Assembly: GCA_017537925.1 (NCBI GenBank)
Contig: JAFYJW010000067.1
Span: forward strand, 1-51,199
Direction: 5' to 3'
DNA length: 51,199 nt
Origin: Synergistes sp.
GTDB taxonomy: Bacteria > Synergistota > Synergistia > Synergistales > Synergistaceae
In this document: piece by piece, positions 1-51,199 of the stretch
How the letters are laid out: every line of letters starts with the position of its first letter
Position numbering within the stretch: the first letter of the stretch is position 1
Translations under genes and position numbers: made by a program
The notes under the pieces: model-generated
What the model was told of the DNA's origin: nothing
The model's input: only the letters and a program-made list of their open reading frames with translations
The model's database searches: none

Positions 1-25
1 AAGCGGCCCGGGCCGCTTTTTTTTT
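1..25. terminator. GC-rich palindromic terminator
   Basis: Positions 1-18 form a perfect palindrome, followed on the plus strand by a T run to 25. It would end a plus-strand transcript entering from outside the window. It also lies just past the stop of the minus-strand ATPase gene at 31, so it may be bidirectional, but the minus-strand T tract would lie outside the window. Confidence 0.7.
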
Positions 26-30
26 ATGCT

Positions 31-585
31 TTACTCTGCCCTGAGGGCCGCAAGTTCCTCCCTGATGCTGTCGCGAAGCCACAGGCCTACGTCGGCCGTC
101 GCAAGCAGTTCCTTGTCTCCGTCGAGCGCTTCGACGATCTCATCGGTATCCATAAGGTATTCCCTGCCGTTTACTATATGGCGGTATTTCCAGTGGACGA
201 GCGGAGAACCCATCACCAGCGTCATTACGGTCGACGGCATATCTCCCATAGGCGGCCGGTCGACGCTCGAATACTGAAACGTTGCCGTCACGGTGGTGCC
301 GACTCCGACTTCGGATTCTATGGAAAGCCCTCCTCCGCAGAGCTCAGCGGACTGCCTCAGAAAAGGAAGCCCCATGCCGACCCGTCTGGTCTTCCTCGTT
401 GTCGTGAAGGGATCCGTTACCTTCGCAACGAATTCCGGCGTCATGCCTCTGCCGTTGTCCTTCACCGAAAGTGTCAGCATATCTTTTTTCTCGTCTTCGT
501 CGATCGTTATCTCAACTGTATCGGCTCCTGCCATCGTGCTGTTCTCGGATATATCGAGCACTGTAGCGGAAAGATCTTCAAGCAT
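31..585 (-). CDS. GHKL-type ATP-binding protein (histidine-kinase-like ATPase domain)
   Basis: This 184-residue protein is essentially a single HATPase_c (GHKL) domain with no histidine phospho-acceptor domain and no membrane segment. The ATP lid motifs are visible: an N-box around DISENS (residues 12-17), a G1 box DNGRGM (about 43-48) and a G2-like GMGLP (about 70-74). About 75 residues after the ATPase fold are not assigned. Proteins of this type occur in Fe-hydrogenase and ferredoxin-related clusters of anaerobes, where a regulatory role is assumed, but no hydrogenase gene lies in this window. The start is supported by GGAAGGAG at 595-602, nine bases upstream of the ATG. It is transcribed divergently from the glycogen genes. 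The fold is clear; the partner is not. Confidence 0.85.
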   Translation of the reverse strand: MLEDLSATVLDISENSTMAGADTVEITIDEDEKKDMLTLSVKDNGRGMTPEFVAKVTDPFTTTRKTRRVGMGLPFLRQSAELCGGGLSIESEVGVGTTVTATFQYSSVDRPPMGDMPSTVMTLVMGSPLVHWKYRHIVNGREYLMDTDEIVEALDGDKELLATADVGLWLRDSIREELAALRAE

Positions 586-632
586 CGGCGTCTGCTCCTT
601 CCCGGTCCTGCGTCTTGCGGAATAAAACTGCG

Positions 633-653
633 CTGCGGCGGAGAGCGCCGCAG
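633..653 (-). other. perfect hairpin in the leader of the GHKL gene
   Basis: CTGCGGCG (633-640) and CGCCGCAG (646-653) form a perfect 8-bp stem with a 5-base loop between the minus-strand promoter and the ribosome binding site. No T run follows, so it is unlikely to be a simple terminator. It could stabilise the mRNA or bind a regulator. Confidence 0.4.
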
Positions 654-671
654 GACGCTCGTTATAGTATA

Positions 672-699
672 ATCATATCACGGCAAGCCTGTGTGGCAA
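672..699 (-). promoter_or_regulatory. sigma-70-type promoter for the GHKL ATPase gene
   Basis: Read on the minus strand, TTGCCA (694-699) and TATGAT (672-677) are separated by 16 bases. Each box matches the consensus at five of six positions. It points toward the gene starting at 585. A TATAAT at 668-673 on the plus strand may serve the divergent glycogen operon, but no convincing -35 box accompanies it. Confidence 0.55.
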
Positions 700-724
700 T
701 TTTTATTTTTGGGGAGATCGGCTC

Positions 725-3700
725 TTGATAAATATAGCTTTGCATGGACATTTCTACCAGCCGCCGCGCGAAGATCCGGCAACGGGCAAGGTTCCTGCCG
801 ACGAGAGCGCCGCTCCTTCGCATGACTGGAACGAAAGAGTGGCCTCAGAGTGCTATATACCCAACGGAAGCGCAAGGATACTGGCGCTGGACGGCCGCAT
901 AATCGCGGAAAAAAACAATTATGAACGTCTCTCTTTTGACTTCGGGCCCACTCTGCATAAGTGGATAGAGGGGCATCACCCGGTACTGGACGAAAGCATC
1001 AGAAAAAACGGCGCGCGCGCTGTGGCGCAGGCATACAGCCATATGATACTGCCCCTTGCATGCGGGCGCGACAGACTGACGCAGGTGCTGTGGGGAATCC
1101 GTGACTTCGAATACCGCTTCGGGCGCAGGCCGAAGGGGATGTGGCTCCCGGAGTGCGCGGTAAATACCGATACACTTGAAACAATGGCGTCATGCGGCGT
1201 CGAATTTACGATACTTTCACCGCTGCAGTGCGCTTCGGTGATAACCGAAGAGGGAGCGAAGGATACGGACGGAGGAGCGGGGCTCGATGTGACGCGCCCG
1301 TACAGATGCGAGCTGCCTTCCGGACGCTCGGTAACTGTTTTCTTTTATCACACGGGGATAGCGCAGGGAATAGCCTTCGGCGGCATGCTCGACAACGGCG
1401 ACCGCTTTGCGGAAGCGCTGCTGGGCGCCGCGCAGGATAATGACGGCCGCATACTCCTCACAGCGACAGACGGCGAAAGCTACGGCCATCACCACAAATT
1501 CGGCGAAATGGCGCTTGCCAGATGCTTTATGACTTTGGAAAAAGACAGAAGAGTCTCTCTGCCCTCGCTTGAGGAATTTCTCGAAAAGCACCCGCCCACC
1601 GCAAGGTGCGTTATAAAGGAGAATTCCTCATGGTCCTGCGCTCACGGCGTAGAGCGCTGGCGCAGTGACTGCGGCTGCCATACCGGCGGCGAAGAAGGGT
1701 GGAACCAGAAATGGCGCGCTCCTCTTCGCGCTGCGTTCGACAGCCTGGCGGAGAAGCTTGACGCTCTCTTCGAAGAGAGGCTGACCGCATACTGCGACCC
1801 GTGGCAGCTGCGCAACGAAGCGATAGAGATATACAAAAACGGGACTCCGCGCCCGCATGACGAGATCGAAGCCGAAAAGCGCGCATTTCTTGCAGAACGT
1901 ATGGAAGGCAAAGATGATAGCGTGTACAGCACAGCCGCGGCTCTTCTTGAGATGCAGCGCATGAGGATGTTCATGTATACTTCCTGCGCATGGTTCTTCA
2001 ACGACATCTCGGGCGTTGAGACAAAACATGCTATTGCATGCGCGGTTCGCGCGGCTCAGATAGCGGAAGAAATAACCGGGCGGGATCTGACCTCTTCGCT
2101 GCTTTCAGATCTGAAGGAAGTTCGCGGCAACAGCGGCGCCTGCCCTGACGCAGCGGTTGCGGCGATGAGTTTTATTGTGCATCAGGAAGCCGAAACTGAA
2201 TGTGAAAATAATGTTTTCGAACAAAATAAAGACGAATCGGGGAAAGATAAAATGATGAACAGCAAGAGCAACCTGGCAAACACCCTTCTTTCAACGCTTG
2301 AGAAAGACCCTGCATTCAGAAACGTAGCGTATTTCTCAATGGAGATAGCATTGAAGCCGGAGATTCCCACCTATTCCGGCGGGCTCGGCGTGCTTGCCGG
2401 GGATATCCTGAAAAGCGCGGCGGATCTCGGAGTGCCTATGGTAGGCGTGACTCTGCTTTACAGACGCGGATATTTCGCCCAGAAGATAAATAAAGACGGC
2501 AGACAGACCGAAGCCCCGGTCAGCTGGAACCCGCGCGATCAGCTGACGCAGCTGCCGAACCGCGTCTCTATCTTTATGAACGGGCGCAATGTGACGGTAG
2601 GCGTATGGAGCTACAATTATATTGGAAACGACGGACACACTCTGCCTATATATTTCATTGACACGGACCTCCCGGAGAACTGTGAGGAAGACAGGGACAT
2701 AACGGCGGAGCTGTACGGCGGAGACAACAGATGCCGTCTCTGCCAGGAACTCATACTGGGCATCGGCGGGCTTCGCCTGCTGCGCGACATGGGCTACCGG
2801 AACATCACGACCTTCCATCTCAACGAAGGACACGCGGGCTTCCTTACGCTTGAGCTGCTGCGCGAGCAGGGCTACAGCGACATAGACAAGATCCGGAACC
2901 AGGTGATATTCACCACCCATACGCCGGTTGCCGCGGGGCATGATTTTTTCTCATACGACCTGATAAAAGAAGTGATGGACAGCTATGTGGCAAAGACGCT
3001 GCAGAAGCATGTCGGCGGCAGCGGCCTTTCGATGACGGACCTTGCGCTTAAGTTCTCTCATTATGTCAACGGCGTGTCGCATAAGCACGCGCTTGTCAGC
3101 CGCGAGATGTTCCATGACGATACGATAGACTGGATAACAAACGGAGTGCATTCTGCCACGTGGACCTGCCCGAGCTTCGCAAAGCTGTATGACGCCCATA
3201 TCCCCGGCTGGAGCAACGATCCGTCGCGTCTTATGCAGGCGCTGCGCCTGCCGGACGACGAGCTGTGGAATGCGCATCAGGCCGCGAAAATGAGACTGCT
3301 TGCGTTTGTCCTCGAAGAGACCGGGCGGCAGCTAAATCCGGATCTGCTTACGATCGGCTTTGCAAGACGCGCAGCCACATACAAGAGGGCGGACCTTGTA
3401 TTCTCCGACCTCAAGCGCCTCATCTCCATAGCGAAGGGCAAGGTCCAGTTCATATTCTCCGGAAAAGCGCATCCGCATGATGAGCCGGGCAAAGACATCA
3501 TCCAGAGGATAAACAAGATATCAAAGGAGCTCGGCGAGGAACTGCCTGTCGTATTCATAGAAAACTATAATATGGGCCCTGCTAAGTATATAGTTTCCGG
3601 AGTGGATCTCTGGCTCAACACGCCGATACGTCCGCGCGAAGCTTCCGGCACGAGCGGCATGAAGTGCGTGCACAACGGCATCATGAACTTCTCGGTGCTT

Positions 3701-3982
3701 GACGGCTGGTGGATCGAGGGCTGCATCGAAGGCTTAACAGGCTGGGGCATAGGCGCCGCGCCCGAAAGCAACGAGCTTGTCGATTACAAGGATTCCGACG
3801 ACGCCTGCGACCTTTACGATAAACTCGAGCGGCTTATAATACCGCTCTATTACAATGACCGCAGCAAATGGATAGGCATGATGAAAGCCGCCATCGCGGT
3901 AAACGCAAGCTACTTCAACACGCACAGGGTAGTCCGCGAATACTGCGAAAAAGCTTACGGAACGATGTTCCGCGGCCATTAA
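725..3982 (+). CDS. glgP: GH57-family glycosidase fused to alpha-glucan phosphorylase
   Basis: A 1085-residue fusion. Residues 1 to about 490 are a GH57 (DUF1957/DUF3536-type) domain with the opening HGHFYQPPRE, the conserved WLPE segment near residue 140 and DGESYGHHH near 245. After an AT-rich linker (about 495-515), residues 520-1085 are a short-form GT35 glycogen phosphorylase, starting near AYFSME and carrying EASGTSGMK, whose Lys980 is the expected pyridoxal-phosphate lysine. It should release glucose-1-phosphate from storage glucan, while the GH57 part may trim or transfer glucan chains. The TTG start has GGGGAG at 711-716, eight bases upstream. Inside the linker, GGGGAAAG (2239-2246) lies five bases before an in-frame ATG at 2252, so a free phosphorylase could also be made. 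glgA follows one base after the stop. Confidence 0.9.
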   Translation: MINIALHGHFYQPPREDPATGKVPADESAAPSHDWNERVASECYIPNGSARILALDGRIIAEKNNYERLSFDFGPTLHKWIEGHHPVLDESIRKNGARAVAQAYSHMILPLACGRDRLTQVLWGIRDFEYRFGRRPKGMWLPECAVNTDTLETMASCGVEFTILSPLQCASVITEEGAKDTDGGAGLDVTRPYRCELPSGRSVTVFFYHTGIAQGIAFGGMLDNGDRFAEALLGAAQDNDGRILLTATDGESYGHHHKFGEMALARCFMTLEKDRRVSLPSLEEFLEKHPPTARCVIKENSSWSCAHGVERWRSDCGCHTGGEEGWNQKWRAPLRAAFDSLAEKLDALFEERLTAYCDPWQLRNEAIEIYKNGTPRPHDEIEAEKRAFLAERMEGKDDSVYSTAAALLEMQRMRMFMYTSCAWFFNDISGVETKHAIACAVRAAQIAEEITGRDLTSSLLSDLKEVRGNSGACPDAAVAAMSFIVHQEAETECENNVFEQNKDESGKDKMMNSKSNLANTLLSTLEKDPAFRNVAYFSMEIALKPEIPTYSGGLGVLAGDILKSAADLGVPMVGVTLLYRRGYFAQKINKDGRQTEAPVSWNPRDQLTQLPNRVSIFMNGRNVTVGVWSYNYIGNDGHTLPIYFIDTDLPENCEEDRDITAELYGGDNRCRLCQELILGIGGLRLLRDMGYRNITTFHLNEGHAGFLTLELLREQGYSDIDKIRNQVIFTTHTPVAAGHDFFSYDLIKEVMDSYVAKTLQKHVGGSGLSMTDLALKFSHYVNGVSHKHALVSREMFHDDTIDWITNGVHSATWTCPSFAKLYDAHIPGWSNDPSRLMQALRLPDDELWNAHQAAKMRLLAFVLEETGRQLNPDLLTIGFARRAATYKRADLVFSDLKRLISIAKGKVQFIFSGKAHPHDEPGKDIIQRINKISKELGEELPVVFIENYNMGPAKYIVSGVDLWLNTPIRPREASGTSGMKCVHNGIMNFSVLDGWWIEGCIEGLTGWGIGAAPESNELVDYKDSDDACDLYDKLERLIIPLYYNDRSKWIGMMKAAIAVNASYFNTHRVVREYCEKAYGTMFRGH

Positions 3983-3983
3983 A

Positions 3984-5453
3984 ATGGAAAAGGGGATAAT
4001 GAAGATACTGCATATTTCGCCCGAATGCGCTCCCCTTGCAAAAAAAGGGGGGCTGGGCGACGTTGCGTACGCGCTTCCGAAAGCGCTCCGCGCATGCGGC
4101 GCCGACGCGCGCGTCCTGATGCCGGCATGGCCCGGCGTGCTTGATGCGGCAAGAGACATGGGAGCCCTTTCCTCGCGGCATTTCGCCGTGATAAACGCCG
4201 CAATCAACTGGCGCGTGCTCTCGGCAAGGGTGTGGCGCGCCTCCGTCGACGGTCTGCCGGTCTATATTTTAGAGAACGACAGACTCTTCTCCTCTCCGGC
4301 TATCTATCCCGAAGAGATGACCGCGGAAAGCGCGGAGCCCATGATATTCCTGTCGTATGCGGCGTTCGAACTGGCCGCGGCCGCTCACTGGAAGCCGCTT
4401 ATACTGCATGCCCACGACTGGCCCGCGGCTATGATCCCGACCGCGCTGCGGCACCATCGCCGCTATTCTTCGCTTGCTGCGGAATACGACACTGTTTACA
4501 CGATTCACAACATGGCGCATCAGGGACTCTTTGAGCCGGACTGCCTGAACGGATGGGGCATGGATGACGGTTCATTCGTTCCGATGGCAGAAGGCTCGCT
4601 TGAATTCTACGGAAAAGTAAACCTTATGAAGGGCGCCGTCGACAACGCCGACGCGGTCACCACAGTCAGCCCGCGCTACTCATGGGATATACAGACGAAA
4701 GAGGGCGGCTTCGGCCTCGACGGCGTAGTTTCGGCAAACAGGCGCAAGCTGCGCGGTATATTGAACGGCATAGACTGCGACATATGGAACCCCGGCAAAG
4801 ACCCGCTTATCCCCGCAGCTTTCAGCCCTGAGGACACAAGCGGCAAACAGGCATGCCGTGCTGCGCTGATGAAAGAATACGGCTGGTGCGACGACGGAAG
4901 GCCGCTGCTTATATTTGTCGGGCGTCTTGCGGAACAGAAGGGCGTGGATATAATGCTTGAAGCCCTTTGGGGACTGCCGGAGAGCAGCTTTTACGCGCTT
5001 ATCATCGGTTCAGGAAACGAATATTTCAATGGCAGAGTCGCTGAATTTGCCGCCGCCCGCACCGGGAATGTCAGGACGGTCATGGGATTCAGCGAAAAGA
5101 AAGCACATCAGGCATATGCGGCAGGAGATATCCTGCTTATGCCATCTCTCTTTGAGCCGTGCGGGCTCTCGCAGCTGATAGCCTTTGCATACGGCACTAT
5201 ACCGGTCGCGCGCGCGACGGGAGGGCTCTGCGACACCGTAATAGACGCAGACGGCGCGGATGAAGGCAACGGCTTCCTCTTTTCGGACTACAGCGCCGGC
5301 GAGCTGAAAGGTGCCATCGGGCGCGCCCTTTCCGCAAGAAATGACACCTCACGATGGAAAAAAATAATTCAAAACGCTATGTCAAGAGATTCCTCCTGGA
5401 ATATTCCGGCAAAAGAATACATTGAGCTCTACCGCGGGATCATTGAAGCGTAG
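3984..5453 (+). CDS. glgA: glycogen (starch) synthase, ADP-glucose type
   Basis: A GT5 glycosyltransferase of 489 residues, the usual size for bacterial GlgA, which extends alpha-1,4-glucan from ADP-glucose. The family opening MKILHISPE begins at residue 6, and the nucleotide-sugar-binding KKGGLGDV follows near residues 20-27. Later landmarks are the YTIHNMAHQG segment, the LNGIDCDIWNP segment and the C-terminal FEPCGLSQL region with its acceptor/phosphate-binding glutamate. The start is uncertain: ATG 3984 directly follows the phosphorylase stop, while ATG 3999 matches the family start but has AAAAGGGG only three bases upstream. The coupling to the phosphorylase gene suggests one glycogen storage and recycling unit. 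Confidence 0.93.
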   Translation: MEKGIMKILHISPECAPLAKKGGLGDVAYALPKALRACGADARVLMPAWPGVLDAARDMGALSSRHFAVINAAINWRVLSARVWRASVDGLPVYILENDRLFSSPAIYPEEMTAESAEPMIFLSYAAFELAAAAHWKPLILHAHDWPAAMIPTALRHHRRYSSLAAEYDTVYTIHNMAHQGLFEPDCLNGWGMDDGSFVPMAEGSLEFYGKVNLMKGAVDNADAVTTVSPRYSWDIQTKEGGFGLDGVVSANRRKLRGILNGIDCDIWNPGKDPLIPAAFSPEDTSGKQACRAALMKEYGWCDDGRPLLIFVGRLAEQKGVDIMLEALWGLPESSFYALIIGSGNEYFNGRVAEFAAARTGNVRTVMGFSEKKAHQAYAAGDILLMPSLFEPCGLSQLIAFAYGTIPVARATGGLCDTVIDADGADEGNGFLFSDYSAGELKGAIGRALSARNDTSRWKKIIQNAMSRDSSWNIPAKEYIELYRGIIEA

Positions 5454-5504
5454 CGGAAAAGCCTGCACGGCGTCTGCCGAGGCATAAAAACAGAAAATTA
5501 TATA

Positions 5505-5534
5505 TTGACAAAATCGATATCTCTGTATTACTAT
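5505..5534 (+). promoter_or_regulatory. promoter of the T-box operon
   Basis: A consensus TTGACA at 5505-5510 is followed after 18 bases by TACTAT at 5529-5534. It lies about 45 bases upstream of the structured T-box leader, in an AT-rich stretch with no gene. Confidence 0.6.
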
Positions 5535-5579
5535 CGGCAAATGCAGTTGAGATTTATATATCTCTTCTGAAAAATGTTA

Positions 5580-5843
5580 ATAAAGCGAAACGCTATGACG
5601 GAGTTACGTTTATCGCGGATAGGTCTACAGAGAGCCGGCGCGCAGGTGAGAGCCGGAACCGAAGAGCGGTGATACGGTCTCGCTCCAGAGCGGAATCCCC
5701 TAAGGCAATGCTGTTAAGGGATTACGGACTTCGCCGCGTGAGAGGCGTCAATGAGCGGCCGCGCAAGCGGCAATCAGGGTGGTACCGCGGGTTATCGTAT
5801 ATTCGTCCCTGAGGCATGGATATGCCTCGGGGACTTTGTTTTT
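5580..5843 (+). promoter_or_regulatory. T-box riboswitch leader
   Basis: The 424-base gap between glgA and the next gene holds a T-box, an RNA element that reads the charging state of a tRNA. The signature antiterminator sequence AGGGTGGTACCGCGG is at 5776-5790. Upstream are stem I elements: GACGGAG near 5598-5604, then AGAGAGCCGG and GTGAGAGCCGG around the distal loop (about 5630-5656). The specifier loop should lie in GTGATACGG near 5669-5677; UAC, ACG and CGG are all possible readings, so the amino acid is not settled. A leucine CUC codon lies a few bases further on, outside the expected position. The leader ends in a 13-bp terminator stem and the downstream gene starts 35 bases later. Confidence 0.9.
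5805..5843 (+). terminator. T-box conditional terminator
   Basis: A 13-bp stem (5805-5817 with 5822-5834, one G-U pair) with a four-base loop is followed by TTTGTTTTT. It is the off-state terminator, competing with the antiterminator at 5776-5790. Confidence 0.85.
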
Positions 5844-5877
5844 ATTCCAATAAGATGCGTTAAGGAGTGCATGACCG

Positions 5878-7299
5878 ATGAAAAGGATAAGACTGACAGA
5901 CATCACGCTTCGTGAAGCCACGAACAGGAAGGAAGGGGCTCTTTCCTTCAAAGAGATAATAGAAGTGGCGAAGATTCTTGACCGGCTCAACACGGATGTT
6001 ATCAGCCTTGCTCCGATCGTGAACGAAAAGATCGATTCTCTGCTTGTGAGAACGATCTCATCCGCCGTGAAAAAAAGCGCTCTTTCGATACCTGTGGGTT
6101 ACAGCGCGGCCGGAGTCAAAACGGCATGGGAAGCCGTTTCGGAGGCCGCTTCTCCGCGTCTTTACGTTGAAGTGCCGCTTTCCGCCGTCCAGATGGAGTT
6201 CGTATGCGGCAAAAAACCGGACGCGGTGATGGGAATGATCAGCGAGCTCGTAATCGAAAGCAGAAAATACTGCGCGGACGTGGAATTCGCGGCGGCCGAC
6301 GCAACACGCACAGACGCGGAGTTTCTCTGGCAGGCGCTGCGCACCGCTGCCGCGGCAGGCGCCTCCACGGTAACTATATGCGACTCTGCAGGCACGATGA
6401 TGCCTTTTGAGTTCGGCACATTTATCCGCAGCGCCTATGACAACGTTCCTGAACTTCATGACGTGACGCTTTCGGTGAAGTGCTCGGACGCTCTTTCGAT
6501 GGCAGCCGCAAACGCGGTATCCGCTGTGGCCGCGGGCGCTGCCGAAGTCGCGGTCTCCGTGGGCGGCGGCTGCGCGCCGTCGCTCGAAAACGCAGCCGCG
6601 GTTATCAGAGCGCGCGGAGACGATCTCGGCTACTTCTGCAATATAAAATTAACGGAGCTGAACCGCTCGATAGCCCAGATGAACTGGATCACGCGTCCGG
6701 AGCGCAGCGGCACAAGCGCCTTCGAGACCGGCATGTCGATCTACGGCCCCTCCGACGTCACGCTCGACGCAAACGACGATATAGCGGCGGTCAGCAAGGC
6801 CGCGCTGCAGCTTGGCTACGAGCTCTCCGAGGAAGATATGGTAAAGGTCTACGACACATTCAAAAATGTCGCGGCGAAGAAATCCGTCGGCACGAAGGAG
6901 CTGGAAGCCATCATCGCGACGAGCGCGCTGCAGGTCCCGCCCTCCTATGAGCTGGAAAGCTTCGTTATAAACAGCGGCAACGTGATAAACGCCACGGCAA
7001 ACATACGCTGCCGCCACAACGGAGAGGTCTGTACGGGGCTCGCTGCCGGGGACGGGCCGATAGACGCGGCGTTCCTTGCGATAGAGCAGATAACGGGCAG
7101 GCACTATGAGCTGGACGATTTCCAGATACAGGCCGTCACGGAGGGACGCGAAGCGATGGGCTCGACGCTCGTCAAACTGCGCTCCAACGGCAAGCTCTAT
7201 TCCGGCAACGGCATTTCGACTGACATAATAGGTTCGAGCATAAGGGCGTATCTGAACGCGCTCAACAAGATTTCCTATGAGGAGAACAACATACAATGA
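5878..7299 (+). CDS. isopropylmalate-synthase-like (DRE-TIM) protein lacking the metal-binding residues
   Basis: The 473 residues follow the layout of 2-isopropylmalate synthase: an HMGL-like TIM barrel (1-280), a helical linker, and a C-terminal LeuA-type regulatory dimer domain (about 345-465, with GDGPIDAAFLAIEQITG and STDIIGSS). The catalytic features are changed. The family LRDGEQ reads LREATN, the metal-binding HxHxD reads KCSDA (near 202-206), and GERAGN reads GGCAPS. The protein should therefore not bind the divalent metal and may be a pseudoenzyme, a regulator, or an enzyme with other chemistry. It is the first gene behind the T-box. TAAGGAG at 5861-5867 lies ten bases before the ATG. 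An ATG at 5871 is out of frame. Its stop overlaps the next start as ATGA. Fold confidence is high; function is unknown. Confidence 0.85.
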   Translation: MKRIRLTDITLREATNRKEGALSFKEIIEVAKILDRLNTDVISLAPIVNEKIDSLLVRTISSAVKKSALSIPVGYSAAGVKTAWEAVSEAASPRLYVEVPLSAVQMEFVCGKKPDAVMGMISELVIESRKYCADVEFAAADATRTDAEFLWQALRTAAAAGASTVTICDSAGTMMPFEFGTFIRSAYDNVPELHDVTLSVKCSDALSMAAANAVSAVAAGAAEVAVSVGGGCAPSLENAAAVIRARGDDLGYFCNIKLTELNRSIAQMNWITRPERSGTSAFETGMSIYGPSDVTLDANDDIAAVSKAALQLGYELSEEDMVKVYDTFKNVAAKKSVGTKELEAIIATSALQVPPSYELESFVINSGNVINATANIRCRHNGEVCTGLAAGDGPIDAAFLAIEQITGRHYELDDFQIQAVTEGREAMGSTLVKLRSNGKLYSGNGISTDIIGSSIRAYLNALNKISYEENNIQ

Positions 7300-9833
7300 A
7301 GCTTTCATTCTCGACATTCGGCTGGCGCGAACAGAGCTGGGAAGATTTCCGTACGATAGCCAAAGACTGCGGCTTCGCGGGAATAGAGATCCACAATATC
7401 CGCGCGCCAAAATTCCTGGAGAAAAACAGCGTCTTTGACGCTGCGCGCGCGAACGCGGTGCACCGCGAGCTTGCGGACGCCGGGCTTTCGATTCCCTGCA
7501 TAGATGCATGGCACAATATAGCCGACCCTTCCGCCTTTGACGAAAACTGCGCGGAGATATCGGATTACATCAAAACAGCGAAGAGCCTGCGCATCCCCTA
7601 TGTGCGCATCGCGGCAAAAGAGACCGGCCGTACCGACGAGGAGGAGCGCGCCGCTGTAGTTGCCGTGATAGAAAAAATGCTGCCCGAAGCGCTTGAAGCG
7701 GGCGTCACGCTGCTTATCGAGACGATCGGCATCTATTCTGATACCGACAGGCTCTGCGATGTGCTGAACTCATTTGCCTGCGACAACCTCTCGGCGCTGT
7801 GGGACATACAGCATACGTTCCGCGACGCTGGCGAAGCGCCGGAAAAGACCGTCAAGAACCTGGGCGCGCACATCAAGCACGTGCACATTAAAGATTCCAC
7901 AGTCACAGAGGACGGGAAAATGGAGTACCGCCTCGTATGCGAAGGCAGCCTGCCGATAGAGGACATGATGCACGCTCTTTACTCGCTCAACTACGACGGC
8001 TTCATTTCGATGGAATGGAATCCGGAGTGGATGCCCGATATCGAGAGCCTTGAGCTGATAGCGCTGCATTTCGTCAACACGATGAACCGCTTCGGGAACC
8101 CGGCGAGGATGGTAAAGAAAAAGAGGCTTTATGAGAACAAGCGCGGGACCGGGCTTTTCCCGTGGCAGAAGGACAGGCTGATAGAAAAGACCTTCGGTCA
8201 GGTGCTTGACCGCATAGTCGAAGAATTCCCCGACCAGTACGCGTTCAAATACACGACGCTCAATTACACGCGCACCTACTCCGAATTCCGCGACGACGTA
8301 GACGAGTTCGCGCGAGTCCTGATATCGCTCGGAGTAAAAGCGGGCAGCCATGTGGCCATATGGGCGACGAACCTCCCGCAGTGGTATATAACGTTCTGGG
8401 CGACCACGAAGATTGGCGCGGTGCTGGTCACGGTAAACACCGCTTACAAGATCCACGAAGCCGAATATCTGCTGCGCCAGTCGGACACGCATACGCTGGT
8501 CATGATAAAGGGCTACCGCGATTCTAAGTACGACGAGATAATAAGCGAGCTCTGCCCGGAGCTGGAGCATACCGCTCCCGGCAAGCCGCTTGCCTGCCGC
8601 CGCCTTCCCTTCCTTCGCAACGTGATAACGGTCGGCTTCAGGATGAAGGGCTGCCTCACGTGGGAAGAGTCGCTGATGCGCGCGCATCTGACGCCCGCTG
8701 AAGAGGTGCGCCGCATGGCCTCCGAGGTAAACATCCACGACGTCTGCAACATGCAGTATACGAGCGGCACGACCGGATTCCCCAAAGGCGTAATGCTCAC
8801 GCACTACAACGTAGTCAACAACGGCAAATGCATAGGAGACAGGATGGACCTCTCCACCGCGGACAGAATGATGATACAGGTGCCGATGTTCCACTGCTTC
8901 GGCATGGTGCTTGCGATGACGGCGTCGATGACGCATGCGGCCACGCTCTCGCCGCTGCCGTACTTCTCCACGAAATCGTCGCTTGCCTGCATCAATCAGG
9001 AGAGGATCACCTGCTTCCACGGCGTTCCCACGATGTTCATAGCTATGATGGAGCACGAGGACTTCCCGAAGACGGACTTCTCATATATGCGCACCGGGAT
9101 AATGGCGGGAAGCCCCTGCCCGATATCCAAGATGCGCGACGTCGTCGAAAAAATGAACATGAAAGAGATAGTGATAGTCTACGGCGAAACGGAGGCGTCT
9201 CCGGGCTGCACGATGAGCGACACAGGAGACTCGCTCGAAGTCCGCGTGGAAACGGTGGGACATGCACTGCCGGAGATAGAATGCCGCATCATCGATCCCG
9301 AGACAGGTGAGGAGCTCCCGGACGGAGTGCCCGGCGAATTCGTCGCGCGCGGCTACAACATAATGAAAGGCTACTACAAGATGCCTGAGGCGACCGCCGC
9401 GGCTATAGACGCAGACGGCTGGCTGCACACCGGCGATATGGCCTGCCGCACGCCGGACGGCAACTACAAGATCACGGGACGCCTGAAAGACATGATAATA
9501 AGAGGCGGAGAGAACATTTATCCGAAGGAGCTTGAGGAATTCCTCTACTCGCACCCGAAGGTAAAGGACGTACAGGTGATCGGCGTCCCGGACGAAGGGC
9601 TCGGCGAAGAGATAATGGCCTGCATCGTCCTCAAAGAGGGCGAGAGCGCCACGGCCGACGAACTCAGGCAGTTCTGCCTCTCGCATATCGCGCGCCATAA
9701 ATGCCCGCGCTATTTCGATTTTGTAAGCGATTTTCCTATGAACGCGGCCGGAAAGATACTAAAATACAAGATGCGCGAAGAGGCCGTCAAAAAGCTCGGC
9801 CTTGAGAAGGCGGCGGCAGTGAAGACCGCGTGA
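7296..9833 (+). CDS. fused TIM-barrel sugar isomerase-like domain and acyl-CoA synthetase
   Basis: An 845-residue two-domain protein. Residues 1 to about 270 are a xylose-isomerase-like TIM barrel of the hydroxypyruvate isomerase/AP-endonuclease 2 group. Its metal ligands appear kept: Glu in LLIETIG, Asp and His in LWDIQHTF, His in HVHIKD and Glu in SMEWNPEW. Residues about 285-845 are an AMP-forming acyl-CoA synthetase with the P-loop YTSGTTGFPKG near 487-497, the GETEASPG segment, the TGD hinge region and a C-terminal catalytic lysine in AAGKILKYK. It should activate a carboxylic acid to its CoA thioester; the acid is not predictable. The fusion is in one frame without a visible internal start. 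It overlaps the upstream gene by four bases and lies 37 bases before the oxidoreductase gene. Confidence 0.88.
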   Translation: MKLSFSTFGWREQSWEDFRTIAKDCGFAGIEIHNIRAPKFLEKNSVFDAARANAVHRELADAGLSIPCIDAWHNIADPSAFDENCAEISDYIKTAKSLRIPYVRIAAKETGRTDEEERAAVVAVIEKMLPEALEAGVTLLIETIGIYSDTDRLCDVLNSFACDNLSALWDIQHTFRDAGEAPEKTVKNLGAHIKHVHIKDSTVTEDGKMEYRLVCEGSLPIEDMMHALYSLNYDGFISMEWNPEWMPDIESLELIALHFVNTMNRFGNPARMVKKKRLYENKRGTGLFPWQKDRLIEKTFGQVLDRIVEEFPDQYAFKYTTLNYTRTYSEFRDDVDEFARVLISLGVKAGSHVAIWATNLPQWYITFWATTKIGAVLVTVNTAYKIHEAEYLLRQSDTHTLVMIKGYRDSKYDEIISELCPELEHTAPGKPLACRRLPFLRNVITVGFRMKGCLTWEESLMRAHLTPAEEVRRMASEVNIHDVCNMQYTSGTTGFPKGVMLTHYNVVNNGKCIGDRMDLSTADRMMIQVPMFHCFGMVLAMTASMTHAATLSPLPYFSTKSSLACINQERITCFHGVPTMFIAMMEHEDFPKTDFSYMRTGIMAGSPCPISKMRDVVEKMNMKEIVIVYGETEASPGCTMSDTGDSLEVRVETVGHALPEIECRIIDPETGEELPDGVPGEFVARGYNIMKGYYKMPEATAAAIDADGWLHTGDMACRTPDGNYKITGRLKDMIIRGGENIYPKELEEFLYSHPKVKDVQVIGVPDEGLGEEIMACIVLKEGESATADELRQFCLSHIARHKCPRYFDFVSDFPMNAAGKILKYKMREEAVKKLGLEKAAAVKTA

Positions 9834-9870
9834 CGCGCCGTAATACCCGAGATATCCGGAAGGAGAAGCA

Positions 9871-12800
9871 TTGACGGAAATGAATGATAAAAAGCTGTCA
9901 GTAATGGATGGAAACGAAGCAGCCGCCTACATCGCCTACGCGCTTACCGAAGTGGCTGCGATATACCCGATAACTCCGTCGTCGCCCATGGCCGAAAAAA
10001 CAGACGTATGGGCTGCAAAGGGCAAAAAGAATATTTTCGGGCAGACAGTCTCCCTGATAGAGATGCAGTCCGAGGCCGGAGCCGCGGCCGCCGTCCACGG
10101 CGCGGTAGAGACCGGGGCGCTTGCGGCGTCGTTTACGTCGTCGCAGGGGCTGATGCTTATGATACCGGTGCTGCACAGGCTTTCCGGGCAGCGCCAGCCG
10201 GCGGTGCTGCATGTCGCGGCAAGGACGGTGGGAACTCATGCCTTTTCGATCTTCGGCGATCACTCCGACGTCATGAACTGCCGCCAGTGCGGGCTTGCGA
10301 TGCTCTCCACCGGGAGCGTTCAGGAAGTTATGGACCTGGCAGGCGTCGCGCACCTTTCGGCGATAAAGGCGCGCATTCCTTTTATGCACTTCTTCGACGG
10401 ATTCCGCACATCACATGAGATAGACAAGATAGAAGTGCTTCCGTACGACGTGCTGGGAAGACTGCTCGACAGAAAGGCGCTTGCGGCGTTCCGCGCGGCG
10501 TCCCTCAATCCGGAGCATCCTGTGATGCGCAGCACTGTGCAGAACCCCGACATCTATTTCCAGGTGCGCGAGGCGAGCAACGGCTTTTATGACGCTCTGC
10601 CTGATATAGTTGAGGAATATATGCGGGGCATAAGCGAGGCAGTGGGGCGTGAATATCATCTCTTCAACTATTACGGCGCGCCCGACGCGGAAGAGGTCGT
10701 TATAGCCATGGGCTCGGTGAGCGGCGCAGCACAGGAGGCCGTCGACTGGCTCAACGCGCACGGCAGAAAGACCGGATATATCCAGGTGCATCTCTACCGC
10801 CCCTTCTCGCTTAAGCACTTCGCCGCAGTCCTTCCGGCCTCTGTGAAAAAGATAGCCGCCCTTGACAGGACCAAGGAAATGGGAGCAAACGGAGGACCTC
10901 TCTATCAGGACGTATGCACCGCGGCCGTGGAGCTTGGCATGCGCGGCCTTAAGATAGTCGGCGGCCGCTACGGGCTCTCTTCAAAGGACACGGATACGAC
11001 GCAGCTTATAGCCGTATTTGACAATCTTGCGAAAGACGAGCCGAAAAACAGCTTTACGATAGGCATAAACGACGACGTGACCCATCTTTCGCTGCCGCTC
11101 GGAGAGCCGGTATACCCGGACGGAGAAAAGCAGATGTCCTTCAAATTCTGGGGTCTCGGCGGAGACGGAACGGTCGGAGCGAACAAAAATACCGTCGACA
11201 TCATAGCCGGGCACACGGATAAGTACGGGCAGGCATACTTCGAATATGACGCGAAAAAATCACTCGGAGTCACGATATCGCATCTGCGCTTCTCGGATGA
11301 GCCGATCCGTTCGTCCTACCTTGTGAAGAGGGCCGATTTCATAGCCGCTCACAATCAGACCTACATCCAGAACTACGATATAGTAAGCGAGCTGAAGGAG
11401 GGCGGAACGATCCTTCTCAACTGCCCGTGGAACAGGGATGAGCTCGAAGAGAAGATACCGGCCGATATACGCCGCAAACTGGCGCATAAGAAGGCAAAAC
11501 TTTATATAATAAACGCTACCAAAATAGCCGAAAAGCATCACCTCGGCAGCCATGTCAACATCCCGCTGCAGTCGGCCTTCTTCCATCTCACTAAGATAAT
11601 CCCGATAGAAGACGCGAAAAAGTATATGGCGGAAGCTGTGCGCAAAACATTTTTCGCGAAGGGCGACGACGTCGTCAACAACAACATAGCGGCTATCGAA
11701 GACGGCGGGGCGATGCTCGAAAAAGTGGAGATACCGCAGATCTGGATGAACGCCTGCGACGCGCCGCGGAAGAAAGAGCGCAGAGGCGCACCAGAGATAG
11801 TTTCAAAGCTGCTTGACCCGATAAACAGACAGCAGGGAGACCTGCTGCCGGTAAGCGCCTTCAAGGGCTATGAAGACGGGACTGTCGAACTGGGACTTAC
11901 CGCCTTTGAGAAGCGCGCGATAGCGGTAAACGTGCCGGAGTGGGATCCGTCGCGCTGCATACAGTGCAACCGCTGCTCATACGTCTGTCCGCACGCGGTT
12001 ATTCGTCCGTATCTGCTTACTGATGAGGAAAAGGAAAAAGCTCCGGAGGGCTTCCTCACTGCTCCCGCCGCAGGCATGAAGGGACTTCACTTCTCTATGC
12101 AGATAAGCCGCGACGACTGCACCGGCTGCGGAAGCTGCGTCTCCGTCTGCCCAGCCGTGCCTCGTCCCGGCGGAGCAAAAGATAAAGCACTTTCGATGGT
12201 GCCGATAGGAAAGTCCCTCTCCCTGCCCGCGCAGTGGGAATACGCGCTTTCGCTGCCCGATAAATATGCCGGAGATAAATGGAGCGTAAAGGGCAGTCAG
12301 TTTAAGACGCCGCTGCTTGAATTCTCCGCCGCCTGCGCCGGCTGCGGCGAAACGCCCTACGCTAAGCTTATGACGCAGCTCTTCGGAGAGCGCGTCTACT
12401 GGGCGAACGCGACCGGATGCTCGCAGGCATGGGGCGGCGCGATGCCCGGCATCCCCTATACGAAGAACAAAGAAGGCAAGGGACCGGCCTGGTCGAACTC
12501 GCTCTTTGAGAACAACGCGGAGTTCAGCCTCGGCATGTTCCTTTCGGTAAGACAGCAGCGCGAAGCACAGAAGCTGCGCGCCGAGAGGCTGCTTGCGTCC
12601 GATATTTCAGAAGATCTGAAAAAAGCGCTCACGGAGTGGCTTGCGTCATTCGATGATTTTGACGCATCGGCCGCGTCCGCAAAGAAGCTCACCGCGGCGC
12701 TCGAAGCCGCGCCTGAGAGCTGCGATATCCGCGCGATGCTTGAAAACCGCGATCATCTTTCCAAAAAGTCATTCTGGATGTACGGCGGCGACGGCTGGGC

Positions 12801-13443
12801 ATACGACATCGGCTTCGGCGGGCTCGACCATGTCTTTGCGATGGGAGAGAACGTCAACGCGCTTATAGTCGACACGGAAGTATACTCGAACACCGGAGGG
12901 CAGTCCTCAAAATCGACGCCGATAGGCGCTGTCGCGCAGTTCTGCACGAGCGGCAAGAAGGTAGCGAAAAAAGACCTTGGCGCGATGCTTATGACCTACG
13001 GCAACATCTATGTGGCCCAGGTCGCGATGGGCGCCGACATGAACCAGTTAGTGAAGGCTCTGCGCGAGGCGGAGGAGTATGACGGCCCCTCTGTGATAAT
13101 CGCCTACGCGCCCTGCATGTCGCACGGTATAAAGCGCGGCATGGGCAGCGCGCAGGAGGAGATGAAGCGCGCTGTGGAATCCGGCTACTGGATACTCTAC
13201 CGCTACGACCCGCGCAAGGAAAAGCCTCTTACGATAGATTCGAAGGCCCCGTCGATGGGCTACGAGGAATTCCTCGACGGCGAAGTGCGCTATGCGGCGC
13301 TCAAGCGCACCTTCCCGGACAACGCGAAGAAATATTTCAGCAAAGGCGCGTCCGACGCCGCTGCAAGATACGCAAAATACAAGCATATGGAAGAAAATCA
13401 GCAGCAGAAGCCTCAGCAGGCAGCCGAAGGAAAAGTTCGGTAA
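9871..13443 (+). CDS. nifJ: pyruvate:ferredoxin (flavodoxin) oxidoreductase, single chain
   Basis: At 1190 residues this is a full-length one-chain PFOR, which splits pyruvate with CoA into acetyl-CoA and CO2 and passes electrons to ferredoxin. In order are the N-terminal TPP/pyrimidine domain (YPITPSSPM near 31), the transketolase-like domain II, the gamma domain (GLGGDGTVGANK near 427), two 4Fe-4S motifs (cysteines from 696 and from 750), and the C-terminal TPP domain with CAGCGE, GDGWAYDIG (near 973) and NTGGQSSK. The TTG start is chosen because GGAAGGAG ends five bases upstream; the next ATG at 9880 would be 14 bases away. It follows the acyl-CoA synthetase gene by 37 bases with no terminator, so it is probably under the T-box. 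The usual alternative substrates are other 2-oxo acids. Confidence 0.97.
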   Translation: MTEMNDKKLSVMDGNEAAAYIAYALTEVAAIYPITPSSPMAEKTDVWAAKGKKNIFGQTVSLIEMQSEAGAAAAVHGAVETGALAASFTSSQGLMLMIPVLHRLSGQRQPAVLHVAARTVGTHAFSIFGDHSDVMNCRQCGLAMLSTGSVQEVMDLAGVAHLSAIKARIPFMHFFDGFRTSHEIDKIEVLPYDVLGRLLDRKALAAFRAASLNPEHPVMRSTVQNPDIYFQVREASNGFYDALPDIVEEYMRGISEAVGREYHLFNYYGAPDAEEVVIAMGSVSGAAQEAVDWLNAHGRKTGYIQVHLYRPFSLKHFAAVLPASVKKIAALDRTKEMGANGGPLYQDVCTAAVELGMRGLKIVGGRYGLSSKDTDTTQLIAVFDNLAKDEPKNSFTIGINDDVTHLSLPLGEPVYPDGEKQMSFKFWGLGGDGTVGANKNTVDIIAGHTDKYGQAYFEYDAKKSLGVTISHLRFSDEPIRSSYLVKRADFIAAHNQTYIQNYDIVSELKEGGTILLNCPWNRDELEEKIPADIRRKLAHKKAKLYIINATKIAEKHHLGSHVNIPLQSAFFHLTKIIPIEDAKKYMAEAVRKTFFAKGDDVVNNNIAAIEDGGAMLEKVEIPQIWMNACDAPRKKERRGAPEIVSKLLDPINRQQGDLLPVSAFKGYEDGTVELGLTAFEKRAIAVNVPEWDPSRCIQCNRCSYVCPHAVIRPYLLTDEEKEKAPEGFLTAPAAGMKGLHFSMQISRDDCTGCGSCVSVCPAVPRPGGAKDKALSMVPIGKSLSLPAQWEYALSLPDKYAGDKWSVKGSQFKTPLLEFSAACAGCGETPYAKLMTQLFGERVYWANATGCSQAWGGAMPGIPYTKNKEGKGPAWSNSLFENNAEFSLGMFLSVRQQREAQKLRAERLLASDISEDLKKALTEWLASFDDFDASAASAKKLTAALEAAPESCDIRAMLENRDHLSKKSFWMYGGDGWAYDIGFGGLDHVFAMGENVNALIVDTEVYSNTGGQSSKSTPIGAVAQFCTSGKKVAKKDLGAMLMTYGNIYVAQVAMGADMNQLVKALREAEEYDGPSVIIAYAPCMSHGIKRGMGSAQEEMKRAVESGYWILYRYDPRKEKPLTIDSKAPSMGYEEFLDGEVRYAALKRTFPDNAKKYFSKGASDAAARYAKYKHMEENQQQKPQQAAEGKVR

Positions 13444-13504
13444 AGTACAGCTGCCGGAACCGGCAATGGTTTAGTCCGATAACATAGAAGACGGAGGGAA
13501 AACG

Positions 13505-14017
13505 ATGGAATTCAAAGAAGTGATCAGGAAACGTTATTCCTGTAAGAAATACGGCAGCCGCCGGGTCGAGCCGGAGAAGTTAGCGGCAGTTCTGGAGGCA
13601 GGCCGACTCGCGCCGACTGCCAAGAACCTGCAGGAGCAGCATATTTATGTCCTGCAGAGCCCGGAGACACTGGCAAAGATCGACGGCATCACGCCCTGCC
13701 GCTATGGCGCGCCGGTCGTTTTAGTCGTGGCCTTTGACAAGAACAATGTTTTCACTTATCCCGGCGGGAAACGCGATTCCGGTGCGGAGGACGCTGCCAT
13801 CGTGGCCACACACATGATGCTTGCTGCTGCCGATGAAGGACTGGACAGCTGCTGGCTGAATTTCTTCGATCCGGAAAAAGCCGCGGAAGCGCTGGACCTT
13901 CCTGAAAATGAGGAGATTCTTATGCTGATGGACATAGGATACGCCGCGGAAGGCGCAGGTCCTCTGGCAAACCATGATTCAAGAAAACCGCTTTCGGAGA
14001 CTGTGAGCCGGCTGTAA
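13505..14017 (+). CDS. nitroreductase-family flavoprotein
   Basis: A 170-residue FMN-dependent nitroreductase fold without a ferredoxin domain. Landmarks are the opening KEVIRKRYSCKKYGSRRVE, the FMN-binding RLAPTAKNLQ near 33-42 and the later LDSCWLNFFDPEKAAEALDLP, typical of the small two-gene-copy type found in anaerobes. It probably reduces quinones, nitro compounds or an unknown electron acceptor with NAD(P)H or ferredoxin-derived electrons. GGAGGG at 13493-13498 lies six bases before the ATG. The gene is 61 bases after PFOR, separated by a small TGCCGG-AA-CCGGCA hairpin (13452-13465), and is closed by its own terminator. Confidence 0.88.
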   Translation: MEFKEVIRKRYSCKKYGSRRVEPEKLAAVLEAGRLAPTAKNLQEQHIYVLQSPETLAKIDGITPCRYGAPVVLVVAFDKNNVFTYPGGKRDSGAEDAAIVATHMMLAAADEGLDSCWLNFFDPEKAAEALDLPENEEILMLMDIGYAAEGAGPLANHDSRKPLSETVSRL

Positions 14018-14066
14018 TAAGCCTTCGGAATCATAATTCACACGCCCGTTCTCACAGATGATGCAT

Positions 14067-14102
14067 ATCAGCCTTTCACATCCCGTGGAGGGCTGATTTT
14101 TT
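14067..14102 (+). terminator. terminator after the nitroreductase gene
   Basis: ATCAGCC (14067-14073) pairs with GGCTGAT (14091-14097) and is followed by a run of five T. It separates the nitroreductase gene from the permease gene. Confidence 0.7.
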
Positions 14103-14230
14103 ACGCTCGGGAGCAGCAGGGAACGATAAGCCGGAACCGGTGCGGCAGCCCGCGTCATCCGTAATTCCAATGACAACCAAGCGCCGAGTGCGGTAAAATC
14201 GTTTGCAAAGAGACCGAAAGGAAGCATGTC

Positions 14231-14947
14231 ATGTACCTATGGATCACGGCAGCAGCCGCCGCTTATTTCGTTAAGGGCTTATGCGGTTTTGCCAACACGC
14301 TGGTGTTTACATCCATATTGAGCTTCGGCGCGTCGAACGCAAGCATCTCGCCGATCGACCTGCTGCTGGGCTGTCCTTCGAATCTGATCCTCACCTGGGA
14401 AAACCGCAAAAACCTTGATAAGAAAATCTGGCTCCCTTTGGCGGCATTGGTGCTGGCCGGCAGCATCCCCGGCGCATTTATGCTGAAAAATGTGGATGTT
14501 AGAGCCATCAAACTGGTGTTTGGCGTCGCGGTCGTCGTGATCGGTTCGGAAATGCTTTTACGGGATCAAAGCAGGAAGCGCGGCAGATCTTCCGGGGCGG
14601 CGCTGGCCGTGATCGGTTTAACTGCGGGCGTGCTGTGCGGGCTGTTCGGCGTGGGGGCCCTGCTTGCGGCCTATGTAAGCCGCGTGACAGATACCGACGG
14701 TTCCTTCAAGGCTAATATCAGCGCGGTGTTTATCACAGACAATATATTTCGCATCATCCTTTATACGGCTTTGGGCCTGCTTACGCCGGATACGGTAAGA
14801 ACCGTTCTGCTGCTTGTCCCTTTTGCGCTGCTGGGCCTCTTTGCCGGCATCAAATGCAGCAGATGCATGAACGAAAAGCTCGTCCGCAAGATCGCTACCG
14901 TGCTGCTCATCCTCTCGGGATTCTCGCTGATTCTGAAAAATCTGTAA
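14231..14947 (+). CDS. TSUP-family (TauE/SafE) membrane permease
   Basis: A 238-residue integral membrane protein with roughly seven to eight hydrophobic segments. It shows the TSUP-type repeats: an N-terminal FVKGLCGFANTL and a matching second-half LTAGVLCGLFGVGALLAAYV. TSUP carriers usually export or import organosulfur compounds or small organic anions; the substrate here is unknown. The start at 14231 is supported by AAAGGAAG at 14217-14224, six bases upstream; an ATG at 14226 is out of frame. It stands alone, between the terminator at 14102 and the restriction-modification island. Confidence 0.88.
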   Translation: MYLWITAAAAAYFVKGLCGFANTLVFTSILSFGASNASISPIDLLLGCPSNLILTWENRKNLDKKIWLPLAALVLAGSIPGAFMLKNVDVRAIKLVFGVAVVVIGSEMLLRDQSRKRGRSSGAALAVIGLTAGVLCGLFGVGALLAAYVSRVTDTDGSFKANISAVFITDNIFRIILYTALGLLTPDTVRTVLLLVPFALLGLFAGIKCSRCMNEKLVRKIATVLLILSGFSLILKNL

Positions 14948-15000
14948 AAACCGGGGTAATGTCATAACCGAATAGATCGGTCTCAATCCTTTGCTGATAT

Positions 15001-15047
15001 GGCGGAGTTAAAGCATCTGTGACACAGTCAGGCCGCCGGATTTTTTT
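15001..15047 (+). terminator. probable terminator after the TSUP gene
   Basis: GGCGG (15001-15005) can pair with CCGCC (15033-15037) around an inner CTGTG-A-CACAG, followed by GGA and seven T. An alternative pairing of GGCCGCC (15031) with GGCGGTC (15048) would place the T run in a loop. The rest of 14948-15200 shows no supported gene. Confidence 0.45.
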
Positions 15048-15204
15048 GGCGGTCTTTATAATTGCGTCGTCCCGGTATGCGTCTTTTCCAGAGCAGGCTG
15101 TCAGCTCAGGTGCGAAATTTAAAAAATTTTACAGTTTCGGAAGTGCGTATGGGAACTGCCCGGCGGCGCAAATCGCAAGAATAATCCCCGGCAAAGAATA
15201 GATT

Positions 15205-15253
15205 ATTTACATTCTTTCATGATAAATTATATACTGTAAAAATCAATGTAAAT
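15205..15253 (+). promoter_or_regulatory. hsd promoter enclosed by a 9-bp inverted repeat
   Basis: TTTACA (15206-15211) and TATACT (15230-15235) are 18 bases apart, a good vegetative promoter for the restriction-modification genes. ATTTACATT (15205-15213) and its exact reverse complement AATGTAAAT (15245-15253) flank it, with centres 40 bp apart. One arm covers the -35 box and the other lies just past the start of transcription, which suggests an operator. Between here and the chosen hsdR start lie 152 bases of leader with no other recognisable feature. Confidence 0.6.
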
Positions 15254-15405
15254 TTGCACAGGAGTCACGGCATGGCCGCAGCATGGGAAAACTGCTGCAT
15301 ATGCAGGTTATCCGGGACATAAGCCGGTCCGGGTCAGCTAAAACGAGTAATCAAGCAGACTGGAATTACCCGCAATTAATTCAATTATGTGGGGAGGAGA
15401 GCGGT

Positions 15406-17274
15406 ATGACACCTGAAGAAAGAGCCCGGCAGCTGATAGATGCACGGCTTGAAAAGTCCGGATGGATCATACAGGATTTCCGGAGCGTTAATCCTGTGGC
15501 GTCACTCGGCGTGGCTGTCAGGGAATATCCCACCGACACCGGGCCGGTCGATTACGCTTTGTTTGTCGAAGGCAAGCCTGTCGGCGTGATAGAAGCAAAA
15601 AAGGATGAGCTCGGGGAAAACATTACCGCAGTCGAAGGACAGTCCGAGCGCTATGCCAACAGTACCTTCAAATATATAAAAAACGATCATAAGATTCGCT
15701 TCGCGTATGAGGCCACAGGTCAGATCACGCGCTTTACGGATTATAATGACATAAAATACCGTTCCCGCCGCATATTCTCATTTCACAGGCCGGAAACGCT
15801 GCGTGCGTTGCTTTCAAGTAAAGATACGATCCGCAATAATATGAAACATTTCCCCGCCTTTGATACGACCGGTTTCCGTAAATGCCAGATTACGGCCATT
15901 AAGAATCTGGACGCTTCCTTCGCCGACAATCGCCCCAGGGCGCTGATGCAGATGGCAACGGGCGCCGGCAAGACGTTTACTGCGATCACGGCGGCATACC
16001 GTCTGTTGAAATTCGGCAAAATGCGCCGCATTCTGTTCCTTGTTGACACCAAATCGCTGGGAGAACAGGCTGAGCGTGAATTTCGTGCTTACAGACCGAA
16101 TGATGACAACCGCTCTTTTGCGGAGCTTTACGGCGTGAGCCGGCTGAACAGTTCCTATATTCCAAACGACGTCCAGATCTGCATCAGCACCATCCAGCGG
16201 ATGTACTCCATCCTCAGGGGTGAAGAGATGGACGAATCCGCAGAGGAAGAGTCCCTTTTCGAGCAGAACGGAGCCGATGCGCAGGCTACGAAAGAGGTCG
16301 TCTATAACGAAAAATATCCGCCGGAGTTCTTTGACTGCATTATTGTCGATGAATGCCACCGGTCGATCTATAACGTATGGAATCAGGTGCTGGAGTATTT
16401 CGACGCTTTTATCATAGGCCTTACCGCCACGCCGGACAAGCGCACCTTTGCATTTTTCAATCAGAATATCGTCAGCGAATATTCCAGAGAACAGGCGATC
16501 ATTGACGGCGTTAACGTGGGAGAAGATATATTCCTCATTGAGACCGACGTCACGAAAAACGGCGCTCATATCATGAAGCAGCAGATCGAGTACCGTGACC
16601 GTCTGACGCGCGCAAAGCGCTGGAAACAGATGGACGAGGATATCGATTACAACGCTTTAAATATGGACCGGGATGTTGTCAATCCGAGCCAGATCCGAAC
16701 CGTCATACGGACTTTCAAAGAATGCCTACGGACGCTGCTCTTCCCTTACCGCCGCGAGGTGCCGAAAACGCTGATTTTTGCCAAGACCGACAGCCACGCG
16801 GACGATATCATTCAGATCGTACGGGAAGAGTTTGGGGAAGGCAATGAGTTCTGTCAGAAGATCACATGTCAGGCGGATCGTCCGGAGAGCGTTCTCAGCG
16901 CTTTTCGCAATGACTACTTCCCCCGCGTTGCCGTCACCGTTGATATGATCGCTACCGGCACGGACGTGAAGCCCATAGAGTGCCTGATCTTTATGCGCGA
17001 CGTCCGCAGCAGGAATTATTTTGAGCAGATGAAAGGGCGCGGCACGCGCACGCTCGGCAAAGACGATCTGCAAAGAGTGACGCCTTCCGCCTCCGAAAAC
17101 AAAGACCATTTTGTGATCGTAGACGCCGTCGGCGTTACGAAATCCAAAAAGACCGAGACCAGAACGCTGGAGCGAAAGCCCTCCGTCAGCCTGAAAGAGC
17201 TGATGCTGAATGTTGCGATGGGCGCTAAAGATGACGATACGAAGATACGCTCACGTCGCTTGCGAACCGGTTGA
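15406..17274 (+). CDS. hsdR: type I restriction endonuclease HsdR, N-terminal part (frameshifted gene)
   Basis: This part carries the nuclease and motor domains of an EcoEI-type HsdR. The PD-(D/E)xK nuclease is seen as VDYALFVEGK followed by VIEAKK. The helicase has Walker A ATGAGKT (near 184-190) and the DECH box (315-318), and ends with the MKGRGTRT motif VI. The start at 15406 matches the family opening and has GGGGAGGAG at 15391-15399, six bases upstream; an in-frame ATG at 15283 adds 41 unconserved residues. The reading frame breaks near 17240: the segment GATACG-AA-GATACG (17236-17249) holds an apparent 8-base insertion, and removing 17236-17243 joins this part to the next ORF, giving about 916 residues. 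As written, the protein lacks its C-terminal HsdM/S-contact domain. Confidence 0.9.
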   Translation: MTPEERARQLIDARLEKSGWIIQDFRSVNPVASLGVAVREYPTDTGPVDYALFVEGKPVGVIEAKKDELGENITAVEGQSERYANSTFKYIKNDHKIRFAYEATGQITRFTDYNDIKYRSRRIFSFHRPETLRALLSSKDTIRNNMKHFPAFDTTGFRKCQITAIKNLDASFADNRPRALMQMATGAGKTFTAITAAYRLLKFGKMRRILFLVDTKSLGEQAEREFRAYRPNDDNRSFAELYGVSRLNSSYIPNDVQICISTIQRMYSILRGEEMDESAEEESLFEQNGADAQATKEVVYNEKYPPEFFDCIIVDECHRSIYNVWNQVLEYFDAFIIGLTATPDKRTFAFFNQNIVSEYSREQAIIDGVNVGEDIFLIETDVTKNGAHIMKQQIEYRDRLTRAKRWKQMDEDIDYNALNMDRDVVNPSQIRTVIRTFKECLRTLLFPYRREVPKTLIFAKTDSHADDIIQIVREEFGEGNEFCQKITCQADRPESVLSAFRNDYFPRVAVTVDMIATGTDVKPIECLIFMRDVRSRNYFEQMKGRGTRTLGKDDLQRVTPSASENKDHFVIVDAVGVTKSKKTETRTLERKPSVSLKELMLNVAMGAKDDDTKIRSRRLRTG

Positions 17275-18164
17275 TTCGCCTGAACAGCCGGATGACGGAG
17301 CGGGAACGCGCCGAGTTCAGCGATACGGTAGGCAGCAGCGCCGGCACTATCGCTCAGCGCCTTCTGGACGCCTTTGATCCGGACGTCATTTCCGCAAAGG
17401 CCGGCGTAGACCTCTCCGACGATCATGAGCCGACCGAAGACGAACGGCGCCGAATGGATGAGGCAAAGAACGGACTGATCAAAGAGGCTGTGCAGCCGTT
17501 CTTTGATCCGGATATCCGGGATTATATCGAGAATGTGCGGCGCAGCCATGAACAGATTATAGATTCAGTGAATACCGATTCAGTGCTTTTTGCCGGGTAC
17601 GATGCCGATAAACAGGCAAACGCCGACAGTATTATCGAGACATTCCGTGAATTCATAGAGAAAAACAGGGACGAGATTCTTGCGCTGCGCATCATTTACG
17701 ACCAGCGGTACAAGGACAGGCCGATGGTTATCGGGCAGCTCAAAGCGCTCTATGAAAAGCTGAAGTCTCAGAACATCACCATAGAACGCCTGTGGGACTG
17801 CTATGCGATCAAAAGGCCTGAAAAAGCAAAGCGCAGCGCCGCGGCGCAGATCGCCGACCTCATCTCCATCATCCGCTTTGAGATGGGCTATGCAGATAAT
17901 CTTGCTCCGTTTGCGGACAGGGTGAATTATAATTTCATGCAGTGGACGCTGCGCCGCAATGCCGGCAGCGTGCATTTTACCGAAGAACAGATGGAATGGC
18001 TGCGGCTGATCAAGGATCATATAGCCGTTTCGCTCAGCATTGAGCCGGAAGACCTCGATCTCAGCCCCTTTGACAGAAAAGGCGGCTTGGGGCGGTTTTA
18101 TGATGTGTTTGGCGATAACTATAAGGCGGTTTTGCAGGAAATGAACGTGGAACTGGTGGCATAA
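17271..18164 (+). CDS. hsdR: HsdR C-terminal part, separated by frameshift
   Basis: These 297 residues are the C-terminal EcoEI_R_C-type domain that attaches HsdR to the methylase-specificity core. In this frame the sequence can be read back without a stop to about 17244 (DTLTSLANRLIRLN), which is the natural continuation of the upstream part. A TTG at 17271 overlaps the TGA of the first part and could in principle restart translation, but no good ribosome binding site precedes it. The insertion makes this a broken gene unless it is a sequencing or assembly error or a reversible on/off switch. HsdS starts 12 bases downstream. Confidence 0.8.
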   Translation: MIRLNSRMTERERAEFSDTVGSSAGTIAQRLLDAFDPDVISAKAGVDLSDDHEPTEDERRRMDEAKNGLIKEAVQPFFDPDIRDYIENVRRSHEQIIDSVNTDSVLFAGYDADKQANADSIIETFREFIEKNRDEILALRIIYDQRYKDRPMVIGQLKALYEKLKSQNITIERLWDCYAIKRPEKAKRSAAAQIADLISIIRFEMGYADNLAPFADRVNYNFMQWTLRRNAGSVHFTEEQMEWLRLIKDHIAVSLSIEPEDLDLSPFDRKGGLGRFYDVFGDNYKAVLQEMNVELVA

Positions 18165-18176
18165 GGAGGAAAAATA

Positions 18177-19325
18177 TTGGAATTAATTGAATTGGGCTCA
18201 ATTCTCAAAATAGAAAAAGGGAAAAAACCTGTCAACCAAGCTACTGAGCCCAAGGACGGCTACCTGCCTTATGTTGATATTGACGCTTTTGAAAATGGTG
18301 TAATAAAAAAGTATACTGATGGTAATAGATGCACACCATGTGATAATGGCGATATCCTGATTGTTTGTGATGGTTCTCGGTCTGGTCTTGTAGGGAAAGC
18401 GATAAAAGGATATATTGGCTCTACCCTTGCTAAAATTTCTGCGCCCGGCTTAAGTAATGATTATCTGTACTATTTTGTACAAGGGAAATATGCCCTGTTA
18501 AACACACGAAAAAAAGGTACGGGGACTCCGCATTTGGATCCTGAAATGCTGAAAAAGCAAAAGTTGATTGTTCCTGATTTAATAGAACAAGAGCGCATTG
18601 TTGCCCAGATTGAAGAAATGTTTTCTCAGCTCGACGCCGGTGTGGAAACACTGAAAAAGACAAAAGCACAACTTGCGGTGTATCGGCAAGCCGTCTTGAA
18701 AGAGGCGTTTTCATCTTACCGTGAAGCAAAAACTGTTGAAATTGCAGAGATTGTAGACGATATTCGCATTGGCCCATTTGGAACGATGTTGCATAGAAGC
18801 GACTACATAAGTAACGGCATACCTGTAATCAATCCGCAGCATATAAAAGGCGGAAAAGTAATTTCAAGCCCTTCGGTATCTATTTCGAAGGAAAAAGCTA
18901 CAGAACTCTCAGCCTATATGCTGAAAACAAATGATATTATCATGGGGCGCAGAGGCGAGATGGGTAGAAGTGCAGCCATAACTGATATGGAAAATGGCTG
19001 GATTTGCGGAACGGGGAGCATATTGTTTCGCCTGAAGCCTGAATTTGATTCGGTATTCTATGCACAGTTATTATCAAGCCCAGATGTCGTTCATTATCTT
19101 GAAGAACATGCGACGGGTACAACGATGAAGAATTTAAATGAGGACATTGTTCAGCATATTCCCGTTCCATTTATTACTGCTGAATTTCAAAAAGAGATTA
19201 CATTAAATATTGAAAGCAAAATGTCTGTCTGTGACAGCCTCGAACAGACCGTGGATGCCACCCTGCAGCAAGCGGAATCCATGCGGCAGAGCATTCTAAA
19301 GCAAGCGTTTGAGGGGTGCATATAA
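18177..19325 (+). CDS. hsdS: type I restriction-modification specificity subunit HsdS
   Basis: The 382 residues have the two-part HsdS layout: a first target recognition domain (1 to about 140), a conserved helix (QERIVAQIEEMFSQLDAGVE and following, about 141-180), a second recognition domain (about 185-340) and a second helix ending in MRQSILKQAFEG. HsdS chooses the bipartite DNA site for both methylation and cutting. AAGGAGGA (18163-18170) is six bases before the TTG start. The DNA is clearly richer in A and T than hsdR and hsdM, as often seen where recognition domains are swapped between strains. The first recognition domain is slightly short, but its N terminus is intact enough to look functional. 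The recognised site cannot be predicted by eye. Confidence 0.92.
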   Translation: MELIELGSILKIEKGKKPVNQATEPKDGYLPYVDIDAFENGVIKKYTDGNRCTPCDNGDILIVCDGSRSGLVGKAIKGYIGSTLAKISAPGLSNDYLYYFVQGKYALLNTRKKGTGTPHLDPEMLKKQKLIVPDLIEQERIVAQIEEMFSQLDAGVETLKKTKAQLAVYRQAVLKEAFSSYREAKTVEIAEIVDDIRIGPFGTMLHRSDYISNGIPVINPQHIKGGKVISSPSVSISKEKATELSAYMLKTNDIIMGRRGEMGRSAAITDMENGWICGTGSILFRLKPEFDSVFYAQLLSSPDVVHYLEEHATGTTMKNLNEDIVQHIPVPFITAEFQKEITLNIESKMSVCDSLEQTVDATLQQAESMRQSILKQAFEGCI

Positions 19326-20029
19326 AAGTGAGAAAGGAACGAACTTTATATTACCGCAAGCCAATTGTTTTGACTGAAGATAGACTGATTGAAGTGCATC
19401 AGATCGTTTTAAAACGATGCAGCCATATTGCTTACAGCGCAACGGCTAAAGATGGTTTGTCCATTGAATTCTCTTCCTTCGACGAGCTTCAAAAGTATTC
19501 TAATTTTGGAAAAGAAAGAATTACTTCTCTGATAATAGAGGGGCGATTAGATGACTATTCTCGTTCTATAATTATTACTTTCTCCCCAAGCTTTCCATAT
19601 AAAAGAGGAACCGTATCCTACAGATATGCGTTTAATGACTCTGATATGGAAGCTGCTTTTGTAAAAGAGATGCAAGTATTTTTAGAAAAAGCAACAGAGT
19701 ACAATGCTCAGTTTGTCATATGTGAAGCTTTAACACTGCTTGTGTTATATGCTGCTGTTGCGGTGTTCTCACTAATTTGGGTCAGAAGAGCAACAGCAAT
19801 ACCTATTGCAATAGCTTTTTCTCTGTCTTTATGCTATATTGCAACATTCATTTTTGACCTTATATCAAAGTACTTTTGGAAGAAAATATTTCCTTCTGTT
19901 GTTTATTGTTGGGGTGAAGAGAAGCAGCGATACGAAAACCACAAAGATTTACGATCTAAAATCTTCTGGGTCGTTATCGTTGGTATTTTGATTGCTTTTG
20001 TCGTGGGTTACTATTTCAAAATCAAGTAA
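19316..20029 (+). CDS. unknown three-helix membrane protein inside the hsd operon
   Basis: I do not recognise this 237-residue protein. Residues 1-135 are soluble, charged and probably cytoplasmic. Two hydrophobic helices lie at about 136-158 and 162-185, then a charged stretch, and a last helix at about 217-234. The gene starts with GTG at 19316 inside the end of hsdS (10-base overlap), or at GTG 19328; GAGGGG at 19311-19316 would suit the second start better. It is AT-rich like hsdS and unlike hsdM. A soluble domain attached to membrane helices inside a restriction operon recalls membrane effectors of defence systems, but that is only inference. It could also be a passenger gene brought in with hsdS. 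Confidence 0.75.
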   Translation: MHIKVRKERTLYYRKPIVLTEDRLIEVHQIVLKRCSHIAYSATAKDGLSIEFSSFDELQKYSNFGKERITSLIIEGRLDDYSRSIIITFSPSFPYKRGTVSYRYAFNDSDMEAAFVKEMQVFLEKATEYNAQFVICEALTLLVLYAAVAVFSLIWVRRATAIPIAIAFSLSLCYIATFIFDLISKYFWKKIFPSVVYCWGEEKQRYENHKDLRSKIFWVVIVGILIAFVVGYYFKIK

Positions 20030-20058
20030 AATAGCATTATAAAAAGGAGATAAGCTCC

Positions 20059-21543
20059 ATGTCTGAACAAACATCATCCATCATCTCCAAAGTCTGGGGC
20101 ATGTGCGGCCCGCTGCGTGACGACGGAGTTTCATACGGTGATTATCTGGAGCAGCTAACATATCTTATTTTCCTGAAAATGTCCGACGAGTACTCAAAAC
20201 CGCCGTACAGCCGCGATACCGGCATCCCCGAGGGCTTCGGCTGGGCGGATATGAATACGCTTACCGGCGCCGCTCTGGAAGAACAGTACAAAAAGACTAT
20301 GGAAAAGCTCGGCGAGCAGGGAGGCATCCTCGGCCAGATATTCAAAGGTGCGATCAACAAGGTCAGCAACGCCGCTGTCCTTTACCGAATCGTGCAGATG
20401 ATAGATAAAGAAAAATGGGTCTCCATGTCCTCGGACGTAAAGGGCGAGATATACGAAGGCCTGCTGCAGAAAAACGCCGAAGACGTGAAATCCGGCGCGG
20501 GACAGTATTTTACCCCCCGTCCGTTGATTCAGGCAATGGTGGCCTGCGTGAGACCGGAACCGATGAAGACGATAGCCGATCCCTGTTGCGGCAGCGGAGG
20601 GTTTTTCCTTGCCGCACAATCCTTCCTTGCCGACCCGGGGAATTATGCTCTTGACCGTGAGCAGAAGGAATTTCTCAAAAATGAAACTTTTTACGGGAAT
20701 GAGCTTGTAGCGTCCACTTTCAAACTGTGCCTGATGAATCTGTATCTGCACAACATAGGCGATATTTACGGCACTGTCCCGGTCGCTCAGGGCGATTCGC
20801 TGCTTGCCGATCCCGGGTACCGTGTGGACTACGTTCTCACCAACCCGCCGTTCGGCAAGAAATCCTCTCTTACCTTTACCAATGAGGAGGGTGAACAGGA
20901 GGAAGAGGATCTCGTTTATAACAGGCAGGATTTCTGGACGACCAGCAGCAACAAGCAGCTCAATTTCGTGCAGCACATCAATACGATTCTGAAAGCGACC
21001 GGCAAAGCAGTAGTGGTCGTGCCGGACAACGTTCTGTTTGAGGGCGGCGCCGGTGAGATCATTCGAAAAAAGCTGCTGAAGACATGCGACCTGCATACGA
21101 TTCTCCGGCTGCCTACCGGCATCTTCTATAAGCCCGGCGTCAAGGCAAATGTGATTTTCTTCGACAAGCGCCCGGCAAGCGCCGAGACACAGACAAAAAC
21201 TGTATGGATCTATGATTTCCGCACCAACATCCACTTTACGCTGAAGCAAAACCCGATGCGGTTTTCCGATCTGCAGGATTTCATTCGCTGCTACCACCCG
21301 GAGAACCGCTTCGAGCGCACCGAAACATGGAGCGTGGAGAATCCGGACGGCCGCTGGCGTAAATTCGGCGTCGATGAGATTCTGGAGCGGGACAAGACCA
21401 GCCTCGATATCTTCTGGATCAAAGATAAGTCCCTTGCCGATCTGGATAACCTCCCCTCTCCCGATGTGCTGGCGGACGAGATCATCGAAAACCTGCAGAG
21501 CGCTTTGGAGAGCTTTCAGGATCTGAAAGCACAGCTGAAGTAA
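20059..21543 (+). CDS. hsdM: type I restriction-modification DNA methyltransferase HsdM
   Basis: A 494-residue N6-adenine methyltransferase with the HsdM N-terminal helical domain (about 7-135), the SAM-binding motif DPCCGSGG at 174-181 and the catalytic NPPFG at 262-266. With HsdS it methylates the host sites; with HsdR it cuts unmethylated DNA. AAGGAGAT lies about eight bases before the ATG. Its GC-rich composition differs from the two genes before it. The order R-S-X-M differs from the common R-M-S or M-S-R. The methylase looks complete, so methylation may persist even if HsdR is broken. Confidence 0.96.
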   Translation: MSEQTSSIISKVWGMCGPLRDDGVSYGDYLEQLTYLIFLKMSDEYSKPPYSRDTGIPEGFGWADMNTLTGAALEEQYKKTMEKLGEQGGILGQIFKGAINKVSNAAVLYRIVQMIDKEKWVSMSSDVKGEIYEGLLQKNAEDVKSGAGQYFTPRPLIQAMVACVRPEPMKTIADPCCGSGGFFLAAQSFLADPGNYALDREQKEFLKNETFYGNELVASTFKLCLMNLYLHNIGDIYGTVPVAQGDSLLADPGYRVDYVLTNPPFGKKSSLTFTNEEGEQEEEDLVYNRQDFWTTSSNKQLNFVQHINTILKATGKAVVVVPDNVLFEGGAGEIIRKKLLKTCDLHTILRLPTGIFYKPGVKANVIFFDKRPASAETQTKTVWIYDFRTNIHFTLKQNPMRFSDLQDFIRCYHPENRFERTETWSVENPDGRWRKFGVDEILERDKTSLDIFWIKDKSLADLDNLPSPDVLADEIIENLQSALESFQDLKAQLK

Positions 21544-21685
21544 AGATGGACAGCAGACAAACCGGATACGAAGGCCATCGCGGAACGGCCGCATGATTTT
21601 GATAAAAACCGTTTTTTGCGGTGCCGGCTGTTACTTCTTCCAGATAAATACGAAGGCAAATCTCCCGCCGGTGAGTGCTAACTTT

Positions 21686-21693
21686 GCTATAAT
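21686..21693 (+). promoter_or_regulatory. extended -10 promoter for the CorC-like gene
   Basis: TGCTATAAT (the TG at 21685-21686, TATAAT at 21688-21693) is an extended -10 element about 60 bases before the chosen start. No clear -35 box is present, as is common with extended -10 promoters. Confidence 0.45.
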
Positions 21694-21751
21694 ATGATAT
21701 CCTAAACTATTATCACGCGCTTTGATGCGCGCATCGACGAGGTGGTCTTTG

Positions 21752-23056
21752 TTGAGTTCTGACGTAGCGGGCAGTATTATCCTGCTTGCGGTGCTTCTGG
21801 TCTTTTCGATGTATTTTTCCATGACTGAAACGTCCATCACCGCGGCAGGCAAAGGAAAGCTGCTGGCGATGGCCGATGATTATCCGCACCGCAGGAAAGG
21901 CCTGCTGTGGCTCTCCGATAACATCGCCAAGGCCATAAATGTTACGCTTATCGGAAACAATCTTGTAAACATCGGAGCATCGGCTGCGGCTACTGCCGCT
22001 GCGATATCGCTCTTCGGCTCGGCCGGTCCGCTTGCCGCGGTCGCCGTAATGACGGTGCTTATCGTCATATTCTGCGAGATCATTCCCAAAAACATAGCGA
22101 TAGCAAAAAGGGAGAATGTGCTGCTTTTCTGCCTCCCGTTCCTCCGCGTCTGCAATTTCGTGCTGGCGCCCGTCACTTTTATCATGCAGATGATACTGAA
22201 GATAATCGGGAAAATAACGGGAACGGATATGGTCTCCTACAGTTCGCTGATATCCCGCGAGGAGATAGACCATATAGTGAGCGAGAGCAGCGCGGGCGGC
22301 GCACTTGAGGAAGAGGAGCGCAAGATGATTCACGGTGTGATAGCGTTCGAGGATACGCGCGTCTCCGAGGTAATGGCGCCGCGCACGGATATGTACGCGA
22401 TAGACGAAAGCGACGGAGCCGAGGAAGCGGTTAAGATATTCATCGAAAGCGGGCACTCGCGCATCCCCGTCTATAATGAGGACGTCGACAACATAACGGG
22501 CATACTGTACGCAAAAGACCTCTTAGCTCCGCTCTCCCGCGGGGAGAAGGATATCAGCGTGCGCAGCATCATGAGAAAGCCGATGTATGTGCCTGAAACG
22601 ATGAAGACGGACGAAGTGCTGGACATAATGAAGAAATCGCGCAAGCATATGGCGATAGTCGTTGACGAATATGGCGGCACGGCCGGGCTTGTCACGCTCG
22701 AAGACCTTATCGAGGAGATAATCGGAGACATACAGGACGAATACGATAAAGAGACGCCGGATATAATCAAAGAAAGAGACGGCTCCTATATCGTGCAGGG
22801 ACAGGTGAACCTGGAAGATCTCTCCGAGGCGCTCGGCTATCCGTTTGACAACATATTCGAAGAGGTCGACACGCTTGCCGGTATGATTCTTGAGATAACG
22901 GGCAACTTCCCGTCGAGCGGACAGGTCGTCGCCTACGGCCCGTGGGAGATAAAGGCGCTGAACGTGCAGAACCACCGCATCCTGGAAGCAAGGATAAAAT
23001 ACATCGGCGAAAACAAAGAAAACGACGAAGAAAAGCAGCAGGGCGCGGGGCGCTGA
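21752..23056 (+). CDS. CorC/HlyC-family CNNM transporter with CBS domains
   Basis: A 434-residue membrane protein of the hemolysin/CorC group, linked in other bacteria to magnesium or cobalt export. It begins with a DUF21/CNNM region of about four hydrophobic helices (1-135, with the ISLTETS-like SMTETSITAAGKGK segment), followed by a pair of CBS domains (about 190-320, MAPRTDMYAIDE and MAIVVDEYGGTAGLVTLEDL) and a C-terminal CorC_HlyC domain (about 340-425). The TTG at 21752 is chosen because GAGGTGG (21739-21745) is six bases upstream and the protein then starts directly at the first helix; an upstream in-frame ATG at 21725 lacks a ribosome binding site. ApbE follows 20 bases later. Confidence 0.9.
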   Translation: MSSDVAGSIILLAVLLVFSMYFSMTETSITAAGKGKLLAMADDYPHRRKGLLWLSDNIAKAINVTLIGNNLVNIGASAAATAAAISLFGSAGPLAAVAVMTVLIVIFCEIIPKNIAIAKRENVLLFCLPFLRVCNFVLAPVTFIMQMILKIIGKITGTDMVSYSSLISREEIDHIVSESSAGGALEEEERKMIHGVIAFEDTRVSEVMAPRTDMYAIDESDGAEEAVKIFIESGHSRIPVYNEDVDNITGILYAKDLLAPLSRGEKDISVRSIMRKPMYVPETMKTDEVLDIMKKSRKHMAIVVDEYGGTAGLVTLEDLIEEIIGDIQDEYDKETPDIIKERDGSYIVQGQVNLEDLSEALGYPFDNIFEEVDTLAGMILEITGNFPSSGQVVAYGPWEIKALNVQNHRILEARIKYIGENKENDEEKQQGAGR

Positions 23057-23076
23057 AGCTGCTCCCCGGCATCGTA

Positions 23077-24162
23077 ATGAGCACGGAAGGAAGATCATTC
23101 AAAAAAACGGCGGCTGCGGCGCTTATCTGCGCGGTCGTTGTTTTTTTATGCCTTAACAGGCTGCTTCCCGATAAAAAAGCCGAAGAAGCACGGGGAGATT
23201 ATTTCTTCCTCGGCACCGTCGTGCACATAAGCGTTTACGGGCAGGGCAAAGACTTCCTGAGTGAGGAGCTTGCTGGGCTTGAAGCCGAGGGAAAACGCCT
23301 CGAAAAGCTCTTTTCGGCTAATATCCCCGAGTCGGATGTAAGGCGTGCCTCGGACGGGCAGGGCAAGTGGGTGGAGGTGTCCGAAGAGACTTATGCGCTT
23401 GTAAAACGCGCTGTTGATCTGTCTGAGGATACGGACGGCGCTTTCGACCCGGCGCTCGGAAGGATAACAAAGCTCTGGAAGATAGGAAGCGACGGGGCCC
23501 GCGTGCCGGAAGAAGAGGAGATACGCGCGGCGCTTCGCTGCTGCGGCTGCAAAGATATCGAGCTGAAAGAAGACGACGGGGCTTATTTTATAAAAGTCAC
23601 AGGCGGCGCTTTGATAGATCTCGGCGGCATAGCCAAGGGGCGCGTCGCCGACATTATGGTAAAAAAGCTTGCGGATGACGGCATTAAAAGCGCTCTTATA
23701 GATCTGGGCGGCAACCTTGCCGTGACAGGGGAGCGCCCCGGCGGCGGGAAGTGGCGCCTCGGCATCCAGACGCCGGAGAGGCCGCGCGGAGAATATTTCG
23801 GCACTGTGTCGGTATCCGACTGCTCTGTAGTGACGTCAGGCGCTTATGAGAGGTATCTGGAAAAAGACGGCGTGCGCTGGCATCATATCTTCGACCCCTC
23901 CACAGGACGCCCAACCGATTCTGATTTTTCCTCAGTCACAGTGATAGACAGGGATTCGACAAAAGCCGACGCGCTGAGCACGGCGCTTTTCGTTATGGGG
24001 CGGGACGGCGCAGACGGATATCTTAAGGAGCATAAAGACATTGCCGCGGTATTTCTGCTAAAAGGGGAAAAGCGGGTGCTTGTGACGGAAGCGGCACGCT
24101 CTGTCTTCACGGCCGCGGACGCCTCTCTTTCTGTCGGCGATATAGGAGGCGCGGGAAAATGA
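23077..24162 (+). CDS. apbE: FAD:protein FMN transferase (ApbE), membrane-anchored
   Basis: About 361 residues. After one N-terminal hydrophobic helix (about 11-27) comes the ApbE domain, which moves FMN from FAD onto a threonine of an exported target protein. Conserved segments include FDPALGRITKLW, the GGALIDLGGIAKGR magnesium and FAD site, SALIDLGGNL, and HHIFDPSTGRPTDS; DSTKADALSTALFVMG closes the site. No lipobox is evident, so it is probably anchored by the helix rather than by lipid. The start is uncertain: ATG 23077 has only a weak ribosome binding site, and the open frame extends far back inside the upstream gene. It overlaps the NusG-II gene by four bases. No obvious FMN-accepting protein lies in the window. 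Confidence 0.92.
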   Translation: MSTEGRSFKKTAAAALICAVVVFLCLNRLLPDKKAEEARGDYFFLGTVVHISVYGQGKDFLSEELAGLEAEGKRLEKLFSANIPESDVRRASDGQGKWVEVSEETYALVKRAVDLSEDTDGAFDPALGRITKLWKIGSDGARVPEEEEIRAALRCCGCKDIELKEDDGAYFIKVTGGALIDLGGIAKGRVADIMVKKLADDGIKSALIDLGGNLAVTGERPGGGKWRLGIQTPERPRGEYFGTVSVSDCSVVTSGAYERYLEKDGVRWHHIFDPSTGRPTDSDFSSVTVIDRDSTKADALSTALFVMGRDGADGYLKEHKDIAAVFLLKGEKRVLVTEAARSVFTAADASLSVGDIGGAGK

Positions 24163-24539
24163 AGCGCGGCGACAGGATAATGGCGCTGATAACCGGAGCG
24201 GGCGCGCTTATGATGGCAGCCGGGCTTCTTATGAGAGGCCCGGAAAACACGGCTTCCGCGCGCACGGCGGAGATAGTTGTCGGGGGGCAGGTCCTGCATC
24301 AGATAGCGCTTAACGGCAGGCCGCGCGAGATACGCGTGGAAACGCCGGAAGGTTTCAACATAATAAAGACGGACGGCAGAGGCGCTGCAGTGATATCCGC
24401 GGACTGTCCGGACGGCTCCTGTATCCGCATGGGGCGAATAACGCGCCCGGGGACAAGCGCGGTATGCCTGCCGCACCGGCTGCTGCTGCGGATCAGAGAC
24501 AAGCGCGGAAATGGCGAGGTCGACAGCGTGACATGGTGA
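24159..24539 (+). CDS. NusG domain II-containing secreted protein
   Basis: A 126-residue protein with an N-terminal hydrophobic helix (about 8-25) and one NusG-II-type beta domain. Its mark is the CPDGSCIRMG followed by PGTSAVCLPHRLLL, whose two cysteine pairs are typical of this family. Such proteins regularly sit beside ApbE and Gx-transporter genes in anaerobes and are thought to belong to a membrane-associated flavin or quinone redox module, but their biochemical role is unknown. It is translationally coupled to apbE (ATGA overlap) and is followed 13 bases later by the Gx transporter gene. Confidence 0.85.
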   Translation: MKRGDRIMALITGAGALMMAAGLLMRGPENTASARTAEIVVGGQVLHQIALNGRPREIRVETPEGFNIIKTDGRGAAVISADCPDGSCIRMGRITRPGTSAVCLPHRLLLRIRDKRGNGEVDSVTW

Positions 24540-24552
24540 GGCCTTTTCGCAA

Positions 24553-25089
24553 GTGCATGAAAGCGGTAAAACATTGAATAACACACGCAGAATCGTACTG
24601 ACAGGACTTTTTACGGCTTGCGCGTTTGCGGTGAATATCGCGGAGAGCGCGTTCCCGATGCCGCTGCCCGGCGTAAAGCTCGGGCTTGCGAACGCCGTAG
24701 CGCTCTGCGCGCTTGTTCTGCTCGGCGCAAAAGAAGCCTTTATCGTCACGCTGCTGCGCGTCTTTCTTTCATGGCTTGCTTCAGGAAATGTCTTTTCGCT
24801 TGCGTGCAGCCTTGGCGGCGCTGTGCCCGCCGTCGCGGTGATGTCTCTGCTTTACGGAAAGCTCAGCGACGACCTTTCGATGCCGTGGATAAGCGTGGCA
24901 GGCGCCTGGGCCTTCAACGCGGGGCAGATCGCCGTGGTATCGTATATAGTGAAGGATCTGAGGATAGCGTTCTATATACTGCCTCTTCTTGTGGCAGGCA
25001 CCGCAGCCGGGTGGGCTACGGGGCTTCTGGCGCAGAGCGTATGCAAAAAGCTGGGAGGAAAGATAAATGAAGATATCGATAGACAGTGA
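24553..25089 (+). CDS. Gx transporter family protein (formerly heptaprenyl diphosphate synthase component I)
   Basis: A 178-residue integral membrane protein with about five hydrophobic helices and the ECF-S-like opening LTGLFTACAFAVNIAESAFP and PGVKLGLANAVALCAL. Members were once named heptaprenyl diphosphate synthase component I because they lie near polyprenyl synthases, but they resemble substrate-binding subunits of vitamin transporters. Next to ApbE and NusG-II it may bring in a flavin or quinone precursor; this is inference. The start is GTG 24553 or TTG 24574, neither with a strong ribosome binding site. Its last 23 bases overlap the next gene. Confidence 0.85.
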   Translation: MHESGKTLNNTRRIVLTGLFTACAFAVNIAESAFPMPLPGVKLGLANAVALCALVLLGAKEAFIVTLLRVFLSWLASGNVFSLACSLGGAVPAVAVMSLLYGKLSDDLSMPWISVAGAWAFNAGQIAVVSYIVKDLRIAFYILPLLVAGTAAGWATGLLAQSVCKKLGGKINEDIDRQ

Positions 25090-25771
25090 AGTGCTGAAAA
25101 ACTTTCCAGACGCAAGAATCGGCTGGCTTCGCGCCTCGATAAATAACGGAAAAGGCTCGGCGCGCATCGAGAACTTGAAAAAAAGCTTAAGAGGCCGCCT
25201 CGAAGATATCGGTCTCAGCGTGGAAACGATAGCCGCTCACCCTGATATCCGCCGCTGGCGCGAAACGTTCTCGAAGATGGGAGTCAAACCGAGCAAATAC
25301 AGGTCTTCCATCGAAGCTCTGCTGCGCCGGGTATTCAGGGAAGAACTGTGGAGCGTTTCGGACGTGGTGGACTGCTACGACTGCGTATCGGCGCTCAGCC
25401 TGCTGCCGATGGGAGCCCACGATATGGCAAAACTCAAAGGCGGTATGACGCTTCGCTACGCAAAAGAGGGGGAGAAGTTCTATCCCCTGGGCGCGGGGGA
25501 TGCGGTGATAGAGTGCGCCCCGCAGCAGATAGTTTACGCTGACGACGAAAAGATATGCTGCTGGCTTTGGAACCACCGCGACACGAGAGACGCGTCTGTG
25601 GATACGGACACAAAAGAAGCGATATTTATAGCGGACTGTGCTTTCGTTACCGAATGGCGAAGCATAGAGGAAGGTCTTGCCGCTCTTGCGGAAGAGCTCA
25701 CAGCTATAGGCTGCACCGTAAAAAAATACGGCACGGTAGGCGCCGAATGCCCCGAAGCGGAAACAGAATAG
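25067..25771 (+). CDS. B3/B4 tRNA-binding-domain protein
   Basis: The 234 residues form a B3/B4-type domain like the one in the phenylalanyl-tRNA synthetase beta chain, here standing alone. Recognisable parts are RRWRETFSKMGVKPSKYRSS (about 65-84), SVSDVVDCYDCVSALSLLPMGAHD and the C-terminal CCWLWNHRDT followed by IFIADC. Free-standing B3/B4 proteins may check or edit mischarged tRNA, but substrates are mostly unknown. GGGAGGAA at 25053-25060 is six bases before the ATG, inside the end of the Gx transporter gene. It is the last gene of the row, and a strong terminator follows. Confidence 0.85.
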   Translation: MKISIDSEVLKNFPDARIGWLRASINNGKGSARIENLKKSLRGRLEDIGLSVETIAAHPDIRRWRETFSKMGVKPSKYRSSIEALLRRVFREELWSVSDVVDCYDCVSALSLLPMGAHDMAKLKGGMTLRYAKEGEKFYPLGAGDAVIECAPQQIVYADDEKICCWLWNHRDTRDASVDTDTKEAIFIADCAFVTEWRSIEEGLAALAEELTAIGCTVKKYGTVGAECPEAETE

Positions 25772-25796
25772 TAAGATAGTCAGGCAGTACGAAAGC

Positions 25797-25824
25797 GCCG
25801 CGGGCGGCCCCCGCGGCATTTTTT
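25797..25824 (+). terminator. terminator of the corC-apbE operon
   Basis: GCCGCGGG (25797-25804) pairs with CCCGCGGC (25810-25817), followed by A and a T run. It lies between two convergent genes. Confidence 0.9.
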
Positions 25825-25853
25825 ATGCTCCGGAGCCTGTCCTGCCTAAGCGC

Positions 25854-27191
25854 TTACCGGGAACCGTCTTTGGGGCGGCAGAGTAAGTAATAGGCCGCAA
25901 GGCAGATAGCTATCGACAGAAGAGAGCCTGCGGGCGCCGCAAGTCCCATAGGAAAGAGCGTATCCGGGAAATATACCGAAGCCAAATACGCAAGAGGGAC
26001 GCGCGCGAAGACCATCGATATTACGTTGTGCAGGAACGATATGATCGACAGCCCGCATGCGCAGAAATAGCCGCTGAAGCAGAAATGCACCCCCGCGAAT
26101 ATGCTGTCCCATATATAGCTGCGCAGATACTCTCCGCCGAGCCGTATAACATCGGCATTCCCGGTGAAAAGCCCTACCGCGGGCTCCGCTAATATCTGCA
26201 TGACAACGGCCATCACGGCCCCGTATGATATCACGATGAGTATCGTGTGCAGCAGCGTCTGCCGCGCCCGGTCCGGTTTCCCGGCCCCGATATTCTGCGA
26301 GGAGATCACGGAGACGGCGGAAAGCATAGAAGAGGGCACGAGGAAGATTATGCATATCATCTTTTCCACGATGCCTACCGCCGCCGCGTCGTTGAGGCCG
26401 CGCAGGTTAGCTATAACGGTGATGACGATAAAGGCGATCTGGATAAAGCCGTCCTGCAGCGCTACCGGAACGCCGATACGGAGTATCCGGCCTATGATAT
26501 CCCTGCGCGGCATGAGATCGGAGCGAACGACGCCGAGCCCGTTTTTCATCCTCCTGAGTGTGACGAGCGATACTATAACGCTGAAAGTCTGCGCGAGCGT
26601 GGTGCCTAAAGCCGCTCCGGCGGCTCCCATATGCATCCCGCCTATAAAGAGATAATCCAGCGCGATATTGGCGGCGCATGCCACGGCCACGAAGTACATC
26701 GGGCTTTTGGAGTCACCTTTTGCCCGCAGTATAGAGCTTATTATGTTGTACGCTGTGATTGCAGGTATGCCTAAAAAGCATATCTTAAGATATGAGAGCG
26801 TCGAAGGGACCGCGTCGGCCGGCGTGGAGACGAGCGATACTATATTGCCGGTGAGCGCATAGAGCAGTGCTGCGAGCACAAAAGAAAGCGCCATAAACAT
26901 CGTAACGGTGCTGCCGGCTTCATGCGCCGCCTGCTTTCTGTCCCCGGCTCCGACGGAGCGCCCTATTATGACTGTGGAGCCCATAGCGAGTCCCACCAGC
27001 ATCACGGTAAGCATATGCATTATCTGGCTGCCTATCGAGACCGCCGTGGTGCTCTCCACTCCGTTGAACTGCCCGATAACGAAGAGGTCCGCCATGCCGT
27101 ACAGGGTCTGCAGGAAATAGGAAAGCAGGTACGGTATCGAGAAGCTTACTATATTTTTGAAGACGCTGCCCTCTGTCAGATTTCTTTCCAT
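25854..27191 (-). CDS. MATE-family multidrug/Na+ efflux protein
   Basis: About 445 residues with twelve hydrophobic segments in two MatE halves. Landmarks are the opening IPYLLSYFLQTLYGMADLFVIGQF, MLVGLAMGSTVIIGRSVGAGDRKQA and the second-half SSQNIGAGKPDRARQ. These transporters export cationic compounds or metabolites in exchange for Na+ or protons. The start is taken as the ATG at 27191, where the family-typical MERNLTEGSVFKNI begins; the open frame reaches to 27260 without conserved sequence, and a TTG at 27200 with AGGGGA close upstream is an alternative. It is divergent from the ornithine-cyclodeaminase-like gene. Confidence 0.92.
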   Translation of the reverse strand: MERNLTEGSVFKNIVSFSIPYLLSYFLQTLYGMADLFVIGQFNGVESTTAVSIGSQIMHMLTVMLVGLAMGSTVIIGRSVGAGDRKQAAHEAGSTVTMFMALSFVLAALLYALTGNIVSLVSTPADAVPSTLSYLKICFLGIPAITAYNIISSILRAKGDSKSPMYFVAVACAANIALDYLFIGGMHMGAAGAALGTTLAQTFSVIVSLVTLRRMKNGLGVVRSDLMPRRDIIGRILRIGVPVALQDGFIQIAFIVITVIANLRGLNDAAAVGIVEKMICIIFLVPSSMLSAVSVISSQNIGAGKPDRARQTLLHTILIVISYGAVMAVVMQILAEPAVGLFTGNADVIRLGGEYLRSYIWDSIFAGVHFCFSGYFCACGLSIISFLHNVISMVFARVPLAYLASVYFPDTLFPMGLAAPAGSLLSIAICLAAYYLLCRPKDGSR

Positions 27192-27278
27192 AAGAATCAA
27201 ATATCCCCTGTCCCGTGCGCATGTGAAGAATGCTGCCCGTCTGCCAGCCGAAGAAGACATATATCAGCCTGAAGTGTT

Positions 27279-27302
27279 ATTATATACCCGAACAGGATGT
27301 TC
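27279..27302 (-). promoter_or_regulatory. possible operator-promoter of the MATE gene
   Basis: A minus-strand TATAAT (27279-27284) lies six bases from a perfect interrupted palindrome, GAACA-GGA-TGTTC (27290-27302), placed between the expected -35 and -10 boxes. The palindrome would be a natural repressor site. No good -35 hexamer is visible. Confidence 0.4.
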
Positions 27303-27354
27303 CACCCGTCATTGATTCATTATAAATTCATGCTGCGGAAGAGAGGTAGATAAG

Positions 27355-28335
27355 ATGCTTTATATCGACGAAGCGGAGATACGCAGGACATTTACGATGA
27401 GAGACGCGATCGAATCCGACAGGGATGCTTTCATCCTGCAGTCGCAGGGATTTGCGGACGCGCCTGTAAGAACGAATTTTAACGTTGAAGGCCGCGGCAT
27501 AACGTCGCTTATGCCGGGCTATGTGTCAAAATACCCGAGAGTCGGCATCAAGATAGTATCCACCTATCCTCAGAATGCCGCAAAGGGGCTTCCCGCTGTG
27601 CCGGCCACCGTGCTTCTGTGCGACGCGGATACAGGCGAACTCTGCGCCATCCTTGACGGCACGGAGCTTACGCGCATGCGCACCGGCGCTGTGTCGGGGC
27701 TTGCGACCGAGCTGCTTTCGAACGAAAACGCCGAAGTCGGCGCGCTCTTCGGCACAGGCGGCCAGGCATTCACTCAGCTTGAAGCGATGCTTACGGTGCG
27801 CCGCCTGAAGGAAGTGCGCGTATTCGACAAGGATAAGAGCCGTATAGTCGCCTTTTTGGAACGCATCGCGCCGCTTGCGGAAAAATTCGGCGTCGCGGTA
27901 AAAGCAGCCGCGTCGTCTGATGAAGCCGTGGACAACGCCGACGTAATCACAACGGTGACCACGAGCTCGCTGCCGACCTTCGACGGACAGAAAGTAAAGA
28001 AGGGCGCCCATATCAACGCGGTAGGCGTCTTTACGCCTGATAAAAGAGAGCTTGACGAATATATCGTGACGCATGCGGACAAAATATACGTAGACAACCG
28101 TGACGCGGTGATGAGCGAAGCGGGCGATTTCCTTATACCTATCTCGGAGGGACGTTTCTCCGAAGAAAAGATCAACGGAGAACTCGGCGATCTGCTCCTG
28201 GGGCGCTGCAGCGGACGCACGAGCCCGTCTGAGATAACGCTTATGAAAACGGTGGGCTTTGCCACGCTCGATATAGTCATAGCGCACAAGGTATACGAAA
28301 AGGCCGTCGCCGCGGGCAGAGGCAGGAACATTTAA
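27355..28335 (+). CDS. ornithine cyclodeaminase / mu-crystallin family protein
   Basis: The 326 residues have the family's split N-terminal substrate domain and a Rossmann NAD(P) domain (about 110-270, GALFGTGGQAFTQLEAM). The substrate-site lysine region GIKIVSTYPQN (about 63-73) and RTGAVSGLAT (about 108-117) are present. Members include ornithine cyclodeaminase, alanine dehydrogenase and ketimine reductase, so the exact reaction cannot be named. GAGAGGTAG lies about seven bases before the ATG. The serine dehydratase gene follows 13 bases later, so both probably serve amino acid catabolism in one transcript. Confidence 0.9.
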   Translation: MLYIDEAEIRRTFTMRDAIESDRDAFILQSQGFADAPVRTNFNVEGRGITSLMPGYVSKYPRVGIKIVSTYPQNAAKGLPAVPATVLLCDADTGELCAILDGTELTRMRTGAVSGLATELLSNENAEVGALFGTGGQAFTQLEAMLTVRRLKEVRVFDKDKSRIVAFLERIAPLAEKFGVAVKAAASSDEAVDNADVITTVTTSSLPTFDGQKVKKGAHINAVGVFTPDKRELDEYIVTHADKIYVDNRDAVMSEAGDFLIPISEGRFSEEKINGELGDLLLGRCSGRTSPSEITLMKTVGFATLDIVIAHKVYEKAVAAGRGRNI

Positions 28336-28348
28336 GGCGGGCGCGAAA

Positions 28349-29923
28349 ATGCAGAAAATGCCTGCGAGCATCTTCAACGACGTTATCGGCCCCGTGATGC
28401 GCGGACCGTCCAGCTCGCATACGGCGGCAGCCGCCAGAATGGGAGAGATCGTGCGGATGTCGCTTTCAGGTGAGCCTCTTCGCGTGGTCTGCGATTTTGA
28501 CGTAAACGGTTCTCTTGCCGCGACGCATGTCGGCCACGGCAGCGATATGGGCTTCATATGCGGTCTTTTAGGCAAAAAGCTTACGGATGACGGAGTAGAC
28601 CGTTATTGGGAAATGGCCTCGGAAGCCGGCGTCGAAGTCCGCTTTCGTGTGCTTGTTATCGGCGCGTCGCATCCCAACAACTACAGGATAGAAGCATGGG
28701 GCAGAAAGGGGAATCATCACTGCTGGGACGGCATATCCTCCGGCGGCGGCATGATAGAGATGCAGAAATTCGATTCCTTCCCGGTCTCGATACGCGGCGA
28801 TTTTTATGAACTGCTGATAAAGTTCCGCAGCGTATCCGACGCCGAAAAAATGGCCGGTCTCAGTGCCGGTATATGCCCGACGCCCGACTTTTCCGTTATA
28901 GAAGAAGGAAGGGAAGGCGCGCTGCTTTCGCTGAAGTATTCGAAGGCTCCGGATGAAGGCGCGCTTTCTGCGGCCGCCGAAGAGTGCGGAAGCGTTGAAA
29001 TCGTATCGCTTGCGCCTGTTCTGCCGACGCTTTCGCACAGGGGCTGTTCCGTGCCCTTCTCGTCGGCGGCGGACATGGCTGCCTATAATGAGGGCAAAGG
29101 CCTTCAGATGTGGGAGCTGGCTGCAAGGTATGAGGCATGCCGCGGCGGCGTATCCGAGCGGGAAGTATTTGATATGATGAGCGGCATTGTCGGAGTGATG
29201 GAAAATGCTCTCGATAAAGGGCTTGCCGGCACCGAATATAAAGACAGGATACTCGGGCCGCAGGCCTTCATGATAGAAGACGCGGAAAAACGCGGGCAGC
29301 TGGTGCCGTGTGGGGTGCTGAATCCCGTAATAAAATCGGTGACGGCAATAATGGAAACAAAAAGCGCGATGGGCGTCATAGTTGCCGCGCCTACCGCAGG
29401 CGCCTGCGGATGCCTGCCGGGGAGCCTGATCGGCGCCGGGCGGGCTCTCGGCCTGGGCAGGGAAGAGATAACAAAGGCAATGCTTGCGGCAGGCCTCGTC
29501 GGTGTATTCATCGCGGAAGGCGCGACCTTTGCCGCGGAAGTCGCCGGCTGTCAGGTCGAATGCGGCGCAGGCTCCGGGATGGCCGCCGCCGGGCTCGTCC
29601 AGCTGATGGGCGGCAGCGCGCAGATGTGCGTCGACGCTGCTTCGATGGCGCTCCAGAGCATCACGGGGCTTGCGTGCGACCCTGTGGCCAACCGCGTAGA
29701 GGTGCCCTGTCTCGGCAAAAACGTAATGGGGGCGGCAAACGCCTTGTCCTGTGCGAATATGGCGCTTGCGGGCTTCGACAAAGTCATACCGCTTGACGAA
29801 ACGATCGATGCGCTTTATGACGTGGGGCAAAAGCTGCCCTCGGAGCTTCGCTGCACATTCGGCGGACTGGGCAGGGCTCCGGCCGCGAAAAAGGTCCTTG
29901 AAAAACTGGAAAATCAGAGCTGA
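28349..29923 (+). CDS. L-serine ammonia-lyase (dehydratase), iron-sulfur type, fused beta-alpha chains
   Basis: The 524-residue protein deaminates L-serine to pyruvate and ammonia using an oxygen-labile 4Fe-4S cluster rather than pyridoxal phosphate. The N-terminal beta domain has MRGPSSSHTAAA (about 17-28). The C-terminal alpha domain has SAMGVIVAAPTAGACGCLPG, GCQVECGAGSGMAAAG and VEVPCLGKN; cysteines there bind the cluster. A stretch of about 60 residues between the domains makes it longer than the roughly 450-residue E. coli enzymes. Two near-by ATGs (28349, 28358) are possible starts; AAGGCGGG lies shortly upstream. The pyruvate produced could feed PFOR. Confidence 0.93.
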   Translation: MQKMPASIFNDVIGPVMRGPSSSHTAAAARMGEIVRMSLSGEPLRVVCDFDVNGSLAATHVGHGSDMGFICGLLGKKLTDDGVDRYWEMASEAGVEVRFRVLVIGASHPNNYRIEAWGRKGNHHCWDGISSGGGMIEMQKFDSFPVSIRGDFYELLIKFRSVSDAEKMAGLSAGICPTPDFSVIEEGREGALLSLKYSKAPDEGALSAAAEECGSVEIVSLAPVLPTLSHRGCSVPFSSAADMAAYNEGKGLQMWELAARYEACRGGVSEREVFDMMSGIVGVMENALDKGLAGTEYKDRILGPQAFMIEDAEKRGQLVPCGVLNPVIKSVTAIMETKSAMGVIVAAPTAGACGCLPGSLIGAGRALGLGREEITKAMLAAGLVGVFIAEGATFAAEVAGCQVECGAGSGMAAAGLVQLMGGSAQMCVDAASMALQSITGLACDPVANRVEVPCLGKNVMGAANALSCANMALAGFDKVIPLDETIDALYDVGQKLPSELRCTFGGLGRAPAAKKVLEKLENQS

Positions 29924-29977
29924 GTCATAAAAGTGTTTTCTGCCGCACCGAAAGCGGCGTAAAGAGAAATATTTTTC

Positions 29978-30022
29978 AGCGCGGTCTTTTGCCTGTCAGC
30001 TCAGGCAGGGGCCGCGCTTTTT
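29978..30022 (+). terminator. terminator after the serine dehydratase gene
   Basis: AGCGCGG (29978-29984) pairs with CCGCGCT (30012-30018) around an inner GCCTG/CAGGC hairpin (29991-30006), followed by five T. It lies between convergent genes. Confidence 0.8.
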
Positions 30023-30056
30023 ATGTGCCTGTGATGCGTGCAGGGGGCGTTTTCTG

Positions 30057-31334
30057 TCAGTCGTCGAAGTGAAGCAGCGGAAAGCCGTTTAAGTTGTCTA
30101 TGCTCGTTTCGCCCTTGTGGACGCGAAGCCGGCTCTGTTCCGCCTCGGCGTCGTCGTTTTTCAGGCCTGACGCAAAGAACGTCAGCCCGCCGCCCTTTAC
30201 AGCGGAAACAAGCACTCCGTTTTCGGCGGCGCGCTTCCATTTTATCTTCCCGGCGCTCTTCGGGAGCAGGAAGTTTGAAAGGCCGAGGCCGTCGTCGGTC
30301 TTATACATCGGAGAGGCGGTCTCTATCTCGCATACTTTGTCGTCTGTGAAAATTATGCGAAGCTCGCGGGATCTGTCTCCTTTGCCGTATACCCATATCT
30401 CCACCGGCTGCTGCGACATTATAGAGCTGCCGCCTATCTTAGCGAAGATCTTTTCGTCGACAGGCGCCCAGTTCATCGCCTCCCTGACCTCGCTCTTTGC
30501 CGCGCCTATCCTTATAAGACCGAGTGATCTGCCGGGACGGATGATGTATTTTTCTTCCGTGGGAAGTCCAAGCATGGCCCTGGCCGCTTTGATTCCGTGC
30601 AGCGCGCGGTTGTCGTCCGGGGCGGATTTCGCCGCTGCGGCTGCAAATACGTCTGCCGCGTCCTTGTAATTTCCCAATGTCAGCAGTTCTTTGCCGCAGG
30701 CCAGAACTTTATCGACGTCGCCGGCGCATAGTTTGGCCCTCTGCAGCAGAGCTTCGGCCGCGGTCTTCACGTCGCCTGTCTTTTTAGCCGCTTCCGCTGT
30801 CATGCGCCAGAGCTCTTCGTTCTTTTTGTCGTGTTTCGCAGCTTCACGGAACCGGTGCAGAGCCTTTTCGTAATTGCCGCTTTTCATATAAAGCCATGCA
30901 AGGCGCGCCATCGCGCGGGCGTCGTTCTTAGCGCTCTTCAGGTGTTCCTCGCAGTATTTTATCGCGCTTTCGGCGTCGCCGTTTTCTTCGCAGCAGACGG
31001 CCATGTTGAAGAGCACGTCTTTGCGCTCGGGGCGTATCTTTATTATCTTTTCGTAAAGCTCTTCTGCCTGGGCGAAATTTTTCTCTTTCATCAGCGCTTC
31101 GGCGCGCTGGTTATACTTCTCCGGCAAAACATTTGTCCGGTAATACCAATAGCCGCCGCCGCCGAAGGCAGCTGCGAGAAGCAGTGCCGCCGCAACGAAG
31201 ACGTACCTGGGCACACGCGGCTTCGGAGGATCTTTTGCGATCCACTCCAGCTCCTCGGCAGTCATCCCCTTCTGTTCCTCGGGGACGATGTCAGGGCATT
31301 CTATCGTTTCCCTGTCCCTGTTGTCGCTGCTCAT
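30057..31334 (-). CDS. membrane-anchored TPR-repeat protein
   Basis: About 425 residues. A charged N-terminal cytoplasmic part (1-40) is followed by one transmembrane helix (about 43-63) and a run of tetratricopeptide repeats (about 75-240; examples AEELYEKIIKIRPERKDVLF and YEKALHRFREAAKHDKKNEE), then a beta-rich C-terminal region of about 160 residues that I do not recognise. TPRs bind other proteins, so an envelope scaffold or assembly role is plausible. The ATG at 31334 or a GTG at 31361 could be the start; neither has a well-spaced ribosome binding site. It is convergent with serine dehydratase and divergent from the DUF2156 gene. Confidence 0.82.
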   Translation of the reverse strand: MSSDNRDRETIECPDIVPEEQKGMTAEELEWIAKDPPKPRVPRYVFVAAALLLAAAFGGGGYWYYRTNVLPEKYNQRAEALMKEKNFAQAEELYEKIIKIRPERKDVLFNMAVCCEENGDAESAIKYCEEHLKSAKNDARAMARLAWLYMKSGNYEKALHRFREAAKHDKKNEELWRMTAEAAKKTGDVKTAAEALLQRAKLCAGDVDKVLACGKELLTLGNYKDAADVFAAAAAKSAPDDNRALHGIKAARAMLGLPTEEKYIIRPGRSLGLIRIGAAKSEVREAMNWAPVDEKIFAKIGGSSIMSQQPVEIWVYGKGDRSRELRIIFTDDKVCEIETASPMYKTDDGLGLSNFLLPKSAGKIKWKRAAENGVLVSAVKGGGLTFFASGLKNDDAEAEQSRLRVHKGETSIDNLNGFPLLHFDD

Positions 31335-31502
31335 TCTCAGTGATCTTGCCTTTCCTGACACATAACATAAATGTGCGGTAAAAACGCATTTTATCGCATT
31401 CTATGAAAATTCTATCAGAAATCGGTTATTTTGCTATGGCAATTTTTATCGAAAAAGTATATTCTTAGCGAAGCAAAACGGATATTCACGGAGGTCTTTT
31501 TC

Positions 31503-32408
31503 TTGCATCTTAATTTTCGGGAGATAACGCTCGATGACGCCGAGGGGTATATATCCCACTGGAATATGTGTTCCCAGCGCACTTCCGACTACTGCTTCCC
31601 AATAATATGGAGCCTGGGCTCCGATTACGGCACAAAAATCGCATACGACGAATCAACAGACCTTTACTGGCTCCACCAGGATAAGAACGCGCTCACGGAT
31701 CTTGCGCCCGTGGGCGAATGGCAGCGCGGAGACTGGCCGGAGATACTAAGGTCCCGCTTCGGGGACGCCGCGAAGTTTTATCTCGTTCCGGAAAAGCTGG
31801 CTGATATCTGGCAGCGCGAGCTTAAAGGATTAGCGGAGGTCACGGTAACGGAGGACCGCGGCACGTGGGAGTATCTTTACGATATACACGGGCTTGCGTC
31901 TCTTGCCGGCAACAAGTACATGAAAAAACGCAACCGCGTGAACCAGTTCCGCAAGAACTACGATTACACTTTCGAGCCTGTAACGGACGAGATACTTGCC
32001 GAGATCTCCGACTTCCAGTATTCATGGTGCCAGGTGAACCGCTGCGGCAGCAGCGTCGGGCTGATTCAGGAAAATCACGGCATACAGAAGATACTTCAGA
32101 ACTGGCGCCGCATACCCAACCTGTGCGGCGGCGTCATCAGGATAAAAGGAGAGATAGCGGCCTACACGATAGGCGAACTTACGGGAGATATGCTGATCGT
32201 CCATTATGAAAAGGCCAGTCTCGAATACGGCGCGGCCTATCAGGTGATCAACATGGAATTCCTGCGCCATATGACCGGAGAGCACCCTGAGCTTGTTACC
32301 GTCAACAGGGAGGAGGACATGAACGACGCAGGGCTGAGAGCCGCGAAGATGTCCTATATGCCCATCGGCTTTCTCAAAGAGTGCGGCGTTGAGATAAGGT
32401 TTTTATAA
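31503..32408 (+). CDS. DUF2156-family protein (phosphatidylglycerol lysyltransferase C-terminal-like)
   Basis: A 301-residue soluble protein of the DUF2156 group: two GNAT-like halves as in the aminoacyl-transferring domain of MprF, but without MprF's membrane part. Features include [12 protein letters not shown] at the start, [18 protein letters not shown] (about 145-162) and [21 protein letters not shown] near the C terminus. Such proteins may transfer an amino acid from aminoacyl-tRNA to an unknown acceptor. The TTG at 31503 is chosen because GGAGG (31490-31494) is eight bases upstream; an in-frame TTG at 31431 would add 24 unconserved residues. Cyclophilin follows 53 bases later. Confidence 0.88.
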
Positions 32409-32461
32409 TATTTATGGTAAAATTTCCACGGAAATATCAATCGAAAGAACGGAGGATGCAT

Positions 32462-33010
32462 ATGATGAAACTTTTAGCGATAGGCGCGGCGGTCGCGGCA
32501 GCGGTGATATTCCCCTTCGCGGCAAAGCAGGCAGAAGCGGCGGAAGCAAAACGTCAGACAGCTGTATTTGAGACGAATTACGGGACTTTTAAGATCGAGC
32601 TCTACAACGACCTTGCCCCGAATACTGTAAAGAACTTTACGGATCTTGCCGAAAAAGGCTTCTACAACGGGCTCATATTCCACCGCGTAATAGATCAGTT
32701 CATGATTCAGGGCGGCTGCCCGCGCGGCAACGGCATGGGCGGGCCGGGCTATACGATTCCCGATGAGTTCGGCAAAGGCCTCAAGCACAGCGGCCCCGGC
32801 ATCCTTTCGATGGCGAACGCAGGCCCCAACACGGGCGGGTCGCAGTTCTTCATCACTCTTGTCCCAACGCCGTGGCTTGACGGAAAGCACGCGATATTCG
32901 GACACGTGGTCGAAGGGATGGACGTGGTTGAGGCGATAGGACACGTGCCGACGGATTCCTCCGACAGACCGCTTAAAAAGGTCGTAATGGAAAAAGTAAC
33001 CATCAAATAA
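32462..33010 (+). CDS. exported peptidyl-prolyl cis-trans isomerase (cyclophilin type)
   Basis: A 182-residue cyclophilin with a signal peptide (hydrophobic residues about 4-20, then AKQAEAAEA, a probable cleavage region near 27). Catalytic landmarks [35 protein letters not shown] and [19 protein letters not shown] are all present, so it should catalyse proline isomerisation while exported proteins fold. The open frame reaches up to 32414, but GGAGG at 32451-32455 sits six bases before ATG 32462, and the signal peptide starts there. A very strong terminator follows. Confidence 0.95.
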
Positions 33011-33039
33011 ATATCCGCACAGAAAACTGAGAATACACA

Positions 33040-33083
33040 GGCGCGGCGCGAAGACAGCATCTTTCGCGCCGCGCCGTTTTTTT
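33040..33083 (+). terminator. strong terminator after cyclophilin gene
   Basis: A perfect 13-bp GC-rich stem (33040-33052 with 33063-33075) with a ten-base loop is followed by seven T. Confidence 0.93.
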
Positions 33084-33237
33084 ATCAGCGTACTTTTAAA
33101 GGCCGGCGCAAAAGCGGAAAGGCCGCGGCTTTTCACTGCCGCAAAAGAATAGATAGCGTGCTCTTCTTTGTGTTAAAATGGCTTCAATGGGAGTATATGC
33201 CCGTTAATTTTTAATAAAACGGAGGAAACAGACTCAG

Positions 33238-34875
33238 ATGCTGAATATAGACCTTGCCGGCGGTGCCCAGCTTTGCTGCGAAAAGGGCACGACCGTACGC
33301 GAACTCCTCACAAACGCCGCATTCCCCGATCTGGGGAAGACCGTGGCCTGCCGTGTCAACCATATACAGCGCCCTCTTTCGTGGGAGCTCTCGATAGATT
33401 CCCTTGTAGAGCCTGTGACCACAGACAGCATCGAAGGCATAGAAGTATATACGTGCACAGTGGCGTTTATGCTGACAGCAGCCGCTACGCGCATCAAAAA
33501 CATCCGGCTCCACCTGACCCAGTCGATGTCCTATTCATACTACTACGAATCGCCCGAGCGGGAACTGACCCCCGAAGACTGCAGTGATATCGAAGCGGAG
33601 ATGCGCCGCATGGTCAGGGACAATGAGCCTATAACGCGGGAAACGATGCCGGCCGACGTAGCGCGCGAGATAATGCGGAAACAGAACTATGCCGACAAGG
33701 AGCGGCTGCTGTTCTATACGGGCACAGATCCGGTCATTCTCTACAAATGCAGCGGGGTCTACGACTTTTTCGGCGGCGCCCTCGCTGACAGCGCCGGCAT
33801 AACGCCGACCTTCGAGCTGCGCAGCTACAAGGGCGGCATATTCATATCAGGCCCCACGCTTTCCGATCCGTCGCATACGATGGCGTTCATAGAATCGCCG
33901 AAACTCTTCGACCTTATCGACAGGCATACGTACTGGCTGCAGAAGCTGCAGATCAGCACTGCGGCCGAGATACACGCTATCGTCACGGCAGGGCGTTCAA
34001 ACGAAATGATAATGGGCTGCGAGGCGGAGCACACGAAGGTGCTGGCAAATATCGCGGCCAAAATAAAGGAACGGGGCAACGTCGGGCTGATATGCCTTGC
34101 AGGGCCTTCAAGCTCCGGGAAAACGACCTCCTCACGCCGCCTGAGCGTGCAGCTGCTGACCTACGGGATAACCGCGGCGACGCTTGAGCTTGACAATTAC
34201 TTCGTAAACCGCGACAAGACCCCCGTGGGGCGGGACGGGAAATATGATTTTGAGGCTCTCGAAGCGCTTGATCTGGACCTGATAAACGAAAACATATCGG
34301 ATCTGCTTGCAGGCAAAGAAGCCGAGATTCCCAGATTTGACTTCGTGGCAGGGAAAAGGACAAAGGGCAAAACGATGAAGCTCGACCCCGGGCAGGTGCT
34401 CGTGATCGAAGGCATACACGGCCTTAACGACAGACTGACCGAAAGCGTCCCCGCGGAAAGAAAATTCAGGGTATTCATATCCCCGCTGACTGGAACGAAC
34501 ATAGATTTCCACAACCGCATAGGAACGACGGACACGAGGCTGCTGCGCCGCATGGTCCGCGACGCCAGAACGAGGGGGCATTCCGCCGAGGCGACCCTTA
34601 AGATGTGGCCCTCGGTCGTAAGAGGGGCCCATCGCTTCATATTCCCCTATACCGCCAATGCCGACGCGCTTTTCAACACGTCGCTGCCGTATGAGATATG
34701 CGTGCTCAAGGGGTATGTGATGCCGCTTCTGATGACGGTCGGAGAAGACTCTCCGGTATACGGCGAGGCGCTGCGTCTCCGCTCGATGCTGGAGTACCTC
34801 CCGGTGGTTCCTTCCGACGATGTGCCCAATCTTTCTCTCATCAGGGAGTTTATAGGCGGAAGCTGCTTCGAATAG
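33238..34875 (+). CDS. TGS domain plus uridine kinase-like nucleoside kinase
   Basis: The 545 residues combine an N-terminal TGS-like domain (1 to about 65), a region resembling the second additional domain of threonyl-tRNA synthetase (about 70-270), and a uridine/phosphoribulokinase-type P-loop kinase (about 280-490) with GPSSSGKT at 289-296 and VIEGIHGLND. Similar proteins are annotated as uridine kinase or nucleoside kinase in many Firmicutes and Synergistota; the true substrate is not proven. The TGS part suggests RNA or nucleotide sensing. GGAGGAAA (33221-33228) lies nine bases before the ATG. It stands alone after the terminator at 33083. Confidence 0.87.
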   Translation: MLNIDLAGGAQLCCEKGTTVRELLTNAAFPDLGKTVACRVNHIQRPLSWELSIDSLVEPVTTDSIEGIEVYTCTVAFMLTAAATRIKNIRLHLTQSMSYSYYYESPERELTPEDCSDIEAEMRRMVRDNEPITRETMPADVAREIMRKQNYADKERLLFYTGTDPVILYKCSGVYDFFGGALADSAGITPTFELRSYKGGIFISGPTLSDPSHTMAFIESPKLFDLIDRHTYWLQKLQISTAAEIHAIVTAGRSNEMIMGCEAEHTKVLANIAAKIKERGNVGLICLAGPSSSGKTTSSRRLSVQLLTYGITAATLELDNYFVNRDKTPVGRDGKYDFEALEALDLDLINENISDLLAGKEAEIPRFDFVAGKRTKGKTMKLDPGQVLVIEGIHGLNDRLTESVPAERKFRVFISPLTGTNIDFHNRIGTTDTRLLRRMVRDARTRGHSAEATLKMWPSVVRGAHRFIFPYTANADALFNTSLPYEICVLKGYVMPLLMTVGEDSPVYGEALRLRSMLEYLPVVPSDDVPNLSLIREFIGGSCFE

Positions 34876-34936
34876 GCGGCAGTCGCTGGCATACGCCCGG
34901 TTTCTGTTCCGCCGGCATATATAAAAAGGGACCCTT

Positions 34937-37900
34937 ATGCTGATTCTGCACGCCGTGTGCGGGAAAGAGAAATTATATCTATGGGGAGAGCATTCCTTCG
35001 AAGAGATTCCGCCGCAGAGCGGAGAAGGGATGCTTCCGCTTCCGTGGGGCGCGGACAGAAACGAGCTCACGTCGGCTCTTAAGGAGTTGGGCGTCAGACG
35101 TCCGCGCAGAAGCGATGACGCTGACGCTGCAGGCGTAAAACTCATCCTGCCGTGCAGATGCGGCATGCCTTTGCCCTCCACGCCTATGCTTGGCGAACTT
35201 CCCGCGTCAGAGGGAAGCTTTTCGCAGGCGCTCTTCTCCGCGGACGCCGTTCCGCTTGCTTTGCGCGAGTTCCTGCAGCTGCAGCGCCTTGCCGCAGAAA
35301 GCGGAGAACGTCTGCCGGCGCCGGGAATCCTCTTTTCGGATGACATAAGATTCATCTGTACGGCGGCCGAATATGCGGCATGCCTTGTGCGCCGCGGGAG
35401 CTTTATTCCCGACGTCGAAAAGCAGGAGCGCGGTTTCGTGCCGAGGTGGAAGCCCCTGATTTCCGCCAGGGACCAAGAGGAGTTCAATTCCTTTGTCGAA
35501 GCTCTGCCTGCGGTGCTTTGCGCGGCGTCGGCGGATGAGCCTCCCGTGCCTGCGCCTAAGAGGGAAACGGCCGAAGCGCTGCTTTCATCCCTTACGGATA
35601 TGATCATACGCGACTCTCAGGCGCAGAGCGGAGAAAAGGGCCGGCTCGTAGACCGGCGCAACATCCATGAGATATGGATACGCTCGCTGCTGTGGCGGGA
35701 AGCCGCACCGGAAAAATGGGAAGAGGAAATGGGCGCTCTTTATCAGCAGGTAAAGGCATGGCGCGATTCCTTCGGAGCCGACGGCGCGCAGCCGTGGCGT
35801 TTTGTTTTCCGCGTTGAGGAACCGCCGGAAGAAGAGGGCGAATGGACGCTTTCATGGTATCTCCAGTCTGCCGCCGATCTTTCGCTCGTCATCCCGGCAG
35901 AGCATGTATGGAGCCCTACAGAGGCCGAGCGCAGGCTCTTCGGACACGCAAAGACAAATCCGCGTCTTTATATGCTGAGGATGCTCGGACGGCTTGCCGC
36001 GGAAGTGCCTGCCATTGAGCCGGGACTGCATACCCCCTCTCCGTGCGAATGCAGGATCACGCTTGACGAGCTGTCGGATCTTGTGCTGAACAAGCTGCCG
36101 CGCGTGATGGATATGGGCGTACAGGTACAGTTCCCGCGAAGCTGGGGAGAGAGGCCGGAAACGCCGAAGCTGTCGGTGCGCGCCGAAGTGCGGGAAAGCA
36201 ACGCCTTTGCGGGATCGCTGAAGCCGCGCATGACGGATATGCTGAAAGTCGACTGGAAAGCGGCTTTAGGCGGCGATCTCCTCACCGATGACGAATTCGA
36301 GATGCTTGCCGGGCTGAAAAGTCCGCTTGTGAACATACGCGGCAGGTGGGTCCTTATATTCAGGGACGAGATCGATAAGATCGCCGCAGCGCTCAAAAAG
36401 CTGCCCGACAGGATAAGCCGCAGAGAGGCGCTTGTTTCCTCTCTGCGTCAGGAATATATGGACGCCCCGCTCTCGGGAATCACAGGCTCGCGCTGGCTTG
36501 ACGGCGTAAAGGAAATACTGTCTTCGCCGCAGCTTGAGGAAGCTGCCGAGCCGCCCGGCTTTGACGGGAAGCTGCGCCCGTACCAGGCAAAGGGGCTGTT
36601 CTGGCTCAGACGCCTGACAGATCTGGGGCTCGGAGCATGTCTTGCCGACGACATGGGGCTCGGCAAGACGGTACAGACTCTTGCGCTGATAGAAGGCATC
36701 AGGGAAAGCGGTGAAGAACGGCCGGTGCTCCTTATATGCCCGACCTCCGTTATGGAGAACTGGCGGCATGAAGCGGAAAGATTTGTCCCCGGGCTTAAAA
36801 CTCTCGTCCATCACGGACACGGCAGGAAGAAAAACAATGAATTCTCCGACGAAAAGCTTGCAGGGACGCTCGTTATATCCTCATACGCGCTGCTTTGCCG
36901 CGACAGCGCGCTTTTTTCGTCGGTAAAATGGGCCGGGACCGTGCTCGATGAAGCGCAGAACATAAAGAACCCGGACACAAGACAGGCCAGGGCCGCCCGG
37001 CTGATACCCGCGGACTGGCATATAGCGCTCACCGGTACGCCTGTCGAAAATCACGCAGGCGACATGTGGTCGATAATGGAATTCCTGATGCCGGGGCTGA
37101 TGCCGAACCGTGCCGAGTTTACGCGCGAGATACTGCGCCCGGTGCAGGCCGGGGACAGAAAAGCGGCCGACAAACTGCGCCGCATGACCGCGCCGTTCAT
37201 CCTGCGCCGCCTTAAGACAGACAGGAATATAATAAGCGACCTGCCGGAAAAGATAGAGAGCCGCGAATTCTGTCCGCTTACGCGCGAACAGGCGACGCTG
37301 TACAGAGCCGTCGCGTCATCTTTTGAGAAGAATCTGCCGGGATCAGAAGGCATAAAGCGCAGGGGCGTGATACTGGCCGCGATAACAATGCTGAAGCAGA
37401 TATGCGACCACCCTCTGCTCTATCTTAAAGACCGCTCGGAGTTGGGCGCCCGCTCCGGAAAAATGGCGCGCATCGCTGAACTTGCAGAGGAAATGACGGC
37501 GGCCGAAGACCGCGTGCTGATATTCACACAGTATGCCGAGATGGGGGCTCTGCTTAAAAGATTCATACAGGAGAACTTCGGACGCGAAGCGCTCTTTCTG
37601 CACGGCGGAGTGCCCGGCGAAAAGCGCGCGGAAATGGTGCGCAGATTTCAGGAGGAAGAAAACGGCCCTCCATTCTTTATCCTGTCGCTCAGGGCGGGAG
37701 GGACCGGACTTAATCTGACGCGCGCAAACCACGTGGTGATGTTTGACCGCTGGTGGAACCCTGCCGTCGAACAGCAGGCGGTGGACCGCGCATACCGCAT
37801 AGGCCAGGAGCGCAGCGTCCATGTGCACTACTTCTGCTGCCGCGGAACGCTCGAAGAGAAGATAGAAAAGCTTATAAACGAAAAGAAGGAGCTTGCCGAG

Positions 37901-37999
37901 ATGCTGGTGGGCGGCGGGGAGGCTTCCCTCTCCGAGCTGAGCGACAGCGACCTTTACGATCTCTTCATGCTTGAAAAAGAGGCTCAGGAGACACTGTGA
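34937..37999 (+). CDS. SNF2-family DNA-dependent ATPase/helicase
   Basis: At 1020 residues this has the bacterial SNF2 layout. The first 530 residues include an SNF2-associated (DUF3670-like) region. The motor starts at LRPYQAKGLFWL (about 550), with Walker A DDMGLGKT (Lys577), DEAQ (671-674), and in the second lobe GGTGLNLTRANHVVMFDRWWNP followed by the arginine-finger motif QAVDRAYRIGQ. Such motors move along double-stranded DNA and remodel protein-DNA complexes. Its stop overlaps the start of a SWIM zinc-finger gene, matching the ywqA-ywqB pair of Bacillus, and suggests a two-protein DNA repair or transcription-recycling unit. The ATG at 34937 starts LILHAVCGKEKLYLWGEH. Confidence 0.95.
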   Translation: MLILHAVCGKEKLYLWGEHSFEEIPPQSGEGMLPLPWGADRNELTSALKELGVRRPRRSDDADAAGVKLILPCRCGMPLPSTPMLGELPASEGSFSQALFSADAVPLALREFLQLQRLAAESGERLPAPGILFSDDIRFICTAAEYAACLVRRGSFIPDVEKQERGFVPRWKPLISARDQEEFNSFVEALPAVLCAASADEPPVPAPKRETAEALLSSLTDMIIRDSQAQSGEKGRLVDRRNIHEIWIRSLLWREAAPEKWEEEMGALYQQVKAWRDSFGADGAQPWRFVFRVEEPPEEEGEWTLSWYLQSAADLSLVIPAEHVWSPTEAERRLFGHAKTNPRLYMLRMLGRLAAEVPAIEPGLHTPSPCECRITLDELSDLVLNKLPRVMDMGVQVQFPRSWGERPETPKLSVRAEVRESNAFAGSLKPRMTDMLKVDWKAALGGDLLTDDEFEMLAGLKSPLVNIRGRWVLIFRDEIDKIAAALKKLPDRISRREALVSSLRQEYMDAPLSGITGSRWLDGVKEILSSPQLEEAAEPPGFDGKLRPYQAKGLFWLRRLTDLGLGACLADDMGLGKTVQTLALIEGIRESGEERPVLLICPTSVMENWRHEAERFVPGLKTLVHHGHGRKKNNEFSDEKLAGTLVISSYALLCRDSALFSSVKWAGTVLDEAQNIKNPDTRQARAARLIPADWHIALTGTPVENHAGDMWSIMEFLMPGLMPNRAEFTREILRPVQAGDRKAADKLRRMTAPFILRRLKTDRNIISDLPEKIESREFCPLTREQATLYRAVASSFEKNLPGSEGIKRRGVILAAITMLKQICDHPLLYLKDRSELGARSGKMARIAELAEEMTAAEDRVLIFTQYAEMGALLKRFIQENFGREALFLHGGVPGEKRAEMVRRFQEEENGPPFFILSLRAGGTGLNLTRANHVVMFDRWWNPAVEQQAVDRAYRIGQERSVHVHYFCCRGTLEEKIEKLINEKKELAEMLVGGGEASLSELSDSDLYDLFMLEKEAQETL

Positions 38000-38952
38000 G
38001 AAAGACAACAGAAAATTACAGGCGTTACGGCAGAAGCAAACCAATCGCGGCAAACGCAGGCATAAAGGCGCGCACTGCGCGCGGCCGCGAATTTGCCGTA
38101 AACTGGTGGTCCGCCCGCTGGATGAATATCATGGAAGAAGCGATAGACGCGGGGCGCATCGCGCGCGGCAAAAACTACGCGCGCAGGGGGCAGGTCATCG
38201 GCATAAACATAGAGCCCGGCCTTGTGACTGCAATCGTGCAGGGAACGCGCAAAGCCCCGTATCAGCTGCGCCTCGGCTTTGAGACGGCCGGCGCGGAAGC
38301 CCGCGAGCTGATACTCTTCCGCTTCAGGGAGGATGCAGCTCTTGCCTCGGAGCTGCTTGCCGGAGGATTGCCGGAAAAAACGGAAGAGATATTCGCTGAA
38401 GCAGGCACGCCGCTTTTCCCGGATCGTAATGCTCTGCGCCGCTTCAGATGCTCATGCCCAGACGAAGCATTTCCGTGCAAGCACGTGACGGCCGTTCTCT
38501 TCCTGCTGTGCGAGGAGATAAGCTGCGATCCCTTTCTGCTGCTGCGTCTGCGCGGAATAGAAAAAGAATGGCTTGCGGAAATGCTGACGCTGGAGAGCAT
38601 TTCCGACTTTGACGACGCGGATATTGCCGAGCCGGAGGCAGAAAACGGCGTGCTTTGCGGAGGAGCGGAAAGAACGGAAGACGCGGAAGACGCAGAAGAG
38701 GGAGCGGAAGACCTGCCCTGTCCGGGGGAAGACTGGTTCCGCGCAGGCGGTTTTTCTCCAAATCAGACGGAATCACCTGCCGGAAAGCGCGCCGCCGCGC
38801 TTGAAGTGATGACGGATTTTCCCTTCTGGAAAGGGGAGCATCCTTTCCGCCAGACACTTATCCCTATATACGAACAGGCAGCAGCATATGCCGCTGAGAT
38901 ACTTACCGGGGAAAAGAAAAGACCGGCAGGCAGGCCGCGCAAAATACTCTGA
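37996..38952 (+). CDS. SWIM zinc-finger protein paired with the SNF2 helicase
   Basis: A 318-residue protein with a SWIM zinc finger (CSC from 152, then CKH at about 160-162), a CxCxnCxH fold that binds DNA or proteins. The N-terminal region contains the family segment WWSARWMNIME and the basic RIARGKNYARRGQV, and residues 205-250 are strongly acidic. The GTG start overlaps the helicase stop (GTGA), so translation is coupled. The C terminus ends with basic KRPAGRPRKI, an AT-hook-like tail that may add DNA binding. Confidence 0.92.
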   Translation: MRKTTENYRRYGRSKPIAANAGIKARTARGREFAVNWWSARWMNIMEEAIDAGRIARGKNYARRGQVIGINIEPGLVTAIVQGTRKAPYQLRLGFETAGAEARELILFRFREDAALASELLAGGLPEKTEEIFAEAGTPLFPDRNALRRFRCSCPDEAFPCKHVTAVLFLLCEEISCDPFLLLRLRGIEKEWLAEMLTLESISDFDDADIAEPEAENGVLCGGAERTEDAEDAEEGAEDLPCPGEDWFRAGGFSPNQTESPAGKRAAALEVMTDFPFWKGEHPFRQTLIPIYEQAAAYAAEILTGEKKRPAGRPRKIL

Positions 38953-39323
38953 CGTCCTGAAAACCGGGCGGCGTAATGCAAAAACCCGCGCGGATGAATG
39001 CGCTGAAACATTTCGTCTAAAGGCCCCTCCCGACTGAGCCGGTGATAGATAATGATTTGCGTTACAGGTCCGGCAGTTCGGAGGTTATCTTCTGCCGGGC
39101 AATTCAGATGCTGAAGCGTGATGAAGATGATCGGAAGCGTTTACCCATCTCCTTTCCTGATGGGGATATCCGTATCCCTAGCATGGGAAAAGACCCTGAA
39201 GAGTGCAAAACGCAGAATTGACCGCATCTGCCGGTAATTTTGCGATTTTAGCGGCAGATAATTAAGTAAAAGTATTTATATTGTTTATTTTAGCCTTATT
39301 TTAGCGGGAAAAAACGAACGTTA
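38953..39323. other. intergenic stretch with several hairpins, no gene
   Basis: No supported ORF lies between the SWIM gene and the TRAP promoter. Several inverted repeats follow each other: CCGGCAG/CTGCCGG (39070-39098), CCCATC/GATGGG (39144-39164), GGATA-TCCG-TATCC near 39164-39177, and ATCTGCCG/CGGCAGAT (39226-39259). It does not match a riboswitch I know. Confidence 0.4.
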
Positions 39324-39353
39324 TTGACATAATATAACACTTTATGGTACGCT
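39324..39353 (+). promoter_or_regulatory. promoter of the TAXI TRAP transporter
   Basis: A consensus TTGACA (39324-39329) is followed after 18 bases by TACGCT (39348-39353), which is preceded by TGG, an extended -10-like element. It lies in an AT-rich stretch about 70 bases before the binding-protein gene. Confidence 0.5.
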
Positions 39354-39424
39354 CTAATGCCCGTTTCTTATAAGTTCCATCTCACCGGCTTCGGCCGGAA
39401 ATCAGAAAAAGGTGTGGTGTTCAG

Positions 39425-40429
39425 ATGAAAAAACTCGCAATGCTGATACTTCTTATCGCGATAGCCGCTGTTGCGGCTTCCCCTGCCGCAGCGGCTCCCG
39501 CTCCGCAGAAAGACTGGCCGGCTCAGCTAAAGTTTATGGCAGGCCCTCCGGGCGGAAACTGGTTTGCGCTTGGCAGCGCTCTGGCTGATATGTGGTCCAA
39601 GAACACGATATCAGTTACGAGCAGCACCGGCGGCGGTGTTTCCAACATCATCAACGCCAACGGCGGCAAGGGCGACTTCGGCTTCTCTGTCACCTCGCTG
39701 CTGGGAGCGGCCATAAAGGGAGAACAGGACTTTATGGGGCGTCCGACAAAGAACGCGGCGATTCTTGCCAACCTTTATACACAGTTCACCTATTTTATTA
39801 TGCGCAAAGACTTCGCTGAAAAGCATAAGATAAACACCGTAGGCGATATCTTCAAGAATAAGATCCCCGTCAAGATGGCCACGCTGAAGCCCGGCACATC
39901 TTCGGAGTTCGTCGTTAAGTCGCTCTTTGTAAAAGGCTACGGCGTTACCTATAACGACATCAAGAAGATGGGCGGTTCGATGGAATTCGCTTCTTACGAA
40001 GGCGGCGCCGACCTCCTTGCTGACGGACACATCGACCTCTTCATATTCTCGGTCGGCAGGGTAGCCTCGATAGTCATGAACATCGAAAGCAAAGCCGACA
40101 TCGTATGCCTCCCGGTCGACGACAACGCGCTTAAGGCGCTTTCCGACGCCTACGGCACAGTCACCTTCACGATCGAGCCCGGCATCTACAAGAGCGTCAA
40201 GAAGCCCGTCAAGACCGTTGGCGACTATACCTGCATAGTAGTGCGCAATGACATACCCGATACTCTCGCTTACGAACTCTGCAAATCCCTCTGGGAGAAC
40301 AAGGCCACGCTCGCGAAGGCTGTCAAGGACATAGACGAACTCACGCCGAAGATCGCAGTGCCGGCAGGAGTTCCTACGCAGCCCGGTGCGCTGAAGTACT
40401 GGAAAGAGCTGCAGGCTAAGACGAAATAA
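39425..40429 (+). CDS. TAXI-family TRAP transporter solute-binding protein
   Basis: A 334-residue exported binding protein with a clear signal peptide (hydrophobic residues about 4-20, cleavage likely near ASPAAAAPAP). The TAXI-type mature part starts with FMAGPPGGNWFALGSALADMW and has TSSTGGGVSNIINANGGKGDFGFSVTS. TAXI TRAP systems carry organic acids such as 2-oxoglutarate or glutamate; the ligand here is unknown. The start is the obvious signal-peptide methionine. The permease follows 166 bases later, past a terminator, as usual where more binding protein than permease is needed. Confidence 0.95.
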   Translation: MKKLAMLILLIAIAAVAASPAAAAPAPQKDWPAQLKFMAGPPGGNWFALGSALADMWSKNTISVTSSTGGGVSNIINANGGKGDFGFSVTSLLGAAIKGEQDFMGRPTKNAAILANLYTQFTYFIMRKDFAEKHKINTVGDIFKNKIPVKMATLKPGTSSEFVVKSLFVKGYGVTYNDIKKMGGSMEFASYEGGADLLADGHIDLFIFSVGRVASIVMNIESKADIVCLPVDDNALKALSDAYGTVTFTIEPGIYKSVKKPVKTVGDYTCIVVRNDIPDTLAYELCKSLWENKATLAKAVKDIDELTPKIAVPAGVPTQPGALKYWKELQAKTK

Positions 40430-40512
40430 CGCCTTTCGCGTAATTCTTTGATTTTAAGAAGCAGGGGAGTCCCCCTCCTCTGCTTCCCTTCCTTCCCTGA
40501 TTGATCGTCATG

Positions 40513-40544
40513 CGGCGGTTCTCCGCCGTCTTTTCGGTTTTTTT
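40513..40544 (+). terminator. intercistronic terminator between TRAP binding protein and permease
   Basis: CGGCGG-TTCT-CCGCCG (40513-40528) is followed by TCTTTTCGG and seven T. A second hairpin (12-bp stem, 40458-40469 with 40475-40486) without a T run lies upstream and may protect the binding-protein mRNA end. Confidence 0.7.
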
Positions 40545-40595
40545 GAATTCTGACACTGGAGCGTCATTCACGTTTTATGCCAGGAGTGTGTTTAA

Positions 40596-42473
40596 ATGCG
40601 AAAATTAAGCGGTTTGACTCAAAAATTTATATATGCATATTTTATATTGATCGGCCTCTTCCATCTCTATACCTCCATATTCGGAGCGTATGAATCATAC
40701 CTGCAGAAAAATATCCATCTGGGGCTGGTGCTCCCGACGGCATTCTTCTTATTCCCGATGTTCAAGAAAGCGCCAATGGACCGCATCCCCATCTATGACT
40801 GGGTACTCGGGGCCATATCGGCGATTCCGTCTATCTATGCGGTCGTCAACTATGACAGCATCGTGATGCGCATCCAGCAGGTCGATCCCCTGACCGCCGC
40901 CCAGTTCTGGTGCGGCATACTGCTGTTTGTGCTGCTGCTCGAAGGTACGCGCCGCGTCGTCGGACTGCCGCTGACTATCATAGCCTTCCTATTCGCCGCA
41001 TATATGTACTTTGGTCAGTCTCTGCCCGGCATAATGAAGGGGCTTTCTTTTTCGATGTCCGAAGTCGTCGAGCAGATATACCTTACAGACGAAGGAATAT
41101 TCTCGATGCCGCTGGGCGTCTCCGCGACGCTCGTTGCCGCGTTCCTTATCTTCGGCGGCTTCCTTGAAAAATGCGGTACGGGTCCGTACTTTATGGAAGT
41201 TGCTCAGGCATTTACCGGCACAGCGCCGGGCGGCCCCGCAAATATCGCCGTCATGAGTTCCTGCCTCTTCGGCTCGATATCGGGCTCTGCTGTCGCCAAT
41301 GTTTACGGCACCGGTACATTCACGATACCTCTTATGAAAAAGATAGGCTATCCTCCGCACTTTGCCGGCGCGGTCGAGGCCGTTTCCAGCTCGGGCGGTC
41401 AGATAATGCCGCCTGTCATGGGAGCCGGCGCTTTCCTTATGGCGTCCTTCCTCGGCGTACCCTTCACTAAAATAATCGTCGCTGCGATAACTCCGGCTAT
41501 TATTTACTATGCGGCAGTCTTCCTCATGATTCGCCTCGAAGCTATGAAGCGCGGGCTTAAGGGCCTGGCGCCGGAAGACCTTCCCGACAAAAAACAGGTC
41601 GTGAAAAAAGCTTATCTCTTCCTGCCGATAATAGCGCTCGTTTATTTCCTTTTTGTCGGGATGACGCCGATGCGCGCCGCAGCGATAGGGGTACTCGTTT
41701 CATGGCTCGTTTCGCTTCCCCAGCCTGACAGACGCATGGGGCCGCGTGCGATTCTGGATGCTATCTACGGCGGCGTTAAAAACATAACGCTTGTCTGCGT
41801 GGCCTGTGCTACGGCGGGCATAGTGCTCGCCTCCGTTTCGCTGACCGGAGTCGGAGTCAAGCTCGTCGGACTCGTGCTTGCATTTACGAGCGGACTGCCG
41901 TTGCTTGCGCTCTTCCTCGTTATGATTGTATCGCTCATCCTCGGAATGGGGCTGCCGACGACCGGCGCCTATATCCTTGCCTCGGCGCTCGGCGTTCCTA
42001 TCCTCACAAAGCTTGGCTTCCCCGCAATATCGGCGCATATGTTCGTTTTCTACTACGCTATAATATCGAACATCACGCCGCCGGTCGCACTCGCCGCATA
42101 TGCTGCTGCGTCGATTGCCGGTTCCGACCCGAACAGAACGGGCTTTGAAGCCTGCCGTCTCGGTTTCCTCGCGTTCGTAACGCCATATGCCTTCTGCTAT
42201 GACCCCGGCATACTGCTGCAGGGGACTCTGCCTGAAAACCTCTTTGGCATACTTGCCTGCTGCGTTGCCTGCTTCGGCTTCGGTTTCTCGATGATGGGCT
42301 ATCTGAACCGTCCGCTGAGGGCTTGGGAAAGGTTGGCCTTCGTCATCTTTGCGGTCATGGGTCTCTGCCCCAACCGTCTGATAACGGTGATCGGCGCTGT
42401 CGGTGTTATAGCGGCGTGGATACTCTTCGCAAAGACGGGAAAGAAAAACGCGCAGACTCCTGCAGCGGCTTAG
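40596..42473 (+). CDS. TRAP transporter permease, fused DctQ-DctM type
   Basis: A 625-residue membrane protein that joins the small (four-helix) and large (about twelve-helix) TRAP subunits in one chain, the form used with TAXI binding proteins. Conserved stretches include GSISGSAVANVYGTGTFTIPLMKKIGYPP, which leads into AGAVEAVSSSGGQIMPPVMGAGAFLM, and LGMGLPTTGAYILASAL. It drives uptake with a Na+ or proton gradient. CAGGAGTG precedes the ATG by about eight bases. A piece of this gene (41332-41417) is repeated as a scar at 45100-45183. Confidence 0.96.
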   Translation: MRKLSGLTQKFIYAYFILIGLFHLYTSIFGAYESYLQKNIHLGLVLPTAFFLFPMFKKAPMDRIPIYDWVLGAISAIPSIYAVVNYDSIVMRIQQVDPLTAAQFWCGILLFVLLLEGTRRVVGLPLTIIAFLFAAYMYFGQSLPGIMKGLSFSMSEVVEQIYLTDEGIFSMPLGVSATLVAAFLIFGGFLEKCGTGPYFMEVAQAFTGTAPGGPANIAVMSSCLFGSISGSAVANVYGTGTFTIPLMKKIGYPPHFAGAVEAVSSSGGQIMPPVMGAGAFLMASFLGVPFTKIIVAAITPAIIYYAAVFLMIRLEAMKRGLKGLAPEDLPDKKQVVKKAYLFLPIIALVYFLFVGMTPMRAAAIGVLVSWLVSLPQPDRRMGPRAILDAIYGGVKNITLVCVACATAGIVLASVSLTGVGVKLVGLVLAFTSGLPLLALFLVMIVSLILGMGLPTTGAYILASALGVPILTKLGFPAISAHMFVFYYAIISNITPPVALAAYAAASIAGSDPNRTGFEACRLGFLAFVTPYAFCYDPGILLQGTLPENLFGILACCVACFGFGFSMMGYLNRPLRAWERLAFVIFAVMGLCPNRLITVIGAVGVIAAWILFAKTGKKNAQTPAAA

Positions 42474-42502
42474 CCGTAAAGGTCAAAAACATTGATTATA
42501 AA

Positions 42503-42537
42503 GAAAGAGGGCCTTCGGGTCCTCTTTCTTGTGTTTT
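42503..42537. terminator. bidirectional terminator after the TRAP permease gene
   Basis: An 11-bp stem (42503-42513 with 42518-42528, one G-U pair) with a TTCG loop is followed by TTGTGTTTT on the plus strand and by TTTATAA on the minus strand. It lies between the convergent permease and peptidase genes. Confidence 0.75.
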
Positions 42538-42573
42538 ATATTCCGATGCTCTTTTGCAAAACATACTTCAGCA

Positions 42574-45089
42574 GCAGATAATCATATGCCGCGGCCTCGT
42601 GCGCCGGGGCATATGTATCAAACGACCTCAGGCGAAGTGATACGCACGACCTTGCCGCAGAAAAGAGCGAAATGTGTATTGTATCAACACAGCTTTAGAT
42701 AATGACTGCGCATGCAGCTCAGGATCTTCCGCCTGAGCGCCGCTTTACTGCCAGCGCAAGCGGTACGAGCAGTATAAGCGCAAGCGGAGAGACTCCTGCG
42801 GAGCATCCGCCGCCCCCGCCGCCCTCTTCTTCGGGCGGATCGTACGGCTGCGTGGAATCGACGGCGTCAGCGATGGTGATATCCGCCGTCGGGAAATAGC
42901 TGCTAATATCGCTTACGGAAAAAACAAATCTGCCATCCTGGTATTCGGCGGGCAGCGCGTCATAGCCGCCGTCTGAAGGGATAATAACGTATGGCTTGCC
43001 GGAAAATTTGAAAAGCGGCAAAACAGGCACCGAGAAAGACGCATATCCGCCCTCTTCCGCCTCTTCTACCGTCATCTCAAAAACGCCCTTGAGCGTGACA
43101 TTTTTATCCGGGGCGATCCCTTTAACGAGCTCTTTGTTAAGATATCTGATTATGTCTTTCTCTCTTTCTCTCTGTCTTTTCTCAGTAACGGCCGAGGTAT
43201 GGACGGTAAGTCCGGTGTGCCCGGTGACAGTAGCTTCCCCGGGAACGACTTCTGACACATCTTCCGCCTTATGCTGCCGCGTGCCGAAAGCCTTGAGGCA
43301 GATGCTTGCCGAATCCACGTCCTCTTCGTCCTTTATGTCATGGAAACTGGCGCCATCCTCCGATATCCATCCCTCGCCCTTTTTTGCCTCCGCTTTTTCG
43401 GAGTATCCTGATAATCTGTACTGGACCGGGATGGTGTAGGTGAAACCGTCGGTTTGCGCGGCAGCCTTGACGGTCACTGAAAACTTTGTTCCTGCCGTCA
43501 CGTCGGCAGGAGTTGCTAAAATTACCGTGTTATAGCCGGGAGCGAGTCCCTCAACAGCAAGATATGAAGCGGCAGTGCCGCTCAAAGGGGTGTCTCCGCA
43601 GTTTTTATATATGTATATATCATATTTGATTTCCGGCGAGGGAACAAAGAAAGCTACCGACGATATCCTGTCGTTTCCCTCTGCCGTGAATATATTCGCG
43701 AAATATTGGACCGATCCCTCCCCCGTTTTGTACCAGCCGATGCAGCCCAGAGGGTCATACTGATATACTCTCTCGCCGGAAAGGGCCGCTGTGGTGGGGT
43801 ACACGATACCGTCCGACAGAGTGCCTTCTTCGTAAGAGACATAGTAATAGCCGTTATCTCCCCAGGCGCTTCCCCAGCTGTTGCGTACTATCCAGGCGCC
43901 GTTTTCCTTCGGCCGGTTGTCTTCTGCGAATTTTTCCTTCGGATAGGCGTCGTCCCATCCGACCAGCGCAACGGAGTGATTTGGTCTGAGCAGAGCGCCG
44001 TCCGGCTCGTCCGTTCCGTACGTCCGTCCGGTGTAATATGAAAAGCCGTCTTCGGAGAACACGTTGCGGTTGATATCTTCGCGTGACTCTTCATTGTTTC
44101 GGTACTGATAGATGCCTGCGGAAGCTGCTCCGTAATCCATGATGGCCGATTTGATCATATCGCGCCGCGCCGCCGAGAGCGGCACGGTGCTTGCGCCGTC
44201 GTTTCCAAGGTACAGCGCGTTTTCGAGCTTATACTTTCTCGGCGTCAGCGCTGGAGTGTAAACATCGCTTACCGAACGCGGCGCGGGAGCATCTGTCTCC
44301 GGCAGAGAGCCTGTGCCGCGCGCCAGAAGAGCGACGGCTCTCCAGTCGCTTCCTCCCACGTAGTAATAAGGTCTCGTTGTCGGGTTGGTGAAAGAGACGA
44401 AATCATCGTCATTGTAGGCATAATATGTGATATACCATGTCGACAGCTCTATGTCGGACGGCTGGGCCAGCCCTGCTTTTATCAGACTGGATTCTGTGGC
44501 TGCCATCGCGCTGTGGACCCAGCAGTTTGAAAACGGCACCTGATTTCTTGCGGCCGGCATCGAGGGGCGGAGATCATAGCGGGCTGGGAGCGTATTTCCG
44601 GCTGAGCGCAGATCAGTGCCTTCCGCGGAAGAGCGCGAAATACTGTATACTTTGCCGTCAAGGTGCGACCAGTCAAGCGGCGAAGGAATATAGCCGAAAT
44701 TCCGCCCGCCTGCGTCACCTGCGGAGCTCCCGGCCATTCTGTTTCCCGAAGGTGCATCGGAAGAAACTTTTGTTATATAGTCGTAAAAAGCGGGATTTAA
44801 GGGCGCAAGCTCCGCCTCTGCCGCCCCGGCAGCAAAAAGCGCGGCGGCGCACAGAAGCCACAGCATGAATCGGACAAATATCTTCTTCATAAAAAATCTC
44901 CTTTACCGTTAAAGGTGCGGGGAGAATCCATACACCGGAGTTCGGATTGCAGGATAACAAAAAACATTCTTAAAGCTGTTTTTATGATATCATACCGCAG
45001 CGGCAAATGGATATGAGAAATATACTGCGGTGAAGCCGTTTCCCCTGCGGTCCGGATAATGAAAACGAAAAAACGCGCCGCAGAGCGTA
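42574..45089. repeat. tandem repeat copy A (peptidase unit)
   Basis: This 2.5-kb stretch, holding a C1 peptidase gene plus both flanks, is repeated with moderate divergence at 45184-47608. The flanks match too: GCAGATAATCATATGCCGCG at the left end and GCAGAGCGTA at the right end. Confidence 0.85.
42719..44890 (-). CDS. secreted C1-family cysteine peptidase with Synergist-CTERM tail (copy A)
   Basis: A 723-residue papain-fold (C1) peptidase. A signal peptide (hydrophobic 7-24) is followed by a short propeptide-like segment and the catalytic domain with Gln117, Cys123 (NCW), His305 (NHSVALVGWDD) and Asn337 (RNSWGSAWGD). A lectin-like beta domain follows (about 380-490), then a region of about 140 residues shared with other Synergist-CTERM proteins. 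The C terminus is a Gly-rich GGGGGG, a Cys, a hydrophobic helix and KRRSGGRS, the sorting signal. It should be exported and anchored or processed at the envelope, digesting proteins outside the cell. AAAGGAG lies six to seven bases before the ATG. Copy B is 2.5 kb upstream on the same strand. Confidence 0.93.
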   Translation of the reverse strand: MKKIFVRFMLWLLCAAALFAAGAAEAELAPLNPAFYDYITKVSSDAPSGNRMAGSSAGDAGGRNFGYIPSPLDWSHLDGKVYSISRSSAEGTDLRSAGNTLPARYDLRPSMPAARNQVPFSNCWVHSAMAATESSLIKAGLAQPSDIELSTWYITYYAYNDDDFVSFTNPTTRPYYYVGGSDWRAVALLARGTGSLPETDAPAPRSVSDVYTPALTPRKYKLENALYLGNDGASTVPLSAARRDMIKSAIMDYGAASAGIYQYRNNEESREDINRNVFSEDGFSYYTGRTYGTDEPDGALLRPNHSVALVGWDDAYPKEKFAEDNRPKENGAWIVRNSWGSAWGDNGYYYVSYEEGTLSDGIVYPTTAALSGERVYQYDPLGCIGWYKTGEGSVQYFANIFTAEGNDRISSVAFFVPSPEIKYDIYIYKNCGDTPLSGTAASYLAVEGLAPGYNTVILATPADVTAGTKFSVTVKAAAQTDGFTYTIPVQYRLSGYSEKAEAKKGEGWISEDGASFHDIKDEEDVDSASICLKAFGTRQHKAEDVSEVVPGEATVTGHTGLTVHTSAVTEKRQREREKDIIRYLNKELVKGIAPDKNVTLKGVFEMTVEEAEEGGYASFSVPVLPLFKFSGKPYVIIPSDGGYDALPAEYQDGRFVFSVSDISSYFPTADITIADAVDSTQPYDPPEEEGGGGGGCSAGVSPLALILLVPLALAVKRRSGGRS

Positions 45090-45099
45090 TACCGGCCGA

Positions 45100-45183
45100 T
45101 TATGAAAAAGATCGGCTATCCTCCGCACTTTGGGCGCGGTCGAGGCCGTTTCCGGCTCCGGCGGTCAGATAATGCCGCCTGTC
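45100..45183 (+). pseudogene. scar fragment of the TRAP permease gene
   Basis: These 84 bases match 41332-41417 of the permease gene (TTATGAAAAAGAT through GCCTGTC) with a few substitutions and a two-base deletion, so the frame is lost. The fragment sits between the two peptidase copies. It then jumps straight to the sequence that in copy A begins at 42574, so about 1.16 kb (41418-42573) is missing from the duplicate. The 44891-45264 gap otherwise holds only the peptidase leaders and trailers. Confidence 0.85.
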
Positions 45184-47608
45184 GCAGATAATCATATGCC
45201 GCGGCCTCATGCACGGTGGCTTACTGTATCAACACAGCTTTAGATAATGACTGCGGCATACAGCTCAGGATCTTCCGCCTGATCGCCGCTTTCCTGTCAG
45301 CACAAGCGGTACGAGCAGTATAAGCGCAAGCGGAGAAACACAGGCTGAGCATCCGCTGCCTCCTTTGGGCGGGTCGTACGGCTGAACGGAATCCACGGCG
45401 TCAGCGATGGCAATCTCCGCCGTCGGGAAATAGCTGCTTATGTCGCTTACGGAAAAAACAAATTTACCTTTATGATATTCCGCAGGAAGCGCTTCATAGC
45501 CGCTGTCTGAAGGGAAGATCAAATACGGCTTGCCGGAAAATTTGAAAAGCGGCGAAACAGGCACCGAGAAATACGCGGATCCGCCCTCTTCCGCCTCTTC
45601 TATCGTCATCTCAAAAACGCCCTTGAGCGTGACATTTTTATCCGGGGCGATTCCGTTCACAAGTTCTTTGTTGTGATGTCTGATTATCTCATTCATTCTT
45701 TCACTCTGTTTTTCCATGGTAACGGCCGAGGTATTGACGGTAAGCCCGGTGTGTCCTGTGACAGTCGCTTCCCCCGGGACGACTGCGGATGCATCTTCCG
45801 CATTATGCTGCCGCGTGCCGAAGGCCTTGAGGCAGATGCTTGCCGAATCCATGTTACCTCCGTCATTCATGTCATATATGTCATAGAAATTGGCGCCGTC
45901 CGCCGAAATCCATCCCTCGCCCTTTTTTGCCTCCGCTTTTTCTGAGTATCCTGACAACCTGTACTCGACCGGAATTGTACAGGTGAAACCGTCGGTTTGC
46001 GCGTCAGCCTTGACGATCACTGAAAATTTTGTTCCTGTCGTCACGTCGGCAGGAGTTGCTAAAATAACCGTGTTATAGCCTGGAGCGAGTCCCTCAATAG
46101 AGGAACAGGAGGCAAATGTGCCGCTCAAAGGGGTGTCTCCGCAGTTTTTATATATGTATATCTCATATTTGACGTCCGGCGAGGGAACATAGAAGGCCAC
46201 CGACGATATCCTGTCGTTTCCCTCTGCCGTGAATATATTCGCGAAATATGAGACCGTTCCCTGCCCGGCTCTGTACCAGTTGACGCATCCCAGAGGGTCA
46301 TACTGATATACTCTCTCGCCGGAAAGGGCCGTTGTGGTGGCGTACACGACACCGTCCGACAGAGTGCCTTCTTCGTAGGAGATATAGTAATAGCCGTTAT
46401 CTCCCCAGTCGCTTCCCCAGCTGTTGCGTACTATCCAGGCGCCGTTTTCCTTCGGCCGGTTGTCTCCTGCGAATTTTTCCTTCGGGTAGGCGTCGTCCCA
46501 TCCGACCAGCGTGACGGCGTGATTTTGTCCGATAAGCCCGTCCCGTCCGGTGTAATATGAAAGACCGTCTTCGGAAAATACGTCGCGGCTGATATCTTCG
46601 CGTGACTCTTCATTGTTTCGGTACTGATGGATGCCTGCGTAAACAGCTCCGTAATCCATGATGGCCGATTTGATCATATCGCGCCGCGCCGCCGAGAGCG
46701 GCACGTTCCATGCGCCTTCGTTTCCAAGGTACAGCGCGCTTTCAAGCTTATACTTTCTCGGCGTCAGCGCGGGAGTGTACACATCGCTTTCCGAACGCGG
46801 CGCGGGAGCATCTGTCTCCGGCAGAGAGCCTGTGCCGCGCGCCAGAAGAGCGACGGCTTTCCACGCATTTCCTCCCGCGTCGTAATAAGGTTCCGCAGTC
46901 GGGTTGGTGAAAGAGACGAAATCATCGTCATTGCAGGCGTAATAGGTGATATACCATGTCGACAGCTCTATGTCGGACGGCTGGGCCAGTCCGTATCGTA
47001 TCAGACTGGATTCCGTGGCTGCCATCGCGCTGTAGGCCCAGCAGTTTTCAAATGATAACTGATTTCTCACGGCCGGCATCAACGGGCGGAGATCATAGCT
47101 GGCGGGAAGCGCGCTGCCGGCTGAGCGCAGGTCTCCGCCTTCCGCGGAAGAGCGCGAAATGCTGTATACTTTGCCGTCAAGGTGCGACCAGTCAAGCGGC
47201 GAAGGAATATAGCCGAAATTCTGCCCGCCTGCATCACCTGCTGAGATCCCGGCCATTCTGTTTCCCGAAGGTGAATCGGAAGAAACTTTTGTTATATAGT
47301 CGTCAAAAGCGGGATTTAAGGGCGCAAGCTCCGCTTCCGCAGCCCCGGCCGCAAAAAGCGCGGCTGCGCAAAGAAGCCACAGCATGAATCGGACACGTAT
47401 CTTCTTCATAAAAATCTCCTTTCCCGTTAAAGGCGCGGGGAGCATCCATACACCGGCGTTCGGAATGTAAGATCAGAAAAAACGTTCCTAAAACTGTTTT
47501 TATTTTATCATGCCGCAGCGGCAAATGGATATGTGAAATATACGGCGGTGAAGCCGTTTCCCCCGCGGGCCGGATAACGAAGACGAAAAAAAGCGCCCGC
47601 AGAGCGTA
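45184..47608. repeat. tandem repeat copy B (peptidase unit)
   Basis: The second copy of the unit at 42574-45089. It lacks about 65 bases of the region downstream of the peptidase gene, which in copy A lies near 42610-42675. Confidence 0.85.
45265..47409 (-). CDS. secreted C1-family cysteine peptidase with Synergist-CTERM tail (copy B)
   Basis: A 714-residue paralogue of the peptidase at 42719-44890 with the same order: signal peptide, catalytic domain, lectin-like domain, shared region and Synergist-CTERM tail (GCSACVSPLALILLVPLVL, then basic). Cys123, His297 and Asn329 are kept, so it should be active. Differences cluster near the active site: NQLSFENCWAYSA replaces NQVPFSNCWVHSA, and eight residues are missing just before the catalytic His. 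The start is ATG 47409 with GGAAAGGAG upstream; an in-frame ATG at 47445 adds 12 residues ahead of the signal peptide. The pair suggests a recent duplication followed by specialisation. Confidence 0.93.
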   Translation of the reverse strand: MKKIRVRFMLWLLCAAALFAAGAAEAELAPLNPAFDDYITKVSSDSPSGNRMAGISAGDAGGQNFGYIPSPLDWSHLDGKVYSISRSSAEGGDLRSAGSALPASYDLRPLMPAVRNQLSFENCWAYSAMAATESSLIRYGLAQPSDIELSTWYITYYACNDDDFVSFTNPTAEPYYDAGGNAWKAVALLARGTGSLPETDAPAPRSESDVYTPALTPRKYKLESALYLGNEGAWNVPLSAARRDMIKSAIMDYGAVYAGIHQYRNNEESREDISRDVFSEDGLSYYTGRDGLIGQNHAVTLVGWDDAYPKEKFAGDNRPKENGAWIVRNSWGSDWGDNGYYYISYEEGTLSDGVVYATTTALSGERVYQYDPLGCVNWYRAGQGTVSYFANIFTAEGNDRISSVAFYVPSPDVKYEIYIYKNCGDTPLSGTFASCSSIEGLAPGYNTVILATPADVTTGTKFSVIVKADAQTDGFTCTIPVEYRLSGYSEKAEAKKGEGWISADGANFYDIYDMNDGGNMDSASICLKAFGTRQHNAEDASAVVPGEATVTGHTGLTVNTSAVTMEKQSERMNEIIRHHNKELVNGIAPDKNVTLKGVFEMTIEEAEEGGSAYFSVPVSPLFKFSGKPYLIFPSDSGYEALPAEYHKGKFVFSVSDISSYFPTAEIAIADAVDSVQPYDPPKGGSGCSACVSPLALILLVPLVLTGKRRSGGRS

Positions 47609-47628
47609 AGCCGCTGAGACGGGCGCTT
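47585..47628 (-). terminator. terminator of the liv operon
   Basis: AAGCGCCCG (47591-47599) pairs with CGGGCGCTT (47620-47628), and on the minus strand a run of seven T follows. It separates livF from the peptidase gene on the same strand. Confidence 0.85.
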
Positions 47629-47655
47629 ACTGTATTTTTTACCGTGCCGGTCTTT

Positions 47656-48360
47656 CTACCCGCCCAGGTAGGCGCTTATCACGCGGCTGTCGTTGAGCAG
47701 ATCCTTTCCTTCTCCGTGCAGCGTGATCTGCCCGACCTCAAGCACATAAGCGTAATCCGCGATCTTAAGCGCGGCAAAGGCGTTCTGCTCAACAAGCAGG
47801 ACTGTCTTTCCCTCTTTGTTTATCTGGCGGATGATATCGAATACCTCTTCGACGAGTATCGGAGCGAGCCCCATCGAAGGCTCGTCGAACATTATCAGTT
47901 CCGGGCTGCTCATCAGGGCGCGTCCCACGGCCAGCATCTGCTGCTCGCCGCCGGACAGCGTGCCGCCCTTCTGCCAGGAGCGTTCGCGCAGACGGGGGAA
48001 AAGATCGAATGCCTTTTCGACAGCGGCGTCTAACTCGGCTTTGCTTTTGCAGGAATAGCCGCCGAGACGCAGGTTCTCAAGCACCGTCAGGTGCGGGAAG
48101 ATCCTCCTCCCCTCGGGGCAGAGGGCTATGCCGCTTTCAAGCACGCGCTCCGGCTGCATGCCGAAGATGTTTTTTCCTTTCCATGTCACGGAGCCGCTTT
48201 TATTGCGCACAAGTCCGGCTATCGCGCGCAGCGCGCTGCTTTTTCCGGCGCCGTTCGCGCCTATCAGAGTGACTATCCTGCCTTCCGGCACTTCAAGAGA
48301 TATCCCGCGCAGTGCCTGTATGCCGCCGTAGTTGACGCAGAGATTTTCCACCTTAAGCAT
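47656..48360 (-). CDS. livF: branched-chain amino acid ABC transporter ATP-binding protein LivF
   Basis: A 234-residue ABC ATPase, the shorter of the two Liv ATPases. Walker A GANGAGKSS is at about 34-42, the signature TLSGGEQQ near 134-141 and the Walker B LIMFDEPSMGLAP near 154-166. With LivG it powers LivHM for uptake of branched-chain or other amino acids. It starts directly beside the livG stop (no gap) and ends at the operon terminator. Confidence 0.95.
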   Translation of the reverse strand: MLKVENLCVNYGGIQALRGISLEVPEGRIVTLIGANGAGKSSALRAIAGLVRNKSGSVTWKGKNIFGMQPERVLESGIALCPEGRRIFPHLTVLENLRLGGYSCKSKAELDAAVEKAFDLFPRLRERSWQKGGTLSGGEQQMLAVGRALMSSPELIMFDEPSMGLAPILVEEVFDIIRQINKEGKTVLLVEQNAFAALKIADYAYVLEVGQITLHGEGKDLLNDSRVISAYLGG

Positions 48361-49152
48361 CTATCTCGCCTCCGCCTTTCCTGCGGCCTCTTTGCCGAGG
48401 TATGCTTCGATGACTTTGGAGTTTGCACGGATATCCGCCGGGGTGCCTTCGGCTATCAGCTGACCGTAGTCCAGCACGCGGATCCATTCGGAAACTCCCA
48501 TTACGACCTTCATGTCGTGCTCTATCATAAGTATCGTGACCTTGAAGTTATCCCGAATATGCCTTATGAAATCCATAAGTTCCCGGCTTTCCTGCGGGTT
48601 CATGCCGGCGGCCGGTTCGTCAAGCAGCAGGAGCTCCGGCTCGGTCGCAAGGGCCCTTGCTATCTCAAGACGGCGCTGCGCGCCGTAAGGAAGCCCGGTC
48701 GCGATCTCCTGCGCCAGTTTGTCGAGACCGACCGCTTCAAGCAGCCCCATCGACTTCTCCCTGATCTGCCGCTCTTCCCGGCGGAAGAACGGAAGCTGCA
48801 GAGGCGCGCTCCACCACGGAGACTTCTGACGCACCCAGCATCCGGTCATTACGTTCTGCAGCACAGTGCCGCCGGTGAAGAGGCGTATGTTCTGGAAGGT
48901 GCGCGCGATGCCGGTCCTGCAAACGATGTGCGGCTCAAGAGACGTTATATCTTCACCCTTGAAGATCACGCGCCCGGACGTCGGTTTGTAAAAGCCCGTG
49001 ATTATGTTGAAACAGGTCGTTTTCCCGGCTCCGTTCGGGCCTATAAGGCTCGTTATCGAGCCGCGCTCCACTTCGATCGAAAAGCCGCTCACGGCGGTCA
49101 GCCCGCCGAATTTTATCATTACGTCTTCTGTCTTGAGTATGATATCAGCCAT
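48361..49152 (-). CDS. livG: branched-chain amino acid ABC transporter ATP-binding protein LivG
   Basis: A 263-residue ABC ATPase with Walker A GPNGAGKTT (about 37-45), the LivG-specific FQNIRLFTGGTVLQNVM segment and insertion (about 85-130), LPYGAQRRLEIARAL as signature and LLLLDEPAAGMNPQE as Walker B. The livM and livG genes overlap by eight bases, so translation is coupled. Confidence 0.96.
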   Translation of the reverse strand: MADIILKTEDVMIKFGGLTAVSGFSIEVERGSITSLIGPNGAGKTTCFNIITGFYKPTSGRVIFKGEDITSLEPHIVCRTGIARTFQNIRLFTGGTVLQNVMTGCWVRQKSPWWSAPLQLPFFRREERQIREKSMGLLEAVGLDKLAQEIATGLPYGAQRRLEIARALATEPELLLLDEPAAGMNPQESRELMDFIRHIRDNFKVTILMIEHDMKVVMGVSEWIRVLDYGQLIAEGTPADIRANSKVIEAYLGKEAAGKAEAR

Positions 49153-50203
49153 TTGCGCGCGCCTTCCTTCCCGTTATGCGCCTGGCGAAACGCGCAGCGC
49201 TTTCCCAGCTGAATTCGTAGCCGCCTATTATGCCCTCGCGTCGGTAAAGGATTATGAACAGAAGCAGCAGCGAGAATATCAGCATCCTCATGCCGGGCAT
49301 CCCCGCTATCTCCCACGAGCCTATCGTTATCGTTTCCTCAACGAAGCGCAGCCATTCAAGCAGCACCGTTATCACAACGGCGCCTACCAGCGAGCCCGTT
49401 ACGGAACCGAGTCCTCCGACGACGACGAACATCAGGATATTAAAGGTAAGCTGGAAGTTGAACATCTTGGGGTCTATAGTAGTGATAAGGCTGCCCATCA
49501 GAGAGCCGCCGATGCCGGCAAAGAAGGCGCCGATAACGAAGGATATCGTCTTTGTCCTGAAAGTGTTTATCCCCATCGCTTTTGCCGCGACCTCGTCGTC
49601 TCGCACGGCGCGCAGCGTATTGCCGAAGTTGCCCGAGAGCAGCTTTACTATCACATAGACGGTAAGTATGCACCAGAAATAGTTCCATCCGAGACCGGCA
49701 TAGGCCGGGATGCCTTTAAGTCCCAGCGCACCGTTCGTGATCGGCGTCATATTCGTAAAGAGCACGCGGATTATCTCGCCGAAGCCGAGCGTAGCTATAC
49801 CAAGGTAGTCGCCGCCGAGCCGCAGGCAGGGCAGTGCTATCAGAAGGCCTACCAGGGCTGCGGCAAGTCCGCCTGCCACGACAGCCGCAAAGAACGGCGC
49901 GTGCATCACGGAGAAGGGCCACATCATCGGCTCAAGTATATACATCATCTCTTTTTGAGCGGCCGGGAGAATCAGTATCGCGGTGACATATGCCCCTATC
50001 GCCATAAAACCGGCGTGAGCGAGAGAAAACATGCCCGTGAAGCCGTATATAAGGTTAAGGCTTATCGCAAGTATCGCATTGACGGCTATAAGGTTCAGCA
50101 CCTGCACCGAATATCCGTCAAGGTTGTTCTGCCCCCACCAGAGGAAGAGCGCAAGCAGAGCGAGGCAGCCGGAATTAAGCAGCAGTTTCGTGGTTTTTTT
50201 CAT
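49145..50203 (-). CDS. livM: branched-chain amino acid ABC transporter permease LivM
   Basis: A 352-residue permease with about ten hydrophobic helices. Family marks are NLIYGFTGMFSLAHAGFMAIGAY (about 50-72), LRLGGDYLGIATLGFGEIIRVL and the EAA-like GINTFRTKTISFVIGAFFAGIGGSLMG. It overlaps livH by one base on one side and livG by eight on the other. Confidence 0.95.
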   Translation of the reverse strand: MKKTTKLLLNSGCLALLALFLWWGQNNLDGYSVQVLNLIAVNAILAISLNLIYGFTGMFSLAHAGFMAIGAYVTAILILPAAQKEMMYILEPMMWPFSVMHAPFFAAVVAGGLAAALVGLLIALPCLRLGGDYLGIATLGFGEIIRVLFTNMTPITNGALGLKGIPAYAGLGWNYFWCILTVYVIVKLLSGNFGNTLRAVRDDEVAAKAMGINTFRTKTISFVIGAFFAGIGGSLMGSLITTIDPKMFNFQLTFNILMFVVVGGLGSVTGSLVGAVVITVLLEWLRFVEETITIGSWEIAGMPGMRMLIFSLLLLFIILYRREGIIGGYEFSWESAARFARRITGRKARANG

Positions 50204-51096
50204 TATATCTTATCCTCCAGCTTCTCGCCCATAAGTCCGGTCGGCCTGTAGAAGAGTATCAGTATAAGCAGAACGAACGCGAAAGCGTCGCGGTAGCCGG
50301 AAAGCGACGGGAAAAGAGCCACCAGCATTATCTCCATAAAGCCGAGCAGCAAGCCTCCTATCATCGCCCCCTGCACCGAGCCTATGCCTCCGAGCACCGC
50401 GGCTATGAAAGCCTTGAGCCCGGGGAATACACCCATGAAGGGATGTATCTGCGGATAACGGAGAGCCCACATGATGCCGGCCGCAGCCGCCATGGCCGAG
50501 CCAATTCCAAAGGTCAGCGCTATTATGCGGTCGACCTTTACCCCCATCAGCCTTGTCGTTTCAATATCACGCGATATAGCGCGCATCGCGATTCCCGGCT
50601 TTGTGCGGTAAAGCATCCAGATCAGCGCCGCGACAAGCAGGAACGATATGACGGGAACAAATATAGCAAGCGGAAGGATACGCGCGCCGCCGATCGAAAT
50701 TACCTTCACAAGGGGCTCGAAGCGCGGCATTGGCTTGGGAACACCGGTAAAGATAACGAGGCAGAGATTTTCGATAAAGAATGAAACTCCTATAGCGGAG
50801 ATAAGCGCCGATATGCGGGGGGCGCTGCGCAGAGGCTGGTACGCGATGCGGTCAATCATCATGCCGAAGAGCGCTGTCGCCGCTATTGAAAGTATGACGG
50901 CCGGTATCCACGGAAGATGCATGCCGGCTATCGCAATAAAGACGAAATATGTGCTTATCATAAAGATATCCCCGTGGGCGAAGTTTATCAGCCTGAGGAT
51001 ACCGTAGACCATCGTATAGCCGATGGCGATCAGCCCGTAAAGGCTGCCCAGCATAAGGGCGTTGAAGAAATGCTGGACTATCATATCAAATGTCAT
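50203..51096 (-). CDS. livH: branched-chain amino acid ABC transporter permease LivH
   Basis: A 297-residue permease with about eight hydrophobic helices, opening QHFFNALMLGSLYGLIAIGYTMVYG and then LRLINFAHGDIFM (about 34-46). The cytoplasmic loop GIAMRAISRDIETTRLMGVKVDR contacts the ATPases. GAGAGG lies about seven bases before the ATG. The 103 bases left to the window end hold only a leader or spacer; the binding-protein gene is expected just beyond. Confidence 0.95.
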   Translation of the reverse strand: MTFDMIVQHFFNALMLGSLYGLIAIGYTMVYGILRLINFAHGDIFMISTYFVFIAIAGMHLPWIPAVILSIAATALFGMMIDRIAYQPLRSAPRISALISAIGVSFFIENLCLVIFTGVPKPMPRFEPLVKVISIGGARILPLAIFVPVISFLLVAALIWMLYRTKPGIAMRAISRDIETTRLMGVKVDRIIALTFGIGSAMAAAAGIMWALRYPQIHPFMGVFPGLKAFIAAVLGGIGSVQGAMIGGLLLGFMEIMLVALFPSLSGYRDAFAFVLLILILFYRPTGLMGEKLEDKI

Positions 51097-51199
51097 AGTA
51101 TTACCTCTCTTGACCCCTGCGGATGTGCGGGGGAAGAATTTTTTCGAAAGAACGCAGACGCGGCAGAACCGGCGCCGTCAAAAGCGCAGGCGCGCGGCT

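Follow-up and report, generated by a model that had tools for sequence, protein, structure and literature searches.

A tandem duplication of a papain-type peptidase gene with a permease gene fragment at its joint in a Synergistes genome

The locus and its two peptidase genes

We analyzed a window of 51,199 nucleotides, positions 1 to 51,199 of contig JAFYJW010000067.1 from Synergistes sp. (assembly GCA_017537925.1). Two peptidase genes on the minus strand lie in tandem between the genes of a TRAP transporter and a liv-type ABC operon (Table 1). Both are intact and encode C1 (papain-type) peptidases, with 89% DNA identity over 2424 aligned bases. The open frame of copy 2 begins at 47445, and the Met at 47409 corresponds to the start used in homologues.

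Table 1. Features of the peptidase locus, in window coordinates
Feature	Position	Strand	Evidence or remark
TAXI-type TRAP solute-binding protein gene	39425..40429	+	TIGR02122, PF16868
TRAP fused permease gene, source of the scar	40596..42473	+	TIGR02123 (E 4e-195), DctM PF06808
Permease segment copied as the scar	41332..41417	+	Repeat search, pairwise alignment, genome search
Terminator-like hairpin 3' of the permease	42501..42530	+ (folds on either strand)	Fold z -4.5 / -4.6
Peptidase downstream flank	42574..42718		Copied to 45184-45264 with a gap of ~65 bases
Peptidase copy 1	42719..44890	minus	Signal-peptide-like N-terminus, papain-type C1 domain, lectin-like domain, Synergist-CTERM tail
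Copy 1 upstream flank	44891..45094		Ends in truncated half of liv terminator hairpin
Joint bases without clear source (~5)	45095..45099		
Permease scar	45100..45183		84 of 86 bases, frame broken
Copy 2 downstream flank	45184..45264		
Peptidase copy 2	45265..47409	minus	Architecture as in copy 1, the Synergist-CTERM tail being putative
Rho-independent-type terminator after livF	47591..47628	minus	Fold -24.4 kcal/mol, z -3.64
liv-type ABC operon	47656..51096	minus	Adjoins the peptidase in sister species G002 too

In each copy, PF00112 (Peptidase_C1) followed by PF18560 (Lectin_like) scored above cut-off. The Synergist-CTERM tail (TIGR04564, cut-off 22.5 bits) scored 30.9 bits in copy 1 and 20.5 bits in copy 2; despite falling just under the cut-off, the C-terminus of copy 2 has a readable GCSA, hydrophobic stretch, and KRR. 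Active-site motifs were read from an alignment with homologues, using the residues of Cwp84 described in PMC4089489 (Cys116, His262, Asn287, and Gln110). Both copies contain RNQ...NCW, NHxV, and RNSWG; the motifs of the catalytic Cys, His, and Asn and of the oxyanion Gln are intact, and cysteine-protease activity is predicted for both proteins. CWAYSA in copy 2 and in the peptidase of the sister species G002 corresponds to CWVHSA in copy 1, and a loop of ~8 residues just ahead of the active-site His has been lost from copy 2. The peptidase is probably a secreted, surface-sorted papain-type enzyme: both copies would be exported and sorted via the Synergist-CTERM tail, with surface or environmental proteins as their substrates.

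The joint between the copies

A repeat search of the locus against itself showed the peptidase copies to be collinear direct repeats, at a spacing of 2518-2546 bases, that span the downstream flank, the gene, and the upstream region. With two intact genes on the same strand, repeats that include the flanks, and a novel joint, the tandem duplication proposed in the first-pass annotation is well founded. The 84-base permease scar that it placed between the copies was likewise recovered, 45100-45183 being a copy of 41332-41417. The match consists of two pieces, 41332-41364 with 45100-45132 (97%) and 41367-41417 with 45133-45183 (96%), and the scar differs from its permease source by three substitutions and one 2-base deletion, which reduces 86 bases to 84. 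When permease positions 41318-41431 were used as a query against the whole genome, the scar was found at E 8e-32, and the remaining matches were paralogous permeases only (72-76%); thus, the scar match is far beyond chance. The scar is non-coding and its frame is broken by the 2-base deletion, in agreement with the earlier view that the permease piece has decayed. Immediately after the scar, the flank at 45184-45223 matches 42574-42613 at 88%, and the order of permease piece, flank, and gene is the same at both places. A second gap between the copies, of ~65 bases (~42611-42675), lies downstream of the genes. The stretch at 45100-45264, between the two genes, showed no terminator-like site on the minus strand.

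At the right end, the homology of the two copies fades at ~45085-45099 and 47606-47613, and the breakpoint falls in the apical part of the liv terminator hairpin (47591-47628). The intact terminator folds (z -3.64), whereas the truncated half that was copied does not (z 0.10). At the left joint, 41417 is fused directly to 42574 with no microhomology. The 8-base word CAGATAAT occurs near both sides of this inner joint (at 41400 and 42575); slippage between the two words was considered and rejected, as both survive in the scar. Homology to the TRAP locus of G001, a relative of the same genus, stops at ~42542, ~31 bases from the end of the proposed deletion, and 42574 may therefore lie near an old locus boundary. 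The hairpin that follows the permease has no counterpart in the gap between the two peptidases, and transcription of copy 2 may therefore run on into copy 1.

Two routes to this joint were weighed. In the first, a 6.3-kb unit (41332 to ~47608) would have been duplicated, and 1156 bases (41418-42573) would then have been deleted from the copy. The shared order of permease piece, flank, and gene needs no extra assumptions under this route, and the further ~65-base gap in the same flank suggests that the spacer loses DNA. However, a separate deletion is needed whose right end lies close to the edge of the G001 TRAP homology, its junction lacks microhomology, and no intermediate is known; we regard this route as plausible, albeit just short of probable. 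In the second, a 2.5-kb unit (42574 to ~47610) would have been duplicated in one complex event, with the joint filled by template switching with 86 nearby permease bases. Both junctions would then arise at once from a short filler taken from close by, the break would fall inside a hairpin that is a plausible polymerase stall site, and the edge of the unit would lie near the TRAP homology edge. Here, too, the direct 41417|42574 fusion is a difficulty, and at the other joint there are 5 bases that have no clear source; microhomology could, however, be hidden by the ~10% divergence. In the papers that were found, such filler is described mostly from eukaryotes. We hold the complex event as a serious but tentative candidate. 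That it was a single replication event, with the polymerase halted at the hairpin of the liv terminator and resuming after it had copied 86 permease bases, to leave a long-preserved bacterial templated filler, seems to us doubtful.

The first-pass annotation took the scar to fix the mechanism, with a unit that starts inside the permease and a later loss of 41418-42573 from the copy. This was too strong, because duplication of 6.3 kb with deletion and duplication of 2.5 kb with filler give the same two junctions and leave the same sequence. Its tandem duplication, intact genes, decayed permease piece, and retention by selection (see below) hold, whereas the starting point of the unit and the later deletion should be read as one option. 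The permease fragment is about equally likely to be the remnant of a longer duplicated piece or a short templated insert; a scar from a neighboring gene does not, by itself, show whether a templated joint or a duplication with later deletion lies behind it.

Age of the pair and selection on both copies

Synonymous divergence (dS) between the copies is 0.217 (dN/dS 0.39), as compared to 0.62-0.64 between either copy and the G002 peptidase, and by this measure each copy has the other as its closest relative. Thus, the duplication is likely to be younger than the split from this sister species, unless gene conversion kept the copies alike. With changes polarised by the G002 peptidase, the nonsynonymous fraction is under the neutral expectation in the branches of copy 1 (38/73, p = 6e-6) and copy 2 (65/107, p = 3e-4). 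Because purifying selection is seen on both branches, the idea that the second copy was kept by selection is supported, as is retention of both. Nonsynonymous changes are more numerous in copy 2 (65 vs 38, p = 0.01), the protein sequence of which appears to be changing faster than that of copy 1.

These values also bear on whether the contig is correctly assembled. The genome is a draft of 77 contigs, and the G002 contig breaks at this same place; however, at 11% divergence the two copies should be told apart by reads, and each has an open frame that is under purifying selection. An assembly artefact is therefore highly improbable.

The scar carries three substitutions, where ~11 would be expected from the peptidase synonymous rate (P = 0.004) and ~6-7 from a noncoding yardstick (P = 0.1-0.2). 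At two of the three, the scar has the allele of the G001 permease, and these changes may thus have occurred in the permease and not in the scar. Within the gene, synonymous divergence between the copies drops to about half in the central part (43690-44290, p = 0.006), which hints at gene conversion. Windowed tests for conversion were weak (P 0.04-0.23), and strong gene conversion between the copies was set aside, these tests being borderline only. Both the low scar divergence relative to peptidase dS and the central part of the gene, where some conversion is possible, would fit an older pair whose spacer received the permease piece at a later time, through insertion or through gene conversion across the flank. 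Later arrival is made less likely by the fact that the low count reaches significance when judged by peptidase dS and not when judged by the noncoding flanks; the windowed tests do little for it, and the downstream flank beside the scar is ~9% diverged, like the rest. We consider such a history improbable.

In the order of events as read from this one draft genome, a peptidase gene located between the TRAP transporter locus and the liv ABC operon would have been duplicated in tandem, probably after the split from the nearest sequenced sister. The right-hand break would have fallen in the liv terminator hairpin, and the left-hand side would have involved the permease, leaving its 86-base fragment at the joint. 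Taken as a whole, tandem duplication with a hairpin break, a permease fragment at the joint, and retention of both copies is very probably the right explanation.

Related loci and comparison with known systems

In G001, genes matching 30000-38946 are followed within ~100 bases by livF, and neither TRAP genes nor a peptidase were found between them. The block of TRAP and peptidase genes at 38953-47640 is either an insertion here or a loss in G001. The TRAP genes of G001 are on a separate contig (C54), and the peptidase is on C21, ~10 kb from livF, beside a gene that we take from its sequence to be a putative sodium:alanine-type symporter; the same two neighbors, peptidase and putative symporter gene, occur in G016. 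In G002, one peptidase lies beside livF, and the contig breaks off within the last peptidase codons; no other contig sharing this end was found. The peptidase place beside livF is common to G002 and the present genome, and the TRAP neighbor is seen only here. The G002 assembly yielded no match to the TRAP genes (39373-42542), which in G001 are on a different contig.

Identity to G001 is 88% for the TRAP genes, 67-76% for genes at 30-39 kb, and 83-86% for the liv genes. The TRAP genes have a slightly lower synonymous divergence from G001 (0.51-0.57) than neighboring genes (0.61-0.85 for liv). Relocation or transfer of the TRAP genes is possible; the case for recent horizontal arrival is weakened by the identity of the liv genes and their only slightly higher synonymous divergence. 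The scar was not found in any of the relatives examined, and a scan of genome contigs returned the G002 contig and distant relatives only, with no second strain. Viral contigs searched with the scar sequence and the peptidase gave nothing. A hit in a phage collection covers 5% of the query, in two patches.

The closest solved structure to both copies is Cwp84, the S-layer-processing cysteine protease of Clostridioides difficile (PDB 4ci7, 4d59; E 2e-23 for copy 2 and 2e-19 for copy 1). Common to all three are a papain-type C1 domain followed by Lectin_like PF18560 and the Gln, Cys, His, and Asn motifs, whereas in the copies Pfam found no cell-wall-binding repeats and a Synergist-CTERM tail, putative in copy 2, takes their place. 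Cwp84 processes the S-layer; the likeness of the copies to it is one of domains and motifs, and we claim no S-layer role for them. Neighboring same-strand C1/lectin-like peptidase paralogues, in tandem as here, also occur in G028 (C60) and G038 (C78), of the same order, but these pairs are more diverged (67% and 51% protein identity, respectively).

The peptidase pair is a real and ordinary gene duplication with a well-preserved and unusually readable junction. The joints of old duplications are often lost; here the joint, the broken terminator half, and a fossil of the neighboring gene remain, and how a retained pair of paralogues arose can therefore be partly reconstructed. In bacterial tandem gene duplications, sequence that hitchhiked with the duplicated gene can later be lost. 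The pair described here resembles such duplications in its head-to-tail copies, its retained gene, and its remnant of a neighbor, and differs from them in that the loss step is one of two proposed routes.
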